Positions 1 through 64,000 of a stretch of 64,000 nucleotides of DNA are shown here, in pieces; within the stretch, counting starts at the first letter, position 1, and each line of letters opens with the position of its first letter. The notes beneath the pieces were generated by a model, which worked only from the letters and a program-made list of their open reading frames with translations, had not been told where the DNA came from and searched no databases. The translations under genes were made by a program, and so were the position numbers. The stretch is from Bacteroidota bacterium (lineage in GTDB: Bacteria; Bacteroidota; Bacteroidia; 2-12-FULL-35-15): assembly GCA_017303895.1 (NCBI GenBank), contig JAFLBF010000001.1, positions 310,001-374,000 of the forward strand, written 5' to 3'.

Positions 1-121
1 CGGAAAATGAAAACAAAAGGAAGAAACAACAAGAAACAACAAAAACAGAGCTCCATGCTGAGTTCCATTTATGTTCTTTTGCATTGTAATTTAGAGATAT
101 CATTCTTGCTTGATCCTTCAT
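1..121 (-). CDS. Partial gene, N-terminus of a protein with a hydrophobic segment
   Basis: Reading the minus strand from an ATG at 121, the frame stays open for 40 codons to the left edge. The translated start is polar (about 24 residues, MKDQARMISLNYNAKEHKWN onward) and then strongly hydrophobic (VFVVSCCFFLLFSF), as in a signal anchor or a long signal peptide. A Bacteroidota -7-like element (GCTACTTTCG on the minus strand) lies just upstream of the ATG. The product cannot be identified from so little sequence. It is divergent in position from nothing on its right: the neighbouring RNase R gene runs in the same direction and ends 59 nt upstream of this start. Confidence 0.4.
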   Translation of the reverse strand, partial: MKDQARMISLNYNAKEHKWNSAWSSVFVVSCCFFLLFSFS

Positions 122-180
122 AACGAAAGTAGCAAAAATTAATAGAAAAACAAGAATACGCTACAGTGTTGTTACATTGA

Positions 181-2517
181 TCATACTTCAAAACCCCATT
201 CATCAAAAAAAGTATTGCCATTCGATTTTTTAGACGTCTCTTCCTTTGCTTTATTAGTTGGCTGATCTTTTGTTTCTTGATATGGGCGATCTTTGCCCTT
301 CATTTTATCTTTGAAGTTATTCTTTCTATCGCTGTGTTGTTTGGCATTACGCTCCTGCTTTTCGCCTAGCTCAACTAAAGCAAAATCCAACTGCTTTTTC
401 ACCAGATCTGCTCTTTTCACTGAAATTCGAACCTGATCTCCTAAGGTTAACACCTTTCCATATTTCTTTCCTCTTAAGCAATAATTATCCTCATCAAAAT
501 AATAATTATCATCATGAAGATCTCGCAGACGAACCATTCCTTCACAATGGTTCTCATTTAATTCCACAAAAATTCCCCATTCCGTAACACCGGAAATAAT
601 TCCATCAAACTCTTCGCCTATTTTATCTTGTAAAAACTGTACCTGCTTGTATTTAATAGACGCTCTTTCTGCCTCTGCAGCCAACTTTTCCATATCTGAA
701 GAGTGTTTACATTGCTCCTCTAATTTTTCAATGTCAGGACTTTTACCACCATCCAGATAATGTTGAAGTAAACGATGCACCATCACATCCGGATAACGTC
801 TGATCGGAGATGTAAAATGCGTATAATATTCAAACCCTAATCCATAATGACCAATATTTTTGGTTGTATAGATGGCTTTTGCCATGGTTCGTATTGCTAG
901 CATTTCGATCATTCCTGATTCTTTCTTTTGATTCACTTCCTTCAAAAGATTATTCATAGAATCGGCAACAGCCTTTTCGTTTTTGGTATTAAGTTTATAT
1001 CCGAATTTTGAAACGAATTGAGCAAACTCTTCCAATTTGTCGGGGTTAGGTTTATCATGCACACGATAAACAAATGCTCGCTGATTTTCTTTCTCCTTTT
1101 TACGCTCAGCCGAACGTTTTCCTACAAATTCAGCTACTTTTCTGTTCGCCAACAACATAAAATCCTCTATCAGCTGATTGGAATCTTTGGCGATCTTAAA
1201 GAACACACCTGTTGGATTTCCCGCTTCATCGAGATGAAACTTCACTTCCATTTTATCAAAAGCAATACTTCCTTTTTTGAAGCGGTTTGCTCTAAGGATC
1301 TTTGCCAGGCGATTCAAGGTTAAGATCTCATCCTTAAACTCACCTTCTCCTGTTTCGATCGTCTGCTGTGCTTCTTCGTAAGTAAACCGTCTATCAGAAA
1401 GAATGATCGTTCTGCCAAACCATTCATCTACCACCTCTGCATTATCTGTCATTTCAAATACAGCCGAGAAACATAATTTCTCTTCATTCGGACGAAGAGA
1501 ACAAACATTATTCGATAAGATCTCCGGCAACATTGGCACTACTCTATCTACCAGATAAACAGAAGTTGCCCGCGAAAAGCCTTCTTTATCGATCATGGAG
1601 CCGGGTTTTACATAATGACTGACATCTGCAATGTGTACTCCGATCTGCCAATTTCCGTTATCTAATTTTTGAATGGATAATGCATCATCAAAATCTTTCG
1701 CATCCACCGGATCGATCGTAAATGTGGTGATCCCTCTAAAATCCTTTCTTTTAGCTATTTCCTGCTCGGTTATCTGGATCGGGATCAGGTCGGCTGCCTT
1801 TTCAACATCTTTTGGGAAATGGTAGGGTAATCCGTATTCGGCAAGGATGGCGTGCATTTCAGTGTTATTTTCGCCAACATTCCCAAGCACTTCAATAATT
1901 TCACCGATAGGATTCACGCTATTCTTCCCCCATTCCACAATACGTGCAATGGCTTTCTGACCATCTTTGGCACCATTTAATTTTTCGAGCGGAATATAAA
2001 TATCCACATGTATCCTATTGTTGCTCGGAACAAGGAAGGCAAAACGAGGCGAAACTTGGATTGTACCTACAAATTCGGTCTTTGCCCTTTCCAGGATTTC
2101 AATGATCTCCCCCTCTTGTTTCCCACTTCTTCTTGGGATCAAACGCACTTTTACCAGGTCGCCATGCAAAGCATTCAGGGCTTTCCGTTGCGGAATGAAT
2201 GTATCATGCTCTGTTTCTTCCGATACTACATAGGCCGTTCCCGAACTTGTCATATCTACAATGCCTGAAACGTGTTTTTCGATCGTTTTGATCTTGAATT
2301 TCCCCCGCTCAGGCTCTGATACAGCATCATTGGCCTTCAATTCGTCCAATATAGCATTGATCAATAAACGCTGTGAATGGTCGGTAATATTTAGATCAGC
2401 AGCTATCTGCTTATAATTAAGTGATTTATTTGGATTGGCAGCTAATACTTTTAAGATCTCCTCAAAAAGATAACTTTTCTTTACACCTTGCTTTTTTCTA
2501 CTGAATTTTTTAGCCAT
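181..2517 (-). CDS. rnr: Ribonuclease R (RNase II/VacB family exoribonuclease)
   Basis: A 778-residue 3'-5' processive exoribonuclease that degrades structured RNA in the cytoplasm. Order of domains: basic N-terminus with a winged-helix segment (about 15-70), cold-shock-type beta barrels (about 80-230), the RNB catalytic domain from about 265 with the acidic motif TIDPVDAKDFDDALS that binds catalytic metal, and a C-terminal S1 domain (about 640-725, GIISGVTEWGIFVELNENHC). It ends in a Lys-rich tail, usual for RNase R rather than RNase II. Length fits the family. The ATG at 2517 begins MAKKFSRKK. It stands alone, divergent from the ECF sigma factor gene. I see no missing catalytic residues. 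Confidence 0.96.
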   Translation of the reverse strand: MAKKFSRKKQGVKKSYLFEEILKVLAANPNKSLNYKQIAADLNITDHSQRLLINAILDELKANDAVSEPERGKFKIKTIEKHVSGIVDMTSSGTAYVVSEETEHDTFIPQRKALNALHGDLVKVRLIPRRSGKQEGEIIEILERAKTEFVGTIQVSPRFAFLVPSNNRIHVDIYIPLEKLNGAKDGQKAIARIVEWGKNSVNPIGEIIEVLGNVGENNTEMHAILAEYGLPYHFPKDVEKAADLIPIQITEQEIAKRKDFRGITTFTIDPVDAKDFDDALSIQKLDNGNWQIGVHIADVSHYVKPGSMIDKEGFSRATSVYLVDRVVPMLPEILSNNVCSLRPNEEKLCFSAVFEMTDNAEVVDEWFGRTIILSDRRFTYEEAQQTIETGEGEFKDEILTLNRLAKILRANRFKKGSIAFDKMEVKFHLDEAGNPTGVFFKIAKDSNQLIEDFMLLANRKVAEFVGKRSAERKKEKENQRAFVYRVHDKPNPDKLEEFAQFVSKFGYKLNTKNEKAVADSMNNLLKEVNQKKESGMIEMLAIRTMAKAIYTTKNIGHYGLGFEYYTHFTSPIRRYPDVMVHRLLQHYLDGGKSPDIEKLEEQCKHSSDMEKLAAEAERASIKYKQVQFLQDKIGEEFDGIISGVTEWGIFVELNENHCEGMVRLRDLHDDNYYFDEDNYCLRGKKYGKVLTLGDQVRISVKRADLVKKQLDFALVELGEKQERNAKQHSDRKNNFKDKMKGKDRPYQETKDQPTNKAKEETSKKSNGNTFFDEWGFEV

Positions 2518-2635
2518 AGCCCAAATGTGCTACTGTTTTGTGGCATATAAAAGCCTTTGTTAATAAAATCTAAAAAAAACTTTTACAGTGCAACCAAATA
2601 TTGCAACTTTGCATCTACCCTATCAGGAACAAACT

Positions 2636-3166
2636 ATGACAGATGAGCAAATAGTACAAGGCTGTATTCAAAAAAATGCGATTGCTCAAAAGCATTTGTA
2701 CGAAAAATTTGTGCGCAAAATGATGGGGGTTTGTTTGCGATATGCTGACAACCATGAAGAAGCAGAAGATGTTCTACAAAATGGATTTGTAAGTGTTTTT
2801 CAAAACATAGAATCTTTTAAAGGAACCGGGTCGCTGGAAGGTTGGATAAGAAAGATCATGGTAAATACAGCACTTACGAATATTAGAAAAAATAAAAAAC
2901 TAAAACAAAACATAGAGCTGGAAAGTGTTGAGTTTATGCTCCCCTCAACTAATCATATCAATGAGAGCTTTGCAGCTAAAGACTTATTAAAAATAATACA
3001 AACGCTCCCAACAGGGTTTAAAACGGTATTTAACCTTTATGCCATTGAAGGCTACTCACACAAAGAAATAGGTGATATGCTGGGTATTTCGGAAGGAACC
3101 TCTAAATCGCAGTATTCAAGGGCAAAAGCTTATTTACAAAAGTTAATACCAATCGACAGAGAATGA
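2636..3166 (+). CDS. ECF-type RNA polymerase sigma factor
   Basis: A 176-residue sigma-70 family protein of the extracytoplasmic-function type. Region 2 (about 20-85) includes the -10 recognition and core-binding helices (AEDVLQNGFVSVFQNIESFKG), and region 4 (about 115-170) has the HTH GYSHKEIGDMLGISEGTSKS. A GTG at 2588 would extend the frame, but a promoter-like CAACTTTG lies at 2604-2611 inside that extension, so I take the ATG at 2636 (MTDEQIVQG). Its last bases overlap the next gene in an ATGA arrangement, so sigma factor and membrane partner are translationally coupled. This order is typical of sigma/anti-sigma pairs in Bacteroidota. Regulon unknown; the downstream surface protein is the obvious candidate target. 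Confidence 0.93.
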   Translation: MTDEQIVQGCIQKNAIAQKHLYEKFVRKMMGVCLRYADNHEEAEDVLQNGFVSVFQNIESFKGTGSLEGWIRKIMVNTALTNIRKNKKLKQNIELESVEFMLPSTNHINESFAAKDLLKIIQTLPTGFKTVFNLYAIEGYSHKEIGDMLGISEGTSKSQYSRAKAYLQKLIPIDRE

Positions 3167-4173
3167 ACATGAAGAAAAACGACAATATAGAGGATCTTTT
3201 CAAGGATTCTTTCGAAAATTTTGAAGCGGATGTAAAGCCTAAAACCTGGGATAATATTCAGGCAGCTCTAAAAGGAGCTGGAATTGGAGTTATCATTAAA
3301 ACGCTGATTAATAAAATTGGAACCAACACCATTATTGCTGTTGTTTCATCGGCAGCTACGGTTGTTGGCACAATCATGATCATGAACTGGACCGGTACGG
3401 GAGCCAAAAAAGAGGTGAATGCTCCAGCGACATCACAAACTGCGAATTTACCTGCTGTTAAAGATGAAAACACTACCATTTCAGGCGCTCAAGAGACCGC
3501 AGCAGATTCCAAAAAAGAGACAAACACACCTGAATCAGCTGTAAATAATAAAACAATAGAGATCAAAGGAAACACAAATAACTCAACTGAAATTGTTGCA
3601 AATCATAAATCAAAAAATGATCTGAAAAATGTGATCGCAGAAATTGAATCTGAGAAGATCGCATCCATCAACTCAACAGCCATTGGCGGTGCTGTTCCTT
3701 TAATTGTCAATCTTTCCAACAAAGGATCAGGAAAGATCAATAAATGGGATTTTGGTGATGGCAAAACGGCTAAAAATATGGCAAATCCTGTCCATGTATA
3801 CGATACCCCCGGCATTTATACAGTTGTTCTTACTTCGACAAGTGTGGATGGTAAAACAAAAAGTGATAGCATTAAGATTGAAGTGTATGGCAACTCTTCT
3901 TTATCAGACATCGCAAGTTCATTTACACCTAACGATGATGGTGATCGCGATTACTTTATCATCAATAGCGAAAACATTAAAAATATGAACGCAACTATTC
4001 TAGAAGGGAATGGCACAATTGTGTATAGCTACAAAGGCGTGGAAATCAAATGGGATGGCAGAAATAAAAAAGGAGAAAAAGTAAAAGAAGGCACTTATTA
4101 CTATATCATTGATGCAGAAGGAATTGACGGAAAAAAAATTGAAAAGAAAGGCAGCATAAAACTTACGAGATAA
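3163..4173 (+). CDS. Membrane-anchored sigma-factor partner with PKD and CHU_C-like domains
   Basis: A 336-residue protein starting within the sigma factor's stop codon. Residues 1-50 are polar and presumably cytoplasmic (DLFKDSFENFEADVKPKTWD resembles the short N-terminal segment of Bacteroidota anti-sigma-like partners). One membrane segment lies at about 55-75 (NTIIAVVSSAATVVGTIMIM). A Thr/Lys/Asn-rich linker follows, then a PKD domain (about 165-245, NKWDFGDGKTAKNMANPVHV and PGIYTVVLTST). The C-terminus (about 250-336) resembles the gliding-motility/type B T9SS sorting domain: SSFTPNDDGDRDYFII, IKWDGRNKKGEKVKEGTYYY, and a final EKKGSIKLTR. The neighbouring 1256-residue protein ends in a matching domain. 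Role inferred: transmembrane regulator of the sigma factor. No cleavable signal peptide is seen, which is odd for a protein with a sorting-type domain. Confidence 0.8.
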   Translation: MNMKKNDNIEDLFKDSFENFEADVKPKTWDNIQAALKGAGIGVIIKTLINKIGTNTIIAVVSSAATVVGTIMIMNWTGTGAKKEVNAPATSQTANLPAVKDENTTISGAQETAADSKKETNTPESAVNNKTIEIKGNTNNSTEIVANHKSKNDLKNVIAEIESEKIASINSTAIGGAVPLIVNLSNKGSGKINKWDFGDGKTAKNMANPVHVYDTPGIYTVVLTSTSVDGKTKSDSIKIEVYGNSSLSDIASSFTPNDDGDRDYFIINSENIKNMNATILEGNGTIVYSYKGVEIKWDGRNKKGEKVKEGTYYYIIDAEGIDGKKIEKKGSIKLTR

Positions 4174-4185
4174 TCAATAATATCG

Positions 4186-4193
4186 TATTTTTG
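4186..4193 (+). promoter_or_regulatory. Bacteroidota -7 element before the type B T9SS protein
   Basis: TATTTTTG matches the TAnnTTTG -7 consensus and lies 31 nt upstream of the ATG at 4225. It suggests that the large surface-protein gene can be transcribed separately from the sigma/partner pair. Confidence 0.5.
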
Positions 4194-4224
4194 CGCTGAA
4201 TATTTTCGAAAAACAAGACGACAG

Positions 4225-7200
4225 ATGAAGAAATTATTACTACTATTTGCATTTAGCATTTCTACATACACAATACAAGCACAAGCAATCGATGCTGAAC
4301 CTGAGGTTTCAACCGTTTGTGGGGGTGGATCAGCAAACTTAACAGCAACCGTTATTCCTGCAGGTAGCCCTGGAGCACCGGGGAGTTTACCTACTACTGA
4401 TTATGCGATCAGCAGCATCCCTTTTTCTACTGACCCGCTTAATGCCGGAACACCGGTTTCGCTTACTGATGATAGTCAAACAGGGTTGGTTATTCCAATC
4501 GGCTTTACCTTTTGTTATTTCGGCAACCAGTATACTGTTGCAAATATTGGATCAAACAATTGGTTAAGTTTTAGTGCAGGGCAATCAAATACTTACACCC
4601 CACAAGCAATTCCAACAGCAACTAACTTCCCTGTAAACGCTATTTTGGGGCCATTTCAGGACATTAACCCCGGAGCCGGGGGAACAGTAATGTATGCAAC
4701 ATATGGTACTGCACCCTTCAGAAGGTTTGTTGTTTCATGGAACAATGTGCCTATGTTCTCTTGTACTGGACAATTATATTCAAGCCAGATCATTATTTAC
4801 GAAACGACTAATATTATTGAAACCCATATCGCTAACAAGTCTGTTTGTGCCGGGTGGGTTGGTGGAAGAGCTACTCATGGTCTACAAAATACTACAGGAA
4901 CTTTCGCAGTTGTTGTTCCGGGAAGAAATAATACACAATGGACAGCTAGTAATGAAGGCACAAGATTCACACCAAATGGCACCGCAACCTATACTATCAA
5001 TTGGTACATTCTACCGGCAAACACATTGATAGGTACTGGACCATCCATAACTGTTACTCCAGTAACATCACCACAATATTACTATGCTGAAGTTGTGGGA
5101 CCAAACGGCTGCAATCCTACAGGAAGCGGTGTAAACAATACTGACACTGTTGTTGTCTTCTCCAGCTCTTTAGCTGTTGATGCTGGACCATATACTGCTA
5201 TCTGCGAAAACACATCAACAACATTGAATGCATTTGCACCAGGTGGCATAACTTATACTTGGTCACCGGCCACAGGTTTGAGTAATCCTACCATTCCGAA
5301 TCCTGTGGCTAGTCCAACTACTACTACTACCTATACGGTAAATATTACGGATGCATTGGGCTGTAGTGGCATTGATACCGTTACAATTGCTGTTAACCCT
5401 GCCCCATTTGTGGATGCAGGATTTGGAGCAGCGATCTGTTTAGGTGACAATATTCAATTAAGCGGTAATGGCGCAGGGACGTTTGCATGGTCACCTTCTG
5501 CATCTTTGGATAATGCAACAATATCTACACCTACAGCAACGCCTAACGCTACTACAACTTATTCACTAACCATTACAGATGGTATTGGTTGTACTGCAAC
5601 GGATACCGCTACAGTATTTATCTCTAATGGCAATGCAGATGCCGGTCCAACGGCCGCTATATGTGATGGAACAAGTACCACATTGAATGCGACAGGCGGA
5701 ACAACTTATACCTGGGTTGCTTCTTCAACATTAAGTGCTACCAATATCGCCAACCCTACAGCCAACCCTACATCAACAACTACTTATACCGTAACAATTG
5801 ATGATAGCAATACCGGATGTATCACAACGGATACAGTTACTGTTATTGTCAATTCAATTCCGGTAGCGGATGCGGGTAGTAACACATCATATTGTATTGG
5901 AGGAAGCACTGTTCTGAATGCCTCAGGGGGCAATACTTACAGCTGGTTGCCTTCTACTGCACTTAGCAGTCCAACAGTAGCTAATCCTACTGCTAATCCT
6001 ACAATTACAACTACCTATACTGTTACTGTTTCAAGCGCAGCAGGATGTTCTTCTACTGATCTTGTAACGGTTACTGTAAATCAACTTCCTACCGTAGATG
6101 CAGGAAATGATATCAGTATTTGTCCTGGTGGCAGTGCTAATTTAAATGTAATTGGCGCACAAAATTATGTGTGGTCACCGGCTGCGAGTTTATCAAATAA
6201 TACCATTCAAAATCCTACAGCAACACCAAGTGTAGCAACAACCTATACAGTTGTGGGAACCGATTCAAATGGTTGTAGCTCAACCGATTCAGTGAATGTA
6301 AGTTTGAACGGACTCACGATTGCAACTACAGCAAGTGCTACAACGATCTGTGCAGGGAACAGCAGTAACTTAAGCGTATCTGGCGCTACTAGTTATGTAT
6401 GGACACCGGCCAGTTCTTTATCAAATGCCACATCCGCTAATCCTGTTGCTACACCGGCCACAACAACAACTTACACCGTTATTGGAAATGATGCGACATC
6501 AGGTTGTGCAGATACTACTACTGTTACAATCACAGTTAATAGCTTGCCAACTGTAAATGCAGGAGCAACATTATTGATATGTGCAGGCTCAACAGCTAAC
6601 TTATCGGCTACAGGTGCAACGAATTATTCCTGGACACCAACAACATCCTTGAACAATCCAAACATTCCGAATCCAACTTCTACAGCAACAACAACTACAC
6701 TATACACAGTTACGGGAACAGATCTGAACGGTTGTTCAGCATCGGATACTGTTTCTGTAATTGTTAATCCTGTTCCAAATGCAAATGCAGGAAATAATAC
6801 TAGTATTTGTTTAGGTTCAAGTACAACATTAAATGCAACAGGTGGAACAACTTATAGCTGGTCGCCTTCTACAGGATTAAGTAACCCGGCTATTGCAAAT
6901 CCTATCGCAACGCCAACCACAACAACAACGTATACCGTTACTGTTACATCCAATTTCTGTAGTGCTACTGCACAAGTAACTGTATCCGTAAATCCTGTTC
7001 CAACAGCTGGAGCAAGCACTACCAATGCAAACATTTGTGCCGGAGCTTCTACACAATTAACTGCTACAGGTGGTGGTAATTATGCATGGATACCAACAAC
7101 CGGTTTAAGCAACCCGGCTATCGCAAATCCAATTGCATCGCCTTCTACCACTACAACATACAGCGTTATTGTTTCAACCGTAACAGGTTGTGCAGATACA

Positions 7201-7995
7201 GCAACTGTTACTATAAATGTGACCAATGCAATGAGTATTGCCGCATCTACTGTTACTCCTGAAACATGTGGCGACATAGATGGTACAATTACTCCCGGAG
7301 CGATCACCGGAGGAAACACTCCCTACTCGTATTCATTAAACGGTGGAGCTTCCCAATCATCATCGACATTTAACGGATTGGCTGCCGGCACATATACTGT
7401 TACAGTTACTGATGCTACCGGCTGTACATCTTCTACAACGGTTAGCGTTAATCAAGTTTTAGGTGTAAATGCCTCTTTCACTGCCAATCCTCCTACAGGA
7501 GTATATCCTTTGAACGTAGCATTTAGCAATTCAACAAGCGGAGCAACAAACTACATCTGGGATTTTGATAACGGATCAGGATCAACATTAACTAATCCAA
7601 GTACAGTATATCCTACAGTTGGACAATATACTGTAACATTGATTGCTTACAATAATAATCCTGCTTGTGCCGATACGGCAACATTTACGATCGATGTATT
7701 CGATGAAGTATTATTAGCTATACCAAATGTATTTACACCAAATGGTGATGGAAGCAATGATTTCTTCTTTGTAAGAACAAGTGGTGTAACCGAAATTAGC
7801 GGAACCATCTTTAATCGTTGGGGCAAGAAAATAACCGAATGGAATGGAACACCATCTTCTACTTTAGGATGGGATGGAAAGATCAATGGAAGTGTGGCTG
7901 CTGATGGCGCATATTACTACATTATCAAAGCAACCGGGGCAGACGGAAAAGACTATGAAGAAAAAGGATATTTACAATTGATCAATGGAAACTAA
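4225..7995 (+). CDS. Large type B T9SS surface protein with nine Ig/PKD-like repeats
   Basis: A 1256-residue secreted protein. A signal peptide (MKKLLLLFAFSISTYTIQAQ) is followed by a beta-rich N-terminal domain (about 30-270). Next come nine repeats of about 75-80 residues, each with a pattern of D/N-AG, I-C-x-G, T/S-L-N-A-T-G-G, Y-x-W-x-P, L-S-N, N-P-T-A-x-P and TTTYTVT. One SprB-like repeat follows (about 1015-1080, ETCGDIDG and GLAAGTYTVTVTDATGC), then one PKD domain (YIWDFDNGSGS). The C-terminal CHU_C/type B sorting domain contains VFTPNGDGSNDFFF, FNRWGKKI, GWDGKINGS and YYYIIKATG. Such proteins are moved by the type IX system to the cell surface, where they serve adhesion or gliding. 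Ligand unknown. It follows the sigma/partner pair by 51 nt and carries its own promoter-like element. Confidence 0.9.
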   Translation: MKKLLLLFAFSISTYTIQAQAIDAEPEVSTVCGGGSANLTATVIPAGSPGAPGSLPTTDYAISSIPFSTDPLNAGTPVSLTDDSQTGLVIPIGFTFCYFGNQYTVANIGSNNWLSFSAGQSNTYTPQAIPTATNFPVNAILGPFQDINPGAGGTVMYATYGTAPFRRFVVSWNNVPMFSCTGQLYSSQIIIYETTNIIETHIANKSVCAGWVGGRATHGLQNTTGTFAVVVPGRNNTQWTASNEGTRFTPNGTATYTINWYILPANTLIGTGPSITVTPVTSPQYYYAEVVGPNGCNPTGSGVNNTDTVVVFSSSLAVDAGPYTAICENTSTTLNAFAPGGITYTWSPATGLSNPTIPNPVASPTTTTTYTVNITDALGCSGIDTVTIAVNPAPFVDAGFGAAICLGDNIQLSGNGAGTFAWSPSASLDNATISTPTATPNATTTYSLTITDGIGCTATDTATVFISNGNADAGPTAAICDGTSTTLNATGGTTYTWVASSTLSATNIANPTANPTSTTTYTVTIDDSNTGCITTDTVTVIVNSIPVADAGSNTSYCIGGSTVLNASGGNTYSWLPSTALSSPTVANPTANPTITTTYTVTVSSAAGCSSTDLVTVTVNQLPTVDAGNDISICPGGSANLNVIGAQNYVWSPAASLSNNTIQNPTATPSVATTYTVVGTDSNGCSSTDSVNVSLNGLTIATTASATTICAGNSSNLSVSGATSYVWTPASSLSNATSANPVATPATTTTYTVIGNDATSGCADTTTVTITVNSLPTVNAGATLLICAGSTANLSATGATNYSWTPTTSLNNPNIPNPTSTATTTTLYTVTGTDLNGCSASDTVSVIVNPVPNANAGNNTSICLGSSTTLNATGGTTYSWSPSTGLSNPAIANPIATPTTTTTYTVTVTSNFCSATAQVTVSVNPVPTAGASTTNANICAGASTQLTATGGGNYAWIPTTGLSNPAIANPIASPSTTTTYSVIVSTVTGCADTATVTINVTNAMSIAASTVTPETCGDIDGTITPGAITGGNTPYSYSLNGGASQSSSTFNGLAAGTYTVTVTDATGCTSSTTVSVNQVLGVNASFTANPPTGVYPLNVAFSNSTSGATNYIWDFDNGSGSTLTNPSTVYPTVGQYTVTLIAYNNNPACADTATFTIDVFDEVLLAIPNVFTPNGDGSNDFFFVRTSGVTEISGTIFNRWGKKITEWNGTPSSTLGWDGKINGSVAADGAYYYIIKATGADGKDYEEKGYLQLINGN

Positions 7996-8015
7996 AAAGT
8001 AAAAGATCATAAATA

Positions 8016-8043
8016 AAAAGGGAGAGCGATCTCCCTTTTTTTA
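8016..8043 (+). terminator. Rho-independent terminator after the large surface protein
   Basis: The stem GGGAGA/TCTCCC with loop GCGA (8020-8035) is followed by a run of seven or more T residues. Confidence 0.85.
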
Positions 8044-8100
8044 TTTCAGGAATTCAATCTATCTAGGACTTTTATCACACACATTATCCGCAATTTTGTG

Positions 8101-8108
8101 TAAATTTG
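8101..8108 (+). promoter_or_regulatory. -7 element of the aldehyde dehydrogenase gene
   Basis: TAAATTTG fully matches the TAnnTTTG consensus, 24 nt before the ATG at 8133 and after a strong terminator. Confidence 0.55.
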
Positions 8109-8132
8109 TAATCCCAATAAATAAAAAATATT

Positions 8133-9689
8133 ATGTCAACAACCTTAACAGCAAATGCATTCGGAATAGAATCTGTTTTGAAGCAATTAGGATTAAAAGA
8201 AAACAACTATGGTGCTAGCACCGGTTTAAAACATACAATGACCAAAGGGAAAAAGATCGACTCTTATTCTCCTGTAGATGGTCAATTGATCGGAAGTGTA
8301 AATGCAGCCACCGCTGAAGATTATACTGCTGTTATGAAAACAGCCGAAGAAGCATTTAAAGTTTGGCGTTTAATGCCTGCACCTAAACGTGGAGAGATCG
8401 TTCGCCAAATGGGGGATGAATTACGTAAGTATAAAGAACCATTGGGGAAACTTGTTTCTTATGAAATGGGGAAAAGTTTACAAGAAGGATTAGGTGAAGT
8501 ACAAGAAATGATCGACATCTGCGATTTTGCAGTTGGTCTATCCCGTCAGCTATATGGTTTAACTATGCACAGTGAGCGTCCAATGCACCGTATGTACGAG
8601 CAATGGCATCCATTTGGTGTAGTCGGCATTATCTCTGCATTTAACTTTCCTGTTGCTGTATGGAGCTGGAACTCTATGTTAGCATGGGTATGTGGTGACG
8701 TGTGTATCTGGAAACCAAGTTCAAAAGTTCCAATGTGCGCCATTGCCTGTCAAAACATTATTGGTGAAGTATTGAAACGCAACAATGTTCCTGAAGGAGT
8801 AAGCTGTTTGGTAATTGGAAATGAATCGGGCGACTTGATCAACAACGATAAACGTATTCCATTGGTATCTTTCACAGGATCTACGCGCATTGGTCGTCAC
8901 GTATCAAAAACCGTTGCTGAGCGTTTTGGAAATACCATTCTTGAATTAGGAGGAAACAATGCGATCATTGTATCGGAACATGCCGACTTAAGCATGGTAT
9001 TAGTAGGTGCTGTATTTGGTGCTGTTGGAACAGCTGGCCAACGTTGTACATCTACACGCAGATTGATCATCCACGAAAGTGTTTATAACAAAACAATTGA
9101 TGTGATCAAAAATGCATACGGTCAGTTGAAGATCGGAAATCCATTGGATTCAGCAAACCATGTTGGACCATTGATCGATAAAGGTGCTGTTCAAGATTAT
9201 TTGAATGCCATCGTAAAAGCAAAAGCAGAAGGCGGAAACATCATCGTTGAAGGTGGAGTATTGAGCGGAGAGGGTTACGAAAGCGGATGCTATGTGAAAC
9301 CATGTGTTATTGAGGCAAAGAATGAATTTCATATTGTTCAGGAAGAAACATTTGCTCCAATTTTGTATGTAATGAAATATAAAACCATTGAAGAAGCAAT
9401 TGCAATGCAAAATAATGTTCCTCAAGGTTTATCCTCTTCTATCTTCACAAACAATATGCGAGAAATGGAATTATTCCTTTCACATGCAGGTTCAGATTGC
9501 GGAATTGCAAACGTAAACATCGGAACATCCGGAGCGGAGATCGGTGGTGCATTCGGTGGTGAAAAAGAAACAGGTGGTGGACGTGAATCTGGATCGGATG
9601 CTTGGAAAGCCTATATGCGCAGACAAACAAATACCATCAACTATGGAACTAGTTTGCCTTTAGCGCAGGGAATTAATTTTAATATTTAA
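8133..9689 (+). CDS. Aldehyde dehydrogenase, ALDH7 / alpha-aminoadipic semialdehyde type
   Basis: A 518-residue NAD(P)-dependent aldehyde dehydrogenase. The catalytic Glu is in LELGGNNAI and the catalytic Cys in GTAGQRCTSTRRL; SFTGSTRIGRHV is the nucleotide-binding turn. The N-terminal lead of about 40 residues before the core and the motifs ELGGNNAI and SGAEIGGAFGGEKETGGGRE are characteristic of the ALDH7 (antiquitin; L-2-aminoadipate semialdehyde / piperideine-6-carboxylate dehydrogenase) branch, which acts in lysine catabolism. No other lysine-degradation gene is adjacent, so the substrate is inferred from family only. The gene stands alone between a terminator and the TlpA-like gene. Confidence 0.9.
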   Translation: MSTTLTANAFGIESVLKQLGLKENNYGASTGLKHTMTKGKKIDSYSPVDGQLIGSVNAATAEDYTAVMKTAEEAFKVWRLMPAPKRGEIVRQMGDELRKYKEPLGKLVSYEMGKSLQEGLGEVQEMIDICDFAVGLSRQLYGLTMHSERPMHRMYEQWHPFGVVGIISAFNFPVAVWSWNSMLAWVCGDVCIWKPSSKVPMCAIACQNIIGEVLKRNNVPEGVSCLVIGNESGDLINNDKRIPLVSFTGSTRIGRHVSKTVAERFGNTILELGGNNAIIVSEHADLSMVLVGAVFGAVGTAGQRCTSTRRLIIHESVYNKTIDVIKNAYGQLKIGNPLDSANHVGPLIDKGAVQDYLNAIVKAKAEGGNIIVEGGVLSGEGYESGCYVKPCVIEAKNEFHIVQEETFAPILYVMKYKTIEEAIAMQNNVPQGLSSSIFTNNMREMELFLSHAGSDCGIANVNIGTSGAEIGGAFGGEKETGGGRESGSDAWKAYMRRQTNTINYGTSLPLAQGINFNI

Positions 9690-9751
9690 TTTTCCCGCTA
9701 CGGCATTCAGATTAAAATGTTGAGCGAATAAAAAGAAGCAATTTCAAAAAC

Positions 9752-10990
9752 ATGAATTTTCAAAAATCATTTTTCAAAAGCGGAATAACATTGATTATTT
9801 CGCTTTTGTTTTTACAAAGCACTGTTGCAAAAAACGACCTAAAAGAAGGAATGTGGAGAGGAGTTCTCAAACTCAACGACTCAACAGATCTTCCCTTCAA
9901 CTTTGAAGTAAAAGGAAAGACCATGCAGATCATCAATTCAGATGAACGTATCATTGCGGATGAAATTACATTCAGCAATGATTCCGTGTTTATCCGGATG
10001 CCATTCTTTGATTCTGAATTTAAATGCAAACTCACAGGTGATTCTATCATGACCGGGAACTGGATCAACTATGCACGTAAAACAAATAATAGTATTCCTT
10101 TTAAAGCAGAATCCGGTAAGACACACCGCATCTGGAAAAATGCAGCCAAGGCTTGGGGTTTAAATGGAAGATATGAGACTTATTTTAGTCCGTTCACCAA
10201 GGATGAATATCCTGCAGTTGGAATTTTTAAAAGTGAAAATCAAAAAGGAATGCAAAAGGTGACAGGAACATTTTTAACGGAGACCGGTGATTACCGTTAT
10301 TTGGAAGGTGCGGCAAATGGGTACACAACTATTCTTACCTGCTTTGATGGATCTCACGCCTTTCTATTTAAATTCAAAGGATATAAAGACACGATCAATG
10401 GCGTATTTTATTCCGGCTCTCATTTTTCTGAGCCTTTTTACATGCTAAAAAATGATTCCGCGAAATTAGCCGATCCAAATTCACTCACCTTTATGAAACC
10501 CGGTTCTGAAAAGATCGAATTTTCATTTAAGGACTTGGAAGGGAAAACGGTTTCATTATCCAATGCTAAATACAAAAACAAGGTTGTCATCATTCAGCTA
10601 ATGGGTACCTGGTGTCCGAATTGTGTTGATGAAACTAAATATCTTGCCGGCTTTCATAAAAAATACAATAAAAAAGGAGTAGAAGTGATCGGCTTGGCTT
10701 TTGAACGTACCGATGATTTTAATAAAGCGGTTCAAAATGTTAATCGTCTTAAAAACAGATTCGATGCTAAATACGATTTTCTAATTACCGGAAAAACAGG
10801 AGCACAGCAAGCATCGGAAGCGCTTCCTATGTTAAACAAGGTTATGGCGTTCCCTACTACTATTTATGTAGATAAAAAGGGTGTTGTCAGAAAGATCCAT
10901 ACCGGATTCAGCGGTCCGGCTACCGGTGAAGAATACAATAAATTTGTGGAACAAACAGGCTTGTTCATTGATAAATTATTGAGTGAATGA
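9752..10990 (+). CDS. TlpA-family thioredoxin-like protein
   Basis: A 412-residue exported protein. The signal peptide covers about 1-26 (SGITLIISLLFLQSTVA). An N-terminal region of about 250 residues, mostly beta-strand, has no family I recognise. The C-terminal thioredoxin fold (about 255-410) has the CxxC active site GTWCPNC, preceded by the TlpA/ResA-type segment SFKDLEGKTVSLSNAKYKNK and followed by the cis-Pro motif AFPTTIYVDKKG. The role is probably disulfide reduction or haem-protein maturation in the periplasm, inferred from family. The next two genes include a protein with a haem-binding-type CxxCH, which is compatible with a redox role. Confidence 0.85.
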   Translation: MNFQKSFFKSGITLIISLLFLQSTVAKNDLKEGMWRGVLKLNDSTDLPFNFEVKGKTMQIINSDERIIADEITFSNDSVFIRMPFFDSEFKCKLTGDSIMTGNWINYARKTNNSIPFKAESGKTHRIWKNAAKAWGLNGRYETYFSPFTKDEYPAVGIFKSENQKGMQKVTGTFLTETGDYRYLEGAANGYTTILTCFDGSHAFLFKFKGYKDTINGVFYSGSHFSEPFYMLKNDSAKLADPNSLTFMKPGSEKIEFSFKDLEGKTVSLSNAKYKNKVVIIQLMGTWCPNCVDETKYLAGFHKKYNKKGVEVIGLAFERTDDFNKAVQNVNRLKNRFDAKYDFLITGKTGAQQASEALPMLNKVMAFPTTIYVDKKGVVRKIHTGFSGPATGEEYNKFVEQTGLFIDKLLSE

Positions 10991-11072
10991 TTTAAAACTG
11001 CTCATTATCATAAAAAAACATCTCTAAAAAGCATTACTTTGCATTATTAAACTAAAACCTCAAAATAAAAAA

Positions 11073-11567
11073 ATGAAAAAACTACTTTTCGCAGCAAGCA
11101 TTGCAACTTTCTTCTTATCAGCATGCGGCAATCATCAGGAAGAAACTAAGACAGAAGTATCATCAGTAGATACTAGCTTAATGTATTTTGGAGATAGCAT
11201 AACCATGGATGGTGCTGTTGCTGCCGATCAATTAATGACTCAACTTACAGGAAAAGATTCTATTCAAGTGAAATTAACAGGCACCATTGCTGAGGTCTGT
11301 CAGAAAAAAGGATGCTGGATGAATATGAACATCGGGAATGACAAATCTATGAAAGTTCGTTTTAAAGACTATGCGTTCTTTATGCCAAAAGATGCAGCAG
11401 GAAAAACAGTTTTCATTGAAGGATGGGCTTACAATGATACCATTCCCGTAAATGAGTTAAAACATTATGCGGAAGATGCGGGTCAAACAAAAGAAGAAAT
11501 TGAAAAGATCACAGAACCTGAAATTAGTATCTCATTCGAAGCAAATGGTGTCATCATTAAAAAATAA
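11073..11567 (+). CDS. DUF4920 lipoprotein
   Basis: A 164-residue lipoprotein. The signal ends in the lipobox LSAC (Cys18), so it is probably anchored in a membrane facing the periplasm. The body matches DUF4920: an OB-like beta segment VKLTGTIAEVCQKKGCWMNM with a conserved Cys pair (CQKKGC), then VRFKDYAFFMPKDAAGKTVF and EGWAY. Function of this family is not established; the paired Cys suggest metal or redox chemistry. Its last 23 bases overlap the start of the following lipoprotein gene, so the two are likely co-translated. Confidence 0.85.
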   Translation: MKKLLFAASIATFFLSACGNHQEETKTEVSSVDTSLMYFGDSITMDGAVAADQLMTQLTGKDSIQVKLTGTIAEVCQKKGCWMNMNIGNDKSMKVRFKDYAFFMPKDAAGKTVFIEGWAYNDTIPVNELKHYAEDAGQTKEEIEKITEPEISISFEANGVIIKK

Positions 11568-12024
11568 ATTTCTTGTTTTAGGCGCATTGTTCCTATTCGT
11601 TTTTTTAGCGAACTGCTCCAATAATAGCAACAAACAGGAAGCAGCTATTGCTGATTCTGCCAACTGCGAAAAACCAAAGCCATTGAATCCGAACGGTGAT
11701 AGCGAGTTGGCTTTACTTATGCGCAAAATGATGCATGCTTCGGAAAGCATGAAAGAAATGGTGTTGCAAGGGAACGTGCCTAAAGAATTTCCGGAAGAGT
11801 TCATGAGCATTCATACAGCCCAACCCACCGATTCCGAAACAAAAAAAGCTTCTTTCGATGGATTTGCAAGCAGCTATATCAGTAATGTCAAAACATTTGT
11901 AAGTTCTCCCAAAGAAGAATTGACCAAAAATTACAATGCCATGATCACTGCTTGTGTCAATTGCCATTCTGAACATTGTCCGGGCCCACTCAAAGCCATC
12001 AATAAATTGAAGATAAATGAATAA
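11545..12024 (+). CDS. Lipoprotein with a single CxxCH haem-binding motif
   Basis: A 159-residue protein. The frame is open further upstream, but the ATG at 11545 gives a proper lipoprotein signal (LVLGALFLFVFLANC, lipobox LANC), whereas earlier starts would put about 26 charged residues before it. Near the C-terminus, TACVNCHSEHC contains one CxxCH, as in monohaem cytochromes c; the region before it (MRKMMHASESMKEMVLQG) is helical and fits a cytochrome c'-like four-helix arrangement. It overlaps the DUF4920 gene by 23 bp and ends at a terminator. Haem attachment is inferred from the motif and the exported location. Confidence 0.75.
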   Translation: MVSSLKNKFLVLGALFLFVFLANCSNNSNKQEAAIADSANCEKPKPLNPNGDSELALLMRKMMHASESMKEMVLQGNVPKEFPEEFMSIHTAQPTDSETKKASFDGFASSYISNVKTFVSSPKEELTKNYNAMITACVNCHSEHCPGPLKAINKLKINE

Positions 12025-12057
12025 CAAAAAACCTCGAAGAATATTCGAGGTTTTTTG
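12025..12057 (+). terminator. Terminator after the CxxCH lipoprotein gene
   Basis: AACCTCGAA pairs with TTCGAGGTT around a 5-nt loop, flanked by A and T runs (12030-12056). The symmetry allows function on either strand. Confidence 0.85.
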
Positions 12058-12111
12058 TTTATCAACATCTCAAAAAGAAAGCATAAGTTTTTCTATTTTC
12101 GCTATTGAATT

Positions 12112-13485
12112 ATGGCCAAACTAAAAACAACTTATTTCTGTCAGAATTGTGGTGCTCAATCTGCTAAATGGATCGGGAAATGTCCATCCTGTAATGAATG
12201 GAATACCTATGTAGAAGAAGTAGTTGAAAAAGGAAATGATTCAAAAACACCGGGTATCGTGAGTACGAGTACACAACGTGCTGCTAAACCACAACTCGTA
12301 TCAGAGATCAACCTCTCTGAACAACACCGCATCCCTGTTTATGACAAGGAATTATCACGTGTATTGGGTGGTGGCATTGTTCCGGGTTCTCTCATTCTAT
12401 TTGGCGGTGAACCGGGCATCGGCAAATCGACCCTGATGTTGCAGATAGCCGTGAACATGAAAAACCTGAAAGTGCTTTATGTATCAGGCGAGGAAAGTGA
12501 ACAACAGATCCGTATGCGTGCAGAGCGTATTGGGATGAACACAACATCCTGCTATATTCTTACGGAGACCTCTACACAAAATATCTTTAAACAAATTGAA
12601 ATGCTGGAGCCGAATTTACTGATTGTAGATTCTATCCAAACATTACACTCTGCTCATATTGAATCATCACCGGGTAGTATATCGCAAATACGCGAATGCA
12701 CAGCCGAACTATTACGCTATGCTAAAGAAAGTGGCACTCCTGTATTTTTGATCGGACACATTACTAAAGATGGAAGTCTTGCCGGTCCAAAAGTATTGGA
12801 GCACATGGTAGATACTGTTTTACAATTTGAAGGTGATCGAAATCATGTGTACCGTTTATTGCGCACTACCAAAAACCGATTTGGCTCTACTAATGAATTA
12901 GGAATTTATGAAATGCAGGGAAGTGGTTTGCGGGAAGTAAGTAATCCTTCTGAAATATTGATCACCAACCGCGAAGAATTAGTGAGTGGCGTTTGTATCG
13001 CTGCAACGATGGAAGGAATGCGTCCGATGCTGATCGAAACACAAGCATTAGTAAGTAGTGCTGCTTATGGAACGCCACAACGTTCATCAACAGGATTCGA
13101 TCTTCGAAGATTGTCCATGTTACTTGCTGTTTTGGAAAAACGTTGTGGTTTCCGTTTAGGAATAAAAGATGTGTTTTTAAATATTGCAGGCGGTATCAAA
13201 GTAGAAGACCCCGGAATTGACTTAGCGCTTGTATGTGCTGTGCTTTCTAGCAATGAAGACATGCCTATTTCTCCAAAAACATGTTTTGCCGGAGAAGTTG
13301 GTTTAAGTGGTGAGATTCGTCCTGTTAACAGGGTTGATCAACGTATATCAGAAGCCGAAAAATTAGGCTTCGAACATATCTTTATTTCAAAGTACAATAA
13401 GAAGGGATTAGATCTGAACAGTTATAAGATCAAGATCACCATGGTTGGAAAAATAGAAGAAGTATTCAGTTTGTTATTCGGATAA
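12112..13485 (+). CDS. radA: DNA repair protein RadA
   Basis: A 457-residue branch-migration ATPase of recombinational repair. An N-terminal C4 zinc finger has Cys10, Cys13, Cys24 and Cys27. The RecA-like core has Walker A GGEPGIGKST (about 97-106), the Walker B-like segment LLIVDSIQTLHS, and the RadA signature KNRFGSTNELG. The C-terminal Lon-protease-like domain (about 310-457; FLNIAGGIKVEDPGIDLA, AGEVGLSGEIRPV) lacks the Ser/Lys protease pair as usual for RadA. The length is standard. It is convergent with selD, with the two stops one base apart. Confidence 0.97.
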   Translation: MAKLKTTYFCQNCGAQSAKWIGKCPSCNEWNTYVEEVVEKGNDSKTPGIVSTSTQRAAKPQLVSEINLSEQHRIPVYDKELSRVLGGGIVPGSLILFGGEPGIGKSTLMLQIAVNMKNLKVLYVSGEESEQQIRMRAERIGMNTTSCYILTETSTQNIFKQIEMLEPNLLIVDSIQTLHSAHIESSPGSISQIRECTAELLRYAKESGTPVFLIGHITKDGSLAGPKVLEHMVDTVLQFEGDRNHVYRLLRTTKNRFGSTNELGIYEMQGSGLREVSNPSEILITNREELVSGVCIAATMEGMRPMLIETQALVSSAAYGTPQRSSTGFDLRRLSMLLAVLEKRCGFRLGIKDVFLNIAGGIKVEDPGIDLALVCAVLSSNEDMPISPKTCFAGEVGLSGEIRPVNRVDQRISEAEKLGFEHIFISKYNKKGLDLNSYKIKITMVGKIEEVFSLLFG

Positions 13486-13486
13486 T

Positions 13487-14524
13487 CTATTTCAACTCTA
13501 CTGTCTTTTCTTGCTTCGCTTTCATCCTGCCAATTGGCTGGGCAAATTCACTCAGGCCTTCTGAACGTAAGAAATTCTCAAAATCGTTTTTATGGTTTTC
13601 ATTGACAGCGATCAATAATCCACCATTGGTTTGTGGATCACAAAGCGTCAACAATGAATTTCCACTTATCCCTGATACTTTTTGATCATAGCTTTTCCAG
13701 TTTCTGAAGCTGTTATCAGGCACACACATCATTGCAATATATCCATCCAAGCCTTCGATCAATGGAATATGGTTATATTCTATTTCAGCTGTAAGGCTTG
13801 CTCCTTCTGCCATCTCGATCACATGTCCTAATAATCCAAAACCGGTTACATCGGTCATCGCACTAACATAATCCAATGCGCCTACTTTCTCCCCCAACTT
13901 ATTCAGCTGTTTCATTTGAGCTGCTGCTACACCTATATGTTCCGTTTTTAATTGTGCTTTTTTTTCGGCTGTGGTCAATACTCCGACACCCAGTTTTTTA
14001 GTCAGATAGAGAAAATCTCCCTCTATTGCAGTATTATTTTGTTTCAGATCTTTCGGATGGATCAAGCCTGTTACTGCTAAACCAAATATAGGTTCCGGAC
14101 TATCAATGCTATGTCCACCTGCCAATGGAATTCCTGCTTGTACACAAATCTTACGTGCACCCTCGATCACTTTTTGTGCAAGCTCTGGCGATAATTTATT
14201 GATTGGCCAACCTAAAATTGCAACGGCTAATAATGGTTTACCACCCATGGCATACACATCGCTGATCGCATTAGCAGAAGCGATCATACCAAAATCATGC
14301 GCATCATCCACAATGGGCATAAAAAAATCGGTAGTACTGATCACCGCTTGATCATCACTGATCAAATAAACAGCAGCATCATCATTGGAGCTGTTGCCTA
14401 CCAGTAATTTTTTATCAGTAGGAACTGCAATGTTCGACTTTAATATCTGCTCTAAAGTGGCAGGTGTTATTTTACAGCCGCAGCCGGCTCCATGACTATA
14501 TTGTGTTAACCTGATCTCTTCCAT
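13487..14524 (-). CDS. selD: Selenide, water dikinase
   Basis: A 345-residue enzyme making selenophosphate from selenide and ATP. The N-terminus MEEIRLTQYSHGAGCGCKI has the catalytic Cys15 (Cys, not selenocysteine) and Lys18. Metal- and ATP-binding segments include NDDAAVYLISDDQAVISTTD and the Gly-rich GLAVTGLIHP; SAMTDVTGFGLLGH is a family signature. A start at 14581 would overlap mnmH, so I choose the ATG at 14524, one base after the mnmH stop. The pairing with mnmH indicates that selenophosphate is used for tRNA 2-selenouridine. No selA, selB or selC is in the window. Confidence 0.96.
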   Translation of the reverse strand: MEEIRLTQYSHGAGCGCKITPATLEQILKSNIAVPTDKKLLVGNSSNDDAAVYLISDDQAVISTTDFFMPIVDDAHDFGMIASANAISDVYAMGGKPLLAVAILGWPINKLSPELAQKVIEGARKICVQAGIPLAGGHSIDSPEPIFGLAVTGLIHPKDLKQNNTAIEGDFLYLTKKLGVGVLTTAEKKAQLKTEHIGVAAAQMKQLNKLGEKVGALDYVSAMTDVTGFGLLGHVIEMAEGASLTAEIEYNHIPLIEGLDGYIAMMCVPDNSFRNWKSYDQKVSGISGNSLLTLCDPQTNGGLLIAVNENHKNDFENFLRSEGLSEFAQPIGRMKAKQEKTVELK

Positions 14525-14525
14525 A

Positions 14526-15545
14526 TTATTTCTTCCAATTCCTAAGTGAAATAGCGATATGAATAATATCCATCCTTTCAAAAGGAAAATGGATCATTTT
14601 TTCTTTCGGTCTATTCTCTTCGCCAAAACGGTATGTTTTATCATAATACACCAAACATACTTCAAACGCTGTTTTTATATCTCCTTGCTCTAATGCTTCA
14701 ATTGCTCTTTTTACATGTTGACCACCCAATCTTTTTTCAATCCGAAGTACTGCATCTGTTAATTCTTCTTTGGAAAAATTTCCATATTCTTTCAATAGAT
14801 AATCTAAGCGTATCTCATCCGGGAGACCAACACTTACTACTGTTGCTGCGGCCATTTGCTCCCACAATCCTAAAGGCAAAACCACTTTTCCGATCTTCCT
14901 GCTTTCATTCTCTATCCAGCATCTTTTTAAGGGATCGATCTTGCTCAATTGTAAATACAATTCATTTTCAAATTGTTCTTGTGTAGGTTGAGGCGCTTCA
15001 CCCAATGATCCAAAAGAAGAGCCTTTGTGATGTGCTAATCCTTCCAAATCGATGATCTGTTCTCCAAGTTTTTTCAACTCATGCAAAATCAATGTTTTCC
15101 CCGTGCCTGTTTTCCCTCCAAGGATCACTACATTCTTTTGTTTATCAAAACTATCGAGAACAAGATTGCGGTATTGTTTGTATCCGCCTTTTAGTGTATA
15201 ACATTTGAATCCGTAAGTTTCAAGAAACCAAGCCATACTGGAACTTCGCATCCCTCCACGCCAACAATGAACCAAGAAGACCCCTGTCTTATTGATCTTT
15301 ATTCCTTCTTTAACATATTCATGAAGTTTAGGGCCAACGATCTCCAGGCCTTTTAAAATGGCCGGCTCACGACCTTCTTTTTTGTATATGGTCCCAACAA
15401 TGGCTCTTTCTTCATTGCTAAAAATAGGTAAATTGATAGCAGATGGAATGTGACCTTGTGCAAATTCAGCAGGTGTACGAACATCAACTACCGGATGTTC
15501 TTCCGATAATCTTATGAATTCGTTTATGTCGATTGGTGTTGGCAC
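14526..15545 (-). CDS. mnmH: tRNA 2-selenouridine synthase
   Basis: A 339-residue enzyme (SelU/YbbB family) that replaces sulfur by selenium in the wobble uridine of tRNAs for Lys, Glu and Gln, using selenophosphate from SelD. The N-terminal rhodanese domain has the active-site Cys94 in LVHCWRGGMRSSSMAW. The C-terminal P-loop domain has GGKTGTGKT at about 143-151 and RCWIENESRKIG. The start codon is GTG at 15545 (MPTPIDINEF); there is no ATG in a better place. It sits 15 nt after purT and 1 nt before selD on the same strand, so the three are likely one transcript. Confidence 0.95.
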   Translation of the reverse strand: MPTPIDINEFIRLSEEHPVVDVRTPAEFAQGHIPSAINLPIFSNEERAIVGTIYKKEGREPAILKGLEIVGPKLHEYVKEGIKINKTGVFLVHCWRGGMRSSSMAWFLETYGFKCYTLKGGYKQYRNLVLDSFDKQKNVVILGGKTGTGKTLILHELKKLGEQIIDLEGLAHHKGSSFGSLGEAPQPTQEQFENELYLQLSKIDPLKRCWIENESRKIGKVVLPLGLWEQMAAATVVSVGLPDEIRLDYLLKEYGNFSKEELTDAVLRIEKRLGGQHVKRAIEALEQGDIKTAFEVCLVYYDKTYRFGEENRPKEKMIHFPFERMDIIHIAISLRNWKK

Positions 15546-15560
15546 CTATCCGGGATTAAA

Positions 15561-16727
15561 TTATTTTGAATGTACGCTCACCATTTTTGCAATTTCAATT
15601 GCGCGCTGCTTTACTGCATCTACATTTGCTCCCGGTTTGTCATATGTAAGAGCAACTGCCATCCTGCGGTAAGGACGTGTTGTAGGCTTACCAAAAATTC
15701 TAAGATCGCTCAGCTTATTATTCATGGCATTCTCTACTCCTGAATACGTTGGATTGACACCTTCTTTATCTGCTAATATCACTGCACTTGCCCCCACTCT
15801 TTCCAATGTAATTTCGGGAATAGGAAAACCTAATACAGCACGGGCGTGCAATTCAAACTCGGAAAAATTTTGCGTGCCGGCCAATGTTACCATTCCTGTA
15901 TCATGTGGACGTGGAGACAGTTCAGAAAAATAAACACCCTCTGGAGCTAAGAAAAATTCTACTCCCCACAGACCTGCTCCACTTAATGCTTTGGTTACTT
16001 TTTCAGCCATGTCCTGTGCTTCTTTTAAATGCTCAGGCTTTATTTGAGCCGGTTGCCAGCTTTCCTGATAATCGCCTCTTTCCTGGCGGTGACCGATAGG
16101 AGGACAAAATAATGTTTCTCCATTTTTTTGAGTAACAGTAAGTAAGGTGATCTCTGAATCAAATTTTACAAAAGCTTCTGCGATCACTTCTGTATAATCT
16201 CCTCGTTTGCCCGATTGAGCATAATCCCATGCCTTTTGAATATCCGCTTCTGATTTGATCACACTCTGCCCTTTACCGGATGAGCTCATCAATGGTTTTA
16301 CAACACATGGAATTCCAACTGATTTAACTGCAGTAACCAACTCCTCATAGCTATTCGCATATTCATATTTAGCTGTTCGCAAACCTAATTCTTTTGCTGC
16401 CAGATCACGGATCGCTTTTCGATTCATGGTAAAGTTGGCTGCTTTAGCACTTGGAACTACTTGTATATTCTGTTTTTCATAATCATAAAAACGTTCCGTT
16501 CGAATAGCTTCTATCTCCGGAACAATGATATCGGGCTTGTGCTTCGCAACAATTCTATCTAACTCCGCTCCATCCAGCATATTGATCACCTCACGCTCAT
16601 CCGCTACCTGCTGCGCAGGAGCATCGTTGTAAGAGTCAACTGCAATTACATACTGCCCTAAACGTTTAACCGCAATAACAAACTCTTTTCCAAGCTCACC
16701 GGAGCCCAATAGCATTACTTTTTTCAT
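15561..16727 (-). CDS. purT: Formate-dependent phosphoribosylglycinamide formyltransferase
   Basis: A 388-residue ATP-grasp enzyme of purine biosynthesis that converts GAR, formate and ATP to FGAR. The start [20 protein letters not shown] contains the Rossmann-like GSGELG. The ATP-grasp region includes [15 protein letters not shown], and the metal-binding segment is [23 protein letters not shown]. The length is normal. It leads the purT-mnmH-selD group; the terminator upstream at 16759-16784 belongs to the T9SS gene on its right. Why a purine gene leads two selenium genes is not clear from the sequence. Confidence 0.96.
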
Positions 16728-16749
16728 GATTTAATTTTATGAGTAGCAA

Positions 16750-16785
16750 AAATAAAAAGAGAAAGCGGACGAATCCGCTTTCTCC
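16750..16785 (-). terminator. Terminator of the 625-residue T9SS gene
   Basis: GAGAAAGCGGA (16759-16769) pairs perfectly with TCCGCTTTCTC (16774-16784) around CGAA. On the minus strand it is followed by TTTTTATTTTTG. Confidence 0.88.
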
Positions 16786-16803
16786 TAACAATTTTATGAG
16801 TTT

Positions 16804-18681
16804 TTATTTCACAATTAGTTTCTGACTGTAGATCTTATTATTTGAAGATGCAATAACGATATAAACACCTGATGCTAACCTGTCTTCCATATCCAAAGCA
16901 ACTAACTGATTGTTTTCTGATATCAAATTTACCTTTGAATAGAACTCCCGTCCTTGAATATCACGAACAACAACTAAAACATTCTGGTCTTTTAATCCAG
17001 CAAAATCAATCGTCAATAATTCGTCTGCATCAGATGGATTGGGGAAAACGCTAATTCCATCATCACCAAAGTAATAGTTAACGGGAACTAGATGAGAATA
17101 GCTATAATTCCCATTAAAATCGGTTTGTTTTAATCGATAATAAGAGATGCCTTCGTATGGATCATTGTCTGTGTCAAAATATTCCTTTACTGTTGTGCTA
17201 TTTCCAGCACCATCAACAATTGAGAGTGTTTCAAAATTAATTCCATCTTTCGTTTTTTCAATTGTAAAAAAGTCATTATTCACCTCTGAAGCTGTAGTCC
17301 AATTAACTTCCACCTTTTTATCCTTTGTAATTGCACTAAAATTTAAAAGCTCTATGGGCAATGGACTAACAGTCCAGTTTTTAGTCCCTATTGTATAATA
17401 GCCATCATTTGTAAGATCTAATGCATTAAACTTTACCCTATCTCCGGGGGTTGAATTCGCAACAGCAAGCTCTGTCCAATTACCGGTTTGTCCCGCTCTA
17501 TAAAGAAGTACATAATCTGAAGCAACACCAAGGGTTAATCCAACAATTCCTCCATCACTCATATCAAATTCTATATCCGTATTTATATTTGTAGAAGCAT
17601 TTGTAATGTCTAGATACCATACACGCTGCCAACGGGCATTATTTGTCCCTGTCATTCCGCCCACATCGGTCATTATTTGTGTATTAGTCGGAAAGGCATG
17701 GCCTGCAATAATATAATCACCATTATTTAAACCCGAATTAACAGTCATCTTTAAACCTTTAGAAACAGAGGCGGCAAATGAAGAATTGTTTCCGGTTGAC
17801 TCCTGACCTACACCTGCTACATCGCGATCATAATCTCCGTTTCCGGCATTATCCCCCTGATACTTGTCATTAGCTGATAAGGCAATGTTGTACTTTGAAG
17901 ATAAATAATTATCTACAATTATTCTCTGAGCATCATTTAATGCTGATCTGTAAACAATAATCTCAGACATATACCCATTGAACGGTCTGTTATCTGAAGC
18001 ATGTGTAGCACCAATAACAAGTGGAGAAGGTTTATCTGCAACTGTCGCACTTGTTTCGGCAGATGTTTTTCTTAACACTTCTGCATCATATATCTTAGAA
18101 CGGTTTGCTGCCGTCAACGTACCGTCATAAACAACATCCAAAATATAATTAGTATTGACACTATAAGAATAGGTTCCTGTATTAAACCTATCACCAAGCC
18201 CATCAATATCACAATAAAAATAATTGCTGGAGTAGTAGAATAACATAAAAGCCTCATCAACATCAATTGTTGTTCTTTTGGAGATGATCGACTTTGCATT
18301 TCCATCAAATCCTTTCATCCGTGTTACTGTAAAAAAGCTGTATCCATTAGTATTATCTAATAATGAATTATCTGCAGCAGATAGAAAATCATTTTGTCCG
18401 GACGTACTATTGTTATCAAATTCAATTGCAGGCATTGAATTCATTAAAGAAGAAACATATGTTGGCTGCTGCACTGAAGTAGATTGCGATACATTGATCG
18501 AGTTTCCAGATTGGTCTGCCCAGCTACTTATAGCAGCACCATTTGTAGTTGTAGATGTTCCTGCATCTGCTTTTAACCACAAAACATTATTAGTACTGGA
18601 ACCTACGCCCGCAGGACCTGTTTGTGTATAAGCGAAATCATTAATTAAAAATGTTAAGAATAGAAGTAATAAATGTTTCAT
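16804..18681 (-). CDS. Type A T9SS surface protein with LamG-like N-terminal domain
   Basis: A 625-residue secreted protein. A signal peptide (LLLLFLTFLINDFAYTQ) is followed by a concanavalin/LamG-like domain (about 30-270; NVLWLKADAGTSTTTNGAAI, ISSWADQSG, MSEIIVYRSALNDAQ). The middle region (about 275-430) carries NAGNGDYDRDVAGVGQ and GDYIIAGH, known from Bacteroidota surface proteins. A fibronectin-like segment starts at LPIELLNFSA and includes VNWTTASEVNNDFFTIEKT. The type A sorting domain (about 545-625) has VFPNPSDADELLTIDFAG, DIQGREFYSK, LASGVYIV and QKLIVK. Ligand unknown. It is monocistronic with its own terminator, divergent from kbl. Confidence 0.87.
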   Translation of the reverse strand: MKHLLLLFLTFLINDFAYTQTGPAGVGSSTNNVLWLKADAGTSTTTNGAAISSWADQSGNSINVSQSTSVQQPTYVSSLMNSMPAIEFDNNSTSGQNDFLSAADNSLLDNTNGYSFFTVTRMKGFDGNAKSIISKRTTIDVDEAFMLFYYSSNYFYCDIDGLGDRFNTGTYSYSVNTNYILDVVYDGTLTAANRSKIYDAEVLRKTSAETSATVADKPSPLVIGATHASDNRPFNGYMSEIIVYRSALNDAQRIIVDNYLSSKYNIALSANDKYQGDNAGNGDYDRDVAGVGQESTGNNSSFAASVSKGLKMTVNSGLNNGDYIIAGHAFPTNTQIMTDVGGMTGTNNARWQRVWYLDITNASTNINTDIEFDMSDGGIVGLTLGVASDYVLLYRAGQTGNWTELAVANSTPGDRVKFNALDLTNDGYYTIGTKNWTVSPLPIELLNFSAITKDKKVEVNWTTASEVNNDFFTIEKTKDGINFETLSIVDGAGNSTTVKEYFDTDNDPYEGISYYRLKQTDFNGNYSYSHLVPVNYYFGDDGISVFPNPSDADELLTIDFAGLKDQNVLVVVRDIQGREFYSKVNLISENNQLVALDMEDRLASGVYIVIASSNNKIYSQKLIVK

Positions 18682-18803
18682 TTTGCTATAGTTCTACCCG
18701 TAAATATACAAAATGAAGGTTAAAATTCATACTCAATATTTTTACAAAAATCAGGTCTCCAAACACCGAAATCTAAAAGAAGCAGTTTTAATGATATTTT
18801 ATA

Positions 18804-18811
18804 TATTTTTG
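18804..18811 (+). promoter_or_regulatory. -7 element of kbl
   Basis: TATTTTTG, a full TAnnTTTG match, lies 23 nt upstream of the kbl ATG in the divergent region shared with the T9SS gene. Confidence 0.5.
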
Positions 18812-18834
18812 CATCTTCTAAAAAACGATTAATC

Positions 18835-20022
18835 ATGTACGGAAAATTTCAAGAACATCTTCAGGCAGAACTAAAAAACATAGAAGATTCTGGCTTATTC
18901 AAAAAAGAGCGTATCATCACCAGCGAGCAAGGTGCGGTAGTAAAAGTAAACGGAAAGGATGTATTGATCTTTTGTGCCAACAATTACCTTGGATTATCAT
19001 CGCATCCAAAAGTGATTGAAGCGGCACATAAAACATTGGACCGTCACGGCTACGGAATGAGTAGTGTCCGTTTCATTTGCGGAACTCAAGATATTCATAA
19101 AGAATTAGAGCAAAAGCTATCCAAATTTGTTGGTCAGGAAGACACCATTCTATATGCAGCATGCTTTGATGCAAATGGCGGTGTATTCGAACCCCTTTTA
19201 GGCGAAGAAGATGCGATCATCTCCGATGAACTGAACCATGCTTCTATCATTGATGGTGTTCGTTTGTGTAAAGCACAACGTTACCGCTATAAGAACTGTG
19301 ACATGGCTGATTTGGAAGAACAATTAAAAGCAGCACAAAAACAACGCTTCCGCTTGATCGTAACGGATGGCGTATTCTCGATGGATGGATTTGTTGCTCC
19401 TTTGGATAAGATCTGTGATCTGGCTGATAAATACAATGCTATGGTAATGGTGGATGAAAGTCATGCCAGTGGTTTTATCGGTAAAACCGGACGTGGTACC
19501 ATCGAATTAAAAAATGTGATGCACCGTGTAGATATTGTTACAGGAACGTTAGGAAAAGCATTGGGTGGTGCCATGGGTGGATTTACTGCCGGCAAAAAAG
19601 AGATCATTGAAATGTTACGTCAGCGCTCACGTCCATACTTGTTTAGTAATTCATTGGCTCCACACATAGTTGGTGCTTCTATTGCAGTATTGGATATGTT
19701 GAGCGAAACAACCACACTACGCGATAAATTAGAGTGGAATGTAAAATACTTTAAAGAAGGAATCAAAAAGGCCGGGTTGGAAATTAAAGATGGAGAATCG
19801 GCCATTGTTCCGGTAATGCTTTATGATGCAAAATTGGCGCAGGAGTTTGCAGCAAAATTACTGGACGAAGGAATTTATGTTACAGGATTTTTCTACCCTG
19901 TTGTTCCTAAAGGACAAGCACGTATTCGTGTTCAACTTTCTGCAGCACACGAAAAAGAACATCTGGATAAAGCTTTAGCAGCTTTTGAAAAAGTAGGCAA
20001 AGCATTGGGTGTTATTAAGTAG
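18835..20022 (+). CDS. kbl: Glycine C-acetyltransferase (2-amino-3-ketobutyrate CoA ligase)
   Basis: A 395-residue PLP-dependent alpha-oxoamine synthase. In threonine degradation it cleaves 2-amino-3-ketobutyrate with CoA to glycine and acetyl-CoA. Signatures: [15 protein letters not shown] near the start, [14 protein letters not shown] with the PLP-contacting Asp and His, and the Schiff-base Lys in [15 protein letters not shown]. The length and N-terminus fit Kbl (KBL/BioF family) better than BioF or ALA synthase. No tdh is adjacent in this window. The gene ends at a strong bidirectional terminator. Confidence 0.93.
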
Positions 20023-20040
20023 AACCGAGTCATTGAAAAT

Positions 20041-20076
20041 AAAAAAGCCTCAGCAAAATTATGCTGAGGCTTTTTT
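20041..20076. terminator. Bidirectional terminator between kbl and the AstE/AspA-like gene
   Basis: AAAAAAGCCTCAGCA pairs with TGCTGAGGCTTTTTT around a short AT loop. A and T tracts on either side serve both convergent genes. Confidence 0.9.
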
Positions 20077-20088
20077 ATTTTGAATTTT

Positions 20089-21045
20089 TTATTCTTCCAC
20101 ACCTACATGCATCAAAGCATCGCCTTGATTAATGACCGGTTGATTGTTGATCCCTAAAATATACCCATCAAAAGGTGCTACCAGTTTTTCCTCATGTTCA
20201 CCGTATGGATCGCAGATCATACCAATGATCTCTCCTTTTAAAATATGTGCTCCATTTGTTTTGGAAGTATGAAACAAGCCGGATGATTTGGCACGGATCC
20301 AGGATGTTTTATTTAAAAGTACTGTTGGATTGTTTGGTATTTCCAGGTCGACCATGTTCAAATGCTTCATCAAACGTAAACATCCATTCATTCCTTCATT
20401 GATACTCAAATAGTCGAAACGGGAAGATTCTCCGCCTTCAAAAACTAAAATAGATTTTCCTTTTTTAGAGGCTTCTTTTCTTAATGTATTATCACGGAAT
20501 GGAGAATTAACGATCAATGGAGGAGAGAATTTTTTACCAAGATCCAAATTTGTTTTACTATTGAATACACAACGCAACTGAGGATAGTTGTTGATCTTGG
20601 CTCCACCTGTATGAAAGTCAATTCCAAAATCAATTTGTGGAATGATCTCATTCATCAGATCAAAAGCAATGCGACTTCCCAAAGAACCATTTCTGCTTCC
20701 CGGAAAACATCTGTTCAGATCGCGTCCATCGGGCAGATCTCTTGAACCGTATAAAAATGAAATGATATTGATTACAGGTATAGCAATGATACTTCCACAA
20801 AGTGGATTGCGCACATCATCGCGTGTGATCAATCGTCTAACAATTTCAATCCCATTGATCTCATCGCCATGCATTCCGGCTAAGATCAACAATGTTGGTC
20901 CCGCCTTGATAGAACGATATACATAAACCGGAATTTCAATGATGGTTTTTGTTGGTAATTGATACAAATTCAAATTTACCTGAGCCGAACTGCCCGGATG
21001 AATGTTCGTACCGTTGATATGAATTACTTTGTTTGTGTAGCTCAT
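20089..21045 (-). CDS. Succinylglutamate desuccinylase/aspartoacylase family zinc hydrolase
   Basis: A 318-residue metallohydrolase. The zinc ligands are recognisable in ILAGMHGDEINGIE (His and Glu) and FGIDFHTGG (His). The C-terminal beta domain ends with FDGYILGINNQPVINQGDAL, as in the M14-like AstE/AspA family. It lies 2 nt after the rimK stop and forms an operon with rimK and a rimB-type protease gene. This grouping is recurrent in bacteria, so the substrate is likely a peptide or acylated amino acid connected with the glutamate ligase, not arginine catabolism. This substrate assignment is inference. Confidence 0.87.
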   Translation of the reverse strand: MSYTNKVIHINGTNIHPGSSAQVNLNLYQLPTKTIIEIPVYVYRSIKAGPTLLILAGMHGDEINGIEIVRRLITRDDVRNPLCGSIIAIPVINIISFLYGSRDLPDGRDLNRCFPGSRNGSLGSRIAFDLMNEIIPQIDFGIDFHTGGAKINNYPQLRCVFNSKTNLDLGKKFSPPLIVNSPFRDNTLRKEASKKGKSILVFEGGESSRFDYLSINEGMNGCLRLMKHLNMVDLEIPNNPTVLLNKTSWIRAKSSGLFHTSKTNGAHILKGEIIGMICDPYGEHEEKLVAPFDGYILGINNQPVINQGDALMHVGVEE

Positions 21046-21047
21046 GC

Positions 21048-21932
21048 TTATGCGTGATTAAACTCATTACGCTCAACATACTCAATGATCTTTCCTGCAA
21101 TATCCACACCCGTTGCCCCTTCAATTCCTTCCAAGCCCGGTGAAGAATTTACTTCCATTACCAATGGTCCACGGGATGATTGCAACATATCCACCCCAGC
21201 AATTGCTAAACCTAATTTTTTGGCAGCTTTAATAGCTGTTTCTCTTTCTTCTTTTGTAAGCTCAATTACATTGGCACTTCCGCCTCGGTGCAAATTACTT
21301 CTGAATTCGCCCGGTAATCCCTGACGTTTCATAGCTCCAACAATTTTACCATCTACAATGAATGCACGAATATCTGCTCCACCTGCTTCTTTAATAAATT
21401 CCTGAACCAATATATTTGCTTTTAATGCCAGGAATGATTCAATAACAGATTTAGCTGATTTATGTGTTTCCGCCAAAATTACTCCGATACCTTGTGTGCC
21501 TTCTAATAACTTGATCACAACCGGTGCACCACCGACTTGTTCCAATACATTATCAATATTTTTAGGAGCCGATGCAAATGCAGTTTTCGGCATTCCTATT
21601 CCTGCTTTAGCTAATAATTGTAAACTGCGTAATTTATCACGGGAGCGAACCAATGCTTGCGACTCTACAGAAGAAAATACTTTCATCTGTTCAAACTGAC
21701 GAACAACTGCTGCACCATAAAAAGTAACCGATGTTCCAATACGGGGAATGATCGCGTCTATTCCGGTGATCTCTTTCCCACCATAAAAAATATGTGGATT
21801 TCCTTTTTCAATAACCAATACACATTTTAAGTGGTCAAGCACCACCACTTCGTGTCCACGCTGTTCCGCAGCCTCTACCAATCTTCTGGTTGAATATAAT
21901 TTAGGGCCACGCGATAAAATTGCAATTTTCAT
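21048..21932 (-). CDS. rimK: RimK-type alpha-L-glutamate ligase
   Basis: A 294-residue ATP-grasp ligase. N-terminus [23 protein letters not shown]-grasp segments [20 protein letters not shown] and [21 protein letters not shown]; metal ligands near [19 protein letters not shown]. coli RimK adds glutamates to the C-terminus of ribosomal protein S6 and can make poly-alpha-glutamate. Length fits the family. It is the middle gene of a rimB-rimK-astE/aspA-like operon, which in other bacteria modulates RimK. Target in this organism is inferred, not shown. Confidence 0.93.
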
Positions 21933-22035
21933 CTGTATAATATAATTTGTTTTTTAAATTGTCATCTGGAATACGCCATGCTATATTCTTTAAAGTTTGT
22001 GAACAAGGTGCATGGCTATTTCATTCAATAAAATA

Positions 22036-22488
22036 TTAGGAGTTCTTTTTTTTCTTTTTGATAACAGGAGGTATGTTGTTTAATAAGCTCACATCAACAA
22101 TAAATCTGTTCTTCAACAGCTTTCTTCCGATTAATACCGGATAGCGCATATTGCCTCTGTGTGTCAACGAAATTACTGATTTAATTCGTTTTCGTCCAAT
22201 TTTTACAAGGGTTTTTATGATATATCTTTTTTCTACCTCGCCAAAGGAGTTTTTGATCTCTTTTTGAGTGAATTCAGAAAAATGTTGCTCCTGCTCATTG
22301 TACTCAGGATGGCTTGGATCTAACAGCTTAAAGTAAAGCACCCCGTTTTCTTCACGGATATCATGGCAATGCAAAGCAGTTGTGTAGGCTCCGGTATCTA
22401 CTTTCGCTACAATACCATACAAACCCAGTTCGGGAAAGTCAACTACTTCCCGTCTACCGATCGTTAATTTTTGTTTTGGAGTGCTCAT
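22036..22488 (-). CDS. RimB-like retropepsin-type protease (PF05618, 'ATP-dependent zinc protease' family)
   Basis: A 150-residue protein with the retropepsin-like core: KVDTGAYTTALHCHDI has the DTGA active-site motif, and MRYPVLIGRKLL matches the family's second signature. The frame is open to 22524, but the ATG at 22488 (MSTPKQKLTIGRREVVDFPE) begins right before the conserved IGRREVVDFPELG. RimB homologues are aspartic-type peptidases that trim RimK-added glutamates or regulate RimK. It heads the operon with rimK (103 nt downstream) and the AstE/AspA-like gene. It is divergent from the FAD oxidoreductase. Confidence 0.85.
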   Translation of the reverse strand: MSTPKQKLTIGRREVVDFPELGLYGIVAKVDTGAYTTALHCHDIREENGVLYFKLLDPSHPEYNEQEQHFSEFTQKEIKNSFGEVEKRYIIKTLVKIGRKRIKSVISLTHRGNMRYPVLIGRKLLKNRFIVDVSLLNNIPPVIKKKKKNS

Positions 22489-22555
22489 GCTGAAAATCAT
22501 ACGCAAGATAAAAAATTTAATCAAAGATTAATACTAATTTTGAGGCATATCATTC

Positions 22556-23611
22556 ATGGAAAAACAAGTTGATTATATCATTTTTGGACAGGGAATAGCC
22601 GGAACTGTTCTTGCCTATACACTCATCAAAAATGGCAAGAAGGTGCATATTGTTGACGACAACTCGATCTCTGCCTGCTCCCGAGTGGCAGCAGGAAATT
22701 TTAACCCCATTGTTTTTAAACGATTGGTTAAAAGCTGGATGGCCGATGAGCTGATCCCCTTTGCCGATCATTTTTACAGAGAATGTGAGCAGTTTTTGAA
22801 TCAGAAATTTTATTGGAAAAAGGAGATCGTTAAGATCTTTGCTGAGGAAAATGAACGGGATTTTTGGCTAAAAAAATCTTCTGACGAGAGTGTATCCAAC
22901 TATCTGAGTAAAAACATTGAATCTGAATTTTTCCCGGACATTATCCATAATCCACTCGGAGCAACTTTTGTAAAAGGCGCTGCCAATCTGTTTGTTTCTA
23001 AATATTTAGACGATTTCAGAAATTACTTTATCAAGAACGGGCTTTTGTCGTCCGAAAAATTCGACTATCAAAATGTTTTCCTAAACTCATCCGGTGTAAA
23101 TTATAAGAATATTCAAGCAAAAAAATTGATCTTTTGTGAAGGGTATAAAATCATGGATAACCCCTTCTTTAATTGGATCCCGCTAAAACCTGCAAAAGGG
23201 GAAGTGATTACCGTAAAGATCAAAAACCTGCCAACAGATAAGATCATCAATAAAGGAGTGTATATGCTTCCCATTGGTGACGACCTATTTATTGTAGGAA
23301 CAACTTACGACTGGAACAACCTGAATGATGAACCTACGGAAAAAGCCAGAAATGAGATCGCTGAAAAGTTGAGTAAAGTACTAAAGGTGCCATTTGAGAT
23401 CGTTGATCAGCAAGCAGGTGTGCGCCCTTCCGTGAACGACCGCAGACCGGCTATCGGACTGCATCCCGAACATACAAGTTTAGGCGTTTTCAATGGCATG
23501 GGTACCAAAGGAGTAATGCTCTCTCCTTACTTTTCAGAACATTTTTATTTGCATCTTGAAAAAGGAACCTCACTTGATAAAGAGGTGAATATCAGCAGAT
23601 TCCAGAAATGA
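22556..23611 (+). CDS. FAD-dependent oxidoreductase (DAO family)
   Basis: A 351-residue flavoprotein. The N-terminal dinucleotide-binding fold DYIIFGQGIAGTVLAYTLIK has GxGxxG. A second FAD segment is VRPSVNDRRPAIGLHPEH, typical of the D-amino-acid oxidase/glycine oxidase superfamily. The substrate is not determined. Its -7-like TAATTTTG (22535-22542) lies 13 nt before the ATG. It is divergent from the rimB-like gene, sharing a short 67-nt promoter region. Confidence 0.85.
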   Translation: MEKQVDYIIFGQGIAGTVLAYTLIKNGKKVHIVDDNSISACSRVAAGNFNPIVFKRLVKSWMADELIPFADHFYRECEQFLNQKFYWKKEIVKIFAEENERDFWLKKSSDESVSNYLSKNIESEFFPDIIHNPLGATFVKGAANLFVSKYLDDFRNYFIKNGLLSSEKFDYQNVFLNSSGVNYKNIQAKKLIFCEGYKIMDNPFFNWIPLKPAKGEVITVKIKNLPTDKIINKGVYMLPIGDDLFIVGTTYDWNNLNDEPTEKARNEIAEKLSKVLKVPFEIVDQQAGVRPSVNDRRPAIGLHPEHTSLGVFNGMGTKGVMLSPYFSEHFYLHLEKGTSLDKEVNISRFQK

Positions 23612-23703
23612 TCATTTTCTTTTATGGAATAATAAGCTAACTTGCATCTATACTTTGCGAGCATTTTGGTCGTTTACAAAACGTTTTATTTATACTTCAT
23701 TCT

Positions 23704-26700
23704 ATGACATTCAAAAAAAGTTTTTTAGTTCTAAGCTTGGCAATTGCCAGTATTGTGGGAGCGATAACTGCAACGGCTTACCAAACCAACAACAAGCCAA
23801 CCTTATTAATATTCCCAAAAGGTAGTACCTACGAAAAAGAATGGGCAAAAGTAGATTCATTAGCAAAGAAAGGATTGAACCGTTCGGCTCTTGATGTTGT
23901 AAATGGTATTTACGACAAAGCAAAAACAGAAAGCAATGCTTCTCAGTTCGTAAAAGCGATCATCCACCGGATGAAGTTCGAGCAATACATGGAAGAATAT
24001 TCATTAGTGAAAGCATTGAACAAACTGAACGAAGAGGCGAAAGGATCCAAATTCCCTGTGAAGCCTATTTTACATTCGATCATTGCTGAAAGCTACTGGA
24101 ACTATTACGAACAAAACCGCTATGAATTTTACGACCGCACTGAAACTGTAAATTTTGACAATGAAGACATCACCACCTGGGATGTAAAAAAGATCGTTGA
24201 TCAGGTGATCAAAAATTATCAAGCCTCTCTTACTAGTATTGACAGTCTTAAACGCACCCCTCTGAATATCTATGACGATATTTTAGTAAAATACACCGGT
24301 TCAAGAAAATTCCGTCCGACACTCTATGATTTTATTGCGCACCGCGCAGTAGATTTTTATATGAATGAAGAACCGGATATCACATCACCGGCATACAAAT
24401 TTGAACTGACATCAGAAAGCTATTTCTGGAACATAGACGACTTCTCCAAAATAAATATCGAGTCAAAAGACAGCATGTCGCTTAAATATTATGCGATCAA
24501 AACATTACAGGATCTTATCCGCTTTCATGCATTGGATAACAATCCACAAGCATTGGTGGACGTTGACCTAAAAAGATTGTCATTCGTAAGAAAAAATGCG
24601 GTATCAGAAATAAAAGACAGCTTATATCTGAATGCTTTGCAAGACCTTGAAAAAAGGTTCAGTAACCACATTTCATCGGCTGAAGTAAATTATCAGATCG
24701 CATCATTCTACAATGAAAAAGGCAATAAATACATTCCACTTCAGGGAGATGAAAATAAATGGATGAAAAAACAAGCCGTGGAACTATGTGAAAATGTGAT
24801 TAAAAAATATCCGGACTCTGATGGTGCTAAAAATTGTGAAGTACTGAAAGCACAGATCCTTTCGCACGGGTTATCATTTGTAACTGAAAAAGTAAACCTT
24901 CCTCTTAAGCCTTCCAAAGCATTAGTAAGTTATCGAAATGTTAAAACTGTTCATATCCGTATTGCCGAAATGAACATCGATAAATACAATAAAACAATTG
25001 AACGCTTATATGGAGAAAAGTTGATTCAAGAATACTTAAAATTAAAACCTGTAAAAGAATATACACTTGAACTTCCGGATGATGGCGATCATCAAAACCA
25101 TAACACTGAGATCAAAATTCCTGAATTAGGTTTTGGGCATTATGTTATTTTGATCGGTTCAGACAAATCCTTTTCTACCAAAAACAATGGAGTGGCATAT
25201 GCTGCAACCTGGGTTTCCAATATCAGTTATGTGAACCGCAGAACGGAAAATGGCAGTTATGATTTTTATGTTCAGAACCGTTCAACCGGTGAGCCACTGA
25301 AAGGCGTAACTGCGCAATTGTATTATGAAAAATATAATTATACGCTTCGTAAATATGAATATGTACGTTCCGAAAAATACACAAGTGACGAGAATGGCTA
25401 TTTCAATGTTCCTCCAGCAAATGACTATCGCAACTTTAGTATTGATTTCACCTATAAATATGATCTAGCAGGAGCAAATATTACCGACAAACTACAAACC
25501 GATAATGGAATTTATCAGTACCGTAACTACGAAAAAGATAAACGTAAAGTAGCGAAAACCTTTTTCTTTTTGGATAGAGGAATTTATCGTCCGGGACAAA
25601 CTGTTTACTTTAAAGGGATCATGATCAATACAGATGGTGAAAGCAATGAGATCATGCCGAATACTTCTACAACGGTGACATTCTATGATGTAAACTATGA
25701 AGAAGTATCCAAACTTGAATTAAAAACAAATGAGTTTGGAACCTTCAATGGCACATTCACAACACCAACAGGATTACTTAATGGCCAGATGAGTATAAGC
25801 AATGGAAGTGGTACAACTTATTTCTCGGTGGAAGAATACAAGCGTCCAAAATTTGAAGTGACCTTCAAGCCGGTTGAAGGAAGTTATCGACTAAATGAAA
25901 ACATCAAAGCTACCGGAATAGCAAAAGCATACTCCGGTGCATTGATAGATGGAGCTGAAGTAAAATACAGAGTTGTTCGAAATGCATCTTTCCCTTATTG
26001 GTGGTATTGGTGGAGAGGATATTATCCTACTTCTGCCGAAATGGAGATCACCAATGGTGTAACTACCACCAACGATACAGGTGCCTTTTTTGTTGACTTT
26101 AAAGCATTATCTGATCCAAGTGTTCCTAAGTCGTATCAACCGACATACAACTACACCATTTATGCAGATGTAACTGATATTAATGGAGAAACACACAGCT
26201 CACAAACATATGTAAGTGCTGCATACACAGCATTAAATTTAAACGTAAATATTCCTGCCCTGCTCGAAAAAGAAAACACAGACGCATTTGCAATTTACTC
26301 AACGAACATGAGTGGGCAATTTGAAAAAGCATCGGGAACTGTGAGTATCTATAAATTAAAAGAGCCAACAAAAACGTATCGTGATCGCTCTTGGGCTAAA
26401 CCGGATAAATACATGATGAGTAAAGAAGAGTTTGAAAAGCTTTACCCGGAAGATGAATACAAGGACGAGAATAACATGTATAAATGGGAAAAAGCTGAAA
26501 AAGTATTTGAGAAAATTTTTAACAATACATCCAGTCAAGTTCCTCTTAAAACAGGCGGCTCTACCAAAGTAAATAATAACGACTCTATACGAATAAACAA
26601 CCTTGCATCATGGAAACAAGGAGTATATATTTTGGAGGCAAAAAGTAAAGATGCCTACGGAGAAGAAGTAAAAGACATTAAATATTTTACCGTTTTTTCA

Positions 26701-29700
26701 AACAAAGGCACCGAAGTTCCTAATGAGAACATCTGGTTCAAACAACTCAGCGAAAGAGCCGTTGAACCCGGTGAAAAAACCACATTCATCATTGGATCCA
26801 AACTGGAAAATGTAAAGGTTTTATACGAGATCGAACAAAAAGGACAGATTGTAAAAAAAGAATTTATTGCTCTAAATAAAGAACAAAAACTAATCGAAAT
26901 TCCTGTTGAAGAGAAACACAGGGGCAATTTTGCCTACCATTTACTTTTTGTAAAGAACAACAGGGTTTATTCTCAAAAAGCTATCGTAACCGTTCCTTAT
27001 ACCAACAAAGAATTGGATCTTGAATTCGAGACCTTCCGAAACAAATTGCAACCGGGTCAGAATGAAGAGTGGAAAATAAAGATAAAAGATAAAAAAGGAG
27101 ATAAAGTAGCTGCTGAAATGATGGCCACATTGTATGATGCATCTTTGGATGCATTTAAACCTAACGATTGGTATTTCAATATTTATAATAATTACTACTC
27201 TAATTTATACTGGGATGTCAACAAAGGGTTCGGAAATATAAATGGGAATCTGTATAGCACCGATTGGAACAAAACACCGGTTGGAGCCTATAAATATTAT
27301 GACAGACTCAATTGGTTTGGTTATAATAACTACTATTATAATTATCGCTACGATGGGGATATGGATCTTGACGAAGTAAGCGTTAGAGGATCAAGGTCAA
27401 ATGGGGCAGTTCTTCAGTCTATCTCCGGAGTGGTGGCAGCAGAAGAAAAAGTTGCGGAAACTGAAACTGTTACAAAAAACAAAGACAAATCAGGGGCTAA
27501 AAAAGAAAGTGCAAATGGTTGGGCAGCAAATGAGCCTGCAAGTGGGGGATTTGCCTTAGTAGACGCAACAACTGTATCTGCAAATGCAAGCGGAGCCACA
27601 ACTGCCGGAACCTATGCCTGGTCAACCAGTTTAACAACAAGTGTCGATCTTTCAAATGTCGCATCGCGAAGCAATTTTGCAGAAACTGCATTTTTCTATC
27701 CTCAGTTGCAAACTGATAAAGACGGAACCGTGATCATCAAATTCACCATTCCTGAATCATTGACCAAATGGAAGATGATGGGATTTGCTCACACAAAAGA
27801 TCTCAAATATGGACAAATTGAAAAAGAACTTCAAACTCAAAAAGATCTGATGGTTGTTCCTAATGCACCTCGCTTTTTCCGTGAAGGAGATAAGATGGAA
27901 TTCAGCGCTAAGATCAGCAATCTGTCGGATAACGAATTGAATGGTTTCGCTCAATTATATCTGTATGATGCCACAAGCATGAAAGATATTACTGCAGCTT
28001 TAACCAAAGACGGACAATTACCATTTAATTCCAAAAAAGGACAAAGTGCATTTGTAAAATGGAATATTTCTATCCCAGAAGGTTATGGAGCAATTACCTA
28101 TAAAGTAGTTGCTAAAGCAAACAACTTCACTGATGGAGAAGAAATGGCTATTCCTGTATTAACCAACAGAATGTTAGTGACAGAAACATTGCCTTTGCCA
28201 ATCCGTGGAAATCAAACCAAGACATTCAGCTTCGAAAAATTAAAAAGTCAAAGCAATGGATCAAGCACATTGCGCAATCACAAACTAACACTGGAATTTA
28301 CTTCCAACCCGGCATGGTATGCTGTTCAATCATTACCATACCTGATGGAATATCCTTACGAATGTGCGGAGCAAACATTCTCCCGTTTTTATGCAAATAG
28401 TATTGCATCGCATATCGCTAATTCCTCTCCAAAGATCAAAGCAGTATTTGACTCCTGGAAAAATCAAAGTCCGGATGCCCTTCTTTCCAATCTGGAAAAA
28501 AATCAGGAATTAAAATCATTGATGCTCGAAGAAACACCTTGGGTGTTAGATGCTAAAAATGAAACTGAACGCAAGAAACGTGTCGGCTTATTATTCGACC
28601 TAAACAAAATGAGCAATGAGCTGGGAAGAGCATTAAAAAAATTAGAAAAGATGCAAACTCCTAATGGCGGATTCCCATGGTTTGATGGCATGCGTGACGA
28701 TCGCTACATTACCCAACATATAGTAACCGGCATGGGACACCTGGATCATTTAGGAGTAAAGAATGTTCGTGAAGATGGATCTGTCTGGAGAATGACCAAA
28801 GATGCGGTGAAGTATTTAGATAATCGTATCCGTGAAGATTATGAATGGATCTTGAAATACGATAAAGTAAACATCGACAAAAATCATTTGAGCTATCAAC
28901 AGATCCAATATTTATATGCGCGTAGCTATTTCAAAGATGTTCCTGTGAACTCAAATAACCAAAAAGCATTTGACTACTATAAAGGACAAGCTAAAAAGTA
29001 TTGGTTAGATAACAGCCGATACATGCAAGGAATGATCGCCTTGGCATTACATCGCTACGATGATAAGATCACTCCTAAAGACATCATGAAGTCATTAAAA
29101 GAAAATGCGCTGAACAGTGAAGAAATGGGCATGTATTGGAAAGATAACTATGAAGGTTACTATTGGTATCAAGCTCCAATTGAAGCACAAGCATTATTGA
29201 TCGAAGCATTTGATGAGGTAAGTAATGATAAAAAAGCTGTGGATGATCTGAAAGTATGGTTGTTGAAATCAAAACAAACGCAAGACTGGAAAACAACCAA
29301 AGCAACAACAGAAGCTGTTTATGCATTGTTATTGAGAGGAACCGATTGGTTAGCCACAGAAAGTAATGTGGAGATAACTGTTGGGGATATAAAAGTAGAT
29401 CCTAAAAAATTAGATGGTGTAAAACAGGAAGCAGGAACAGGATATTTTAAAACTTTCTGGAGCGGAGGAGACATAAAACCAAATATGGGAAGCATCACTG
29501 TTTCGAAAAAAGATGAAGGAGTAAGCTGGGGCGCTATGTATTGGCAATATTTTGAACAGTTGGATAAGATCACTCCTGCAAAAACACCTTTAGTGTTGAA
29601 GAAACAGTTATTCCTTCAAAAAAATACGGCTAGCGGACCCGTCATAGAACCTGTTACAGAAAAAACAGTTCTAAAAGTAGGCGATAAATTAAAAGTTCGG

Positions 29701-30009
29701 ATAGAACTACGTGTTGATAGAGACATGGAATATGTACAAATGAAAGACATGCGTGCATCCGGTTTTGAACCCACCAATGTTATCTCTACCTATAAGTGGC
29801 AAGATGGATTAGGGTATTATGAAAGTACGCGTGACGCAGCTACCAACTTTTTCTTTGATCGATTACCAAAAGGAACCTATGTTTTTGAATACCCGATGGT
29901 GGTTACTCATAATGGTGATTTCTCCAATGGCATTACCTCCATTCAGTGTATGTACGCCCCTGAATTCTCAAGTCATTCAGAAGGAATAAGGGTAAAAGTT
30001 GGCAAATAA
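23704..30009 (+). CDS. Bacterial alpha-2-macroglobulin family protein with thioester motif
   Basis: A 2101-residue exported protein. The signal peptide is about 1-26 (LVLSLAIASIVGAITATA), with no lipobox. A helical N-terminal region (about 30-400) precedes macroglobulin domains. A beta domain starts near YDFYVQNRSTGEPLKG, and FFLDRGIYRPGQTVYFKG (about 620) is the MG2 signature. The thioester motif CAEQ lies at 1554-1557 in YPYECAEQTFSRF. The following alpha/alpha barrel (about 1600-1900) includes GGFPWFDGMRDDRYIT. A Tyr- then Ala/Ser/Thr-rich stretch (about 1150-1320) includes LDEVSVRGSRSNGA. Such proteins trap proteases via a bait region and thioester. Unlike many proteobacterial homologues there is no pbpC neighbour. 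It is monocistronic. Confidence 0.92.
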   Translation: MTFKKSFLVLSLAIASIVGAITATAYQTNNKPTLLIFPKGSTYEKEWAKVDSLAKKGLNRSALDVVNGIYDKAKTESNASQFVKAIIHRMKFEQYMEEYSLVKALNKLNEEAKGSKFPVKPILHSIIAESYWNYYEQNRYEFYDRTETVNFDNEDITTWDVKKIVDQVIKNYQASLTSIDSLKRTPLNIYDDILVKYTGSRKFRPTLYDFIAHRAVDFYMNEEPDITSPAYKFELTSESYFWNIDDFSKINIESKDSMSLKYYAIKTLQDLIRFHALDNNPQALVDVDLKRLSFVRKNAVSEIKDSLYLNALQDLEKRFSNHISSAEVNYQIASFYNEKGNKYIPLQGDENKWMKKQAVELCENVIKKYPDSDGAKNCEVLKAQILSHGLSFVTEKVNLPLKPSKALVSYRNVKTVHIRIAEMNIDKYNKTIERLYGEKLIQEYLKLKPVKEYTLELPDDGDHQNHNTEIKIPELGFGHYVILIGSDKSFSTKNNGVAYAATWVSNISYVNRRTENGSYDFYVQNRSTGEPLKGVTAQLYYEKYNYTLRKYEYVRSEKYTSDENGYFNVPPANDYRNFSIDFTYKYDLAGANITDKLQTDNGIYQYRNYEKDKRKVAKTFFFLDRGIYRPGQTVYFKGIMINTDGESNEIMPNTSTTVTFYDVNYEEVSKLELKTNEFGTFNGTFTTPTGLLNGQMSISNGSGTTYFSVEEYKRPKFEVTFKPVEGSYRLNENIKATGIAKAYSGALIDGAEVKYRVVRNASFPYWWYWWRGYYPTSAEMEITNGVTTTNDTGAFFVDFKALSDPSVPKSYQPTYNYTIYADVTDINGETHSSQTYVSAAYTALNLNVNIPALLEKENTDAFAIYSTNMSGQFEKASGTVSIYKLKEPTKTYRDRSWAKPDKYMMSKEEFEKLYPEDEYKDENNMYKWEKAEKVFEKIFNNTSSQVPLKTGGSTKVNNNDSIRINNLASWKQGVYILEAKSKDAYGEEVKDIKYFTVFSNKGTEVPNENIWFKQLSERAVEPGEKTTFIIGSKLENVKVLYEIEQKGQIVKKEFIALNKEQKLIEIPVEEKHRGNFAYHLLFVKNNRVYSQKAIVTVPYTNKELDLEFETFRNKLQPGQNEEWKIKIKDKKGDKVAAEMMATLYDASLDAFKPNDWYFNIYNNYYSNLYWDVNKGFGNINGNLYSTDWNKTPVGAYKYYDRLNWFGYNNYYYNYRYDGDMDLDEVSVRGSRSNGAVLQSISGVVAAEEKVAETETVTKNKDKSGAKKESANGWAANEPASGGFALVDATTVSANASGATTAGTYAWSTSLTTSVDLSNVASRSNFAETAFFYPQLQTDKDGTVIIKFTIPESLTKWKMMGFAHTKDLKYGQIEKELQTQKDLMVVPNAPRFFREGDKMEFSAKISNLSDNELNGFAQLYLYDATSMKDITAALTKDGQLPFNSKKGQSAFVKWNISIPEGYGAITYKVVAKANNFTDGEEMAIPVLTNRMLVTETLPLPIRGNQTKTFSFEKLKSQSNGSSTLRNHKLTLEFTSNPAWYAVQSLPYLMEYPYECAEQTFSRFYANSIASHIANSSPKIKAVFDSWKNQSPDALLSNLEKNQELKSLMLEETPWVLDAKNETERKKRVGLLFDLNKMSNELGRALKKLEKMQTPNGGFPWFDGMRDDRYITQHIVTGMGHLDHLGVKNVREDGSVWRMTKDAVKYLDNRIREDYEWILKYDKVNIDKNHLSYQQIQYLYARSYFKDVPVNSNNQKAFDYYKGQAKKYWLDNSRYMQGMIALALHRYDDKITPKDIMKSLKENALNSEEMGMYWKDNYEGYYWYQAPIEAQALLIEAFDEVSNDKKAVDDLKVWLLKSKQTQDWKTTKATTEAVYALLLRGTDWLATESNVEITVGDIKVDPKKLDGVKQEAGTGYFKTFWSGGDIKPNMGSITVSKKDEGVSWGAMYWQYFEQLDKITPAKTPLVLKKQLFLQKNTASGPVIEPVTEKTVLKVGDKLKVRIELRVDRDMEYVQMKDMRASGFEPTNVISTYKWQDGLGYYESTRDAATNFFFDRLPKGTYVFEYPMVVTHNGDFSNGITSIQCMYAPEFSSHSEGIRVKVGK

Positions 30010-30026
30010 GCAAACAGCAAACTAAA

Positions 30027-30060
30027 AATAAAAGCGGACAAATTTGTCCGCTTTTATTTT
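30027..30060 (+). terminator. Terminator after the alpha-2-macroglobulin gene
   Basis: AAAGCGGACAAA pairs with TTTGTCCGCTTT, then TTATTTT. The following promoter begins at its last T. Confidence 0.88.
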
Positions 30061-30067
30061 ATATTTG
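30060..30067 (+). promoter_or_regulatory. -7 element 4 nt before the ABM gene ATG
   Basis: TATATTTG (TAnnTTTG consensus) ends 4 nt before the ATG at 30072. Transcription should start at or within a few bases of the start codon, giving a leaderless or near-leaderless mRNA. Confidence 0.55.
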
Positions 30068-30071
30068 TGTT

Positions 30072-30395
30072 ATGACCGATTTCGCAAAAACACCATCGCC
30101 TCCTTATTATGCAGTGATCTTTACTTCTATCAGATCCGATGAAGATCCCGAATATAATACTATGGCTATGCGTATGGTAGAGTTGGCAAAACAAGTCGAT
30201 GGATTCCTTGGAATGGAATCAGCAAGATCTGAAATTGGAATTACCATTTCCTACTGGAGCAGTTTGGATAGTATCAAGAAATGGAAAATGAATTCCGAAC
30301 ATCAAATTGCTCAAGAAACAGGTAGAAGCACCTGGTATAAGAAATACAAAACACGAATTTGTCTGGTTGAACGGGATTATGAATTTGAAAAATAA
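30072..30395 (+). CDS. Antibiotic biosynthesis monooxygenase (ABM) domain protein
   Basis: A 107-residue single-domain protein of the dimeric alpha-beta barrel superfamily. Recognisable features: FTSIRSDEDPEYNTMAMRMV, the helix ELAKQVDGFLGMESARSE, the strand GITISYWSSLDSIKKWK, and WYKKYKTRICLVERDYEFE at the end. Members act as small monooxygenases or haem-degrading or detoxifying enzymes; the substrate here is unknown. It is followed after 4 nt by the cupin gene, so they are probably one transcript. The promoter element leaves almost no 5' leader. Confidence 0.85.
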   Translation: MTDFAKTPSPPYYAVIFTSIRSDEDPEYNTMAMRMVELAKQVDGFLGMESARSEIGITISYWSSLDSIKKWKMNSEHQIAQETGRSTWYKKYKTRICLVERDYEFEK

Positions 30396-30399
30396 GCTT

Positions 30400-30792
30400 A
30401 TGAAACATTTACTTGTCCTATTTTTTGTTTTACCACTCATTAGCGTTGGACAAACCTTCCAAACATTAGACACCATAAAAGCACCGGCTACATACGAGAA
30501 TGTTTACAGTCGTGCCATTGCCTCCGATTCTTTATCCAGTAGTTTTGTGATCTTTATAAAAAAGGAGGTTAAAAAACATAAACACTTAGAGCACTCTGAG
30601 CACATTTATGTTTTGGAAGGGGAAGGCGATATGTTGTTAGGCGACAAAATGATCCGGATAAAAAAAGGAGATGTTCTATTCGTTCCCCAAAATACACCCC
30701 ATTATTTAAAAGTAACATCTAAAGAGCCTGTCAAAGTCCTTTCGATTCAATCTCCTTATTTTGACGGGAAAGACAGAGTATTTATAGAGTAA
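30400..30792 (+). CDS. Exported cupin-domain protein
   Basis: A 130-residue protein beginning at the ATG at 30400, which gives a signal peptide (KHLLVLFFVLPLISVGQ); earlier in-frame starts overlap the ABM gene and precede the signal with charged residues. The cupin core is HKHLEHSEHIYVLEGEGDML (metal-binding His and Glu) and the second motif GDVLFVPQNTPHYLKV. Periplasmic location inferred. Its 3' end overlaps the convergent membrane-protein gene by 11 bp. Function unknown beyond the fold; the ABM neighbour suggests a small-molecule role. Confidence 0.85.
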   Translation: MKHLLVLFFVLPLISVGQTFQTLDTIKAPATYENVYSRAIASDSLSSSFVIFIKKEVKKHKHLEHSEHIYVLEGEGDMLLGDKMIRIKKGDVLFVPQNTPHYLKVTSKEPVKVLSIQSPYFDGKDRVFIE

Positions 30793-31423
30793 GCTTTTTT
30801 ACTCCACTATATATATAGTATAAGCTGATCATGATCAAAACATGGGCAATGTCGTTGAAATTGAAATAGGCATGAAAAGTCAGTTTTGTTCCATGAACGA
30901 TCCCCGTTAAAAAAGAGATCAATATTCCATTCGCAATACCTTTATAACCTTCAGCTAGCTTTCTGTTTTTTAAATGAAGGATCAATACAGGGATCAAACC
31001 GATTGCATTATCCAATACAACTACCAGAAAATTATGAAATATAAAAACGGCAACAGTAAATAGTACTAATTGTATATAGTAGCTGTATAGCCAGATCTTA
31101 TTATGCTTGTTTTCAAAAAGAACAGAATGATAGGTAGCCAGCTGAGCAGAAAAGACAGCCAACAGATTTAACACCTGCATACTTAACCAAAATGATTTAT
31201 AACCAGCTCCGCTATGTTCTTTAAATAATGCATGTGAAAATGCACCAACCAATGTAGAGAGACCAAAAAACAGAAAAAATAATTTCCATTTATTGACTGA
31301 GGGAAGATTGTTCTTTAATTTATATAAAAAGAGAAAGCACAGGATGGTGATGATAAGATCGGTTAAAACCGTTGTTGGTTCATATATGGTAAATCCTCCA
31401 ATAGTGATACTTGTTTCAATCAT
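30782..31423 (-). CDS. Uncharacterised multi-pass membrane protein
   Basis: A 213-residue protein with about six to seven hydrophobic segments, for example LTDLIITILCFLFLYKL, WKLFFLFFGLSTLVGAF, LVLFTVAVFIFHNFLVVVL and IAHVLIMISLYYIYSGV. Several His (AFSHALFK, ATYHSVLF, GIVHGTKLTFHAYFNFNDIAH) sit near membrane segments, which could bind metal. The layout reminds me of uncharacterised Bacteroidota membrane families (DUF6962-like), but I am not certain. The C-terminus overlaps the cupin gene. Confidence 0.7.
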   Translation of the reverse strand: MIETSITIGGFTIYEPTTVLTDLIITILCFLFLYKLKNNLPSVNKWKLFFLFFGLSTLVGAFSHALFKEHSGAGYKSFWLSMQVLNLLAVFSAQLATYHSVLFENKHNKIWLYSYYIQLVLFTVAVFIFHNFLVVVLDNAIGLIPVLILHLKNRKLAEGYKGIANGILISFLTGIVHGTKLTFHAYFNFNDIAHVLIMISLYYIYSGVKKLTL

Positions 31424-31448
31424 GCTGCAAACCTAAACAATTAAATAG

Positions 31449-31456
31449 TACTTTTG
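31449..31456 (+). promoter_or_regulatory. -7 element 4 nt before the rRNA methyltransferase ATG
   Basis: TACTTTTG matches TAnnTTTG and ends 4 nt before the ATG at 31461. It is a second likely leaderless start. Confidence 0.5.
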
Positions 31457-31460
31457 TGAC

Positions 31461-32693
31461 ATGACTAAAATTTTTTACTTAAAACATCACACCTTTCATA
31501 TCAAGGCAATTTTTGCTGCACTTAAAGATATTTTTGAAAAAGGGGAATATGCAGATAAAGCAATCGAAAAAGTAATGCGTGCGAACAAAAAATGGAATGT
31601 ACGTGAACGAAGCTTTGTATCGGATGTTACCTATGATATTGTCAGAAATTGGAGATTATTGGTGGCTTCCTCGGGAGTCGATGAAAAGTTATCTGACAAA
31701 AACCTTTGGATGATCTTTGGAACATACTTGGTATTCGATGGCTATGAGTTACCGGAAAGTAATTACTTCAAATCCTTAAATGAGAAAAAAGTGATCTCTC
31801 AATTAGAGAAATTCTATAAGATCAGAAAGATCAGAGAATCGGTACCCGACTGGTTGGATGAAACAGGAGAGAAAGAGTTGGGGAAACAGTGGGAAAAAGT
31901 ATTACGTGCATTGAACCAACGTCCAAGCATGGTGTTAAGAGCAAATACCTTATTCACTACTCCTAAAGAATTACAAAAGATATTAGAAGAGGATGAGAAT
32001 ATTAGCGAAACAGCCTTGGTAACCTGGTCGCCTGATGCAGTTGAATTAAAATTTCCAAGGAATGTATTCCGTACCGAAGCTTATCACAATGGTTTATTTG
32101 AAGTACAGGATGCTGCTTCACAAATGGTAAGTGAATACTTGAACGTACAACCGGGAATGCGTGTGATCGATGCGTGTGCAGGCGCAGGAGGAAAAACATT
32201 GCATTTAGCAGCATTAATGAAAAACAAAGGTCGTATCATCGCCTTGGATGTAAAAGAGAAAAAACTTCAAGAGCTTAAAAAGAGATCGGCCAGAGCAAAT
32301 GTAAAGATCGTTGAAACAAAAACGATCGACTCTACTAAAACGATCAAACGACTAAAAGACACTGCCGATCGATTGTTATTAGATGTGCCCTGCTCAGGAT
32401 TGGGAGTACTTAGAAGAAACCCTGATAGTAAATGGAAATTAAATCCGGAAGAGATCGAGCGAGTAAAAAAAATACAACAAGAGATCTTGACCACATTTTC
32501 AGATATGACCAAAGTAGGTGGAAAGATGGTGTATGCAACATGTAGTATATTACCAAGTGAGGGTGAAGAACAAATAAAATGGTTTTTAAAAGAAGTTGGA
32601 GATAAGTGGGAGTTTATAGGTGAAAAACGATATTCTCCTGATGTTTATCATGCCGATGGATTTTATATGGCATTATTAGAAAGAAAAAAATAA
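31461..32693 (+). CDS. RsmB/NSUN-type RNA m5C methyltransferase
   Basis: A 410-residue SAM-dependent RNA cytosine-C5 methyltransferase. An N-terminal NusB-like helical region (about 15-150) is followed by the catalytic core: FEVQDAASQMVSEYL, motif I VIDACAGAGGKTLHLAALM, motif IV LLLDVPCSGLGVLRRNPD and motif VI VYATCSILPSEGEEQI. The two catalytic Cys (in DVPCSG and ATCS) are present. The family modifies 16S rRNA (RsmB/RsmF) or tRNA; the exact target is not assigned. The promoter leaves a very short leader. Confidence 0.9.
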   Translation: MTKIFYLKHHTFHIKAIFAALKDIFEKGEYADKAIEKVMRANKKWNVRERSFVSDVTYDIVRNWRLLVASSGVDEKLSDKNLWMIFGTYLVFDGYELPESNYFKSLNEKKVISQLEKFYKIRKIRESVPDWLDETGEKELGKQWEKVLRALNQRPSMVLRANTLFTTPKELQKILEEDENISETALVTWSPDAVELKFPRNVFRTEAYHNGLFEVQDAASQMVSEYLNVQPGMRVIDACAGAGGKTLHLAALMKNKGRIIALDVKEKKLQELKKRSARANVKIVETKTIDSTKTIKRLKDTADRLLLDVPCSGLGVLRRNPDSKWKLNPEEIERVKKIQQEILTTFSDMTKVGGKMVYATCSILPSEGEEQIKWFLKEVGDKWEFIGEKRYSPDVYHADGFYMALLERKK

Positions 32694-33048
32694 TTGTTTA
32701 TTCGCTATTAAAAGGATGCAAATTCAACCGGATTTTTGAATTTCTAATTCTTCATACTTGTTCTTTGATCTCTACTCATGTTTTTCTGAAAAACAAATTA
32801 ACCTTCTGAAAACATATAATAAACAGTAGTTTCAGAGGTGATCATAAAAGAGAGATGTTCTTTTGTTTTTTAAATTGAAATAAAATATGCTTCAACAATT
32901 TCATTTTTCATTCTTAAAATGCAAAAGTTCAGATTTAGGATATTAACAATATGAACATTTCGATGTTAATAAAATAAATTGCAAATATTTTTTTCGTGTT
33001 AATAATTTTTCTTACTTCGTATCAAATAATTTAATAACCAAAAAAACC
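32694..33048 (+). promoter_or_regulatory. AT-rich upstream region of the histone-H1-like gene
   Basis: This 355-base stretch has no gene I can support. It is very AT-rich. Close to the downstream gene are two direct copies of TGTTAATAA (32964-32972 and 32997-33005), 33 bp apart, and a -7-like TTACTTCG (33012-33019) about 29 nt before the ATG. The long leader and the repeats suggest control of the small basic protein. I see nothing else in the first 250 bases. Confidence 0.4.
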
Positions 33049-33222
33049 ATGGCAAAAAAAGCAACAAAAAAAGCAGCTAAAAAAGCAGCTCCAAAAAAAG
33101 CAGCTAAAAAAGCAACAAAAAAAGCAGCTAAAAAAGCAGCTCCTAAAAAAGCAGCTAAGAAAGCTACTAAAAAAGCAGCTCCTAAAAAAGCAACTAAAAA
33201 AGCTGCTGCTAAGAAAAAGTAA
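33049..33222 (+). CDS. Histone H1-like Lys/Ala-rich protein, 57 residues
   Basis: ATG at 33049 and TAA at 33220-33222 frame a 57-residue protein built from KKA(A/T/P) units: MAKKATKKAAKKAAPKKAAK, continuing in the same pattern to AAAKKK. Only Lys, Ala, Thr and Pro occur after Met. This is the composition of the C-terminal tail of histone H1 and of bacterial Hc1/Hc2-like and AlgP-like DNA-binding proteins, so it probably binds and condenses DNA. A strong terminator follows. The repetitive DNA (AAAAAAGCAGCT units) makes slippage and length variation likely. It has no globular domain. Confidence 0.85.
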   Translation: MAKKATKKAAKKAAPKKAAKKATKKAAKKAAPKKAAKKATKKAAPKKATKKAAAKKK

Positions 33223-33250
33223 AAAAGGGCTCGTAAGAGCCTTTTTTTTT
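33221..33250 (+). terminator. Terminator after the histone-H1-like gene
   Basis: GGCTC (33228-33232) pairs with GAGCC (33237-33241) around GTAA, followed by nine T. Confidence 0.9.
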
Positions 33251-33285
33251 GCTCTAAACTTTCCTCCCGCTACACACCTCTAACT

Positions 33286-34320
33286 CTATAGTACTGCTGA
33301 ATCAACCGGAAACACACCAATTCCGGATTTTTTATTTAAACAGATCTTCCCTTCATTAAAAGTAATTCCATTGAACAGATCATTCTTAATTAACAAGGCG
33401 CCATCCAGATCGGCATAATCAGCAAATGGTGTTAACTGAGCTGCTGCAGAAATTGCACAAGAGGTTTCACTCATACAACCGATCAATATTTGTAGTTGAT
33501 GTTTCTTTGCTTCCAGTACCATCTTATTCGCTTCATGTAAACCGGTACATTTCATCAATTTGATATTGATCCCATGAAAACAATCTTTTACCAATTCGAT
33601 ATCCGAAAAACGTTGAACTGTTTCATCTGCAAATAATGGTAAAGGAGAACGTTGATATAACCAATAAGCATCTTCCAAATTATTCTTGGGCAATGGTTGC
33701 TCAACTAGGATCGTATTCTTTGTATTCAACCATTCGATCATACGTATGGCTTGTTCTTTATCTTTCCACCCTTGATTCACATCAACAGCAATTGGCTTAT
33801 CAGTAGAATTTCTGATGGTGTTAATGATCAACTGATCATCCTCTCCATTCAGTTTCACTTTGAATACCTTATATGCTTCCCCTTCTTTTACTTTTTGAGT
33901 GATCACATCCGGACTATCAATTCCGATCGTAAAAGTAGTATAAGGGGTTTCTTGTGGGTCCGCTTTATAATATTCCCATGTGGATTGATTCCGAATTTTA
34001 CCCATCAGATCATGTAGTGCAATATCAATAGATGCTTTCGCTGCAGTATTTTTTTCTTCTAATTGATCGATCGCTCTTAACACCTCATCCATGTCGAAAG
34101 GAAAAGTAAGGTCCGTGAGTATGGGTTTTGCCTTTTCTAAAAATGAGATGACCGATTCATGAGATTCACCCAGGTAAGGAGGCATACTTGCTTCGCCATA
34201 CCCCACATATCCATTGTATTCCAGCTTTACGATCACAACAGGTGTGGAAGACCTCACTCCATGTGCAATTTTGAATGGATGTTTAAAATATAAAGTCTGT
34301 GGAAAATAGGTTAATAACAT
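33286..34320 (-). CDS. Dipeptide epimerase (L-Ala-D/L-Glu type), enolase superfamily
   Basis: A 344-residue mandelate racemase/muconate lactonizing enzyme-like protein. Catalytic features: KVFKVKLNGEDD (the KxK lysines), VDVNQGW (metal Asp), LVEQPLP (metal Glu), LFADETV (metal Asp) and HGINIKLMKCTGL with the second catalytic Lys. This set is typical of dipeptide epimerases that recycle murein peptides. Substrate is inferred from family signatures. The gene is alone and divergent from a small lipoprotein gene. Confidence 0.87.
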   Translation of the reverse strand: MLLTYFPQTLYFKHPFKIAHGVRSSTPVVIVKLEYNGYVGYGEASMPPYLGESHESVISFLEKAKPILTDLTFPFDMDEVLRAIDQLEEKNTAAKASIDIALHDLMGKIRNQSTWEYYKADPQETPYTTFTIGIDSPDVITQKVKEGEAYKVFKVKLNGEDDQLIINTIRNSTDKPIAVDVNQGWKDKEQAIRMIEWLNTKNTILVEQPLPKNNLEDAYWLYQRSPLPLFADETVQRFSDIELVKDCFHGINIKLMKCTGLHEANKMVLEAKKHQLQILIGCMSETSCAISAAAQLTPFADYADLDGALLIKNDLFNGITFNEGKICLNKKSGIGVFPVDSAVL

Positions 34321-34411
34321 TCTCTGAATTTGTGTATAAATATAAATACAATTTACGCTATATGCTGGATATATTATATATTTGCTATATCAAACAAAAA
34401 CAAACTATTCA

Positions 34412-34927
34412 ATGAAAAAGTTACTTTTATTATTAGCTGCACCGGCAGTTTTATTCTTTGCAAGTTGTGGTGGTTCAAAAGAAGAAGAAACCGCTGCTTC
34501 TATTCCTGGTATGATGGAAACAAGCATTACCATCAATGGAAATCAACTATCGATCATGGTTCCTGATTCAACAAAAGGTAAATTAGAGATTGTAGAACAA
34601 TCATGGGGTGCTACTGAGATCAAAGTTGGAAAAGAATTCCAAATCTCTATTGAAGAAGGAGAAGGAGATGTTGCTTTAATGAAAAGCGATATTGCAGGAA
34701 ATGATGTAAATAAATTCAAGCGTTATATCAAAGATGAGCCTACATTGTTATTTTGGGAGTCGGAGATCACACAACCGGAATTTCACTTTTATACTGTTGT
34801 TAAACCGGGTGCCGTTTCTTATATCATCCAGAACATAAAAGAAGAAATGTTCTCTGAAAAAGCAGCTCAAACAATGGTAGATGCAGCAAAAACATTAAAA
34901 GCAAAAGAAGCGCAACCAAACTCTTAA
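34412..34927 (+). CDS. Small lipoprotein of unknown function
   Basis: A 171-residue protein. The ATG at 34412 gives a clean lipoprotein signal (KKLLLLLAAPAVLFFASC, lipobox FASC, followed by GGS). The body has no family I recognise: a beta-rich middle (TSITINGNQLSIMVPD, GKLEIVEQSWGATEIKVG) and a helical C-terminus (EKAAQTMVDAAKTLKAKE). It is followed by a terminator and by the YbjN-like gene in the same direction. Confidence 0.75.
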   Translation: MKKLLLLLAAPAVLFFASCGGSKEEETAASIPGMMETSITINGNQLSIMVPDSTKGKLEIVEQSWGATEIKVGKEFQISIEEGEGDVALMKSDIAGNDVNKFKRYIKDEPTLLFWESEITQPEFHFYTVVKPGAVSYIIQNIKEEMFSEKAAQTMVDAAKTLKAKEAQPNS

Positions 34928-34944
34928 TTATCACAATAACCTTT

Positions 34945-34974
34945 AAAGCACCAATTCTCATTGGTGCTTTTTTT
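34945..34974 (+). terminator. Terminator after the small lipoprotein gene
   Basis: AAAGCACCAAT pairs with ATTGGTGCTTT around a 3-5 nt loop, then seven T. Confidence 0.87.
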
Positions 34975-34993
34975 GTCTTAAAAAACTACCATC

Positions 34994-35467
34994 ATGAATT
35001 TACAACAAATTACCCCGCTTATCGAAAAAAGTCTGGAAGGATTAAAACAAGATGTTGCCGCATGTCGTGGTGCCAATCCCGGCCAATGGTCATTTAAACA
35101 AAAAGATGCTACCGTTTGGATCGATGTTTTTAATTTTCAAACCAATCCGGATAAATATTATTTCCAAGTAATGAGTCCGCTTTGTGCTATTCCCGATAAA
35201 AATGTGGAAGCATTTTATCAGGATCTGCTAGAGATCAATTATCAAATGTACGGATCGTGGATGTGTAAAAAAGAAGGTTGGCTGTATGTACTGAGCTTGC
35301 GCGAAGCAGCTGGATTGGATCAATCAGAAATAGATGCTACATTGGACCGCGTGTCTTTCTACAGCACAGATTATTATAGTAAATTATCATTTAAATATCA
35401 AGGATGCTGGGCACCAAAGCCTCCTGCCAATAATGGCGGTTCGGGAGCCCCACCAAGTGGAGTATAA
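34994..35467 (+). CDS. YbjN / type III secretion chaperone-like domain protein
   Basis: A 157-residue cytoplasmic protein with the alpha-beta-beta-alpha-beta pattern of the YbjN/CesT-like fold. KDATVWIDVFNFQ and KYYFQVMSPLCAIP are strands, NVEAFYQDLLEINYQ a helix, and SWMCKKEGWLYVLSLREAAG strands. In this phylum such proteins occur without type III secretion, so I do not infer secretion; the fold suggests a small chaperone or binding protein. The C-terminus is Pro/Gly-rich. A terminator overlaps the stop codon. Confidence 0.7.
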   Translation: MNLQQITPLIEKSLEGLKQDVAACRGANPGQWSFKQKDATVWIDVFNFQTNPDKYYFQVMSPLCAIPDKNVEAFYQDLLEINYQMYGSWMCKKEGWLYVLSLREAAGLDQSEIDATLDRVSFYSTDYYSKLSFKYQGCWAPKPPANNGGSGAPPSGV

Positions 35468-35500
35468 AAAAAGAGCCTCTAGAATGAGGCTCTTTTTTTA
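35466..35500. terminator. Bidirectional terminator, YbjN-like gene / CoA-transferase
   Basis: AAAAAAAGAGCCTC pairs with GAGGCTCTTTTTTT around a short loop. It overlaps the stop codon of the minus-strand gene at 35498 and serves both convergent genes. Confidence 0.87.
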
Positions 35501-36760
35501 TTTCAATAGATCATATGCTTCCTTTTGTAATCGTTCTCTATGATCCGGATGTGCTATCCCTATCAATAGCTTTGCTCTCTCTTCCAATGTTTTTCCATAT
35601 AAATTAACTGCACCATATTCTGTTACCACGTAATGTACATGTGCACGAGTAGTTACGACTCCTGCACCAGGTTTTAATGTCACTGATATTTTAGATGCAC
35701 CATTCTTGGTGGTGGATGACAACGCGATGATCGGCTTGCCTCCTTCCGAAAGGGATGCCCCTCTTATAAAATCCATTTGTCCACCAACCCCGGAAAATAT
35801 TTTACTTCCAATGGAATCGGCACATACTTGTCCGGTAAGGTCGATCTCGATCGCACTATTGATCGCAGTCACCTTTGGATTTTTACGGATCACATCAGTA
35901 TTGTTTACATAGGCAAAATCCAACATCTTCACAATGGGATTGTCATTCATAAAATCATACAAGCGTTTTGTTCCAACAGCAAAAGAACCAACGATCATCC
36001 CGGGATGTTTTAGTTTTTTTGATCCATTGATCACCCCTTTTTCAACCAAAGGAAGTATTCCATCCGAAAACATTTCAGAATGTATTCCCAAGTCTTTATG
36101 ACCCGTTAAACAACTTAACACCGCATTTGGAATAGCACCTATACCCATTTGCAGTGTAGCGCCATCCTCCACTAAACTTGCAACATGTTTACCAATAGCC
36201 TTTTCGGTATCCGATAAAGGACGATCCCGGGTCTCTGGTAACTCTTGATCGTGTTCCACCATATAATCGATCTCCTTTACATGGATCAATCCATCACCAT
36301 GCGTGCGGGGGACAAATTTGTTCACTTGCGCAATTACGATCTTGGCTGATTGTTGAGCTGCGGAAGAAATATCAATTGAAGTCCCGAGTGAACAATAGCC
36401 ATGCTCATCAGGTGGCGAGACAGATATCAGTGCAACATCAATTGGTATGATCCCTTTTCGGAAGAGTGAAGGAGCCTCACTTAAAAAAACAGGAATATAA
36501 CTTCCTCTTCCGTGCTGAACAGCCTCCCTTACATTCTCTCCAACAAAAAAGGCTTTTATTTTAAACGCATCCGCACAATCCGGTTTTGCATATGGAGCAT
36601 CGCCCTCGGTATGCATTGAATAGATGCTCACATTTTTAAAATCACATGCACGTTTCGACAATTCATTTACCAAAAATTGTGGCGTAGCGGCTGCCGAATG
36701 TATAAAAACATTGTCGCCCGACTTAATAACAGTTAATGCTTCTTGAACAGAACAGATCAT
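35498..36760 (-). CDS. Acetyl-CoA hydrolase/transferase family protein
   Basis: A 420-residue CoA-transferase. The catalytic Glu is likely in INSAIEIDLTGQVCAD; the Gly-rich FSGVGGQMDFIRGA is the oxyanion/CoA segment; DGATLQMGIGAIPNAV and GIHSEMFSDGILPLVEKG are conserved in the 4-hydroxybutyrate / acetate-succinyl-CoA transferase group. It probably moves CoA between acetate and another carboxylic acid; the exact pair is not assignable. Full length. It is divergent from the MFS transporter gene. Confidence 0.88.
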   Translation of the reverse strand: MICSVQEALTVIKSGDNVFIHSAAATPQFLVNELSKRACDFKNVSIYSMHTEGDAPYAKPDCADAFKIKAFFVGENVREAVQHGRGSYIPVFLSEAPSLFRKGIIPIDVALISVSPPDEHGYCSLGTSIDISSAAQQSAKIVIAQVNKFVPRTHGDGLIHVKEIDYMVEHDQELPETRDRPLSDTEKAIGKHVASLVEDGATLQMGIGAIPNAVLSCLTGHKDLGIHSEMFSDGILPLVEKGVINGSKKLKHPGMIVGSFAVGTKRLYDFMNDNPIVKMLDFAYVNNTDVIRKNPKVTAINSAIEIDLTGQVCADSIGSKIFSGVGGQMDFIRGASLSEGGKPIIALSSTTKNGASKISVTLKPGAGVVTTRAHVHYVVTEYGAVNLYGKTLEERAKLLIGIAHPDHRERLQKEAYDLLK

Positions 36761-36835
36761 TTTATTCTTTTTTTACGAAGGTAATTTATTCCATTAGAAG
36801 TAACAATTTAAAGAAACTGATTTCGATTAGTATTG

Positions 36836-36843
36836 TACCTTTG
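36836..36843 (+). promoter_or_regulatory. -7 element 5 nt before the MFS gene ATG
   Basis: TACCTTTG matches TAnnTTTG and ends 5 nt before the ATG at 36849. It is a third likely leaderless start. Confidence 0.5.
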
Positions 36844-36848
36844 CTGAC

Positions 36849-38063
36849 ATGAATAAAATTCTTTCCTTATATAAAGAATCTTTTTCCAATATTCAACGCA
36901 ATATCTGGGTTTTATCCATTGCTATGTTTATCAATAGAAGTGGATCGATGGTGCTACTGTTTACTTCTTTATATTTAACCAAAGATCTACATTTCACAAT
37001 TGCCGAAGCCGGATTGGCTTTAAGCTTTTATGGTATAGGCAGTGTATTGGGATCGTATGCGGGAGGGTGGTTAACGGACAGGTATCATTTTTATAATATC
37101 ATGTTCTACTCCCTCATTTTGAGTGGACTTATTCTTTTATTATTATTGGTTGCTCACACTCCTTTTCAGATCTCTTCTGTGATCTTTATTTATGCATTTG
37201 CTTCCGATATTTTTCGTCCGGCCAATTCAAAAGCCATTGCTGCTTACAGCACACCTGAAAATAGAACACGCTCCGTTTCATTGGTTCGTTTAGCAGTAAA
37301 CCTGGGTTTTTCTGTTGGACCTGCTGTTGGCGGGTTTGTTGCCTTATACTTAGGTTATAAATTGCTTTTTATAATTGATGCATTCACTTCTGTTGCTGCT
37401 GCTGGATTATTATACCTGTATCTTCCGAAAAAAGATCTGCAACAAACAAAAGTAAGTTCTGCTGAGATAAAAAATAGTAGCCCTTCTGCTTATAAAGATA
37501 TTCCCTATTTGATCTTTATCTTTCTTGTTGCTATTTATGGCATCTGTTTTTTCCAGCTGTTTGCCAGTGTCCCACAATATTTCGACAAAGTATGCCATTA
37601 CTCAGAAGACACCATTGGTTTACTGCTTGGGCTAAATGGATTATTGGTAGTATTGATCGAAATGCCATTGGTTACATATTTGGAAAAAGAGCGAAAGCTA
37701 TTTAAATACATCATTATCGGAGTACTTTGTTTACCTGTCTCTTTTGCGATACTCAAATTCGGAGAAGGGATGGTCCTTCCTGCCATTGTCTATACGGTCA
37801 TCATTACTTTATCTGAGATCTATGCGATGCCTTTTATGATGAATTACTCACTATCGCGACCTGCAAAAGAACGACAAGGACAATATTCGGCATTGTATTC
37901 TATTGCTTATGGTCTTTCTAATATTGTAGCACCGGTGTTAGGTTTAGGCATCGCCAACAGATACGGATTTAACAGTATGTTCTATTTCTTGATCGCATTA
38001 AGCTTATTAACTGCTATCGGCTTTATCTGGCTGGGGAATAAAAACAAAAGCCCCGAACAGTAG
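36849..38063 (+). CDS. MFS transporter
   Basis: A 404-residue inner-membrane protein with about twelve hydrophobic segments. The MFS loop motif GGWLTDRYHFYNIM follows helix 2, and SRPAKERQGQYSALYSIAYGLSNIVAP lies in the second half. The general layout fits drug or metabolite efflux proteins (DHA1-like), but no substrate is indicated. The stop codon lies in the loop of a terminator hairpin. It is convergent with typA. Confidence 0.87.
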   Translation: MNKILSLYKESFSNIQRNIWVLSIAMFINRSGSMVLLFTSLYLTKDLHFTIAEAGLALSFYGIGSVLGSYAGGWLTDRYHFYNIMFYSLILSGLILLLLLVAHTPFQISSVIFIYAFASDIFRPANSKAIAAYSTPENRTRSVSLVRLAVNLGFSVGPAVGGFVALYLGYKLLFIIDAFTSVAAAGLLYLYLPKKDLQQTKVSSAEIKNSSPSAYKDIPYLIFIFLVAIYGICFFQLFASVPQYFDKVCHYSEDTIGLLLGLNGLLVVLIEMPLVTYLEKERKLFKYIIIGVLCLPVSFAILKFGEGMVLPAIVYTVIITLSEIYAMPFMMNYSLSRPAKERQGQYSALYSIAYGLSNIVAPVLGLGIANRYGFNSMFYFLIALSLLTAIGFIWLGNKNKSPEQ

Positions 38064-38078
38064 TTCAGGGCTTTCTTA
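38047..38078. terminator. Terminator overlapping the MFS stop codon
   Basis: AAAGCCCCGAAC pairs with GTTCAGGGCTTT with one wobble, followed by CTTATTTT. The MFS stop TAG is in the loop. Confidence 0.75.
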
Positions 38079-38090
38079 TTTTGTTTGAAA

Positions 38091-39902
38091 TTATTGTGCT
38101 TCCATTTTTTTCTCTTGACGTTTACGCTCGTTCTCATCTAATAATACTTTACGCAAACGGATAGATTGTGGTGTGATCTCCACATATTCATCCCACTGAA
38201 TATATTCCATTGCTTCTTCCAAAGAGAAGTTGATCTTAGGAGCAATACGCATTTTATCATCACTTCCGGATGCGCGCATGTTCGTTAATTTTTTCTCTTT
38301 CGTGATGTTAACAACGATATCATCCTGACGGTTGTTTTCTCCGATCACTTGACCAGTATAGATTGGATCACCCGGCTCAACGAAGAAATTACCTCTGTCT
38401 TGTAATTTATCAATTGAATAAGCAATAGCTGTTCCTTGTTCTCCGGAAATCAATACTCCATTGATACGGTTAGGAATAGGGCCTTTCCATGGTTCGAATG
38501 CTTTAAAACGGTGTGCCATGATAGCCTCACCTGCTGTTGCTGTCAACACATTATTACGTAATCCAATGATACCACGTGATGGGATCTCAAATTCGATGTG
38601 CTGAAGATCGCCTTTCGGTTCCATCAACAACATATCTCCTTTACGCTGACTCACCAACTCAATTACTTTACCTGCAGATTCTTCAGGAACATCCACTGTT
38701 AAATATTCAATTGGCTCACATTTTACTCCATCAATTTCTTTGATGATAACCTGTGGCTGACCAACTTGTAATTCATATCCTTCGCGTCTCATTGTTTCGA
38801 TCAATACCGACAAGTGAAGGATACCACGACCATATACTAAATAAGAATCGGCTGAGTTTGTTTCTTCAACACGTAATGCCAAATTCTTTTCCAATTCTTT
38901 AAATAAACGATCACGTAAGTGACGTGATGTAACAAATTTACCTTCTTTACCAAAGAAAGGAGAATTGTTGATACAGAACAACATGTTCATGGTTGGTTCA
39001 TCGATCGCGATCGGTGTTAAGCCTTCCGGATTTTCGTAATCAGCAATTGTATCACCGATCTCAAAACCATCAATACCGGTTAAAGCTACAATATCACCAC
39101 ATTCAACTTCCGAAGCTTTTTGTTTTCCTAAACCTTCGAATGTGAACAATTCTTTGATACGTGATTTTATAACAGAGCCATCTCTTTTTACCAAAGAAAC
39201 CGGCATATTCTCTTTAATTGTTCCACGGTGAACTCTACCTACTGCAATACGACCAACAAATGAAGAGTAGTCCAAAGAGGTAACCTGCATCTGTAAAGTT
39301 CCTTCATTCTTAGGAGGAGAAGGGAATTTCTCGATGATCATATCCAACAAGTGAGTGATGTCGGTTGTTGGTGTTTTCCAATCAGGACCCATCCACCCTT
39401 GTTTAGATGAACCGTAAACGGTAGTGAAATCTAATTGCTCTTCTGTAGCATCCAGGTTAAAGAAAAGGTCAAATACCTGATCGTGTACTTCATCGGGACG
39501 GCAATTTGGCTTATCTACTTTATTGATAACAAGGATCACTTTTTTCCCTTGAGCCAAGGCTTTTTGAGTAACGAAACGAGTTTGAGGCATAGGGCCTTCA
39601 AACGCATCCACTAATAATACAACTCCATCCGCCATGTTCAATACACGCTCTACTTCACCTCCAAAATCCGCGTGGCCTGGAGTATCAATGATGTTGATCT
39701 TTGTTCCTTTATAACGTACAGAGACATTCTTTGCCAAGATGGTGATACCACGTTCACGCTCCAGGTCATTATTATCTAGGATCAATTCCCCTGATTCCTG
39801 GTTTTCACGGAACAATTTTCCAGTATGTAAAATTTTGTCAACCAAAGTTGTTTTCCCGTGATCGACATGGGCAATAATGGCAATGTTTCTAATGTTTTGC
39901 AT
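38091..39902 (-). CDS. typA: GTP-binding protein TypA/BipA
   Basis: A 603-residue translational GTPase involved in ribosome assembly and stress adaptation. G1 [16 protein letters not shown]2 [12 protein letters not shown]3 [15 protein letters not shown] and G4 [12 protein letters not shown] are all intact. EF-G-like domains II, III and V follow and the TypA-specific C-terminus ends in [21 protein letters not shown] -7 element TACTTTTG lies 44 nt upstream. The gene stands alone. Confidence 0.97.
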
Positions 39903-39945
39903 TTTGATTTAAATAAAATTTGTGCTCTTTTGATTTTAAGGCTGC

Positions 39946-39953
39946 AAAAGTAG
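39946..39953 (-). promoter_or_regulatory. -7 element of typA
   Basis: On the minus strand TACTTTTG matches TAnnTTTG, about 44 nt before the typA ATG, leaving a normal leader in contrast to the leaderless-type genes nearby. Confidence 0.5.
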
Positions 39954-40019
39954 TGATTTTATACCAAATTAGCACTATATGGCTATGTAAAATGCTATAA
40001 TTAAGGGAAATCGGAGCTT

Positions 40020-41114
40020 TTATTTCGCCTTCGGCTTGCGTTTGGCCTCTTTTGCCTTTTTGGCGGCTTCCTTTTCGGCCAGCTTTTTAGCTTGTGCTTC
40101 TTTCTTTAACTGGGCTTTCGTTTTGGTATATTGAATGAATCTGAACCCGAGATATAGACCATAATTATATTGCAGCTGTTGAGTTTTTAATGTTTTGATC
40201 CTCGACTGGCTGGCATCGGCATTGGCAGATATTCCTCCAAAGAATACTTTTCCATTGTATCCAATACTTGACTTTGCACGGCCAATAAGCGGGAAGCCCA
40301 TTTTATAGAATTTTCCTAAAGGATATGAATAGGTTTGCGTTTGAAAACCAACACCAACCAAAACTGCTGTAGAAAAATAAAAATTGTTTTTGGTCAGATT
40401 AAAACCATAGCCACCCTGCACATAAAAAGCATAATTTCTGTTCCGTTGAAGATTAGAAATGTTCCCAAAATACGGCCGGAGAGAATCCGGGATCAAATGC
40501 AGATCGGTACTTTTTAACTCACTAAAACGTGGAGAGAGAATCAGCATTCCTGATCCAGCACTTTTCTTTTGTAACTGGGTTTGATTAAATGCGGCATTGT
40601 AGGAGAATTTTTTTCCATTAAAAATAAAAACACCATTTGCTCCCCATTGATAGGCTCTTACATTTGTATTATAATTTTTTAAAAGGATCTCATCGCCTTT
40701 ATAATGAAAATAAAGGCGGCTATAATCCTGATAATAAGCCTCAAATCCGAATTTGGTTCCATACATATTCATGGAAAAGCCTTTAAATCCTGCTTTTATC
40801 CTCCCCGTAGTATCTAGATAGTCGTTGGTAAATTTAAAGATGTACGTAAAACCGATTCCTTTAATATTGGCAGAAACACCTGTGGTCGGTGGAATATGTG
40901 GAGAGTAAAACAGTTTAGCATCGTTGAGCTGTTCTGTTGAATAACCTTCGGTATTCCTAGGAGTGAGTGTGTATAAAAAACCATTATTGATCAGAAAGGT
41001 TTTTAATGCGAAGATGTTTTTGAACTTCTGCACATAAGCAGTATCCGGATCAGTTCCGGCATTTGCTACAAACAATGTTAAAGAAAATAAAATGGCAAAA
41101 AACAGCTTCTTCAT
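40020..41114 (-). CDS. DUF4421 outer-membrane-type protein
   Basis: A 364-residue exported protein with a signal peptide (KKLFFAILFSLTLFVANAG). The body alternates short beta strands with aromatic residues (RLYFHYKGDEILL, YAFYVQGGYGFNLTKNNFYF, YNYGLYLGFRF), as in outer-membrane barrels, and fits DUF4421 (SPHIPPTTGVSANIKGIGFT). The C-terminal about 35 residues are a Lys/Ala tail (KKLAEKEAAKKAKEAKRKPK) that is unusual for a barrel and resembles the histone-like protein in composition. It lies 52 nt after the response-regulator gene on the same strand and may belong to its transcript. Confidence 0.75.
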   Translation of the reverse strand: MKKLFFAILFSLTLFVANAGTDPDTAYVQKFKNIFALKTFLINNGFLYTLTPRNTEGYSTEQLNDAKLFYSPHIPPTTGVSANIKGIGFTYIFKFTNDYLDTTGRIKAGFKGFSMNMYGTKFGFEAYYQDYSRLYFHYKGDEILLKNYNTNVRAYQWGANGVFIFNGKKFSYNAAFNQTQLQKKSAGSGMLILSPRFSELKSTDLHLIPDSLRPYFGNISNLQRNRNYAFYVQGGYGFNLTKNNFYFSTAVLVGVGFQTQTYSYPLGKFYKMGFPLIGRAKSSIGYNGKVFFGGISANADASQSRIKTLKTQQLQYNYGLYLGFRFIQYTKTKAQLKKEAQAKKLAEKEAAKKAKEAKRKPKAK

Positions 41115-41166
41115 CTATCCAAAAATAGTAAATTTTAAAAAATGAGAAGCAAGAGAGCAAGAATAC

Positions 41167-41853
41167 TTAATCCTTGTCTTTATTCATATACACCCTAATA
41201 GCCTGCGCTTTTGAGGTAACATGCAGTTTTTTATAAATATTGCTGATATGATTCCGTACCGTGTTGGGACTAACGCCCATATCGGCAGCAATCTCCTTAT
41301 ATTCTAACCCATCCACTAATAATGTGAGAACCTCGTGTTCTCTATCAGTAAGATCATAATCGGCTGTCCGCTCTCCGGCCGGTTTAATTGAATCAAGTTT
41401 CGAGTTCATCAAAAGATTCAGTGCTTTACGCGCAATGCTGGGCGACATGGGAGCTCCTTCATCGTTCAGCAAATTGATGATAGCCTCTTTGATCTTATCA
41501 ATCGGCTCGTCTTTCAACAAATATCCATCAGCACCTGCTTTGATAGCGGAAAATATTTTTTCATCTTCATCAAAGATGGTCAGCATTAAATATTTGGAAT
41601 TCGGATAACGTTCTTTCCCCTTTTCAACCGCTTCTATTCCATTCATAATAGGCATATCAATATCCATGAGCACCACATCCGGCTCAATTACCTTCCTTGC
41701 CTCCATCATTTTTTCCAGGAAATCTTTTCCGTTTTCGGCAGTAAATAAAACTTTATAGTTCTCAAATGCACTTAATTTTTCTTTTAATGCACTTCTCAAA
41801 CTGCCTTTATCATCCACAATCGCGATGTATGTCATGTCTTTTCTTTTGGTCAT
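41167..41853 (-). CDS. LuxR/NarL-type response regulator
   Basis: A 228-residue DNA-binding regulator. The receiver domain (about 7-125) has the phospho-acceptor Asp64 in VVLMDIDMPIMNG, the conserved Thr in LMLTIFDED and Lys in GYLLKDEPID. The C-terminal HTH (about 165-225) has LTDREHEVLTLLVDGLEYKE and MGVSPNTVRNHISNIYKKL. Translation may start at 41853 or at the Met six codons later (MTYIAIVDD). It follows the histidine kinase by 41 nt. A 19-bp site overlapping the kinase's stop codon recurs in front of the ankyrin gene and is a candidate autoregulatory operator. Confidence 0.94.
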   Translation of the reverse strand: MTKRKDMTYIAIVDDKGSLRSALKEKLSAFENYKVLFTAENGKDFLEKMMEARKVIEPDVVLMDIDMPIMNGIEAVEKGKERYPNSKYLMLTIFDEDEKIFSAIKAGADGYLLKDEPIDKIKEAIINLLNDEGAPMSPSIARKALNLLMNSKLDSIKPAGERTADYDLTDREHEVLTLLVDGLEYKEIAADMGVSPNTVRNHISNIYKKLHVTSKAQAIRVYMNKDKD

Positions 41854-41883
41854 GACAAAATTGAATTTAAATATGTTCTTAAT

Positions 41884-41902
41884 AAATAGTGCATCTATAC
41901 TA
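41884..41902 (-). promoter_or_regulatory. Candidate response-regulator operator, copy 1
   Basis: On the minus strand this reads TAGTATAGATGCACTATTT, 17 of 19 identical to TAGTACAAATGCACTATTT at 43562-43580. Its first 16 bases have the near-palindromic form TAGT(N8)ACTA. It lies 31 nt upstream of the response-regulator ATG and overlaps the kinase stop codon. NarL-type regulators bind paired half-sites of this size; binding is inferred. Confidence 0.45.
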
Positions 41903-43520
41903 CTAAAGTGTATTTTACTCCTTTAGTCTCAGCCGATTCTACAAGAACAGATATTCCAGTTTCTTCTGCTCTCTTTTTTATATTCGAAAATCCGTAGCCT
42001 TCAGAGTCAACTTTCTCAGAGAAGCCTTTTCCGTTATCAGCAATAATTATGATAATATTTTTATCGCTACTGATGATCACTTCCAGTAAGCTAGCTTTTG
42101 AGTGCTTAAAAGCATTATTAATGATCTCCTGACAAATACGGAATAAATTTAAGCCAACCAGCGCATTCATGGAAATATTGTTGCTTATCTGTTCCTGGAA
42201 TTTGATCTGAACATTAGAGTGTCTGAAAATATTCCTTGCGTACACTTTTAATTTATCTGATAGATCCTGAATGGTAATTTGTTCGTCACTGATCGCCCAG
42301 ATGGTTTCTCTTAAATTTCCGATCACCTGCCGCACGGATTCATTGATACTTTTCACTACCTCTTCCCGTTTCTCTTTCTGCTCATCGGTAAGACCTTCTA
42401 AAGAAAGTAAAACAAAAGAAAGCTGTCCGCCCACATTATCGTGCAAGTCTCTCGAAATACGCTCTTTTTCCTGTTGAAGTTTTTGAGCATTTAACAACTC
42501 CTCCTGTTTCTTTTTTAGATTTATCACATTTATTCTCCAGAAAATTAGCAATACTATTAATAATATAGAAATAACCAACAAAATGATCGTTCTGTTTCTC
42601 GTATTGATCTTTGCCTGATTAAGCATATTTTCCTGTTGAAGGATCTTATTCAAATTTTCCTTCTTTTCTGATTCATACTTTATCTGATAAGCGGCCACCT
42701 TATCGGCAATATCTAAACCAAAAATGGAATCTTTTAAATGTAACAAGCGCGATAACGACTTTTTTGCTTCAGAGTCTTTTAATAATTCATCTGTCATGAG
42801 ACTAAGAATATACTTTTGACCTTCTAAGTTTCTCGATAGTTCATAGCCCGCTAATAATTCATTATATATTTTAAATGCTTTTTGCCTTTCATTGATCTGC
42901 ATGTAAAATATTCCTTGTTTTGTCTTAGAGAAATTAAGTGACGATGCGTCTCCTGATTTTTGTGCAAAAAACACTGCGCTATCAATACTGCTTTGTGTTT
43001 CAACTATATTATAATGATAATTTATTCGAATATCTGCAATTACCGAAAAAACACGCGATAAGCCAATATAATTGGTGGTTCTTTTATAGATCTCTTTAGA
43101 TCTATTTAAAAAATAAAAAGAAGAGTCCAGCATAGCCAGCTCTGAATAGATGGCGCCCATATTATAATAGGCCTTTGATGCAATGGAGTCGATATAGCAT
43201 TCTTTGGATAATCGTTCAACATTCCTAAAAAAGTAAATTGCTTTCTCTCTTTGTCCCAATACATATTGAACTTTTCCAATATTTAGATTGGCAATAGAAA
43301 TTTGTATACAGCTATGGTTCTTTTCTGCTAATGCTAATGCATTAAATCCAATCTCTAAAGCTTCCGGATAGTTCCCATCCGACCACAATTTGTTGAGTTG
43401 AAAGATCATTTTCTCAAATGATTCTTCTTGGGCAGAAGAAGAGAATGAAAGAATGGTCAATAATATCGTGAAGCTAATTCTTAAAGAATTTGATATACAC
43501 TGAATAATAGTAGGGACCAT
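41895..43520 (-). CDS. TPR-containing sensor histidine kinase (HisKA_3 / NarX type)
   Basis: A 541-residue membrane kinase. N-terminal signal/anchor (SFTILLTILSFSSSA), TPR-like helices (about 30-270; ALEIGFNALALAEKNHSCIQ, AIYFFRNVERLSKECY, KAYYNMGAIYSELAML), then one membrane segment (about 310-330, TIILLVISILLIVLLIFWRI). After a coiled coil, the H-box has His360 (ERISRDLHDNVGGQLSFVLL), and the ATPase domain has N-box NNAFKHSKA and G-boxes IADNGKGF and GYGFSNIKKRAEETG. The TPRs are probably periplasmic and sense a partner or ligand. It is co-transcribed with the LuxR-type regulator and divergent from the ankyrin gene. Confidence 0.92.
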   Translation of the reverse strand: MVPTIIQCISNSLRISFTILLTILSFSSSAQEESFEKMIFQLNKLWSDGNYPEALEIGFNALALAEKNHSCIQISIANLNIGKVQYVLGQREKAIYFFRNVERLSKECYIDSIASKAYYNMGAIYSELAMLDSSFYFLNRSKEIYKRTTNYIGLSRVFSVIADIRINYHYNIVETQSSIDSAVFFAQKSGDASSLNFSKTKQGIFYMQINERQKAFKIYNELLAGYELSRNLEGQKYILSLMTDELLKDSEAKKSLSRLLHLKDSIFGLDIADKVAAYQIKYESEKKENLNKILQQENMLNQAKINTRNRTIILLVISILLIVLLIFWRINVINLKKKQEELLNAQKLQQEKERISRDLHDNVGGQLSFVLLSLEGLTDEQKEKREEVVKSINESVRQVIGNLRETIWAISDEQITIQDLSDKLKVYARNIFRHSNVQIKFQEQISNNISMNALVGLNLFRICQEIINNAFKHSKASLLEVIISSDKNIIIIIADNGKGFSEKVDSEGYGFSNIKKRAEETGISVLVESAETKGVKYTLVV

Positions 43521-43561
43521 CCTCCAAAAGTATCCAATTTAAGCAAACTAAACAAACCAAC

Positions 43562-43592
43562 TAGTACAAATGCACTATTTCATAGTACACTA
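43562..43592 (+). promoter_or_regulatory. Candidate response-regulator operator, copy 2, with an extra half-site pair
   Basis: TAGTACAAATGCACTATTT (43562-43580) is near-identical to the site in front of the response-regulator gene. After it, TAGTACACTA (43583-43592) starts exactly 21 bp from the first site, two helical turns. It lies 40-70 nt upstream of the ankyrin ATG and just upstream of the kinase start, so it could control both directions. Confidence 0.45.
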
Positions 43593-43631
43593 AATTGAAA
43601 GAAGTTTGCCTTATCAATAAAACCACACACT

Positions 43632-45056
43632 ATGAAAAATAAAATTCTACTATTCGTTGCTTTATCGTTGTTTTCGATAAAGGTATTTTCAGACAGTAAT
43701 GAAGACTTGTTTGAAGCATGCAAACAAGGAAACCTTGAAAAAGTAAAAAAGGCTTTATCAAAAGGGGCAGATGTAAATGCTGTAGACGCAGAAGGTCATA
43801 CGCCAATCGGACACTCCTTTTTCTGGCCGGAAATTGTTGGGCATTTGCTCGATAATGGAGCCGATGCATCAATAAGCGTTGTCATGTTAAACTCCTGCAC
43901 CTTCTATTGTGAAGAAACATTCAAGGTATTAATGGCTAAGGGTGTTGATCCACAAAAATCAATAAAAGTTGGTGGAGGAAAAGTAACGGTATTTAACAAA
44001 CTATTGGATGATGAGAAAGCAAAAGGAGAGGGTGCCGACAAAGACAAGATCAAATACTATGAAAAAATGATCAAAAGTGCAGGAAAGAATATTCCCACAA
44101 CGTTCACTGTTTATCCCGTTTTTGCAGCTATTGGATCTGCAAACAAAGTGATCATTGATGAATTAGTTAAGAATAAGGTAAATTTCAAATTCGTTGGAGA
44201 GGATGGTCTTTCCTCAATTGGAAAATACGTACAATCTGTCCGCACAGCGGATGTGTATATGTCATATATCGCATCCACGGCAACTGCATTGGAAAGCAGA
44301 GGATACAAAGTGCCTGATTGGTTTAGAAATATTGATCAAAGCAAATATTATACTCCTGCAGAAGTTTTAAATATCCTTTCGGAGCAAGGAGCTGATCTTA
44401 ATCAAAAAGTAAAAACAGCTCATGGAGAAAAATCACCTTTGCTAGCAGCCATGGGTTATAAAGGGAATTCCGGTTCTGATCCAAATGCGATCATTGCCCT
44501 GATAAAAAAGGGAGCCAATGCAAATGAGGAAGATGATAAATGGGGGGCTGTTATCAATTTAGCTATACGAAAAGGGAATTTGTCTATCGTAAAAGCATTA
44601 GTTGAAAGCGGAGCTAACGTTAATATAGAATCGAAAGAATATGATGATAAGGCGGGTCAATATTCAAAAGGATTTACTCCTTTAACCATTGCTGCAATGG
44701 TTGACAAACTAGATATTGTAAAATATTTGCTTGATTCTGGAGCAAAACCCGCTGAAGGAGTGTACGGTTTCTCAGGCAATATTAAAACAGGGTGTGCTAC
44801 AGATGTAAAAAACAAAACAGCAATTTTCTTCGCCATTGAAAATGGAAATTTCGAAATGGTAAAAATACTTGTTGAATCAACTACTTTCAATTGGGGAGAA
44901 AAAAAGTATGAGACGAAACAATTGACCTTATCCAATACACATAACACAACTAAAATTACCACCTGCTTTAACGATGGTTCTTATACTCCTTCACAATATG
45001 CGAAAGAAGTTGGAGCAAAAGAAATTTTAAACTATTTGAAATCAAAAAACCTATAA
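43632..45056 (+). CDS. Exported ankyrin-repeat protein
   Basis: A 474-residue protein. The signal peptide (ILLFVALSLFSIKVFS) implies periplasmic location. Ankyrin repeats are visible at about 23-75 (LFEACKQGNLEKVKKALSKG, ADVNAVDAEGHTPIGHSFFW), 250-310 (SPLLAAMGYKGNSGSDPNAI) and 315-460 (VINLAIRKGNLSIVKALVES, FTPLTIAAMVDKLDIVKYLL, TAIFFAIENGNFEMVKILVE). A region at about 95-210 lacks clear repeats. It leads a co-directional group of three exported proteins, with only 2 nt to the LamG gene, and lies next to a two-component system with a shared operator-like site. Partner unknown. Confidence 0.88.
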   Translation: MKNKILLFVALSLFSIKVFSDSNEDLFEACKQGNLEKVKKALSKGADVNAVDAEGHTPIGHSFFWPEIVGHLLDNGADASISVVMLNSCTFYCEETFKVLMAKGVDPQKSIKVGGGKVTVFNKLLDDEKAKGEGADKDKIKYYEKMIKSAGKNIPTTFTVYPVFAAIGSANKVIIDELVKNKVNFKFVGEDGLSSIGKYVQSVRTADVYMSYIASTATALESRGYKVPDWFRNIDQSKYYTPAEVLNILSEQGADLNQKVKTAHGEKSPLLAAMGYKGNSGSDPNAIIALIKKGANANEEDDKWGAVINLAIRKGNLSIVKALVESGANVNIESKEYDDKAGQYSKGFTPLTIAAMVDKLDIVKYLLDSGAKPAEGVYGFSGNIKTGCATDVKNKTAIFFAIENGNFEMVKILVESTTFNWGEKKYETKQLTLSNTHNTTKITTCFNDGSYTPSQYAKEVGAKEILNYLKSKNL

Positions 45057-45058
45057 AC

Positions 45059-46084
45059 ATGAGAAAACAATTATTTAATATCATACTACTAACAACAGGT
45101 ATTGTATATGGAGCATCCGCTCAACAAGCATATTATCCTTTTAGCGGAAACGCAAACGATGCTTCCGGGAATAATCACCATGGAGTGGTAACCAACGCAA
45201 CGCTAACTAATGACAGGAATTCGAATGCCAATAGTGCATATAATTTCAATGGAACAACAGCATACATTGAAATTGCTGACACTTCAGCATTTAGCATAGG
45301 GCAAAGTAGTTTCTCCCTAAGCTATTGGTTTAAAACAAGTAGTACACAAAGTTATATGTTTGCATTCTCAACGGGGGTACAAGCGTTTTCAAGTGGTATT
45401 TCATCAGTTGTTAATTACAATTCTAATGGGGATGTTATTTTAGCAGTTGGTGCAACCGGCTCATTTAATAATACAAATTCTATCATTATTGGAACCGCCA
45501 GTTCCTTTAATGATGGAAATTGGCATCATTATGTAGGTATAGTAGATAAAGCAAATAACCGAGCAAAGATCTATATTGATAATGTACTACAGACACTTGT
45601 TCAAATAAATGCTTTTGGACAAACCGGAGGAACACTCGTTAATAGTGATAAAGAACTAGATATAACAGGTGTTGACTTCTCCACAAAGCCATCGCATTTA
45701 GCTTATATTGGTAAAAGCGGAAATCAATTCGTTAATCAATCTTACAGTGGAGATATTGACGATTTAGGCTTCTATACCTCTGCCATCTCCGCATCAGATG
45801 TTAACACATTGTTTAATGGTGGAGCATTAAGTATCAATGAGTCCACATCATCATTTGCATTTGATCTTTTCCCTAATCCAGCTGTCGATAAAATATATTT
45901 TACAGAAAAGGAGTTACAAAATAACCTTACCGCACATATATTCTCTACAGATGGTAAATTATTGAAAACCGAACAGATCAATTACGGTTCGGTTGATGTA
46001 TCGGACCTTCCTAAGGGTTTCTATTTTATTCAAATCATAGATCACAACGAAATAATTGGTGTAAACAAATTTATAAAACAATAA
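45059..46084 (+). CDS. LamG-domain type A T9SS protein
   Basis: A 341-residue secreted protein: signal peptide (IILLTTGIVYGASAQQ), a LamG/concanavalin-like domain (about 20-240; AYYPFSGNANDASGNNHHG, FSLSYWFKTSSTQ, GNWHHYVGIVDKANNRAKIY, SGDIDDLGFYTSAIS), and a type A sorting domain (about 260-341; FDLFPNPAVDKIYFTEKE, IFSTDGKLLKT, SDLPKGFYFIQI, NKFIKQ). It probably binds a sugar or protein ligand on the surface. It starts 2 nt after the ankyrin gene, so they are probably co-translated. Confidence 0.9.
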   Translation: MRKQLFNIILLTTGIVYGASAQQAYYPFSGNANDASGNNHHGVVTNATLTNDRNSNANSAYNFNGTTAYIEIADTSAFSIGQSSFSLSYWFKTSSTQSYMFAFSTGVQAFSSGISSVVNYNSNGDVILAVGATGSFNNTNSIIIGTASSFNDGNWHHYVGIVDKANNRAKIYIDNVLQTLVQINAFGQTGGTLVNSDKELDITGVDFSTKPSHLAYIGKSGNQFVNQSYSGDIDDLGFYTSAISASDVNTLFNGGALSINESTSSFAFDLFPNPAVDKIYFTEKELQNNLTAHIFSTDGKLLKTEQINYGSVDVSDLPKGFYFIQIIDHNEIIGVNKFIKQ

Positions 46085-46088
46085 TCCC

Positions 46089-47294
46089 ATGAAAAAAATT
46101 ATACTCTTTAGCTGTTTGCTGAGCGTTCTGTCGTTCATAACCAAAGCGCAAGTGATCATTAATGACAATTTTGACACGTTTTCACAAGGCTGGAATTTTT
46201 ATACAAGCAATTGTCCGGTGCAGTACATTGGAGAGATCGATTCAACAACGAGCGTCACAGGAAAATCCTTTAAGATCACGAAAACCGATTGCAATGGAAC
46301 ATGTATTCCAAACATTCAAATTGAAATGGGATACAAAAAAAACTTTTCGATTCCATCTCACTCTACCAAGTTAGCTTTTTCTGTAAGTTGCAGAGCAAAT
46401 TCAACCTCCACACAATCAGTAGTAACTAGTGCGGTTTTGCGAATTTATGACGAAAGAAATAACGTTTTTATTGCGAATGATATTTTTATGATCGCAGGGG
46501 GAACAACAGAATCGGGCTGGATCAATTATTCAAACAATTTTACACTGCCTTGTCCAGGCACAGATTCCATCAGCGTCTATTTATTTTCTTTTGATGCCTG
46601 GAATGGAGGATATTGTCGCTCCACCTGGTTTGACGACCCATATCTAGAGGTTACTGAAACCAACGGAGGAACGCTGCCTATTGGATCACAAACATTGACC
46701 ATTTGTAATGGTGAATCCATCACGGTAGGTGGAAATACGCATTCTACTCCCGGTGTATATACTGATACAATAAGCAGCGCTGCATATACAGGTTGTGATA
46801 GTAGTGTGACCACCACCTTAATTGTTAATTCAGTAAATGTTGGGACATTCGTTTCCGGCAATACAATAACCGCAACTGCAACAGGCGCCACCTATCAATG
46901 GATCGATTGTACAACAGGCGATAGTATCAATGGAGAAACCAACCAAAATTTCACTGCCACTACAAATGGGGACTATGCCGTAATCGTTGAGCAAAATGGA
47001 TGTATCGATACCTCTAATTGTGTTTCAATCATTGTTACAAATATTGGAGAGTGGGAAGAGATCCATTTCGAAATATTCCCCAATCCGGCAACAGATAAAT
47101 TATTTGTTAAGTACAACTCCAAAGGAAGCCGACTGATCAATATATTGGATATAACAGGTAGAGCTATCTATTCAGGCCAATATGACGATGATTTTTCGGA
47201 AATAGAAATCAGTAAATTTGTAGCGGGAATTTATTTCATCAGAATTACGGACAGTAACAGTCATAACTCTATCAAGAAATTTATCAAAAAGTAA
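46089..47294 (+). CDS. Type A T9SS protein with Ig/PKD-like middle
   Basis: A 401-residue secreted protein: signal peptide (ILFSCLLSVLSFITKAQ), an N-terminal beta sandwich (about 20-185, INDNFDTFSQGWNFYTSNC), a segment (about 200-310) with ITVGGNTHSTPGVYTDTISS and CDSSVTTTLIVN as in many gliding-phylum repeats, then a type A sorting domain (about 325-401; FEIFPNPATDKLFVKYNS, ILDITGRAIYSG, FVAGIYFIRI, KKFIKK). It is 4 nt after the LamG gene and ends in a convergent overlap with the channel-like gene. Confidence 0.88.
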   Translation: MKKIILFSCLLSVLSFITKAQVIINDNFDTFSQGWNFYTSNCPVQYIGEIDSTTSVTGKSFKITKTDCNGTCIPNIQIEMGYKKNFSIPSHSTKLAFSVSCRANSTSTQSVVTSAVLRIYDERNNVFIANDIFMIAGGTTESGWINYSNNFTLPCPGTDSISVYLFSFDAWNGGYCRSTWFDDPYLEVTETNGGTLPIGSQTLTICNGESITVGGNTHSTPGVYTDTISSAAYTGCDSSVTTTLIVNSVNVGTFVSGNTITATATGATYQWIDCTTGDSINGETNQNFTATTNGDYAVIVEQNGCIDTSNCVSIIVTNIGEWEEIHFEIFPNPATDKLFVKYNSKGSRLINILDITGRAIYSGQYDDDFSEIEISKFVAGIYFIRITDSNSHNSIKKFIKK

Positions 47295-48030
47295 ATGAGA
47301 AGCCCTGCAATTTGCAGGGCTTTTTATTTTCTTTATCTATCTCTTTTAATTCAGGTACTAATCCAATGATCTTGGAAATGATAAATGCTAAGAACATGGT
47401 TCCTATGAATCCTTGAAATGCAGTAACAAATCGAATATAGCCTGTTGGTGACAAATCGCCATAGCCGATCGTAAGTTGTGTGATCGTACTAAAATAATAG
47501 GAATCGGTCCATGTGGAAAAGCCTTTTAATAATTCATGATTACTAAGGTAGAAAAAGCCGAAAATAAGGATGAGTTCAAAATAATTCCAGATAATCAAAA
47601 TAATTGCGCGAGTATATTTTGTGATGCGGTTAAATCCTTCGGTTCGGATACTGTCAAATAGGATCATGTTTACATTCACCTGAATAATATCGATCAAACG
47701 TAAAGCTAATACAACTGAGATCGCATATTTAAACCAAGGAAAATGCAGATAATTTTCATAAAGAAATGGCATCAGGATCTCAATTCCCATATAGGTAAGA
47801 ATGATCTTCTCCATGAATACCGCCCGTTTATTTGCTATTTCTTTTCTTTCAGCAGAAGTATGTCCTTTTAGTTCTTTGTAATAATAGTCTGTTTTATTTC
47901 CATAAAAAACCTGAAAGGGCAAGAACTGTAATAATCGAAAAAAGAACATGATGGAAGGTGTGATAATTCCATATTCCTTGGAATTCCACTTTAGCTCCTT
48001 TTTTAAGCGCTCTTTTAGTTTCATTATCAA
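47284..48030 (-). CDS. Two-pore-helix K+ channel-like protein
   Basis: A 248-residue membrane protein. Hydrophobic segments at about 85-130 and 140-165 precede the pore signature YYFSTITQLTIGYGDLSPTG, with the selectivity filter TIGYGD as in K+ channels, then the inner helix FVTAFQGFIGTMFLAFIISK. The N-terminal about 80 residues are basic and cytoplasmic. No RCK/TrkA domain is seen. The start is either of two adjacent Met. Its 3' end overlaps the T9SS gene by 11 bp, and a terminator stem lies inside its last codons. Confidence 0.85.
   Translation of the reverse strand: MIMKLKERLKKELKWNSKEYGIITPSIMFFFRLLQFLPFQVFYGNKTDYYYKELKGHTSAERKEIANKRAVFMEKIILTYMGIEILMPFLYENYLHFPWFKYAISVVLALRLIDIIQVNVNMILFDSIRTEGFNRITKYTRAIILIIWNYFELILIFGFFYLSNHELLKGFSTWTDSYYFSTITQLTIGYGDLSPTGYIRFVTAFQGFIGTMFLAFIISKIIGLVPELKEIDKENKKPCKLQGFSFTF
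47300..47325. terminator. Terminator hairpin within the 3' end of the channel gene
   Basis: GCCCTGCAA pairs with TTGCAGGGC (47302-47320), then TTTTTATTTT on the plus strand. It ends the T9SS group although it lies in the coding region of the opposite gene. Confidence 0.8.
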
Positions 48031-48089
48031 GCTAAGTTAGACAAATGTTTGAAAAAAGAAATTGATATTTATCAGCTATAGATATGAAA

Positions 48090-48121
48090 CAAAAAACCTC
48101 CGGTGTTTACCGGAGGTTTTT
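48090..48121. terminator. Terminator at the left boundary of the accessory region
   Basis: AACCTCCGGT (48095-48104) pairs perfectly with ACCGGAGGTT (48109-48118) around GTTT, with A/T tracts on both sides. On the minus strand it directly follows the tRNA-3'-end-like piece, as expected for the terminator of a tRNA gene. Confidence 0.85.
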
Positions 48122-48133
48122 GAGGTCCCGAGC
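48122..48133 (-). other. Putative attachment-site remnant resembling a tRNA 3' end
   Basis: On the minus strand GCTCGGGACCTC reads like the last T-stem bases (GCT), the acceptor strand CGGGACC and discriminator T of a tRNA; a U73 tRNA such as tRNA-Cys would fit. It is directly followed by a terminator, but the sequence upstream (to the right) does not fold as a tRNA. This is what remains at the distal end when an element inserts into a tRNA 3' end. To its right begin genes of accessory type. The intact tRNA would then lie beyond the right edge. Confidence 0.4.
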
Positions 48134-48247
48134 TAATCTGTTGTAGTGTCATTTATGCGACAAATATAGTTGGTTTTCAAGGCTATGACAACCTCTCTCT
48201 CCCTTCCCGCGAGACTTGAGCGAAACGTTCCTATAGGAGCGAAGTTT

Positions 48248-48604
48248 TTAGCCTCTTTTGTCATTTGAACCTCCAATAGCTATACCAGCTAAAAGTGCGA
48301 GAAAAGCTAAAGCCATCCAACCACCGTTGCCATTGCTCGAAGTTTCTTTAGCCGGAACATGGATTATTCTTGGCTGTGGCTCAGGGCGTTTTTTAACCCC
48401 GGTAGCGTAATCGTGTTCCAGTCGTTTACTTGAGTCAAGAAGCGTTTCTTTTGCTTGTCCAAGCATCTTAAACATAGCCTCTGCTGCTGCGGAACCATTG
48501 TTTTTGTCAGGATGAAATAGCAACGCCTTACCCTTGTAGGCCTTATTGATTTCATCAATGGTTGCAGTGTGATGTATTTCTAAAAGTTCGTAGTAGTTTA
48601 CCAT
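48248..48604 (-). CDS. J-domain protein with a C-terminal membrane segment
   Basis: A 118-residue protein. The J domain (about 3-65) has YYELLEIHHTATIDEINKAY and the essential HPD at 31-33 (LLFHPDKNNG), needed to stimulate Hsp70 (DnaK). A Pro/Arg linker follows, then a hydrophobic tail (about 92-110, WMALAFLALLAGIAIG), so it is probably tail-anchored. It has no G/F or zinc domain. It lies 12 nt after the LRAT-like gene and most likely acts with it. It is the first gene inside the putative element. Confidence 0.88.
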   Translation of the reverse strand: MVNYYELLEIHHTATIDEINKAYKGKALLFHPDKNNGSAAAEAMFKMLGQAKETLLDSSKRLEHDYATGVKKRPEPQPRIIHVPAKETSSNGNGGWMALAFLALLAGIAIGGSNDKRG

Positions 48605-48616
48605 AATCTCAATTTT

Positions 48617-49141
48617 TTAATCGTTATCTCTATTTGCAGCGGTTGAAGCCAGTGCGCCAAGGGCGAAGAAGAATAGCCCCCATCCTGCTGCTTTCTTATT
48701 TTCAGAGGCCAAACCAATAAGTGCTGTAGCAGCTCCGCCCACCATCATTGTTTTACCTACTGCATCCACTTGTGGTGAATACTTTTTACCGTACTGTACA
48801 AATGAGGCATAATGCTGGCAGTTGTTCCAAATTAAGTTGTAGCCCTTTTCACCTATTTTAGATATAGCGCGTTTTACGGCCCCTCTCCTTTCAGTATGGT
48901 TGCCATTAAATCTTTCAATACGATTTGGCTCCAATACCTGTAAGAATTGATCCAACTCATGGTGTTTTACAATTTGTACACCATTAGTATAGTTTGCAGC
49001 GAAAAGCGGCTTATTTGTTTCGGAGTGGCGCCCAAGGTACACAGCGAAATGGTCAAACATCCCAGCGAATTTCTTTCTCAAAACGATGGCATCTGCTGGT
49101 TGCAGATTATTTTGTGTTACGAATGCTTCTGTATAAGTCAT
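48617..49141 (-). CDS. LRAT-like (NlpC/P60 superfamily) protein with hydrophobic C-terminus
   Basis: A 174-residue protein. The circularly permuted NlpC/P60 fold of the LRAT group is seen in PADAIVLRKKFAGMFDHFAVYLG (His31 probably catalytic) and NNCQHYASFVQYG (Cys108 in the NCxHF-like motif). The C-terminal about 50 residues hold two hydrophobic stretches (GGAATALIGLAS, GWGLFFFALGALAS). LRAT-like enzymes are lipid acyltransferases or phospholipases. Co-transcribed with the J-domain gene. In animals and viruses related folds modify membranes; the role here is unknown. Confidence 0.8.
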   Translation of the reverse strand: MTYTEAFVTQNNLQPADAIVLRKKFAGMFDHFAVYLGRHSETNKPLFAANYTNGVQIVKHHELDQFLQVLEPNRIERFNGNHTERRGAVKRAISKIGEKGYNLIWNNCQHYASFVQYGKKYSPQVDAVGKTMMVGGAATALIGLASENKKAAGWGLFFFALGALASTAANRDND

Positions 49142-49236
49142 AATTCTATTTTTCTAATTACACCGCTAAGGTCGTGCGTTTTTAGTCTGTTTTGAACTTT
49201 ACATCCATGGAAGTAAAGTTGGAAGTAAAGTTTTTA

Positions 49237-50118
49237 TCAATTAAATGTTTTTAGCCATTCTTTTATCTTCTGCTGATTTTCATTGTATCGTGAGAGATTA
49301 TTCTTAATCCGATTGATTCTTACTTTTGGAGTAACATTTTCCAAAAATATTTTCTCGAAGTCAAGTACATGGTATGTCAAAACGGAGTAATATCCCTTTG
49401 CGTTATGTGCAGAAACGTAAGTTCCTTTTATCTCACTGAAAAAATGAAGAATAATATCAGCCTTTGAATGCGAGAATTTAAGTTCCAAATTGGTAGTTGG
49501 TTGGCTGAATAATTTATTTATGTCTTTCTTTTTACATCCAGTAACATCTGCTATTAGACTTAAAAACTCTTCACGTTTAACATGAGTGCCTTTCCATTTG
49601 TAATACGGAATTTTATTGGTGTACTGCTCGGGCTTGGGCAATACAACGTTTGATTGGTGCTTTTGAGATTCCATTTCAAGCACATCACTTTCAATCCAAA
49701 TGAAAGATTTTAATTTTTCGAAATCATAGTCGTGAAATCGGCATGTATCCTGTAATGAAACAAGCACCTGGTAAGATAGAATAAGCTTATCGGAAACGGT
49801 TTGTTCCAGAAATGATTTGAGTATTGCTCTGCATATCGTACTCAATAACTCCTCATACTGCTCTTTCTCTTTTATATCGCTAATGGTAACGAGTGTTTGA
49901 TTAACACCAGATAAAAGGAGTGACGCAATATGACCAACCTGAATTGATTTTATCTCCCCCTTTTCTAAAACTTTACGCTCTGAAGCTAAGCCTTCATTTA
50001 GTAGGATGACAGCATGATGCAAAGGAATATAAAACCCATGCTTATCAAGCAGGAGTTTTATTTCCTTGTATTCTTTATCAGCATATAGACTGCCGAGAAT
50101 TTTATGCAGGTCAATCAT
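49237..50118 (-). CDS. Hypothetical protein, 293 residues
   Basis: I do not recognise a family. It is a soluble, mostly helical protein without signal peptide or membrane segment. The N-terminal half (about 20-130) is rich in Leu/Ile helices (HHAVILLNEGLASERKVLEK, LLSTICRAILKSFLEQ). The C-terminal part contains YYKWKGTHVKREEFLSLIAD and DINKLFSQPTTNLELKFS, then LSRYNENQQKIKEWLKTF. The C-terminal pattern (W-x-G, then a helical pair, then a short DNA-binding-like helix) is seen in other Bacteroidota element proteins, including the 444-residue protein at 57528. Function unknown. Confidence 0.6.
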   Translation of the reverse strand: MIDLHKILGSLYADKEYKEIKLLLDKHGFYIPLHHAVILLNEGLASERKVLEKGEIKSIQVGHIASLLLSGVNQTLVTISDIKEKEQYEELLSTICRAILKSFLEQTVSDKLILSYQVLVSLQDTCRFHDYDFEKLKSFIWIESDVLEMESQKHQSNVVLPKPEQYTNKIPYYKWKGTHVKREEFLSLIADVTGCKKKDINKLFSQPTTNLELKFSHSKADIILHFFSEIKGTYVSAHNAKGYYSVLTYHVLDFEKIFLENVTPKVRINRIKNNLSRYNENQQKIKEWLKTFN

Positions 50119-50166
50119 TCCGTAAAAATAATAATCAATTTACGGAAAATATTTTATTTCCTTATT

Positions 50167-51531
50167 CTATAATCCTAATAAGGTCTTAATCTGTGATTTA
50201 TCCTCCACCTTTTTCAGTTGCTTATTGAGGTCTTTACACTTATCGCTTGATGCCAACTTAATCATTTTATCAAGGGCCGGAATCAACAGTTCACCCGCTT
50301 TTTGCTTATCGTTAGGAGTTGTTGCATTACTATAAGGAGCGTATAATTCATCAACAATAACTCTTGACTTTTTGTACAAGAATTCGCCTTTAGGATAATC
50401 TAACGCAGATCCATTGTTGATTGGTACAGTAAAAGCATCTGTATACGCTTTCCATTTGTTTTTGATTTCCTCATCCAAAACAGAAAGCTTTTTAGCTTCA
50501 GCAATCAACTTATCGGTAATTATTTTAGCGTGCTTCTGTTGCAGTGGACTTGAATAAAAGCGGCCCTCAACGTTATCAATCTTTTCAACTTGGTATTTTA
50601 CATCATTTACTTTTCCGGCATAAAAACTTTTTTCTAAAGAAAGAATTTTATTAAGGTGTTCCAGTTTTATACCAGCTTCATTACAAATAGAAATGCCTAA
50701 TTCATAATTTCCGGCACTAAAGGCACTATCTGCTTTTGCAGTTGCGTTCGTTTCCTTTTGTGCAGCCATGTTTCTTTTCGAGAAAGTTCCTGGTGATCCA
50801 TCTTCGTTATAGTCCATCAAAACTTCCTTTCCACTTGTCCAGTCATAAAATTCCCATAGCTGTCCATTTGTATAATATGTTTTTGAGGTTAAATATTTTT
50901 CCGTAGTTCCATTGTATTTGTATTCGGCTTCCAATTTTCCATTTGGGAAATACCAATTGTGTGTACCTATCTTTTTGCCTTGAGAATATTCTTGCTCTGA
51001 ACGAACCTTACCGCTCGGATAATAAGTTACTGTTACCTTTCCATCCATAACAGGGCTTCCGTTTGAGTAAACTACTTCGCTCTTCACGAACTCGCATCCT
51101 TTCAAATCATCCTTGTTTTTGATGTTGTAATTGGAGTATGGGTCAATCATTAGCCATTTGCCGTCTTTATTTCCAGCCTTGTAATTGCCCTGTTTTAAAA
51201 CCAAACCATTTTCACCATAGTAAGACGCTGGCCCTTCCAGCACACCATCCTTGAACGTTTCTGATTTCATGACTTCTCTCTTACCATAAACGGTTGTGTA
51301 TTCCTTGTTCAGCCCGTGAAACTGATTTGACTTGTAGTTGTACTCATACACAACAACACCTTTCTGGTCGTATCCCTTGAACCAGCCATTCTTTTCACCG
51401 GCTGCGTTCACTTGATATTCGGCCATTATTTTTGTTTTCTGAATATCGTAAAATTCTTTTTTTACGCTTTGTCCGTAAACTGAACATGCCAGAATAACGA
51501 ACACAAAGATTAAGTTGATTTTTGTTTTCAT
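50167..51531 (-). CDS. Exported MORN-repeat (YwqK-like) protein
   Basis: A 454-residue protein. The signal peptide (INLIFVFVILACSVYGQ) is followed by about eight MORN_2 repeats (about 35-255), for example NGWFKGYDQKGVVVYEYNYK, GPASYYGENGLVLKQGNYK, GKVTVTYYPSGKVRSEQEY and HNWYFPNGKLEAEYKYNG. The C-terminal half (about 265-454) is helical (LLIPALDKMIKLASSDKCKD). These repeats are common in Bacteroidota surface or periplasmic proteins and are sometimes called 'YwqK antitoxin' without evidence of that role. It starts 2 nt after the preceding gene (51533-52132), so the two form one transcript. Confidence 0.8.
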   Translation of the reverse strand: MKTKINLIFVFVILACSVYGQSVKKEFYDIQKTKIMAEYQVNAAGEKNGWFKGYDQKGVVVYEYNYKSNQFHGLNKEYTTVYGKREVMKSETFKDGVLEGPASYYGENGLVLKQGNYKAGNKDGKWLMIDPYSNYNIKNKDDLKGCEFVKSEVVYSNGSPVMDGKVTVTYYPSGKVRSEQEYSQGKKIGTHNWYFPNGKLEAEYKYNGTTEKYLTSKTYYTNGQLWEFYDWTSGKEVLMDYNEDGSPGTFSKRNMAAQKETNATAKADSAFSAGNYELGISICNEAGIKLEHLNKILSLEKSFYAGKVNDVKYQVEKIDNVEGRFYSSPLQQKHAKIITDKLIAEAKKLSVLDEEIKNKWKAYTDAFTVPINNGSALDYPKGEFLYKKSRVIVDELYAPYSNATTPNDKQKAGELLIPALDKMIKLASSDKCKDLNKQLKKVEDKSQIKTLLGL

Positions 51532-51532
51532 G

Positions 51533-52132
51533 TTATTTGCTATTTGAATTAGTATGTTGTAGGCTTGATACGCTTTTATTTTTACTGAGGAGTTTTATAG
51601 AGGTTGTTCCGGTAACTGTTCCGATTAAAACGCCATCGAGCACAAGGCGACCACGCTGAATTGATTTCACGAGCAATGGAAGATGTAGTTGTATTTTCTC
51701 AATGAAAACAACATCTGATTTAAGTAATACCGTTCTTTCCTGTTCAACCACCTCGTATTGATTCTTACCTGTATACTCAATTATTACTGATGTATTCTTT
51801 CCGAATGAAATTTGATATACAGAACCTGGGGTTAGATTTTTTGAATTAACCGATTCTATCTTTTGAGAAACAACTGGCTTATTATCGGTGAGGTGATTCA
51901 ATAATTCTTCCCAGGATTTATGATTGAGGTAGTTCGCAAGCAAGTCAAGTGTCCAGAGTCTCGGCTTCTCTGTACCTTTAATTAGCCCGAATAATCTTTT
52001 TAATGTTGAACCGCTTATTTTACAGCGACATTCCTTGGAAATTGAATTCGCAAGCGAGTCGCAATCCTTTGGATAACGAATTGGTGAGCCGAATTTCTGT
52101 TCAATTTTATTTCTGATTACCGGACTAAGCAT
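51533..52132 (-). CDS. Hypothetical protein with HTH-like N-terminal domain
   Basis: A 199-residue cytoplasmic protein. Residues 1-85 (KIEQKFGSPIRYPKDCDSLA, SGSTLKRLFGLIKGTEKPRL, LDLLANYLNHKSWEELLNHL) match a helical, HTH-like domain found in many Bacteroidota proteins of unknown role. Residues 105-199 are beta-rich (GSVYQISFGKNTSVIIEYTG, RGRLVLDGVLIGTVTGTTSI). It is followed 2 nt later by the MORN gene; the pair may be a regulator and its exported partner. Its start has only a weak ribosome-binding sequence. Confidence 0.65.
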   Translation of the reverse strand: MLSPVIRNKIEQKFGSPIRYPKDCDSLANSISKECRCKISGSTLKRLFGLIKGTEKPRLWTLDLLANYLNHKSWEELLNHLTDNKPVVSQKIESVNSKNLTPGSVYQISFGKNTSVIIEYTGKNQYEVVEQERTVLLKSDVVFIEKIQLHLPLLVKSIQRGRLVLDGVLIGTVTGTTSIKLLSKNKSVSSLQHTNSNSK

Positions 52133-52229
52133 GATTTATCGTAATCCGAAAATAGCAGATGGAAGTTTAAGGAAACAAATATGAACGAAAAGCCTGATGT
52201 GAATGAAGTGAACGGAATGAATGACAGCC

Positions 52230-52778
52230 TCAATTGAGGCCCACTTCCGCAAACACTTTCTTCATCTTTCTTTCCAGCGTGGATAGTTTAAGCCAGAGTC
52301 GAATCGTTTTAAAATATCCCATGAACTCAAAACTGCCCGTACGCTGATTTGCACTGTATAGTGAGCCTTGCTGCGTCAGGAGAGCTGAACGCACCCTTAG
52401 ATGTACAGAAAAGGCCTCAAGTATTCTGTCGGCATCATCTTTCTCTTTAAAGGTGATGATGAGATCCTGTGGCGCTTTGCAATCAGCAACAATTCCGCTA
52501 TCAAATTCAACCCTGAACTCATAAACATGCAAGTGCTCACCAAGAATTCTTTTCCACGCAAGGTCAGCGGGTAACCAATCTCTCAGTAAATGCAATCCTG
52601 AACTGGTTTTGTTGTTATAGATTGTTTTGTGGCGCTTATCAATGTCGTCCACGCCCATAAGGTATGTGAAACGAACGAACTCTGTTGGCCTTGCAAGTAA
52701 TAGCACATCCCTAAGGTTGCCCTTATCAGTATAGAATTCCTTAACGCTTGAATCGGTATTAAGATAGAATGTAGGCAT
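52230..52778 (-). CDS. Hypothetical protein, 182 residues
   Basis: No family recognised. Soluble, mixed alpha/beta (EFYTDKGNLRDVLLLARPTE, VYEFRVEFDSGIVADCKAPQ), with a helical C-terminus (IRLWLKLSTLERKMKKVFAE). No signal peptide. It is 97 nt upstream of the HTH-like gene on the same strand and next to the structured noncoding region. The frame is long and codon use is like its neighbours, so I take it as real. Confidence 0.6.
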   Translation of the reverse strand: MPTFYLNTDSSVKEFYTDKGNLRDVLLLARPTEFVRFTYLMGVDDIDKRHKTIYNNKTSSGLHLLRDWLPADLAWKRILGEHLHVYEFRVEFDSGIVADCKAPQDLIITFKEKDDADRILEAFSVHLRVRSALLTQQGSLYSANQRTGSFEFMGYFKTIRLWLKLSTLERKMKKVFAEVGLN

Positions 52779-53261
52779 GCAGGCGAATATAGCACCTGAA
52801 TATTTAAGGAAACAACCTTAGGTAAATTAAACCAAGGTTATTTTACTCAACGGAAATAAGATTTCTTTTCCTAAGGAACTACCATTCTAATCTGCTATAA
52901 TCGACTTAGATGCTTTAGCGCAGATAAGATTTCGCTGGTTTTACTAACTCGTTATGTAAGTGACCTGGATATGATAGTGAAGGCGAGCGAAGCGAGACCA
53001 TGGACTCATTCCGTTGTGAGTCGGCTTGCCGGCTCACAGTGTAGGGAACCACACTAAAGAAAATTTTAAATAGGCATCCAGTGAGCGTAGCGAACGATGC
53101 TGGCTTAATTAAATAATAATAGTGGCTTCAGATGTAAAGCATACCAAGTGGTTAGGATGTTTTTGTGTTTGCGTAACAAACAGAATAAGTTCTAATGTGG
53201 TTACTACATAAACAGAATCAAGATAGAATGAGTTTACTGCATAAACAGAATAAACAAAAAA
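52779..53261. other. Noncoding region with several hairpins between divergent genes
   Basis: This 483-base stretch holds no gene. In its middle a locally GC-richer part (52983-53103) contains an inverted repeat with arms GTGAGTCGGC (53016-53025) and GCCGGCTCAC (53028-53037), a competing hairpin GACTCA/TGAGTC (53003-53008 with 53017-53022), AGTGT/ACACT (53038-53042 with 53051-53055) and GCATC/GATGC (53074-53078 with 53096-53100). GAGCGAAGCGAG and GAGCGTAGCGAA are near-repeats. It could be a small RNA, an attenuator or a transfer/replication origin. The right end carries three phased direct repeats. Confidence 0.45.
53178..53251 (+). repeat. Three direct repeats of AAACAGAAT at 32-33 bp spacing
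   Basis: AAACAGAAT occurs at 53178-53186, 53210-53218 and 53243-53251. Copies 2 and 3 share a longer unit (TTACTRCATAAACAGAATMA). The start-to-start spacing of 32 and 33 bp is three helical turns, putting all copies on one face of the DNA. They end 10 bp before the ATG at 53262. This fits an operator array or iterons for a protein encoded by the excision/integration cassette. Confidence 0.6.
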
Positions 53262-53621
53262 ATGAGTGGTAAAAAGCTATGGTATTCATCGCACCAAATG
53301 CCGAAAGCAATCGGTCAGCACGGCAACAATCTATATGAACGTGAGGTGTTAAGATTGCTATTCCAAAAATACATACCTGCCTGTTATCGCAAAAACAGTC
53401 TACCACATGTAATTGTCGAACTCAAATTTTCTGAGTTTAAAAATCTTATGGGAAGAAATTCTTACATGAACGCGTTGAAATCACTAAAGGAAAGAGGAAT
53501 AATTCAATACACAGCAAAAATGGGAAAACCGGGTGGACACAACGTGAGTATAATTACAAGACCGATAGTAGAATCCATTCGAGCAAAGCACACTTGCGTA
53601 GAAGAATTAGTGGATGAATAA
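53262..53621 (+). CDS. Small winged-helix-like protein leading the integrase cassette
   Basis: A 119-residue basic protein with no firm family. The middle and C-terminus suggest a winged helix: FSEFKNLMGRNSYMNALKSL (helices), KERGIIQYTAKMGKPGGHNV (last helix and wing). It is the first gene after the three phased repeats, to which it may bind, and its stop overlaps the start of the next gene (ATGAATAA). In related elements the gene at this position regulates excision or replication; this is inference. Confidence 0.65.
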   Translation: MSGKKLWYSSHQMPKAIGQHGNNLYEREVLRLLFQKYIPACYRKNSLPHVIVELKFSEFKNLMGRNSYMNALKSLKERGIIQYTAKMGKPGGHNVSIITRPIVESIRAKHTCVEELVDE

Positions 53622-53955
53622 AATCGTTAATGGAAATTTTCTTAAAAATAAAATAATTACACTCGCAATGAATCAGGGCCAAGAATTGATGATGGTGCAA
53701 CAACGTCTCAATGTAATTGAGATGCAGGTGAAGGAGGCTCTTAGCCTTTTAAATGCGCTGGTGGTGGAACGTAATACTATCGGTGAGTGGATAGATGAAG
53801 AAAGTGTAATGCGTATAACCGGATTAAGTAAATCCAGTTTATATGAATTGCGAAGGAAGAATAGAATTACATCATCTACCATCAGCGGGAAGGCGAAATT
53901 TTACAAGCTTAAAGATTTTGAGAAAATTTTAACAAAAAATGAATATCTAAGATGA
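53614..53955 (+). CDS. HTH_17/excisionase-type DNA-binding protein
   Basis: A 113-residue protein. The C-terminal half has the MerR-like helix-turn-helix of excisionases: IGEWIDEESVMRITGLSKSS and LYELRRKNRITSSTISGKAKF. The N-terminal half is a predicted coiled coil (MMVQQRLNVIEMQVKEALSL). Start at 53614 overlaps the previous stop; the Met at 53668 (MNQGQELMMVQQ) is an alternative. The stop overlaps the integrase ATG (ATGA), so the three genes are coupled. It probably sets the direction of recombination. Confidence 0.82.
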   Translation: MNKIVNGNFLKNKIITLAMNQGQELMMVQQRLNVIEMQVKEALSLLNALVVERNTIGEWIDEESVMRITGLSKSSLYELRRKNRITSSTISGKAKFYKLKDFEKILTKNEYLR

Positions 53956-55244
53956 AAGTAAAACTTGGCGAACGCCCACCGTATTCGGTCAAATTCTTTT
54001 TGAGTAACTATACGCGAGAAAAAAGAGCGGAACACACTGTTCATTGCCGTATTTGCATGAATAGAGTTAAGTCAGAATTTTCACTCTTTGTAAATGTGAA
54101 GCCCGAAGATTGGGATCATGTGAATGGCCGATTCTTACCCAACACAAAACATCTATCACATTTGAACTTTAAACTTTCAGAAATTGAGGGAAGGATTGAA
54201 GAGCATTACCAGGAGTTAAAATATTCCGGTATGGCGATTTCCGCAAAACTGATTCGGAACAAAATGCTTGGGAAGGGGCCTACGCTTTCAGCCACAACGC
54301 TTTTGAAGTTCTTTGACCAATATATCACTGAGATAAGTCACAAAACGGAGGAATATGAAGCACCTACCGTTCAGCATTATCGCGCAACACGTGACCATTT
54401 AATTAAGTTTTTTAAATCGGTTGGTATTACGGACATGCCTCTTAAGTCGCTTAACCGGAATATGCTTGACAGATTTGAAACATATTTATTGAGTACACAT
54501 AATGACCAATTAGGACGACCAATGAAACGCAACACCGCTAACCGCTACTTGATTAAACTGAAGGTGGTGGTGAATAATGCCCTCCGAAAAGAACTCATTG
54601 CAAAAAATCCTTTTGTTGGATTCAGAATAAAATATGTGATTACTAAAAAGGTTCACCTCACCACTGATGAAATTAAACTTATCAAAAAACACAGCCTTGG
54701 TGAAAATCCTGCACTTATCAGAGTGAGGGATGTATTCATGTTCTCCGTTTACACCGGTCTTAGATTTACCGATGCGCTGAATTTGAAATCACAATCTATC
54801 AGTATGCACGAGGACGGTAACTATTGGATAACGCTTGACCAGGCAAAGACGGATGATCCTTTGCACATCCCCTTACTTTTAGACGCGGAGAAAATTTACT
54901 TGAAGTACATGAACCGACCGGAATTAAAAGGGCATGTATTGCCACGCCTTTCTAATCAGAAAGTAAATCTTAACCTCAAACTGATAGGTGAACTTGTTGG
55001 CATCCAAAAAAAATTGACGCACCATGTGGCACGCCATACTTTCGCAACGACTATCATGCTTGAGCAGGGGATTGATATAAAGGCGGTGAGCAAATTATTG
55101 GGGCATACGAATTTGAAAACAACCGAAATTTACGCTCAGGTAACACGCAAACAACTATCGGATGTAGCCGCAAGGTTAAACAAGAAAAGTGCTCAGGTGT
55201 CGCTTGCGCAGCAAGTAATCAAAGAAACAGTAAATCAATCTTAG
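53952..55244 (+). CDS. Tyrosine recombinase (site-specific integrase)
   Basis: A 430-residue integrase of the Bacteroidota transposon/ICE type. N-terminal arm-binding region (about 1-95), SAM-like core-binding domain (about 105-210, TVQHYRATRDHLIKFFKSVG), catalytic domain (about 220-400). Catalytic residues: Arg271 in YTGLRFTDAL, His358 and Arg361 in HHVARHTFATTI, His385 in LLGHTNLKTTEIY, and Tyr394. All are present, so it is likely active. It is the last gene of the coupled cassette. The presumed attachment site is the tRNA-like remnant at 48.12 kb or another site not in the window. Confidence 0.94.
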   Translation: MKVKLGERPPYSVKFFLSNYTREKRAEHTVHCRICMNRVKSEFSLFVNVKPEDWDHVNGRFLPNTKHLSHLNFKLSEIEGRIEEHYQELKYSGMAISAKLIRNKMLGKGPTLSATTLLKFFDQYITEISHKTEEYEAPTVQHYRATRDHLIKFFKSVGITDMPLKSLNRNMLDRFETYLLSTHNDQLGRPMKRNTANRYLIKLKVVVNNALRKELIAKNPFVGFRIKYVITKKVHLTTDEIKLIKKHSLGENPALIRVRDVFMFSVYTGLRFTDALNLKSQSISMHEDGNYWITLDQAKTDDPLHIPLLLDAEKIYLKYMNRPELKGHVLPRLSNQKVNLNLKLIGELVGIQKKLTHHVARHTFATTIMLEQGIDIKAVSKLLGHTNLKTTEIYAQVTRKQLSDVAARLNKKSAQVSLAQQVIKETVNQS

Positions 55245-55272
55245 AATTTAATGCGCAAGCACCCGAGAGAAT

Positions 55273-55716
55273 TTAAAGGTATTTCAAAAGACCAAATGCG
55301 TTAAGCAGCTTCCAAAGAAACGACTTACAGTTGTTGTTGCACACCTTTGCCTTCGGCTCCAGTTTCCATGATTTTTTACCGACAACAGTAATACCGTAGT
55401 ATTTGTAGTTAAGGTAATTTTTGTAACAGTTCAGAGCTGTTATCATAGCTTTAAATGTTCCACTATTGAATTTCATTTTTTCTGCTCCCTCACTTACCAT
55501 GAGGTTAATTAAGGTTGCAATATCTTTTGGTGTATAAGCGAAGAATTCTTTCTCTGATGTACAGAAAAGCAATACCACCTTTTTTACTTGCGAAACATAG
55601 CAATCAGCAGTGTCATTACTAATATTGTGACCAATTGCACCATTCGTCATTTGCTTCTTAAAATCCTTTAATGAAATTTTTACTTGAGTTGTTTGAGTTG
55701 AGATTAAATTTTTCAT
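55273..55716 (-). CDS. Hypothetical protein, SAM-like helical fold
   Basis: A 147-residue protein. Residues about 30-110 (NDTADCYVSQVKKVVLLFCT, YTPKDIATLINLMVSEGAEK, SGTFKAMITALNCYKNYLNY) resemble the four-helix core-binding domain of tyrosine recombinases, but there is no catalytic domain. The C-terminus is Lys/Cys-rich (VCNNNCKSFLWKLLNAFGLL). It could be a DNA-binding relic or an accessory factor. It is convergent with the integrase gene. Confidence 0.5.
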   Translation of the reverse strand: MKNLISTQTTQVKISLKDFKKQMTNGAIGHNISNDTADCYVSQVKKVVLLFCTSEKEFFAYTPKDIATLINLMVSEGAEKMKFNSGTFKAMITALNCYKNYLNYKYYGITVVGKKSWKLEPKAKVCNNNCKSFLWKLLNAFGLLKYL

Positions 55717-55743
55717 AATATTTTGTTTTAATGTTTTTAATAA

Positions 55744-55767
55744 GCCGGGAGCGAAGTTGCCCCCGGC
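55744..55767 (-). terminator. Hairpin between the methyltransferase gene and the 147-residue gene
   Basis: GCCGGGAGC pairs with GCCCCCGGC (one mismatch or wobble). The T-run on the minus strand is weak (TTATT), so termination is not certain. Confidence 0.4.
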
Positions 55768-55776
55768 AGTTAGTTT

Positions 55777-56718
55777 TTAAAGTTTATCTCCCACTTGAGT
55801 GAGTATGTGTTCTACAATTGCCTTCATAAATTCAGGCGGAATGGTATTACCACATAATTTATGCGCATCCTTATCCTTTACATCTGCCGGAATCTCATAC
55901 CAATCAGGGAATGTTGAGAACTTTAAATCCTGCTTAATGCTTAGCTTAGATTCTTGCCCGTCTTCATAAGTAATTACTTCGCCTGATGCAGTGCGCGTGG
56001 TCATATATTGCTCGTTAGATTTAATTGTCTTTTTAGACTGGCCAACCTTCACACCAATTATCTCAGGTGTAACATCAACGATTCTTAAACCATTCACATT
56101 CTCATACTGAGGTTTTGGTGGTGTGGGCACAACACCAAACTCTTTTAAATAACCTATAAAAATAAAACGGTAACGTTTCTGAGGTGTGTTGTAATTCAAC
56201 GCTAACAGTTTAAAACATCTTACCTCATAGTGTGGCCCAAGCTTTTCCATTATGCGCAACTTGATTTCATTGAAGATGGCAATATTACGATCATCATCCA
56301 TCCCAGGTACGTTCTCAATGATGAAACATTTTGGAAGTACTCCTGAGATAAGATCGATGCTGTGCAGGAACAAAAGATTGCGCGGATCAAGCGGATCAAT
56401 TTTCCCTTTGGCGACTGAAAACCCTTGGCAGGGTGGAGAAAGCAGCATGATAGACAACTCTTTCGGCATCATTAGTATTCTACGTAAGATGTCATCTGCT
56501 TTAATGGCTAAGATGTCAGCCAACCAGAAAGGGACATAACGCTCACCTTTAAAGTTGTGCTCAAAAGTTCTCTGAGCAACTGACCAGTTGTCAATCGCAA
56601 GCAACTCTTTAATGTAGTTGTAAAGTAGTCCGAGCGTACCACCACCGGCACCGCTGAATAAGGTAATCGCTGTGATCACCTTATTTAAAGTTGGATGTAT
56701 GTGATTATTATTTTCCAT
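55777..56718 (-). CDS. DNA (cytosine-5)-methyltransferase
   Basis: A 313-residue m5C methyltransferase. Motif I LFSGAGGGTLGLLYN, catalytic motif IV PPCQG with Cys97 (MLLSPPCQGFSVAKG), motif VI ENVPG (135-139), motif VIII QKRYR, a target-recognition region at about 195-280, motif X KLCGNTIPPEFMKAI. All catalytic elements are present. No cognate endonuclease is seen next to it, so it looks like an orphan methyltransferase, as on many mobile elements. It overlaps the end of the ParB-like gene by 11 bp, so they are co-translated. Confidence 0.93.
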   Translation of the reverse strand: MENNNHIHPTLNKVITAITLFSGAGGGTLGLLYNYIKELLAIDNWSVAQRTFEHNFKGERYVPFWLADILAIKADDILRRILMMPKELSIMLLSPPCQGFSVAKGKIDPLDPRNLLFLHSIDLISGVLPKCFIIENVPGMDDDRNIAIFNEIKLRIMEKLGPHYEVRCFKLLALNYNTPQKRYRFIFIGYLKEFGVVPTPPKPQYENVNGLRIVDVTPEIIGVKVGQSKKTIKSNEQYMTTRTASGEVITYEDGQESKLSIKQDLKFSTFPDWYEIPADVKDKDAHKLCGNTIPPEFMKAIVEHILTQVGDKL

Positions 56719-57400
56719 GGCTTTCGTTTTTAAAGATTAGATTTCCGTTCCCATCATGATCGATTCTTTTTGGTGTGCATCCACAGTATTTACAATCCCT
56801 GATTTCAGTAAGATCGATTTCTTCTACTTCATTCTCATGTTTAGGCTTCTCTGCTTTGCACGCTTCAAAGGCTTCGTGTAAACTATTGATAGTACCATTA
56901 TCAACTAAAGTGAGAAAGCCGATGTTTTTATCCCCGATTGTCTCAATCTTATGTACGGTGCTTTCTGTTGTACCTACAGCAGATGCAATCCTTTGGCGTG
57001 TGCTCATTTTTTCCTGTTCAGTTAAACCGCTTTGCAAGTCAGTCCTGGTTCCAGATTTCTTAAGCCATAATTCTTTCAGCACTTTTATCTCACGGAAAAT
57101 CTCAGTCGTTGATTTTTGACGTTGAGTATTAGAGTACACAATAAAGGAAGGTTCAGATTCCTTTGGAATATCAACCACTTCAACTTCTATCTCTGTAAAA
57201 GCAAGCTGTTTCAGAGCAAGAATTCTACGCCAACCTGAAAGAACCTCCATTTCTTGATTTACAATTGGATTGTATCGCAATCCGATTTCACTGATGCTTT
57301 CTGCTAAACCATCTACATTACTTACCTGGTAAGTTTCGATGTTCGTAGGGTGTGCGCGCAGAAGATCTAACCCTACTGTTTTAATGTTTTTATTCTTCAT
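56708..57400 (-). CDS. ParB/Spo0J-like nuclease-domain protein
   Basis: A 230-residue protein. The ParB N-terminal domain includes GLDLLRAHPTNIETYQ, ISEIGLRYNPIVN (box I region) and EVLSGWRRILALKQ (R-box). An HTH follows (TRQRIASAVGTTESTVHKIE). A C-terminal Cys/His cluster (DCKYCGCTPKRIDHDGNG) could bind metal. A GTG at 57433 extends the frame, but the ATG at 57400 starts right before the conserved region. The gene is not next to a parA gene. Its 3' end overlaps the methyltransferase, suggesting a joint DNA-recognition or modification role. Confidence 0.85.
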   Translation of the reverse strand: MKNKNIKTVGLDLLRAHPTNIETYQVSNVDGLAESISEIGLRYNPIVNQEMEVLSGWRRILALKQLAFTEIEVEVVDIPKESEPSFIVYSNTQRQKSTTEIFREIKVLKELWLKKSGTRTDLQSGLTEQEKMSTRQRIASAVGTTESTVHKIETIGDKNIGFLTLVDNGTINSLHEAFEACKAEKPKHENEVEEIDLTEIRDCKYCGCTPKRIDHDGNGNLIFKNESHGK

Positions 57401-57464
57401 ATAGGGTTTTATGAAGAAATTAGGGGTACTCACTTCTACACTTAAAAGTGAGGAGTAACATAGA

Positions 57465-57489
57465 AAAGCCCCAGTATTTACTGGGGCTT
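57465..57489. terminator. Terminator between the 444-residue and ParB-like genes
   Basis: AAGCCCCAGTA pairs with TACTGGGGCTT around a short loop. On the minus strand it ends transcription from the 444-residue gene. Confidence 0.8.
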
Positions 57490-57527
57490 ACAGATGAAAT
57501 GATAATTTACGTATTAAAAAGTGAGGA

Positions 57528-58862
57528 CTATTGTTGATGCGAATGTGACTCAAGGGTTTTCTGAACTATTTTGTCTATTGCTTTCCTCGTTAGTTCACCA
57601 GGGTATTTGCCGTTGCGGATTTTGTTGTAACTCGACCTGAGCACATCGTGTGCCTTAGTATCTCTATCAATTTCTTCGTTATCTAATGTAAAGCTATTTA
57701 CAATTCTTGGGAATGGCTGGCTCGGATATTCCAATATTTTATACCTCTCAAAAAGTAAGTACATAAAATAGAGCATAGGTGCTTTTGCTCTTGATCCTAC
57801 CCAATTTACTTTGCGTTTCACAGGTGTACCGGTAAAAAGTTTAGCAAATTGAAGCGCTGTTGTTTGACTATCTATAAATTTTGAAGCGCTTAATCGTGCT
57901 GCTAAGTCTTCAAAAAAATCTTGCCCGAATTTGTCAAACGCCTTTAGAGTTCGCTCTTCGCTTTTATTTGCACCTCCCTGCAAATTATTGGAAAAGAATA
58001 AAAGTTGATTCTCGAAAGCTTGCTTTTGCTTAATAAGACGAAGCATTTCAATGTCTGGCGTATTATCAACAAGAGAGTGCAAAATATCGTATTCCTTTTT
58101 GTCATAAAGCTTTTCCAATTCTTTTTCCGAGTATGATTTTATATCAGAAACTAAATTTTGAAATCCGCTTAGGTTAATCCTATCAGCAATAGGAGTTGAC
58201 TCAATGGTGGCATCCAAATTACTCTGTACAGTCATTTTGGTTGAAACTGTAGAAGGAAAATTCTTACTGTGCCGATCTTCAATCTCTAATCGAACTCTAT
58301 TGAGCAATGTTTCTAATGTATCATAATTGATAATTATTTCCTGGTCAACATATTGAAGTTTAGCATAGGAATCTATTGATAGCTTAAGTTCTTTCAAATA
58401 ATCACTTAAAGCTTCCTCGGCATCACACACTATTGAATCTATAAATTTCACAGTTATAGCAGCCGACTCGTTAACCTGTTGCTGAATAAAAGAAATTAAG
58501 GAGTTACATTCATTGCAGCACAAAATAAAATTTCTAAAGACCAAATCTACATCTGTATCCTTTAGCAGGTCCGGGTTGGACTGCAACAAGTTTTTTAGGC
58601 CACCCCTAACGCTTGCTTCTTTACTTAACACAAAATCTTTTATTGTTATATCTTTCGAAAGGCGTAATGATTCAAGTTGTTTCGTTGTGCTTTTGAAATT
58701 TTCTGAAAGATAATGATGCTTTTCTTTTTCACCTAAAATGAGTAGAAGCTGTTCACTCACATTTTTATCATAATCCGGTAACATAGAATACAATGTTATT
58801 AACTCGCTTTCATAATGTGCGAGTAAACTTCTTATGAGTGTAGTTTCATTGATATTCATCAT
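57528..58862 (-). CDS. Hypothetical protein, 444 residues, helical
   Basis: No family recognised. Almost wholly helical and soluble, with coiled-coil character at about 20-75 and 120-200 (DAEEALSDYLKELKLSIDSY). The C-terminal about 125 residues (VNWVGSRAKAPMLYFMYLLF, NEEIDRDTKAHDVLRSSYNK) have a W-x-G-S, then helices, then a short basic segment, reminiscent of the C-terminal module in other Bacteroidota element proteins such as the one at 49237. Monocistronic with terminator. Its length and codon use support a real gene; its function is unknown. Confidence 0.65.
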   Translation of the reverse strand: MMNINETTLIRSLLAHYESELITLYSMLPDYDKNVSEQLLLILGEKEKHHYLSENFKSTTKQLESLRLSKDITIKDFVLSKEASVRGGLKNLLQSNPDLLKDTDVDLVFRNFILCCNECNSLISFIQQQVNESAAITVKFIDSIVCDAEEALSDYLKELKLSIDSYAKLQYVDQEIIINYDTLETLLNRVRLEIEDRHSKNFPSTVSTKMTVQSNLDATIESTPIADRINLSGFQNLVSDIKSYSEKELEKLYDKKEYDILHSLVDNTPDIEMLRLIKQKQAFENQLLFFSNNLQGGANKSEERTLKAFDKFGQDFFEDLAARLSASKFIDSQTTALQFAKLFTGTPVKRKVNWVGSRAKAPMLYFMYLLFERYKILEYPSQPFPRIVNSFTLDNEEIDRDTKAHDVLRSSYNKIRNGKYPGELTRKAIDKIVQKTLESHSHQQ

Positions 58863-58929
58863 CCCAAAACTATCACAATACTATAAGAAATGCAACACTA
58901 TTTTCCATTGAAAAGGAGTTTCCGTTAGT

Positions 58930-58953
58930 AACTTCCTAACTTCCTATCTTCCT
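58930..58953 (+). repeat. Three tandem 8-bp repeats before the 214-residue gene
   Basis: AACTTCCT, AACTTCCT and ATCTTCCT follow one another without gap. A separate perfect inverted repeat TTTCCGC/GCGGAAA lies at 59005-59011 and 59021-59027. Both are in the 215-nt region between divergent genes and may be regulatory. Confidence 0.55.
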
Positions 58954-59077
58954 ATAGGCTGATAACCATAGCGTTTTGTTTTCCGTTGGTGTTTTTAGCT
59001 CTTTTTTCCGCAGTCGTGTCGCGGAAATCTTCTACACTCGAAATAGACAAATAAGTATAACCTTAAAACAATTTACA

Positions 59078-59722
59078 ATGAAAACAGAAGAAGCTAAATC
59101 AAAAATTCTTGAAATGCTTAACTCAAAAGATGGGTTTACCGTGACTGCCCAAGAAATTAACTACGCAACAAAAGGAAAGTTACCATTCGTACAAATTTAT
59201 TCCATCATGGCTGGCATGATAAAAGCCGGTACGGTGAAGCTAAATGAATCAGAAGGAAAGAAGTCCTACACACTAATCAGTGACGGAAAAAATGAGCTAC
59301 TTGAAAAGAAAAAAGAAAACGATGATTCCACCGAAACAAAAAGTGATTCTAAAAAATCAACTGTAGTTAAAATAAACCAAGGTGGCCGCGATCTCACCAA
59401 GTACAAATTTTTGGGAAAGGAATACAACAAATCAAGACTGGCGCTCGCAATCATAACACAAGTTGCGAAGGACAAACGATTAAGCTTAAAGGGTGCGCTT
59501 GAACTTTTTGACCCTGAAAACAACGTGATTCCACCTTATGGCCTTATCAAACCGATTGCAGAAGCAAAGAAGCTTAGTAAAGAACGAGCTCGTTTTTTTC
59601 TGAAACCTGGTGAGGAAGTGAAATTAAGAGATGGTGTTGTAGCTATCAGCAATCAGTTTACAAAAGAGCGCATAGAAAAGGTAATTTCTGTAGCGAGAAA
59701 ATTGAAATACTCTATCAAATAG
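59078..59722 (+). CDS. Hypothetical protein with N-terminal winged-helix-like region
   Basis: A 214-residue basic protein. The ATG at 59078 (MKTEEAKSKILEMLNS) is chosen over an upstream TTG start, which would add 34 residues of unlikely composition. Residues 1-65 (FTVTAQEINYATKGKLPFVQ, IYSIMAGMIKAGTVKL) look like a winged helix with a charged linker after it (KKKENDDSTETKSDSKKSTV). A C-terminal domain (about 100-214) contains LTKYKFLGKEYNKSRLALAI and FTKERIEKVISVARKLKYS. It could be a chromatin- or replication-associated protein. Terminator follows. Confidence 0.6.
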   Translation: MKTEEAKSKILEMLNSKDGFTVTAQEINYATKGKLPFVQIYSIMAGMIKAGTVKLNESEGKKSYTLISDGKNELLEKKKENDDSTETKSDSKKSTVVKINQGGRDLTKYKFLGKEYNKSRLALAIITQVAKDKRLSLKGALELFDPENNVIPPYGLIKPIAEAKKLSKERARFFLKPGEEVKLRDGVVAISNQFTKERIEKVISVARKLKYSIK

Positions 59723-59746
59723 TTTCTTGTTGCTTTTGCAATGGTT

Positions 59747-59780
59747 AGAGAGGCTACCGCCATGGGGCCTCTTTTTCTTT
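59747..59780 (+). terminator. Terminator after the 214-residue gene
   Basis: AGAGGC (59749-59754) pairs with GCCTCT (59767-59772), then TTTTTCTTT. Confidence 0.7.
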
Positions 59781-59793
59781 ATATTACATTTTC

Positions 59794-59801
59794 TAAATTT
59801 G
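59794..59801 (+). promoter_or_regulatory. -7 element 4 nt before the 205-residue gene
   Basis: TAAATTTG matches TAnnTTTG exactly and ends 4 nt before the ATG at 59806, just after a terminator. It is a fourth likely leaderless start, here inside the accessory region. Confidence 0.5.
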
Positions 59802-59805
59802 CATT

Positions 59806-60423
59806 ATGAATGATTTCAATAGCGAGTACCATAATAATTTCGATACTGCAATTCAGCTAACAAAAAAAGCGGGATACTCAATTCCATTTGAAACACATTT
59901 ATTAAAGAAGAACACTCAGTTACTTAATCATTTAACGCTTGAAGGAGTTTACTCTATATTCCAAAATGAATTTGGAAAGCCAAACGGTAATTTTAATTTA
60001 CGCGAAATAAAAGGGCAATGTATTAAAGTGCATTCGGAAATGCAGTCTATGTTGTTAAGTAAATTGAATTTGCAAACTATCATCACGGTTGGATATGTGA
60101 ATTACAACGGACAAGACATGTTCAAGTTCGAAACCATCGGCAATCACAACATCAGAAGGGTAAATCAGGATGGTAAAACAGAACTCGACATACATGTTTG
60201 GCTCACACTACCTTCCTATGAGGTACTTGATTTCACATTTATAGCTCACTTAGCCTACGTAAATTATCCTCGGGAGAAAAAAATTCTGCTTGAGGATGCG
60301 CCAACGTTTATTTTTAACTCCGGAAGTGCCCAAAAAGTATTTGAAAGCGAGAATTGCCGGTATTTTCCTAAGTTCGTAGGAAAGGATATTCTCATTCAGA
60401 ACGGATTTATCCAAATTCGATAG
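59806..60423 (+). CDS. Hypothetical protein, 205 residues
   Basis: No family recognised. A soluble alpha/beta protein (MNDFNSEYHNNFDTAIQLTK at the start, then EIKGQCIKVHSEMQSMLLSK, LDIHVWLTLPSYEVLDFTFI and VNYPREKKILLEDAPTFIFN). The arrangement KGQC...H...Y-x-N/D...DIHVWL...YEVLDFT is compatible with a papain-like (transglutaminase-type) Cys-His-Asp enzyme, but I cannot confirm it. The promoter is leaderless-type. Expressed alone, upstream of the type I R-M operon. Confidence 0.55.
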   Translation: MNDFNSEYHNNFDTAIQLTKKAGYSIPFETHLLKKNTQLLNHLTLEGVYSIFQNEFGKPNGNFNLREIKGQCIKVHSEMQSMLLSKLNLQTIITVGYVNYNGQDMFKFETIGNHNIRRVNQDGKTELDIHVWLTLPSYEVLDFTFIAHLAYVNYPREKKILLEDAPTFIFNSGSAQKVFESENCRYFPKFVGKDILIQNGFIQIR

Positions 60424-60601
60424 TTTTTCCTGGTCGCATTAGGAGAGCCCGAGTACTTCAACCCTTAATCTTATACTTCCAAGCCATTTAATCGCTCCTG
60501 CGGGCTCAGGGAGAGCTCAGATAATCAATCGTTTTGTACAGTTGCTCTCAAAATCTTACATCGGGATACCGAATGTTGAAATTTAGAGTACTTTTTCTTT
60601 G

Positions 60602-60660
60602 GGAAAACTCCTAAAAGTTTCCATATTTGGACTAATTCTGTCAAACAAAAAAATGTCAAA
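60602..60660 (+). promoter_or_regulatory. Candidate operator before the XRE-type regulator
   Basis: An imperfect inverted repeat GGAAAACT (60602-60609) / AAGTTTCC (60615-60622) and two copies of TGTCAAA (60639-60645 and 60654-60660, the second ending in the start codon) lie in front of the regulator gene. Such sites are typical for autoregulated controller proteins of R-M systems. Binding is inferred. Confidence 0.4.
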
Positions 60661-60944
60661 TGAATAACTTGGGAGAAATAATTCGCAATGAGCGAGAAAA
60701 AAAGGGGTGGTTATTACGTCATGTTGGTTCAGAGCTCGATGTTGATCAGGCTTTGATTAGCAAATTTGAACGTGGTGAGCGCTGTCCGACTAAAGAACAG
60801 GTTGTAAAACTTGCTAAGCTTTATCGAATAAACGAAAACGATTTGATGACTGCTTGGCTTGCGGACAAAATATCATTAGAGGTACAAGATGAAAAAATGG
60901 CTTTGCGTGCTGTAAAGTTATTTGAAGAAAAATTAAAGGCTTAA
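60660..60944 (+). CDS. XRE-family transcriptional regulator of the R-M operon
   Basis: A 94-residue protein with an N-terminal lambda-repressor-like HTH: MNNLGEIIRNEREKKGWLLR, VGSELDVDQALISKFERGER, TKEQVVKLAKLYRINENDLM. The remaining C-terminal part (about 65-94) is a helix. It starts the type I R-M operon, 5 nt before hsdM, in the position of a controller (C) protein that times restriction after entry into a new host. The operator-like repeats upstream agree with that. Confidence 0.88.
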   Translation: MNNLGEIIRNEREKKGWLLRHVGSELDVDQALISKFERGERCPTKEQVVKLAKLYRINENDLMTAWLADKISLEVQDEKMALRAVKLFEEKLKA

Positions 60945-60949
60945 TATTT

Positions 60950-62560
60950 ATGGCTAAGAAGAATAAAGAGATTACTAAACCAAAAGCCGATATAGATTTT
61001 GAAAAAGATTTATGGGGTGTGGCAAATGAATTGCGCGGTGCGGTTGCAGAGAATCAGTATAAAGACTACGTTCTTTCGCTTATCTTTTTAAAGCACATGA
61101 GCGAACGATATGAAGTTCGCAGAGATGAATTGTTGCAATTAGTAAGCGAACCTAAATCAAATTACTACACAAAGAACAAAAAAGAAATTGAAGCGATTGT
61201 AAGCGATCCGGACGAATATCTTTCCAAGAACACATACATCATCCCTATTGAGGCTACTTGGCAATATTTGCAGGATAATGCTGAGCAGGATGATATTAAA
61301 GTAAAGGTGGATGATGCGTTTGAACTATTGGAGAATACAATATCACAATATCGCCCGGAGTTAAAAGGCATCTTACCAAGAATATTTGTAAAGAGTCAGT
61401 TAACTGCTAAACAAACCACCGGGCTCATTAACTTATTTTCTAATCAGAAATTTTCTGAAAAGTATAATCCTGAAAGTGATGTATTAGGTCGCATCTATGA
61501 ATACTACATTGGACGTTTTGCAATTGCCGAGGGCTCCGGTGCCGGACAATTCTTTACACCGGGTTGCATTGTGCGCCTATTAGTAGAAATGCTTGAACCC
61601 TTAAAAGGAAAGATTGCCGATTTAGCTTGTGGTAGTGGTGGAATGTTTGTACAGTCTATGAAATTCATCAATGCACATGGAGGAACAAAGAAAGATATTG
61701 CTATTTACGGACAAGAACGTTACGATGGTACATTGCGTTTAGCTAAGATGAACCTTGCTTTACGTGATTTAAACTTTCAATTAGAACTTGGTGATTCATT
61801 GTTGCAAGATAAGTTGGCCGACCTCAAAGCTGATTACATTATCATGAACCCTCCGTTTAACGTGAGCCAGTGGCACCCGGAAGATTTACCGGAGAACGAC
61901 CCACGTTTATTCAAAATACCAGAATCTAACGATCCTGTTGTAACTGATGGTAATGCTAACTACATGTGGTTTCAAACCGTGTGGTCGCACTTAAGCAATA
62001 ATGGTAATGCAGGTATTGTTATGGCGAATGGTGCCATGACGTCCAATAATAAAGGGGAGCGAAACGTGCGTGAATACATGATAAATCAAAGCATGATTGA
62101 TTGCATTGTTCGTTTACCAGATAAATTATTTCTAACAACAGGGATACCGGCCTGCCTTTTCTTTTTAAGCAAAACGCGCAAGGGGAATAAGCAACATCGT
62201 GAGCGCAAGGATGAAATACTATTCATTGATGCAAGTAAATTGGGTGAAATGGTGAATCGTAAACTTCGGGTATTAACTGATGGTGAAATTGAAAGGATTG
62301 CCGGCACTTATCATGAATGGAGAAACATAAAAGGGAAATACGAAGATATAAAAGCTTATTGCAAATCAGCATCAATTGAAGATGTGATTAAACAAGATTA
62401 CAAATTAACACCAGGTATTTATGTGGGTAACGAAGATGCAGAAATTGATGAAGTCCCTTTTGAAGAAAGAATGAACGCTCTAAAAAAAATGTTGAATGAA
62501 CAGTTTACAAAAAGCAACGAGATGCAACAAAGAATAGAAATGAATCTGTCAAAACTATAA
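60950..62560 (+). CDS. hsdM: Type I restriction-modification system, methyltransferase subunit
   Basis: A 536-residue N6-adenine methyltransferase subunit. The N-terminal helical domain (about 15-165) has FEKDLWGVANELRGAVAENQ. The catalytic domain has AGQFFTPGCIVRLLVEML, motif I ADLACGSGGMFVQ (about 222-234), QERYDGTLRLAKMNLALR, and the catalytic NPPF at 300-303 (MNPPFNVSQW). TTGIPACLFFLSK and RKLRVLTDGEIERI follow as in HsdM. The length is standard. The enzyme methylates adenine in the bipartite site recognised by HsdS. Confidence 0.96.
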   Translation: MAKKNKEITKPKADIDFEKDLWGVANELRGAVAENQYKDYVLSLIFLKHMSERYEVRRDELLQLVSEPKSNYYTKNKKEIEAIVSDPDEYLSKNTYIIPIEATWQYLQDNAEQDDIKVKVDDAFELLENTISQYRPELKGILPRIFVKSQLTAKQTTGLINLFSNQKFSEKYNPESDVLGRIYEYYIGRFAIAEGSGAGQFFTPGCIVRLLVEMLEPLKGKIADLACGSGGMFVQSMKFINAHGGTKKDIAIYGQERYDGTLRLAKMNLALRDLNFQLELGDSLLQDKLADLKADYIIMNPPFNVSQWHPEDLPENDPRLFKIPESNDPVVTDGNANYMWFQTVWSHLSNNGNAGIVMANGAMTSNNKGERNVREYMINQSMIDCIVRLPDKLFLTTGIPACLFFLSKTRKGNKQHRERKDEILFIDASKLGEMVNRKLRVLTDGEIERIAGTYHEWRNIKGKYEDIKAYCKSASIEDVIKQDYKLTPGIYVGNEDAEIDEVPFEERMNALKKMLNEQFTKSNEMQQRIEMNLSKL

Positions 62561-62563
62561 TTT

Positions 62564-62899
62564 ATGCCACAAAGAATTAGAATAATATTTAGAAATCCAA
62601 AGTATAGAGTTGTTCTTCAAAATCAGAATTACCTAAATAAATTGCTTAACAGAAAGCCAGAAATTGGAACGGATTTTTTGGAATTTGATGACTTGGTGCT
62701 TGGGAATGATGAACATGGATTTCGTTATGATGCTTTAGAAGAACTTCGATTGACATACATCGATATTTTTGGTGATTCATTCAGACGAATTCAAATAACA
62801 CATACGAATAATGATTACTTACCAAATTGTTTGTGGGTACACATGGACACTTTGAATGACAGGTTAATTTGCGAAGTTGATAGAATTTACAAAGAATAA
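62564..62899 (+). CDS. Hypothetical protein between hsdM and hsdS
   Basis: A 111-residue protein of no known family. It starts 3 nt after the hsdM stop and its stop overlaps the hsdS start (TAATG), so it is translated as part of the R-M operon. Composition: basic N-terminus (MPQRIRIIFRNPKYRVVLQN), acidic middle (GTDFLEFDDLVLGNDEHG) and aromatic/His end (TNNDYLPNCLWVHMDTLNDR). Small, soluble. It might be an anti-restriction, regulatory or structural part, or cargo inserted in the operon. No domain is recognisable by eye. Confidence 0.7.
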   Translation: MPQRIRIIFRNPKYRVVLQNQNYLNKLLNRKPEIGTDFLEFDDLVLGNDEHGFRYDALEELRLTYIDIFGDSFRRIQITHTNNDYLPNCLWVHMDTLNDRLICEVDRIYKE

Positions 62900-64000
62900 T
62901 GAGCACTTGGAAGAAATATAAGCTTGGCGACATCTATGATGTTAGCTCTGGACTCTCAAAACCACGCGAGGAATTTGGTAGCGGAAATCCCTTTGTTTCA
63001 TTTAGGGATATTTTCTATAACTATTTTTTACCTGAGAATTTGACTGAGTTGGTTAATACAAATATTAAAGAAATTAAAAGTTGTTCAGTTCGCAAAGGAG
63101 ATATTTTTCTTACAAGAACAAGCGAGACACTTCATGAATTGGGTATGAGTTCCGTTGCCCTAAAGGATTATCCAAACGCAACTTTTAATGGTTTTGCAAA
63201 AAGGCTGAGAAAAAAAGCGAATTGCGCCCTCGATATTGATTCTATTTTTATTGGTTATCTTTTAAGAAGCAAATATTTCAGAAATCAAATTGATGCGGTT
63301 GCATCAATGACAACACGTGCAAGCTTGAATACGGCCTCAATAAATGCAATAGAAATTGATATTCCAAATCTAAACGAGCAAATTAAAATAGGGGAGATTC
63401 TTAAATCTCTCGATGACAAAATAGAACTCAACCTTCAAATGAATAAGACATTGGAGGAAATGGCCAACGCATTATACAAACATTGGTTTGTAGATTTTGG
63501 GCCGTTTAAGGATGGTAAGTTTGTTGAAAGTGAATTGGGGATGATTCCGGAGGGATGGGAAGTAAAGAAGTTAGAGGAAGTAGTTGAGTTCATAAATGGG
63601 TATGCATTTAAGAGTTCTGAACTTTTAGATTTCCCTGAAGGAGATTGTTATTCTGTTTTTAAAATGGGGAACATTAAAAAAGGAGGCGGGTTAAAGCCTG
63701 ATGGAACCAAGAGCTATTTTAAAAAGGAAAGTGCGGTGGTATTAGAAAAATATATTCTTAAAAAAGGTGACTTGTTGATGAGCATGACAGATATGAAGGA
63801 TAAGGTTACTATTCTGGGTCATACAGCGCTCATGAATGAGGATAATAAGTTTATAGTTAATCAAAGGGTGGGCTTGTTACGCGTTAAAAATGTACGTGGA
63901 ATTTCTTATCCATTCTTATTCATACTAACAAACAGCTACGAATTTCTATATGATTTAAGGAGCAAGGCAAATAGTGGAGTTCAAGTTAATTTATCAACTG
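62899..64000 (+). CDS. hsdS: Type I restriction-modification system, specificity subunit (partial)
   Basis: ATG at 62899 overlaps the previous stop; the frame is open for 367 codons to the right edge. The first target-recognition domain (about 1-150) begins MSTWKKYKLGDIYDVSSGLS and includes FRDIFYNYF and CSVRKGDIFLTRTSE. The central conserved helix follows (INLNEQIKIGEIL-type NLNEQIKIGEILKSLDDKIE, ALYKHWFVDFGPF), then the start of the second domain (LGMIPEGWEVKKLEEVVEFI). This is the HsdS layout. The end of the gene and hsdR, if present, are outside the window. Confidence 0.93.
   Translation, partial: MSTWKKYKLGDIYDVSSGLSKPREEFGSGNPFVSFRDIFYNYFLPENLTELVNTNIKEIKSCSVRKGDIFLTRTSETLHELGMSSVALKDYPNATFNGFAKRLRKKANCALDIDSIFIGYLLRSKYFRNQIDAVASMTTRASLNTASINAIEIDIPNLNEQIKIGEILKSLDDKIELNLQMNKTLEEMANALYKHWFVDFGPFKDGKFVESELGMIPEGWEVKKLEEVVEFINGYAFKSSELLDFPEGDCYSVFKMGNIKKGGGLKPDGTKSYFKKESAVVLEKYILKKGDLLMSMTDMKDKVTILGHTALMNEDNKFIVNQRVGLLRVKNVRGISYPFLFILTNSYEFLYDLRSKANSGVQVNLST

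Follow-up and report, generated by a model that had tools for sequence, protein, structure and literature searches.

A central question about the T9SS of Bacteroidota is how the production of large cargo, such as adhesins, enzymes and surface proteins, is matched to what the secretion machine can handle. The window analysed here, a stretch of 64,000 nucleotides (GenBank assembly GCA_017303895.1, contig JAFLBF010000001.1, positions 310,001 to 374,000), raises this question in a particular form, as an ECF sigma factor gene is followed by a gene for a membrane protein ending in a domain that resembles a type B (CHU_C) sorting signal, and a large cargo gene lies next to the pair. We asked what such a domain could be doing on the putative partner of a sigma factor. 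As set out below, the pair is a candidate for matching cargo to capacity, comprising a named sigma factor, a promoter motif, a list of predicted targets and a putative sensor domain in which one motif is lost.

The sigma/partner pair and its neighbours

The sigma factor gene (2636..3166, forward strand) encodes 176 aa and carries sigma-70 regions 2 and 4 only (Pfam Sigma70_r2, 56 bits; Sigma70_r4_2, 50 bits; TIGR02937, 94.8 bits), as ECF sigma factors do. It starts with the ATG at 2636, and its stop overlaps by 4 nt with the start of the partner gene (3163..4173, forward strand, 336 aa), which is separated by a 51-nt gap from the gene of a secreted 1256-aa surface protein (4225..7995, forward strand). 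The latter contains Ig_7 repeats, a PKD domain (PKD_4) and a type B CHU_C domain with an intact NRWG motif (63.5 bits against the Pfam cutoff of 27; TIGR04131, 49 against 35). The coordinates and reading frames given to these three genes in a first-pass annotation were correct. On the reverse strand, the gene at 181..2517 is taken to be rnr-like, encoding RNase R, and nearly all of the genus loci inspected have this gene as the divergent neighbour of the pair.

Full-length orthologs of the partner were found in most of 36 genus genomes (39-60% identity), and the sigma gene lies directly 5' of the partner in all genus loci inspected. Conserved residues in the genus partners are F13, K14, F17, E21, W29 and N31 as well as K51/G53 at the membrane, and the PKD and CHU_C domains are likewise conserved. 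The earlier observation that the end of the partner resembles the sorting domain of its neighbour stands, as the PKD and CHU_C domains of the two proteins share 35% identity (BLASTP, E 7e-24). A special tie between them was rejected: the CHU_C domain of the surface protein is only the third best match to the partner among the 29 own-genome CHU_C domains compared, all 29 are outscored by the partner orthologs from sister species, and only about half of the genus loci with sufficient flank have a big CHU_C gene next after the pair. By these comparisons the cargo gene next to the pair varies from locus to locus and is not the closest homolog of the partner. It may have its own sigma-A-like promoter at 4186..4193 (forward strand), where TATTTTTG agrees with the sigma-A box consensus of Bacteroidota, TAnnTTTG (PMC9723704), a match that by itself is no evidence of function. 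About ten genomes of the genus also share a recurrent GGGGCATCGGGAAG...CCAACGTCAGAC element 3' of the partner gene, for which no Rfam match was obtained.

Outside the genus, a profile of the N-terminal domain matched 99 of 395 genomes sampled from the class, and 60 loci were fetched from other families. In 60/60 of these loci the partner gene is immediately preceded by an ECF sigma gene, and the partner ends in a CHU_C domain in 47 and in another module in 13, mostly an outer-membrane beta-barrel (PF13568/PF13505). Six of these 13 were scanned: four score above the PF13568 barrel cutoff and the other two give weaker matches to barrel models. One of the 13, with 246 aa, is apparently too short for a barrel. 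Hence, the arrangement is not unique to the genome of the window, and the earlier view that a sorting-like domain is abnormal for anti-sigma factors is not supported as it stood, since most of the family members fetched have the CHU_C end. A large CHU_C gene comes next in 16/47 of the CHU_C-type loci compared to 0/13 of the others (p = 0.013). When used as query against genome contigs, the window partner gave no matches, whereas partners from one other family retrieved 22 named loci, mostly in Flavobacteriales and including Vicingaceae. SprA_N was found in 383/395 class genomes, which makes the T9SS too nearly universal for a correlation with the pair; the only genome with an N-terminal-domain match but without SprA_N has 53 CHU_C domains over the cutoff, and the missing SprA_N is therefore probably an assembly gap.

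The partner as a probable Dma-type anti-sigma factor

In the AlphaFold2 model, the partner begins with short helices at the N-terminus, continues in a long low-confidence stretch and has two confidently predicted beta domains. Residues 1-40 (3163..3282; this and the following features all on the forward strand) form a cytoplasmic, sigma-binding-like domain with helices at 10-18 and 26-38 and the pattern DLFK-x-SFENFE...W-x-NI, and they are the best-conserved portion of the N-terminus. A single transmembrane helix follows at about residues 53-72 (3319..3378), as seen in the hydropathy of the partners examined and as a helix at 54-64 in the model. In all genus orthologs the hydrophobic helix is preceded by approximately 52 residues, many of them charged, and a cleavable Sec signal peptide is absent. 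The periplasmic tether, at about residues 77-168 (3391..3666), is predicted to be disordered (pLDDT <50 at residues 48-149), varies in length and aligns poorly among orthologs; with a median of 140 aa in other families it would be long enough to span to the outer membrane. It leads to a PKD domain at residues 169-242 (3667..3888; Pfam PKD_4, 49.8 bits), the model of which matches the collagenase PKD domain 2y72 best among solved PKD domains (Z 12.6), and to the CHU_C-like domain at residues 250-336 (3910..4170; pLDDT about 90) at the extreme C-terminus. The latter scores 60.2 bits with PF13585 over residues 250-334 (cutoff 27) and passes TIGR04131 marginally (35.4 against 35). Hydropathy and Pfam searches thus bear out the first-pass description of a single-pass membrane protein with a PKD and a CHU_C end and without a cleavable signal peptide.

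A comparable layout is known from the dual membrane-spanning (Dma) anti-sigma factors, for which the original paper is said to be that of Pardue et al. (PNAS 2024). These proteins combine an N-terminal anti-sigma domain, a transmembrane helix, a disordered tether and a C-terminal barrel; their sigma partner is the adjacent ECF21 sigma factor, which they were shown genetically to restrain, and loss of Dma2 activates vesiculation via its sigma factor (PMC13088901). The window partner is similar in having an adjacent sigma gene, an N-terminal anti-sigma domain, one transmembrane helix and a long disordered tether, whereas the barrel of Dma proteins is replaced by PKD and CHU_C domains lacking NRWG. 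The PKD domain is not always present before CHU_C in partners of this kind. The beta-barrel partners identified here show the whole Dma architecture, as judged against its published description, and their N-termini are homologous to those of the window genus (hhalign 98.8%, E 6.6e-17). Because of this homology to partners of Dma architecture, together with the sigma gene upstream at 60/60 loci, the partner is very probably an anti-sigma factor, as had been proposed from sequence and gene order, and we infer by the same homology that residues 1-40 bind the sigma factor and act against it. Since the barrel form has the Dma architecture, the best reading of the window protein is that of a Dma-type anti-sigma factor in which a signal-like domain has taken the place of the barrel. 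The Dma regulon comprises vesiculation and polysaccharide-utilisation genes, whereas the putative regulon of the window pair consists of T9SS cargo, and the Dma2 paper makes no mention of CHU_C or type IX (PMC13088901).

On the sigma tree, CHU_C-type and other partners are intermingled and at least three changes are forced, several rows being long-branched, suggesting that the C-terminal module has been exchanged several times. A single swap between barrel and CHU_C was rejected, as the two kinds do not fall into two clades, a result to be taken with caution given the long branches. If true, the newly described Dma architecture would have changed its outer-membrane end repeatedly.

The CHU_C-like domain and type B sorting signals

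We aligned the CHU_C-like domains of 81 partners with 54 cargo CHU_C domains (29 from the own genome and 25 from related loci). RWG is present in 47/54 cargo domains compared to 0/81 partners, and the most diverged columns between the two sets are those of the W and the R; the absence of RWG spans many families, and as the aligned sequences share kinship any significance would be overstated. In contrast, the FTPNGDGxND, WDG and GxY hallmarks are retained in the 81 partners, and only 0-13 residues follow the domain in partners of the CHU_C type, all of which carry it at the very C-terminus. In the window partner, EGNG at residues 281-284 (4003..4014) occupies the position where type B signals have NRWG, and in the alignment with the adjacent surface protein FNRWG of the cargo pairs with LEGNG of the partner. 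The pattern FTPN-D-GD/WDG described earlier as common to both proteins is indeed shared, but that description left out this one motif, the sole one they do not share.

Type B signals contain five conserved motifs, each of which is required for secretion (PMC12618676), and NRWG presumably lies within one of them, which is our own reading, as the motifs are not printed in that paper. Type B substrates delivered with PorP/SprF shuttles have the same Pfam CHU_C domain at the C-terminus as the partner, but they also carry a signal peptide and, in most cases, an intact NRWG, whereas the partner has neither (PMC9143113, PMC12618676). With RWG lost and a cleavable signal peptide missing, it is improbable that the partner is a cargo of the ordinary kind. 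That RWG is lost throughout speaks against the domain being a copy of the signal that can be exported, and would fit a mimic that is not exported. Judged by its alignment, the domain is a look-alike of a type IX signal and not a normal secretion signal.

We propose that the pair may be a Dma-type ECF sigma/anti-sigma switch governing T9SS cargo. The N-terminal 40 or so residues of the partner would keep the sigma factor at the inner membrane, and the flexible tether would extend the PKD and CHU_C-like domains across the periplasm, where the latter could dock, without being exported, on an outer-membrane part of the T9SS, the likeliest candidates being the translocon and a PorP/SprF-like shuttle. 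Docking would compete with real cargo, so that the balance of free and cargo-filled shuttles would set whether the sigma factor is held or released, and released sigma factor would transcribe its own operon and T9SS cargo genes from TGCAACC-N16-CRTCT promoters. Sensing of the T9SS or of shuttle occupancy by the CHU_C-like domain is plausible, while docking, competition with cargo, the direction of the feedback and sigma release are conjecture on our part. For the explanation as a whole, from the Dma-type switch to a CHU_C-like end docking on the T9SS in competition with cargo, we consider the chances of its being right or wrong to be about equal. The broader idea, that widespread Bacteroidota anti-sigma factors read the state of the T9SS through a non-exportable copy of a sorting signal and tune cargo transcription to free capacity, is offered more tentatively. 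The signal look-alike on the partner, together with the promoter motif of the sigma gene ahead of many T9SS cargo genes, suggests that these bacteria match cargo production to the state of the secretion machine.

The main rival to a docking domain is a plain periplasmic sensor. The pair would still control T9SS cargo, but the CHU_C-like domain would be merely an Ig-like sensor or spacer, responding for example to the state of the outer membrane or cell wall, with no contact to the T9SS. The modelled domain does have a common Ig/Fn3 sandwich fold, resembling Ig/Fn3-type domains of streptococcal serine proteases as well as the C-terminal domain of PorU (Z 8.7), and the barrel versions function without any T9SS signal (PMC13088901). 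Furthermore, since type B secretion needs five conserved motifs, a domain that has lost the presumably required NRWG, as in 81/81 partners, may have lost contact with the T9SS altogether (PMC12618676). Against this, the domain has been kept at the extreme C-terminus with the other hallmarks of a sorting signal across many families, and both the neighbouring cargo genes and those of the putative regulon encode type IX substrates. We consider a plain sensor unlikely, although it deserves to be taken seriously.

Promoter motif and predicted regulon

An ECF-type promoter, TGCAACC (2589-2595) followed by N16 and CATCT (2612-2616), is located 5' of the sigma gene (2589..2616, forward strand). TGCAACC-N16-CRTCT or a close variant is found at this place in all 34 genus operons aligned and is the most conserved stretch ahead of the sigma gene in the genus. 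Its distance to the ATG varies among genus species, indicating that the stretch is not coding, and the upstream GTG start at 2588, which would give a sigma factor of 192 aa, was rejected for this reason. The same motif is also present 5' of many sigma genes in other families. In the 36 genus genomes the exact motif has 273 matches compared to 13 for a reversed-pattern control, and a spacer of N17 gave 2 matches in seven genomes against about 100 with N16. Apart from the genus and one further family, genomes hold just one or a few copies of the motif.

To predict a regulon, we inspected 59 motif sites not belonging to sigma genes in five genus genomes, with strong-looking sites favoured rather than chosen at random; seven run off the sequence, leaving 52 resolvable sites. 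A T9SS substrate, called by TIGR04183, TIGR04131 or PF13585 (four type B calls by coordinate match), is the first or second gene at 25 of these 52 (13 type A and 12 type B). In the own genome, cargo makes up about 6% of the genes, reckoned from 145 type A domains, some 40 type B domains and a gene total assumed to be 3,200, and even at a background of 10% the excess of cargo behind the motif has p ~3e-12, a value to be read with the genus genomes not being independent. Among the own-genome targets are a type B protein of 1415 aa and a type A protein of 852 aa. A PorP/SprF-family gene (152 bits) comes after one of the type B targets, and CHU_C proteins were found behind the motif in three other families with a local CHU_C profile. 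About half of the sites do not precede T9SS cargo, their targets including ClpC and TopA as well as a conserved membrane protein of small size. The link of the sigma factor to T9SS cargo is well supported by these predicted targets, and a coupling of cargo transcription to the T9SS, first suggested by gene order, now has further evidence in a sigma-type promoter motif that precedes many cargo genes.

Other ECF sigma factors in these genomes might share the motif, and the regulon could then belong to one of the same specificity, leaving the pair as mainly a local, autoregulated switch. In support of this, several other families show one or few motif sites besides the sigma factor's own, and a second sigma gene lies 3' of the partner in one family. 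However, the motif is the best-conserved stretch before the window-type sigma gene and recurs there across families, and it numbers about 45 against 0 control matches in nine genomes with the pair, whereas in eight genomes where no pair was detected it is little enriched (about 15 against 6). We regard this alternative as improbable.

In the flagellar system, FlgM, which acts with sigma28, is soluble and exported. The logic is similar, in that the anti-sigma factor bears substrate features of the machine whose late genes the sigma factor transcribes, but the window partner is membrane-anchored and predicted to stay unexported. A FlgM-like export, in which the T9SS would take up the C-terminal domain and pulling on or cleaving the anchored protein would free the sigma factor, could draw on the CHU_C scores above the Pfam cutoff and marginally above that of TIGR04131 and on a tether that could cross the periplasm, but is very unlikely given the NRWG lost in all 81 partners and a protein that, without a cleavable signal peptide, remains anchored in the inner membrane.

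In the literature searched we found no anti-sigma factor with a sorting-signal-like domain, and the only links between ECF sigma factors and the T9SS were the PorXY-SigP route and the SM6 promoters, both acting on machinery genes. In Porphyromonas gingivalis, as in the window, an ECF sigma factor is tied to type IX secretion, and PorA, which carries a type IX C-terminal domain, influences the sigma pathway (PMC7712824, PMC4800418). However, SigP serves machinery genes via a two-component system while the window pair has a putative cargo regulon, the sigma factors being compared by description, and PorA is surface-exposed and acts upstream, whereas the window partner is an inner-membrane, anti-sigma-like protein. 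According to PMC9723704, the SM6 promoters of Flavobacterium psychrophilum are ECF-type with CGT in the -10 box, a likeness to the window motif that covers this box, and they precede the T9SS genes GldN and PorU as well as one sigma/anti-sigma pair; the T9SS targets listed there are machinery, whereas those behind the window motif are cargo.

Sequences following the partner gene

A conserved stretch, GGGGCATCGGGAAG(A/G)... (T)GGTCCAACGTCA(G/A)AC, was found to recur 3' of the stop codon of the partner gene, which encodes the anti-sigma-like membrane protein, in about ten genomes of the genus, lying just after this gene in loci L064, L067, L068, L071, L075, L077 and L082-L084, and no family matching the stretch was found in Rfam. 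In one other family of the same class (f16), the partner gene is followed within ~120 nt by another, more distant ECF sigma gene (L125, L126, L128, L131 and L140), an arrangement that places the partner between two sigma genes. Separately, the anti-sigma-like domain of the partners in L173 and L184 is apparently present as two tandem copies at the N-terminus.

A clade rich in sigma motif sites

Within the genus, the clade comprising G011 (L078), G024 (L085), G032 (L087) and G034 (L081) carries ~20 sigma motif sites per genome, compared to 2-10 in most others. These four loci lack the adjacent cargo gene, and a hairpin-like sequence follows the partner gene in each.

Other genes

In four genus genomes (L221, L242, L253 and L268), the gene downstream of the sigma motif encodes a conserved membrane protein of small size (..GPSLGNLNKN..IAWFSTSLAKKRKI..). 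Housekeeping genes were also observed downstream of the motif (loci L265, L273, L307, L243 and L246): those for a ClpC-like ATPase, for DNA topoisomerase I (two families, one of them assigned by eye) and for a 146-aa protein whose resemblance to the GatB/YqeY family was judged by eye. A cluster of genes recognized by eye as integrase-like, DNA methyltransferase-like and type I restriction-modification-like occupies positions 53952-62560, towards the end of the window, and possibly represents a mobile or defence island.

Follow-up and report, generated by a model that had tools for sequence, protein, structure and literature searches.

The window analysed here, a 64,000-nt stretch of a contig from a Bacteroidota bacterium, contains a small gene for a J-domain protein next to a gene for an LRAT-type protein (Table 1). 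A first-pass annotation had treated the two as one unit, perhaps a defence or toxin-type system or a lipid-modification unit.

The LRAT and J genes at the edge of an integrative element

Both proteins score above the Pfam cut-offs (PF04970, 41.5 bits against a cut-off of 24.3, 1.9e-10, for the LRAT protein; PF00226, 68.9 bits against 27.8, 4e-19, for the J protein), so neither gene is a chance ORF. The residues and tails named in the first-pass annotation were confirmed: His31 and Cys108 are present in the LRAT protein, as is H110, and its C-terminus has two moderately hydrophobic stretches starting near residues 127 and 151; the J protein has an intact HPD and a hydrophobic C-terminus, with a mean Kyte-Doolittle value of 2.29 over 16 residues from residue 97. 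The genes are indeed 12 nt apart on the minus strand, with LRAT transcribed first.

Table 1. Features of the locus, in coordinates of the window
Feature	Position	Strand	Description
Left copy of 16-bp direct repeat of tRNA-Cys 3' end (probable attachment site)	48118..48133		repeat match
J-domain protein	48248..48604	-	118 aa; HPD at 31-33; hydrophobic C-terminal segment from about residue 95 (probable tail anchor)
LRAT/PLAAT-like cysteine enzyme (putative)	48617..49141	-	174 aa; H31/N50/C108; C-terminal hydrophobic helical hairpin
Operator-like near-palindrome (26 bp, one mismatched pair) and one further half-site	49195..49231		in the 95-nt gap before LRAT
UP, helical 293-aa protein of unknown family	49237..50118	-	directly upstream of LRAT; conserved partner of the window LRAT lineage
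Tyrosine integrase of the element	53952..55244	+	Pfam PF00589 3e-23, PF13102, PF17293
DNA cytosine methyltransferase, element cargo	55777..56718	-	PADLOC MTase_II 3.4e-44
Type I restriction-modification methyltransferase HsdM, element cargo	60950..62560	+	PADLOC, Pfam

The proposed position at the edge of a mobile element also holds. The 16-bp repeat, located about 115 bp beyond the end of the J gene, has one further copy in the joined 104 kb, which lies on the far side, where a tRNA-Cys gene has its 3' end (C1:386095). Together, the integrase and the direct repeat of the tRNA 3' end identify a 28-kb integrative element at a tRNA gene, which extends from window position 48118 to L191:12110 (C1:358118-386110). 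Besides the two methyltransferases in Table 1, it carries a RES-domain protein, an HsdS-like ORF recognised by eye and, just past the window end, HsdR, IetA and IetS. The base composition of the element is that of its flanks and does not mark it as foreign. The ion-channel gene on the left flank has no clear orthologue in 18 congeners, and therefore no empty site could be read. Two repeats may be sites of the integrase or of a regulator, namely a 33-nt tandem pair (53187-53252) immediately preceding the integrase group and a 32-nt pair (52147-52178 and 52784-52815) ahead of two adjacent genes. The scans of window and element proteins (PADLOC on part of the element ORFs; Pfam) turned up no cyclase, so that the window unit does not qualify as CBASS, membership of which takes a CD-NTase cyclase in the operon.

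A PLAAT-like protein with an altered catalytic set

The predicted structure of the LRAT protein (pLDDT 90.8) ends in two helices, 123-145 and 149-169, and is closest to human PLAAT3/H-REV107 (VIA-align Z 10.4, 2.8 A over 96 residues); a sequence profile likewise matches PLAAT2 (2.4e-9) and PLAAT3. In a plain Foldseek search with the same model, a complex I subunit of Euglena ranked first (1.2e-5) and no PLAAT was among the best 50 matches listed. H31 and C108 are kept in all 18 aligned LRAT rows and H110 in 17 of them. PLAAT enzymes have a second catalytic His at the column of N50, which is filled by Asn in 17/18 rows, including the window protein, and by His in one. Judged by its sequence, the window protein is therefore filed as an LRAT-domain, PLAAT-like protein and not as a PLAAT enzyme, and because the second His is replaced by Asn, activity on lipids is not assured; a Cys-His-Asn set would be a papain-like arrangement. 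The hydrophobic tail is common in the family (22 of 24 proteins measured, at a simple cut-off of 1.5), the window protein falling just below the cut-off with a value of 1.48. A resemblance of this tail to the hairpins of pore-forming toxins (Foldseek E above 2; VIA Z 7.0-7.6) was attributed to a common helical arrangement and was not used as evidence.

The family is sparsely distributed. The window protein is the sole PF04970 match in its own genome; PF04970 is present in 17 of 395 genomes of the class and in 5/46 genomes of one order, and an LRAT profile matches 9/87 genomes of another order. The search of relatives gave no match to the window protein in the other 58 genomes, 35 of them congeners. 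Phages were searched with no match; plasmids gave matches in 10 records, all below 60% identity, and viral contigs 16 LRAT loci. The only match among genome contigs (L002) was short and spurious and was dropped.

The conserved partner of LRAT is the upstream gene

To define the unit, the surroundings of 26 LRAT loci were read, a set that excludes the low-scoring or frame-broken loci L019, L021, L023 and L024, the spurious L002, and the partner of L016 beyond L043. A J gene is near LRAT in two of them, the window and L036, and absent from the other 24, which rules out J plus LRAT as the conserved main unit; the search for adjacent LRAT and J genes proposed with the first-pass annotation thus finds the exact pair largely not conserved. 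Nor was a J gene seen among the ORFs of five plasmid LRAT regions (or by product name in the four annotated ones), or as a J match among the ORFs of the 16 viral-contig loci.

The first-pass annotation had missed the conserved partner, an upstream gene of about 290 codons, here called UP. In eight of the nine loci of the window LRAT lineage (the window, L031, L078, L079, L032, L033, L034 and L035; UP is cut by the contig end in L079), it immediately precedes LRAT on the same strand, while it does so in none of the 17 other LRAT loci; the ninth locus of the lineage, L058, begins at the LRAT gene because its contig ends there. Complete UP copies have 285-321 residues. A branch (80/96) of the LRAT tree has all UP-linked proteins on the same side. 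L039, in which the contig ends a short way upstream of LRAT, falls with them. The carriers of this lineage come from several families (f1, f2, f10, f33, f41).

The UP model (pLDDT 75.3) is mostly helical. UP matches no Pfam, NCBIfam or PADLOC family, and weak single-member matches (DndC, 0.0023; AcrF10, 1e-4) were not used. Its structure has no Foldseek match at E<=0.001, its profile finds no relative among solved structures (best E 0.07), and the best VIA-align score (Z 8.2), to designed helical proteins, is not informative. By eye we take its C-terminal part to resemble RteC regulators, a likeness that Pfam does not support. No plasmid match to UP was found; over 395 genomes of the phylum the UP profile retrieved its own genome and three weak partial matches, the known carriers seemingly lying outside that draw.

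The near-palindrome between UP and LRAT suggests a separate, regulated promoter for LRAT-J. A like palindrome was reached in 3 of 2000 shuffles of the 95-nt gap, and none was present in the seven relatives' gaps examined. The promoter scan was near its chance count, and terminators numbered 4 against a mean of 2.0. In two other loci of the window LRAT lineage (L014:1976-2182 and L034:10427-10645), LRAT is followed, at the position of J in the window, by a small protein that has a single hydrophobic segment and whose tail is similar; the L014 protein has no Pfam family.

The J-domain protein

The window J protein is one of five J-domain matches in its genome, and it matches J domains in 287 of 295 genomes of the class. 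Among the matches listed, the best outside its own locus scores at most 57.2 bits, against 256.4 for itself. The sixth-ranked match, in G203, is a J protein of 133 aa that ends in a hydrophobic tail. It is encoded between DUF2188 and a protein kinase gene and followed downstream by HNH-SAVED and then by cyclase-like and E2-like genes, both recognised by eye. A search for HNH-SAVED gave matches of this type in 17/345 genomes, four of them near full length, and a short J gene with a hydrophobic tail adjoins two of these four CBASS loci, a count that is not independent, since one (in G354) was first met through LRAT and the other through J.

The window J and the two short J proteins next to HNH-SAVED share the loop HPDKN(N/G)GS, which was found in no others among 57 HPD-containing sequences compared. 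The J tree neither unites the window protein with the CBASS-linked ones nor forms a clade of the three; it is built on few columns, has long branches and includes L118_18376, an ORF with an HPD that probably does not encode a J protein. Elsewhere in the class, hydrophobic tails are also found in the products of ordinary J genes.

Immune-gene company of related loci

Six of the 26 LRAT loci adjoin immune operons, namely CBASS in four (L036, L037, L076, L085), Pycsar in one (L038) and multiubiquitin-E1 in one (L075); these are raw counts over genes picked by eye for PADLOC rather than a comparison with matched control regions, and the CBASS company of four related loci says nothing of the window unit's own membership. 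In L037 and L085 the order is LRAT, 2TM effector, cyclase, E2 (the E2 of L037 by PADLOC, that of L085 by position and likeness). L036 has DUF2188, LRAT, J, HNH-SAVED effector, cyclase and a short ORF read as E2-like, with the LRAT and J genes 418 nt apart; L038 has LRAT, PycTM and PycC, and L075 (the same locus as L053) LRAT, multiubiquitin and E1. L076 encodes LRAT, cyclase, E1-E2 and JAB on one strand. The effector often stands first in a CBASS operon, as LRAT does in L076; the gene at the end of that stretch (L076:4030-9510), of 593 codons, appears SAVED-like by eye. L031, L077, L035, L086 and L033 have type I RM, ThsB-like, OLD/GajA-like or methyltransferase genes no more than about 9 kb from LRAT.

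Among 25 DUF2188 loci, three have LRAT and two have J at a distance of at most 1.5 kb, G354 having both; in G284 LRAT is farther downstream of DUF2188. A recurring cassette, recognised partly by eye, consists of XRE and ImmA/IrrE-like genes, DUF2188, a slot (LRAT, short J or neither) and then CBASS or multiubiquitin-E1 genes (L118:6247-11944, L036:8477-14017, L037:6866-11701, L085:3836-6816, L075, L172).

In one Vibrio cluster, PMC12409351 lists an LRAT gene together with an integrase, DUF2787 genes and a DNA-binding protein that has defence-model hits; an LRAT gene also adjoins DUF2787 in an Aeromonas plasmid record (L004). No paper describing an LRAT-J or UP-LRAT system was found in the open-access literature, subscription journals and bioRxiv lying mostly outside that search.

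Possible function and alternatives

The most economical account of the observed gene order, domains, predicted fold, conservation of UP with LRAT, element boundaries and defence-gene company is a mobile immune module in which UP-LRAT forms the core and J is an optional co-chaperone at the membrane. We tentatively read UP-LRAT-J as a candidate module for abortive infection whose membrane effector is PLAAT-like and whose gatekeeper is helical, a plausible reading that we would not yet call probable. Beyond these observations, we infer the enzyme activity, the trigger, the damage to the membrane and what UP and J each do. The unit would be carried as cargo by the tRNA-Cys-inserted island alongside other defence genes. 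LRAT, a putative cysteine enzyme (H31/N50/C108), would be held at the membrane by its C-terminal hairpin, and UP would keep it off or sense the trigger; once released, it might act on membrane phospholipids, as a phospholipase or by acyl transfer, so that the membrane is damaged and the cell sacrificed. The probably tail-anchored J protein, where present, could bring DnaK to the membrane to hold or remodel LRAT; the first-pass annotation had suggested that such recruitment could switch LRAT on or off. Counting against this reading are, above all, the PADLOC-known effectors beside LRAT in related immune operons (see below), and also the failure of UP to match any family or fold, the scarcity of J near LRAT and the Asn in place of the second PLAAT His.

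The earlier proposal of a defence or toxin-type system stands as the best-supported class, because the element also carries defence genes and LRAT recurs in immune operons; J plus LRAT as its conserved two-gene unit is not supported. A lipid-modification unit acting by acyl transfer, unrelated to defence or killing, would agree with the naming of the solved relatives as phospholipase A and acyltransferase and with the fold match to PLAAT3, but the sparse distribution of PF04970, the place in a mobile element and the defence-gene company speak against it, and we regard it as improbable. LRAT need not be the killer: because an effector known to PADLOC adjoins it in four of these six operons (L036, L037, L038 and L085), it may instead have an accessory or regulatory role as an enzyme that accompanies various immune modules, for instance by modifying or processing one of the other components. 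Its frequent neighbours, DUF2188 and XRE/ImmA-IrrE-like genes, look regulatory by eye. The membrane tail and PLAAT fold suit a membrane-acting enzyme, however, and the window lineage has no other effector candidate beside UP-LRAT; we consider an accessory role rather unlikely.

The small adjacent genes near the element end, the operator-like palindrome upstream of LRAT and the conserved UP-LRAT order, with UP as the constant neighbour, would also suit a toxin-antitoxin-like addiction module through which the element would be retained by its host, with LRAT as toxin and UP or J as neutraliser. Yet UP is large for an antitoxin, the palindrome was not found in the relatives' gaps and J is rarely present; we regard such a module as improbable. 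Whichever of these explanations holds, J may be a passenger, beside LRAT by chance and functionally unlinked. Its rarity near LRAT, the J tree and the tailed J genes elsewhere in the class favour this, while the 12-nt gap and common direction of transcription, the independent occurrence of LRAT with J in the CBASS locus L036, and the presence of such a J gene in two of the four near-full-length HNH-SAVED loci speak against it. We consider a passenger J a real possibility, somewhat short of probable.

A broader and rather doubtful proposal is that UP-LRAT(-J) represents an undescribed immune system with a membrane-anchored PLAAT-like effector, controlled by a dedicated helical sensor and, in some copies, by a tail-anchored J protein coupling it to DnaK, a chaperone on which some phages depend. 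LRAT and J genes with membrane segments would then occupy the accessory positions in a wider immune cassette of Bacteroidota, which runs from XRE and ImmA/IrrE-like genes through DUF2188 and the slot to CBASS, Pycsar or ubiquitin-like genes. Bacterial immune effectors and animal PLAAT enzymes would have a common origin. If the immune-module reading is right, a PLAAT-type membrane enzyme would join the list of bacterial immune effectors, UP-LRAT would be a conserved two-gene core directly testable for phage protection, and one would have to ask whether immunity is linked to the DnaK machine by the membrane-anchored J proteins of CBASS loci.

Comparison with known systems

An LRAT-like hydrolase has been named beside a type III-B CRISPR locus (PMC12825302), which resembles the window in placing an LRAT-like gene in defence company; the passage on it names neither UP nor J. 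The J proteins beside HNH-SAVED CBASS genes (L036, L118/L149) are, like the window J, short, with a hydrophobic tail and the HPDKN(N/G)GS loop, whereas the window J adjoins UP-LRAT and the tree does not unite them. CBASS includes a phospholipase effector type, CapV, and the window unit may similarly employ a phospholipase-type membrane enzyme, whose relatives adjoin CBASS genes in L036, L037, L076 and L085; it differs from CBASS in that the window genes scanned yielded no cyclase, and none of the libraries used identifies UP as one. Animal-type PLAAT/HRASLS enzymes (PLAAT2, PLAAT3; PF04970) transfer acyl groups. Unlike them, the putative window enzyme has Asn50 for the second His and a two-helix-hairpin tail and is encoded with UP in a bacterial mobile element, but it shares with them the fold of the catalytic domain and the NCxH motif with its surrounding residues, and PLAAT, too, has a C-terminal membrane segment.
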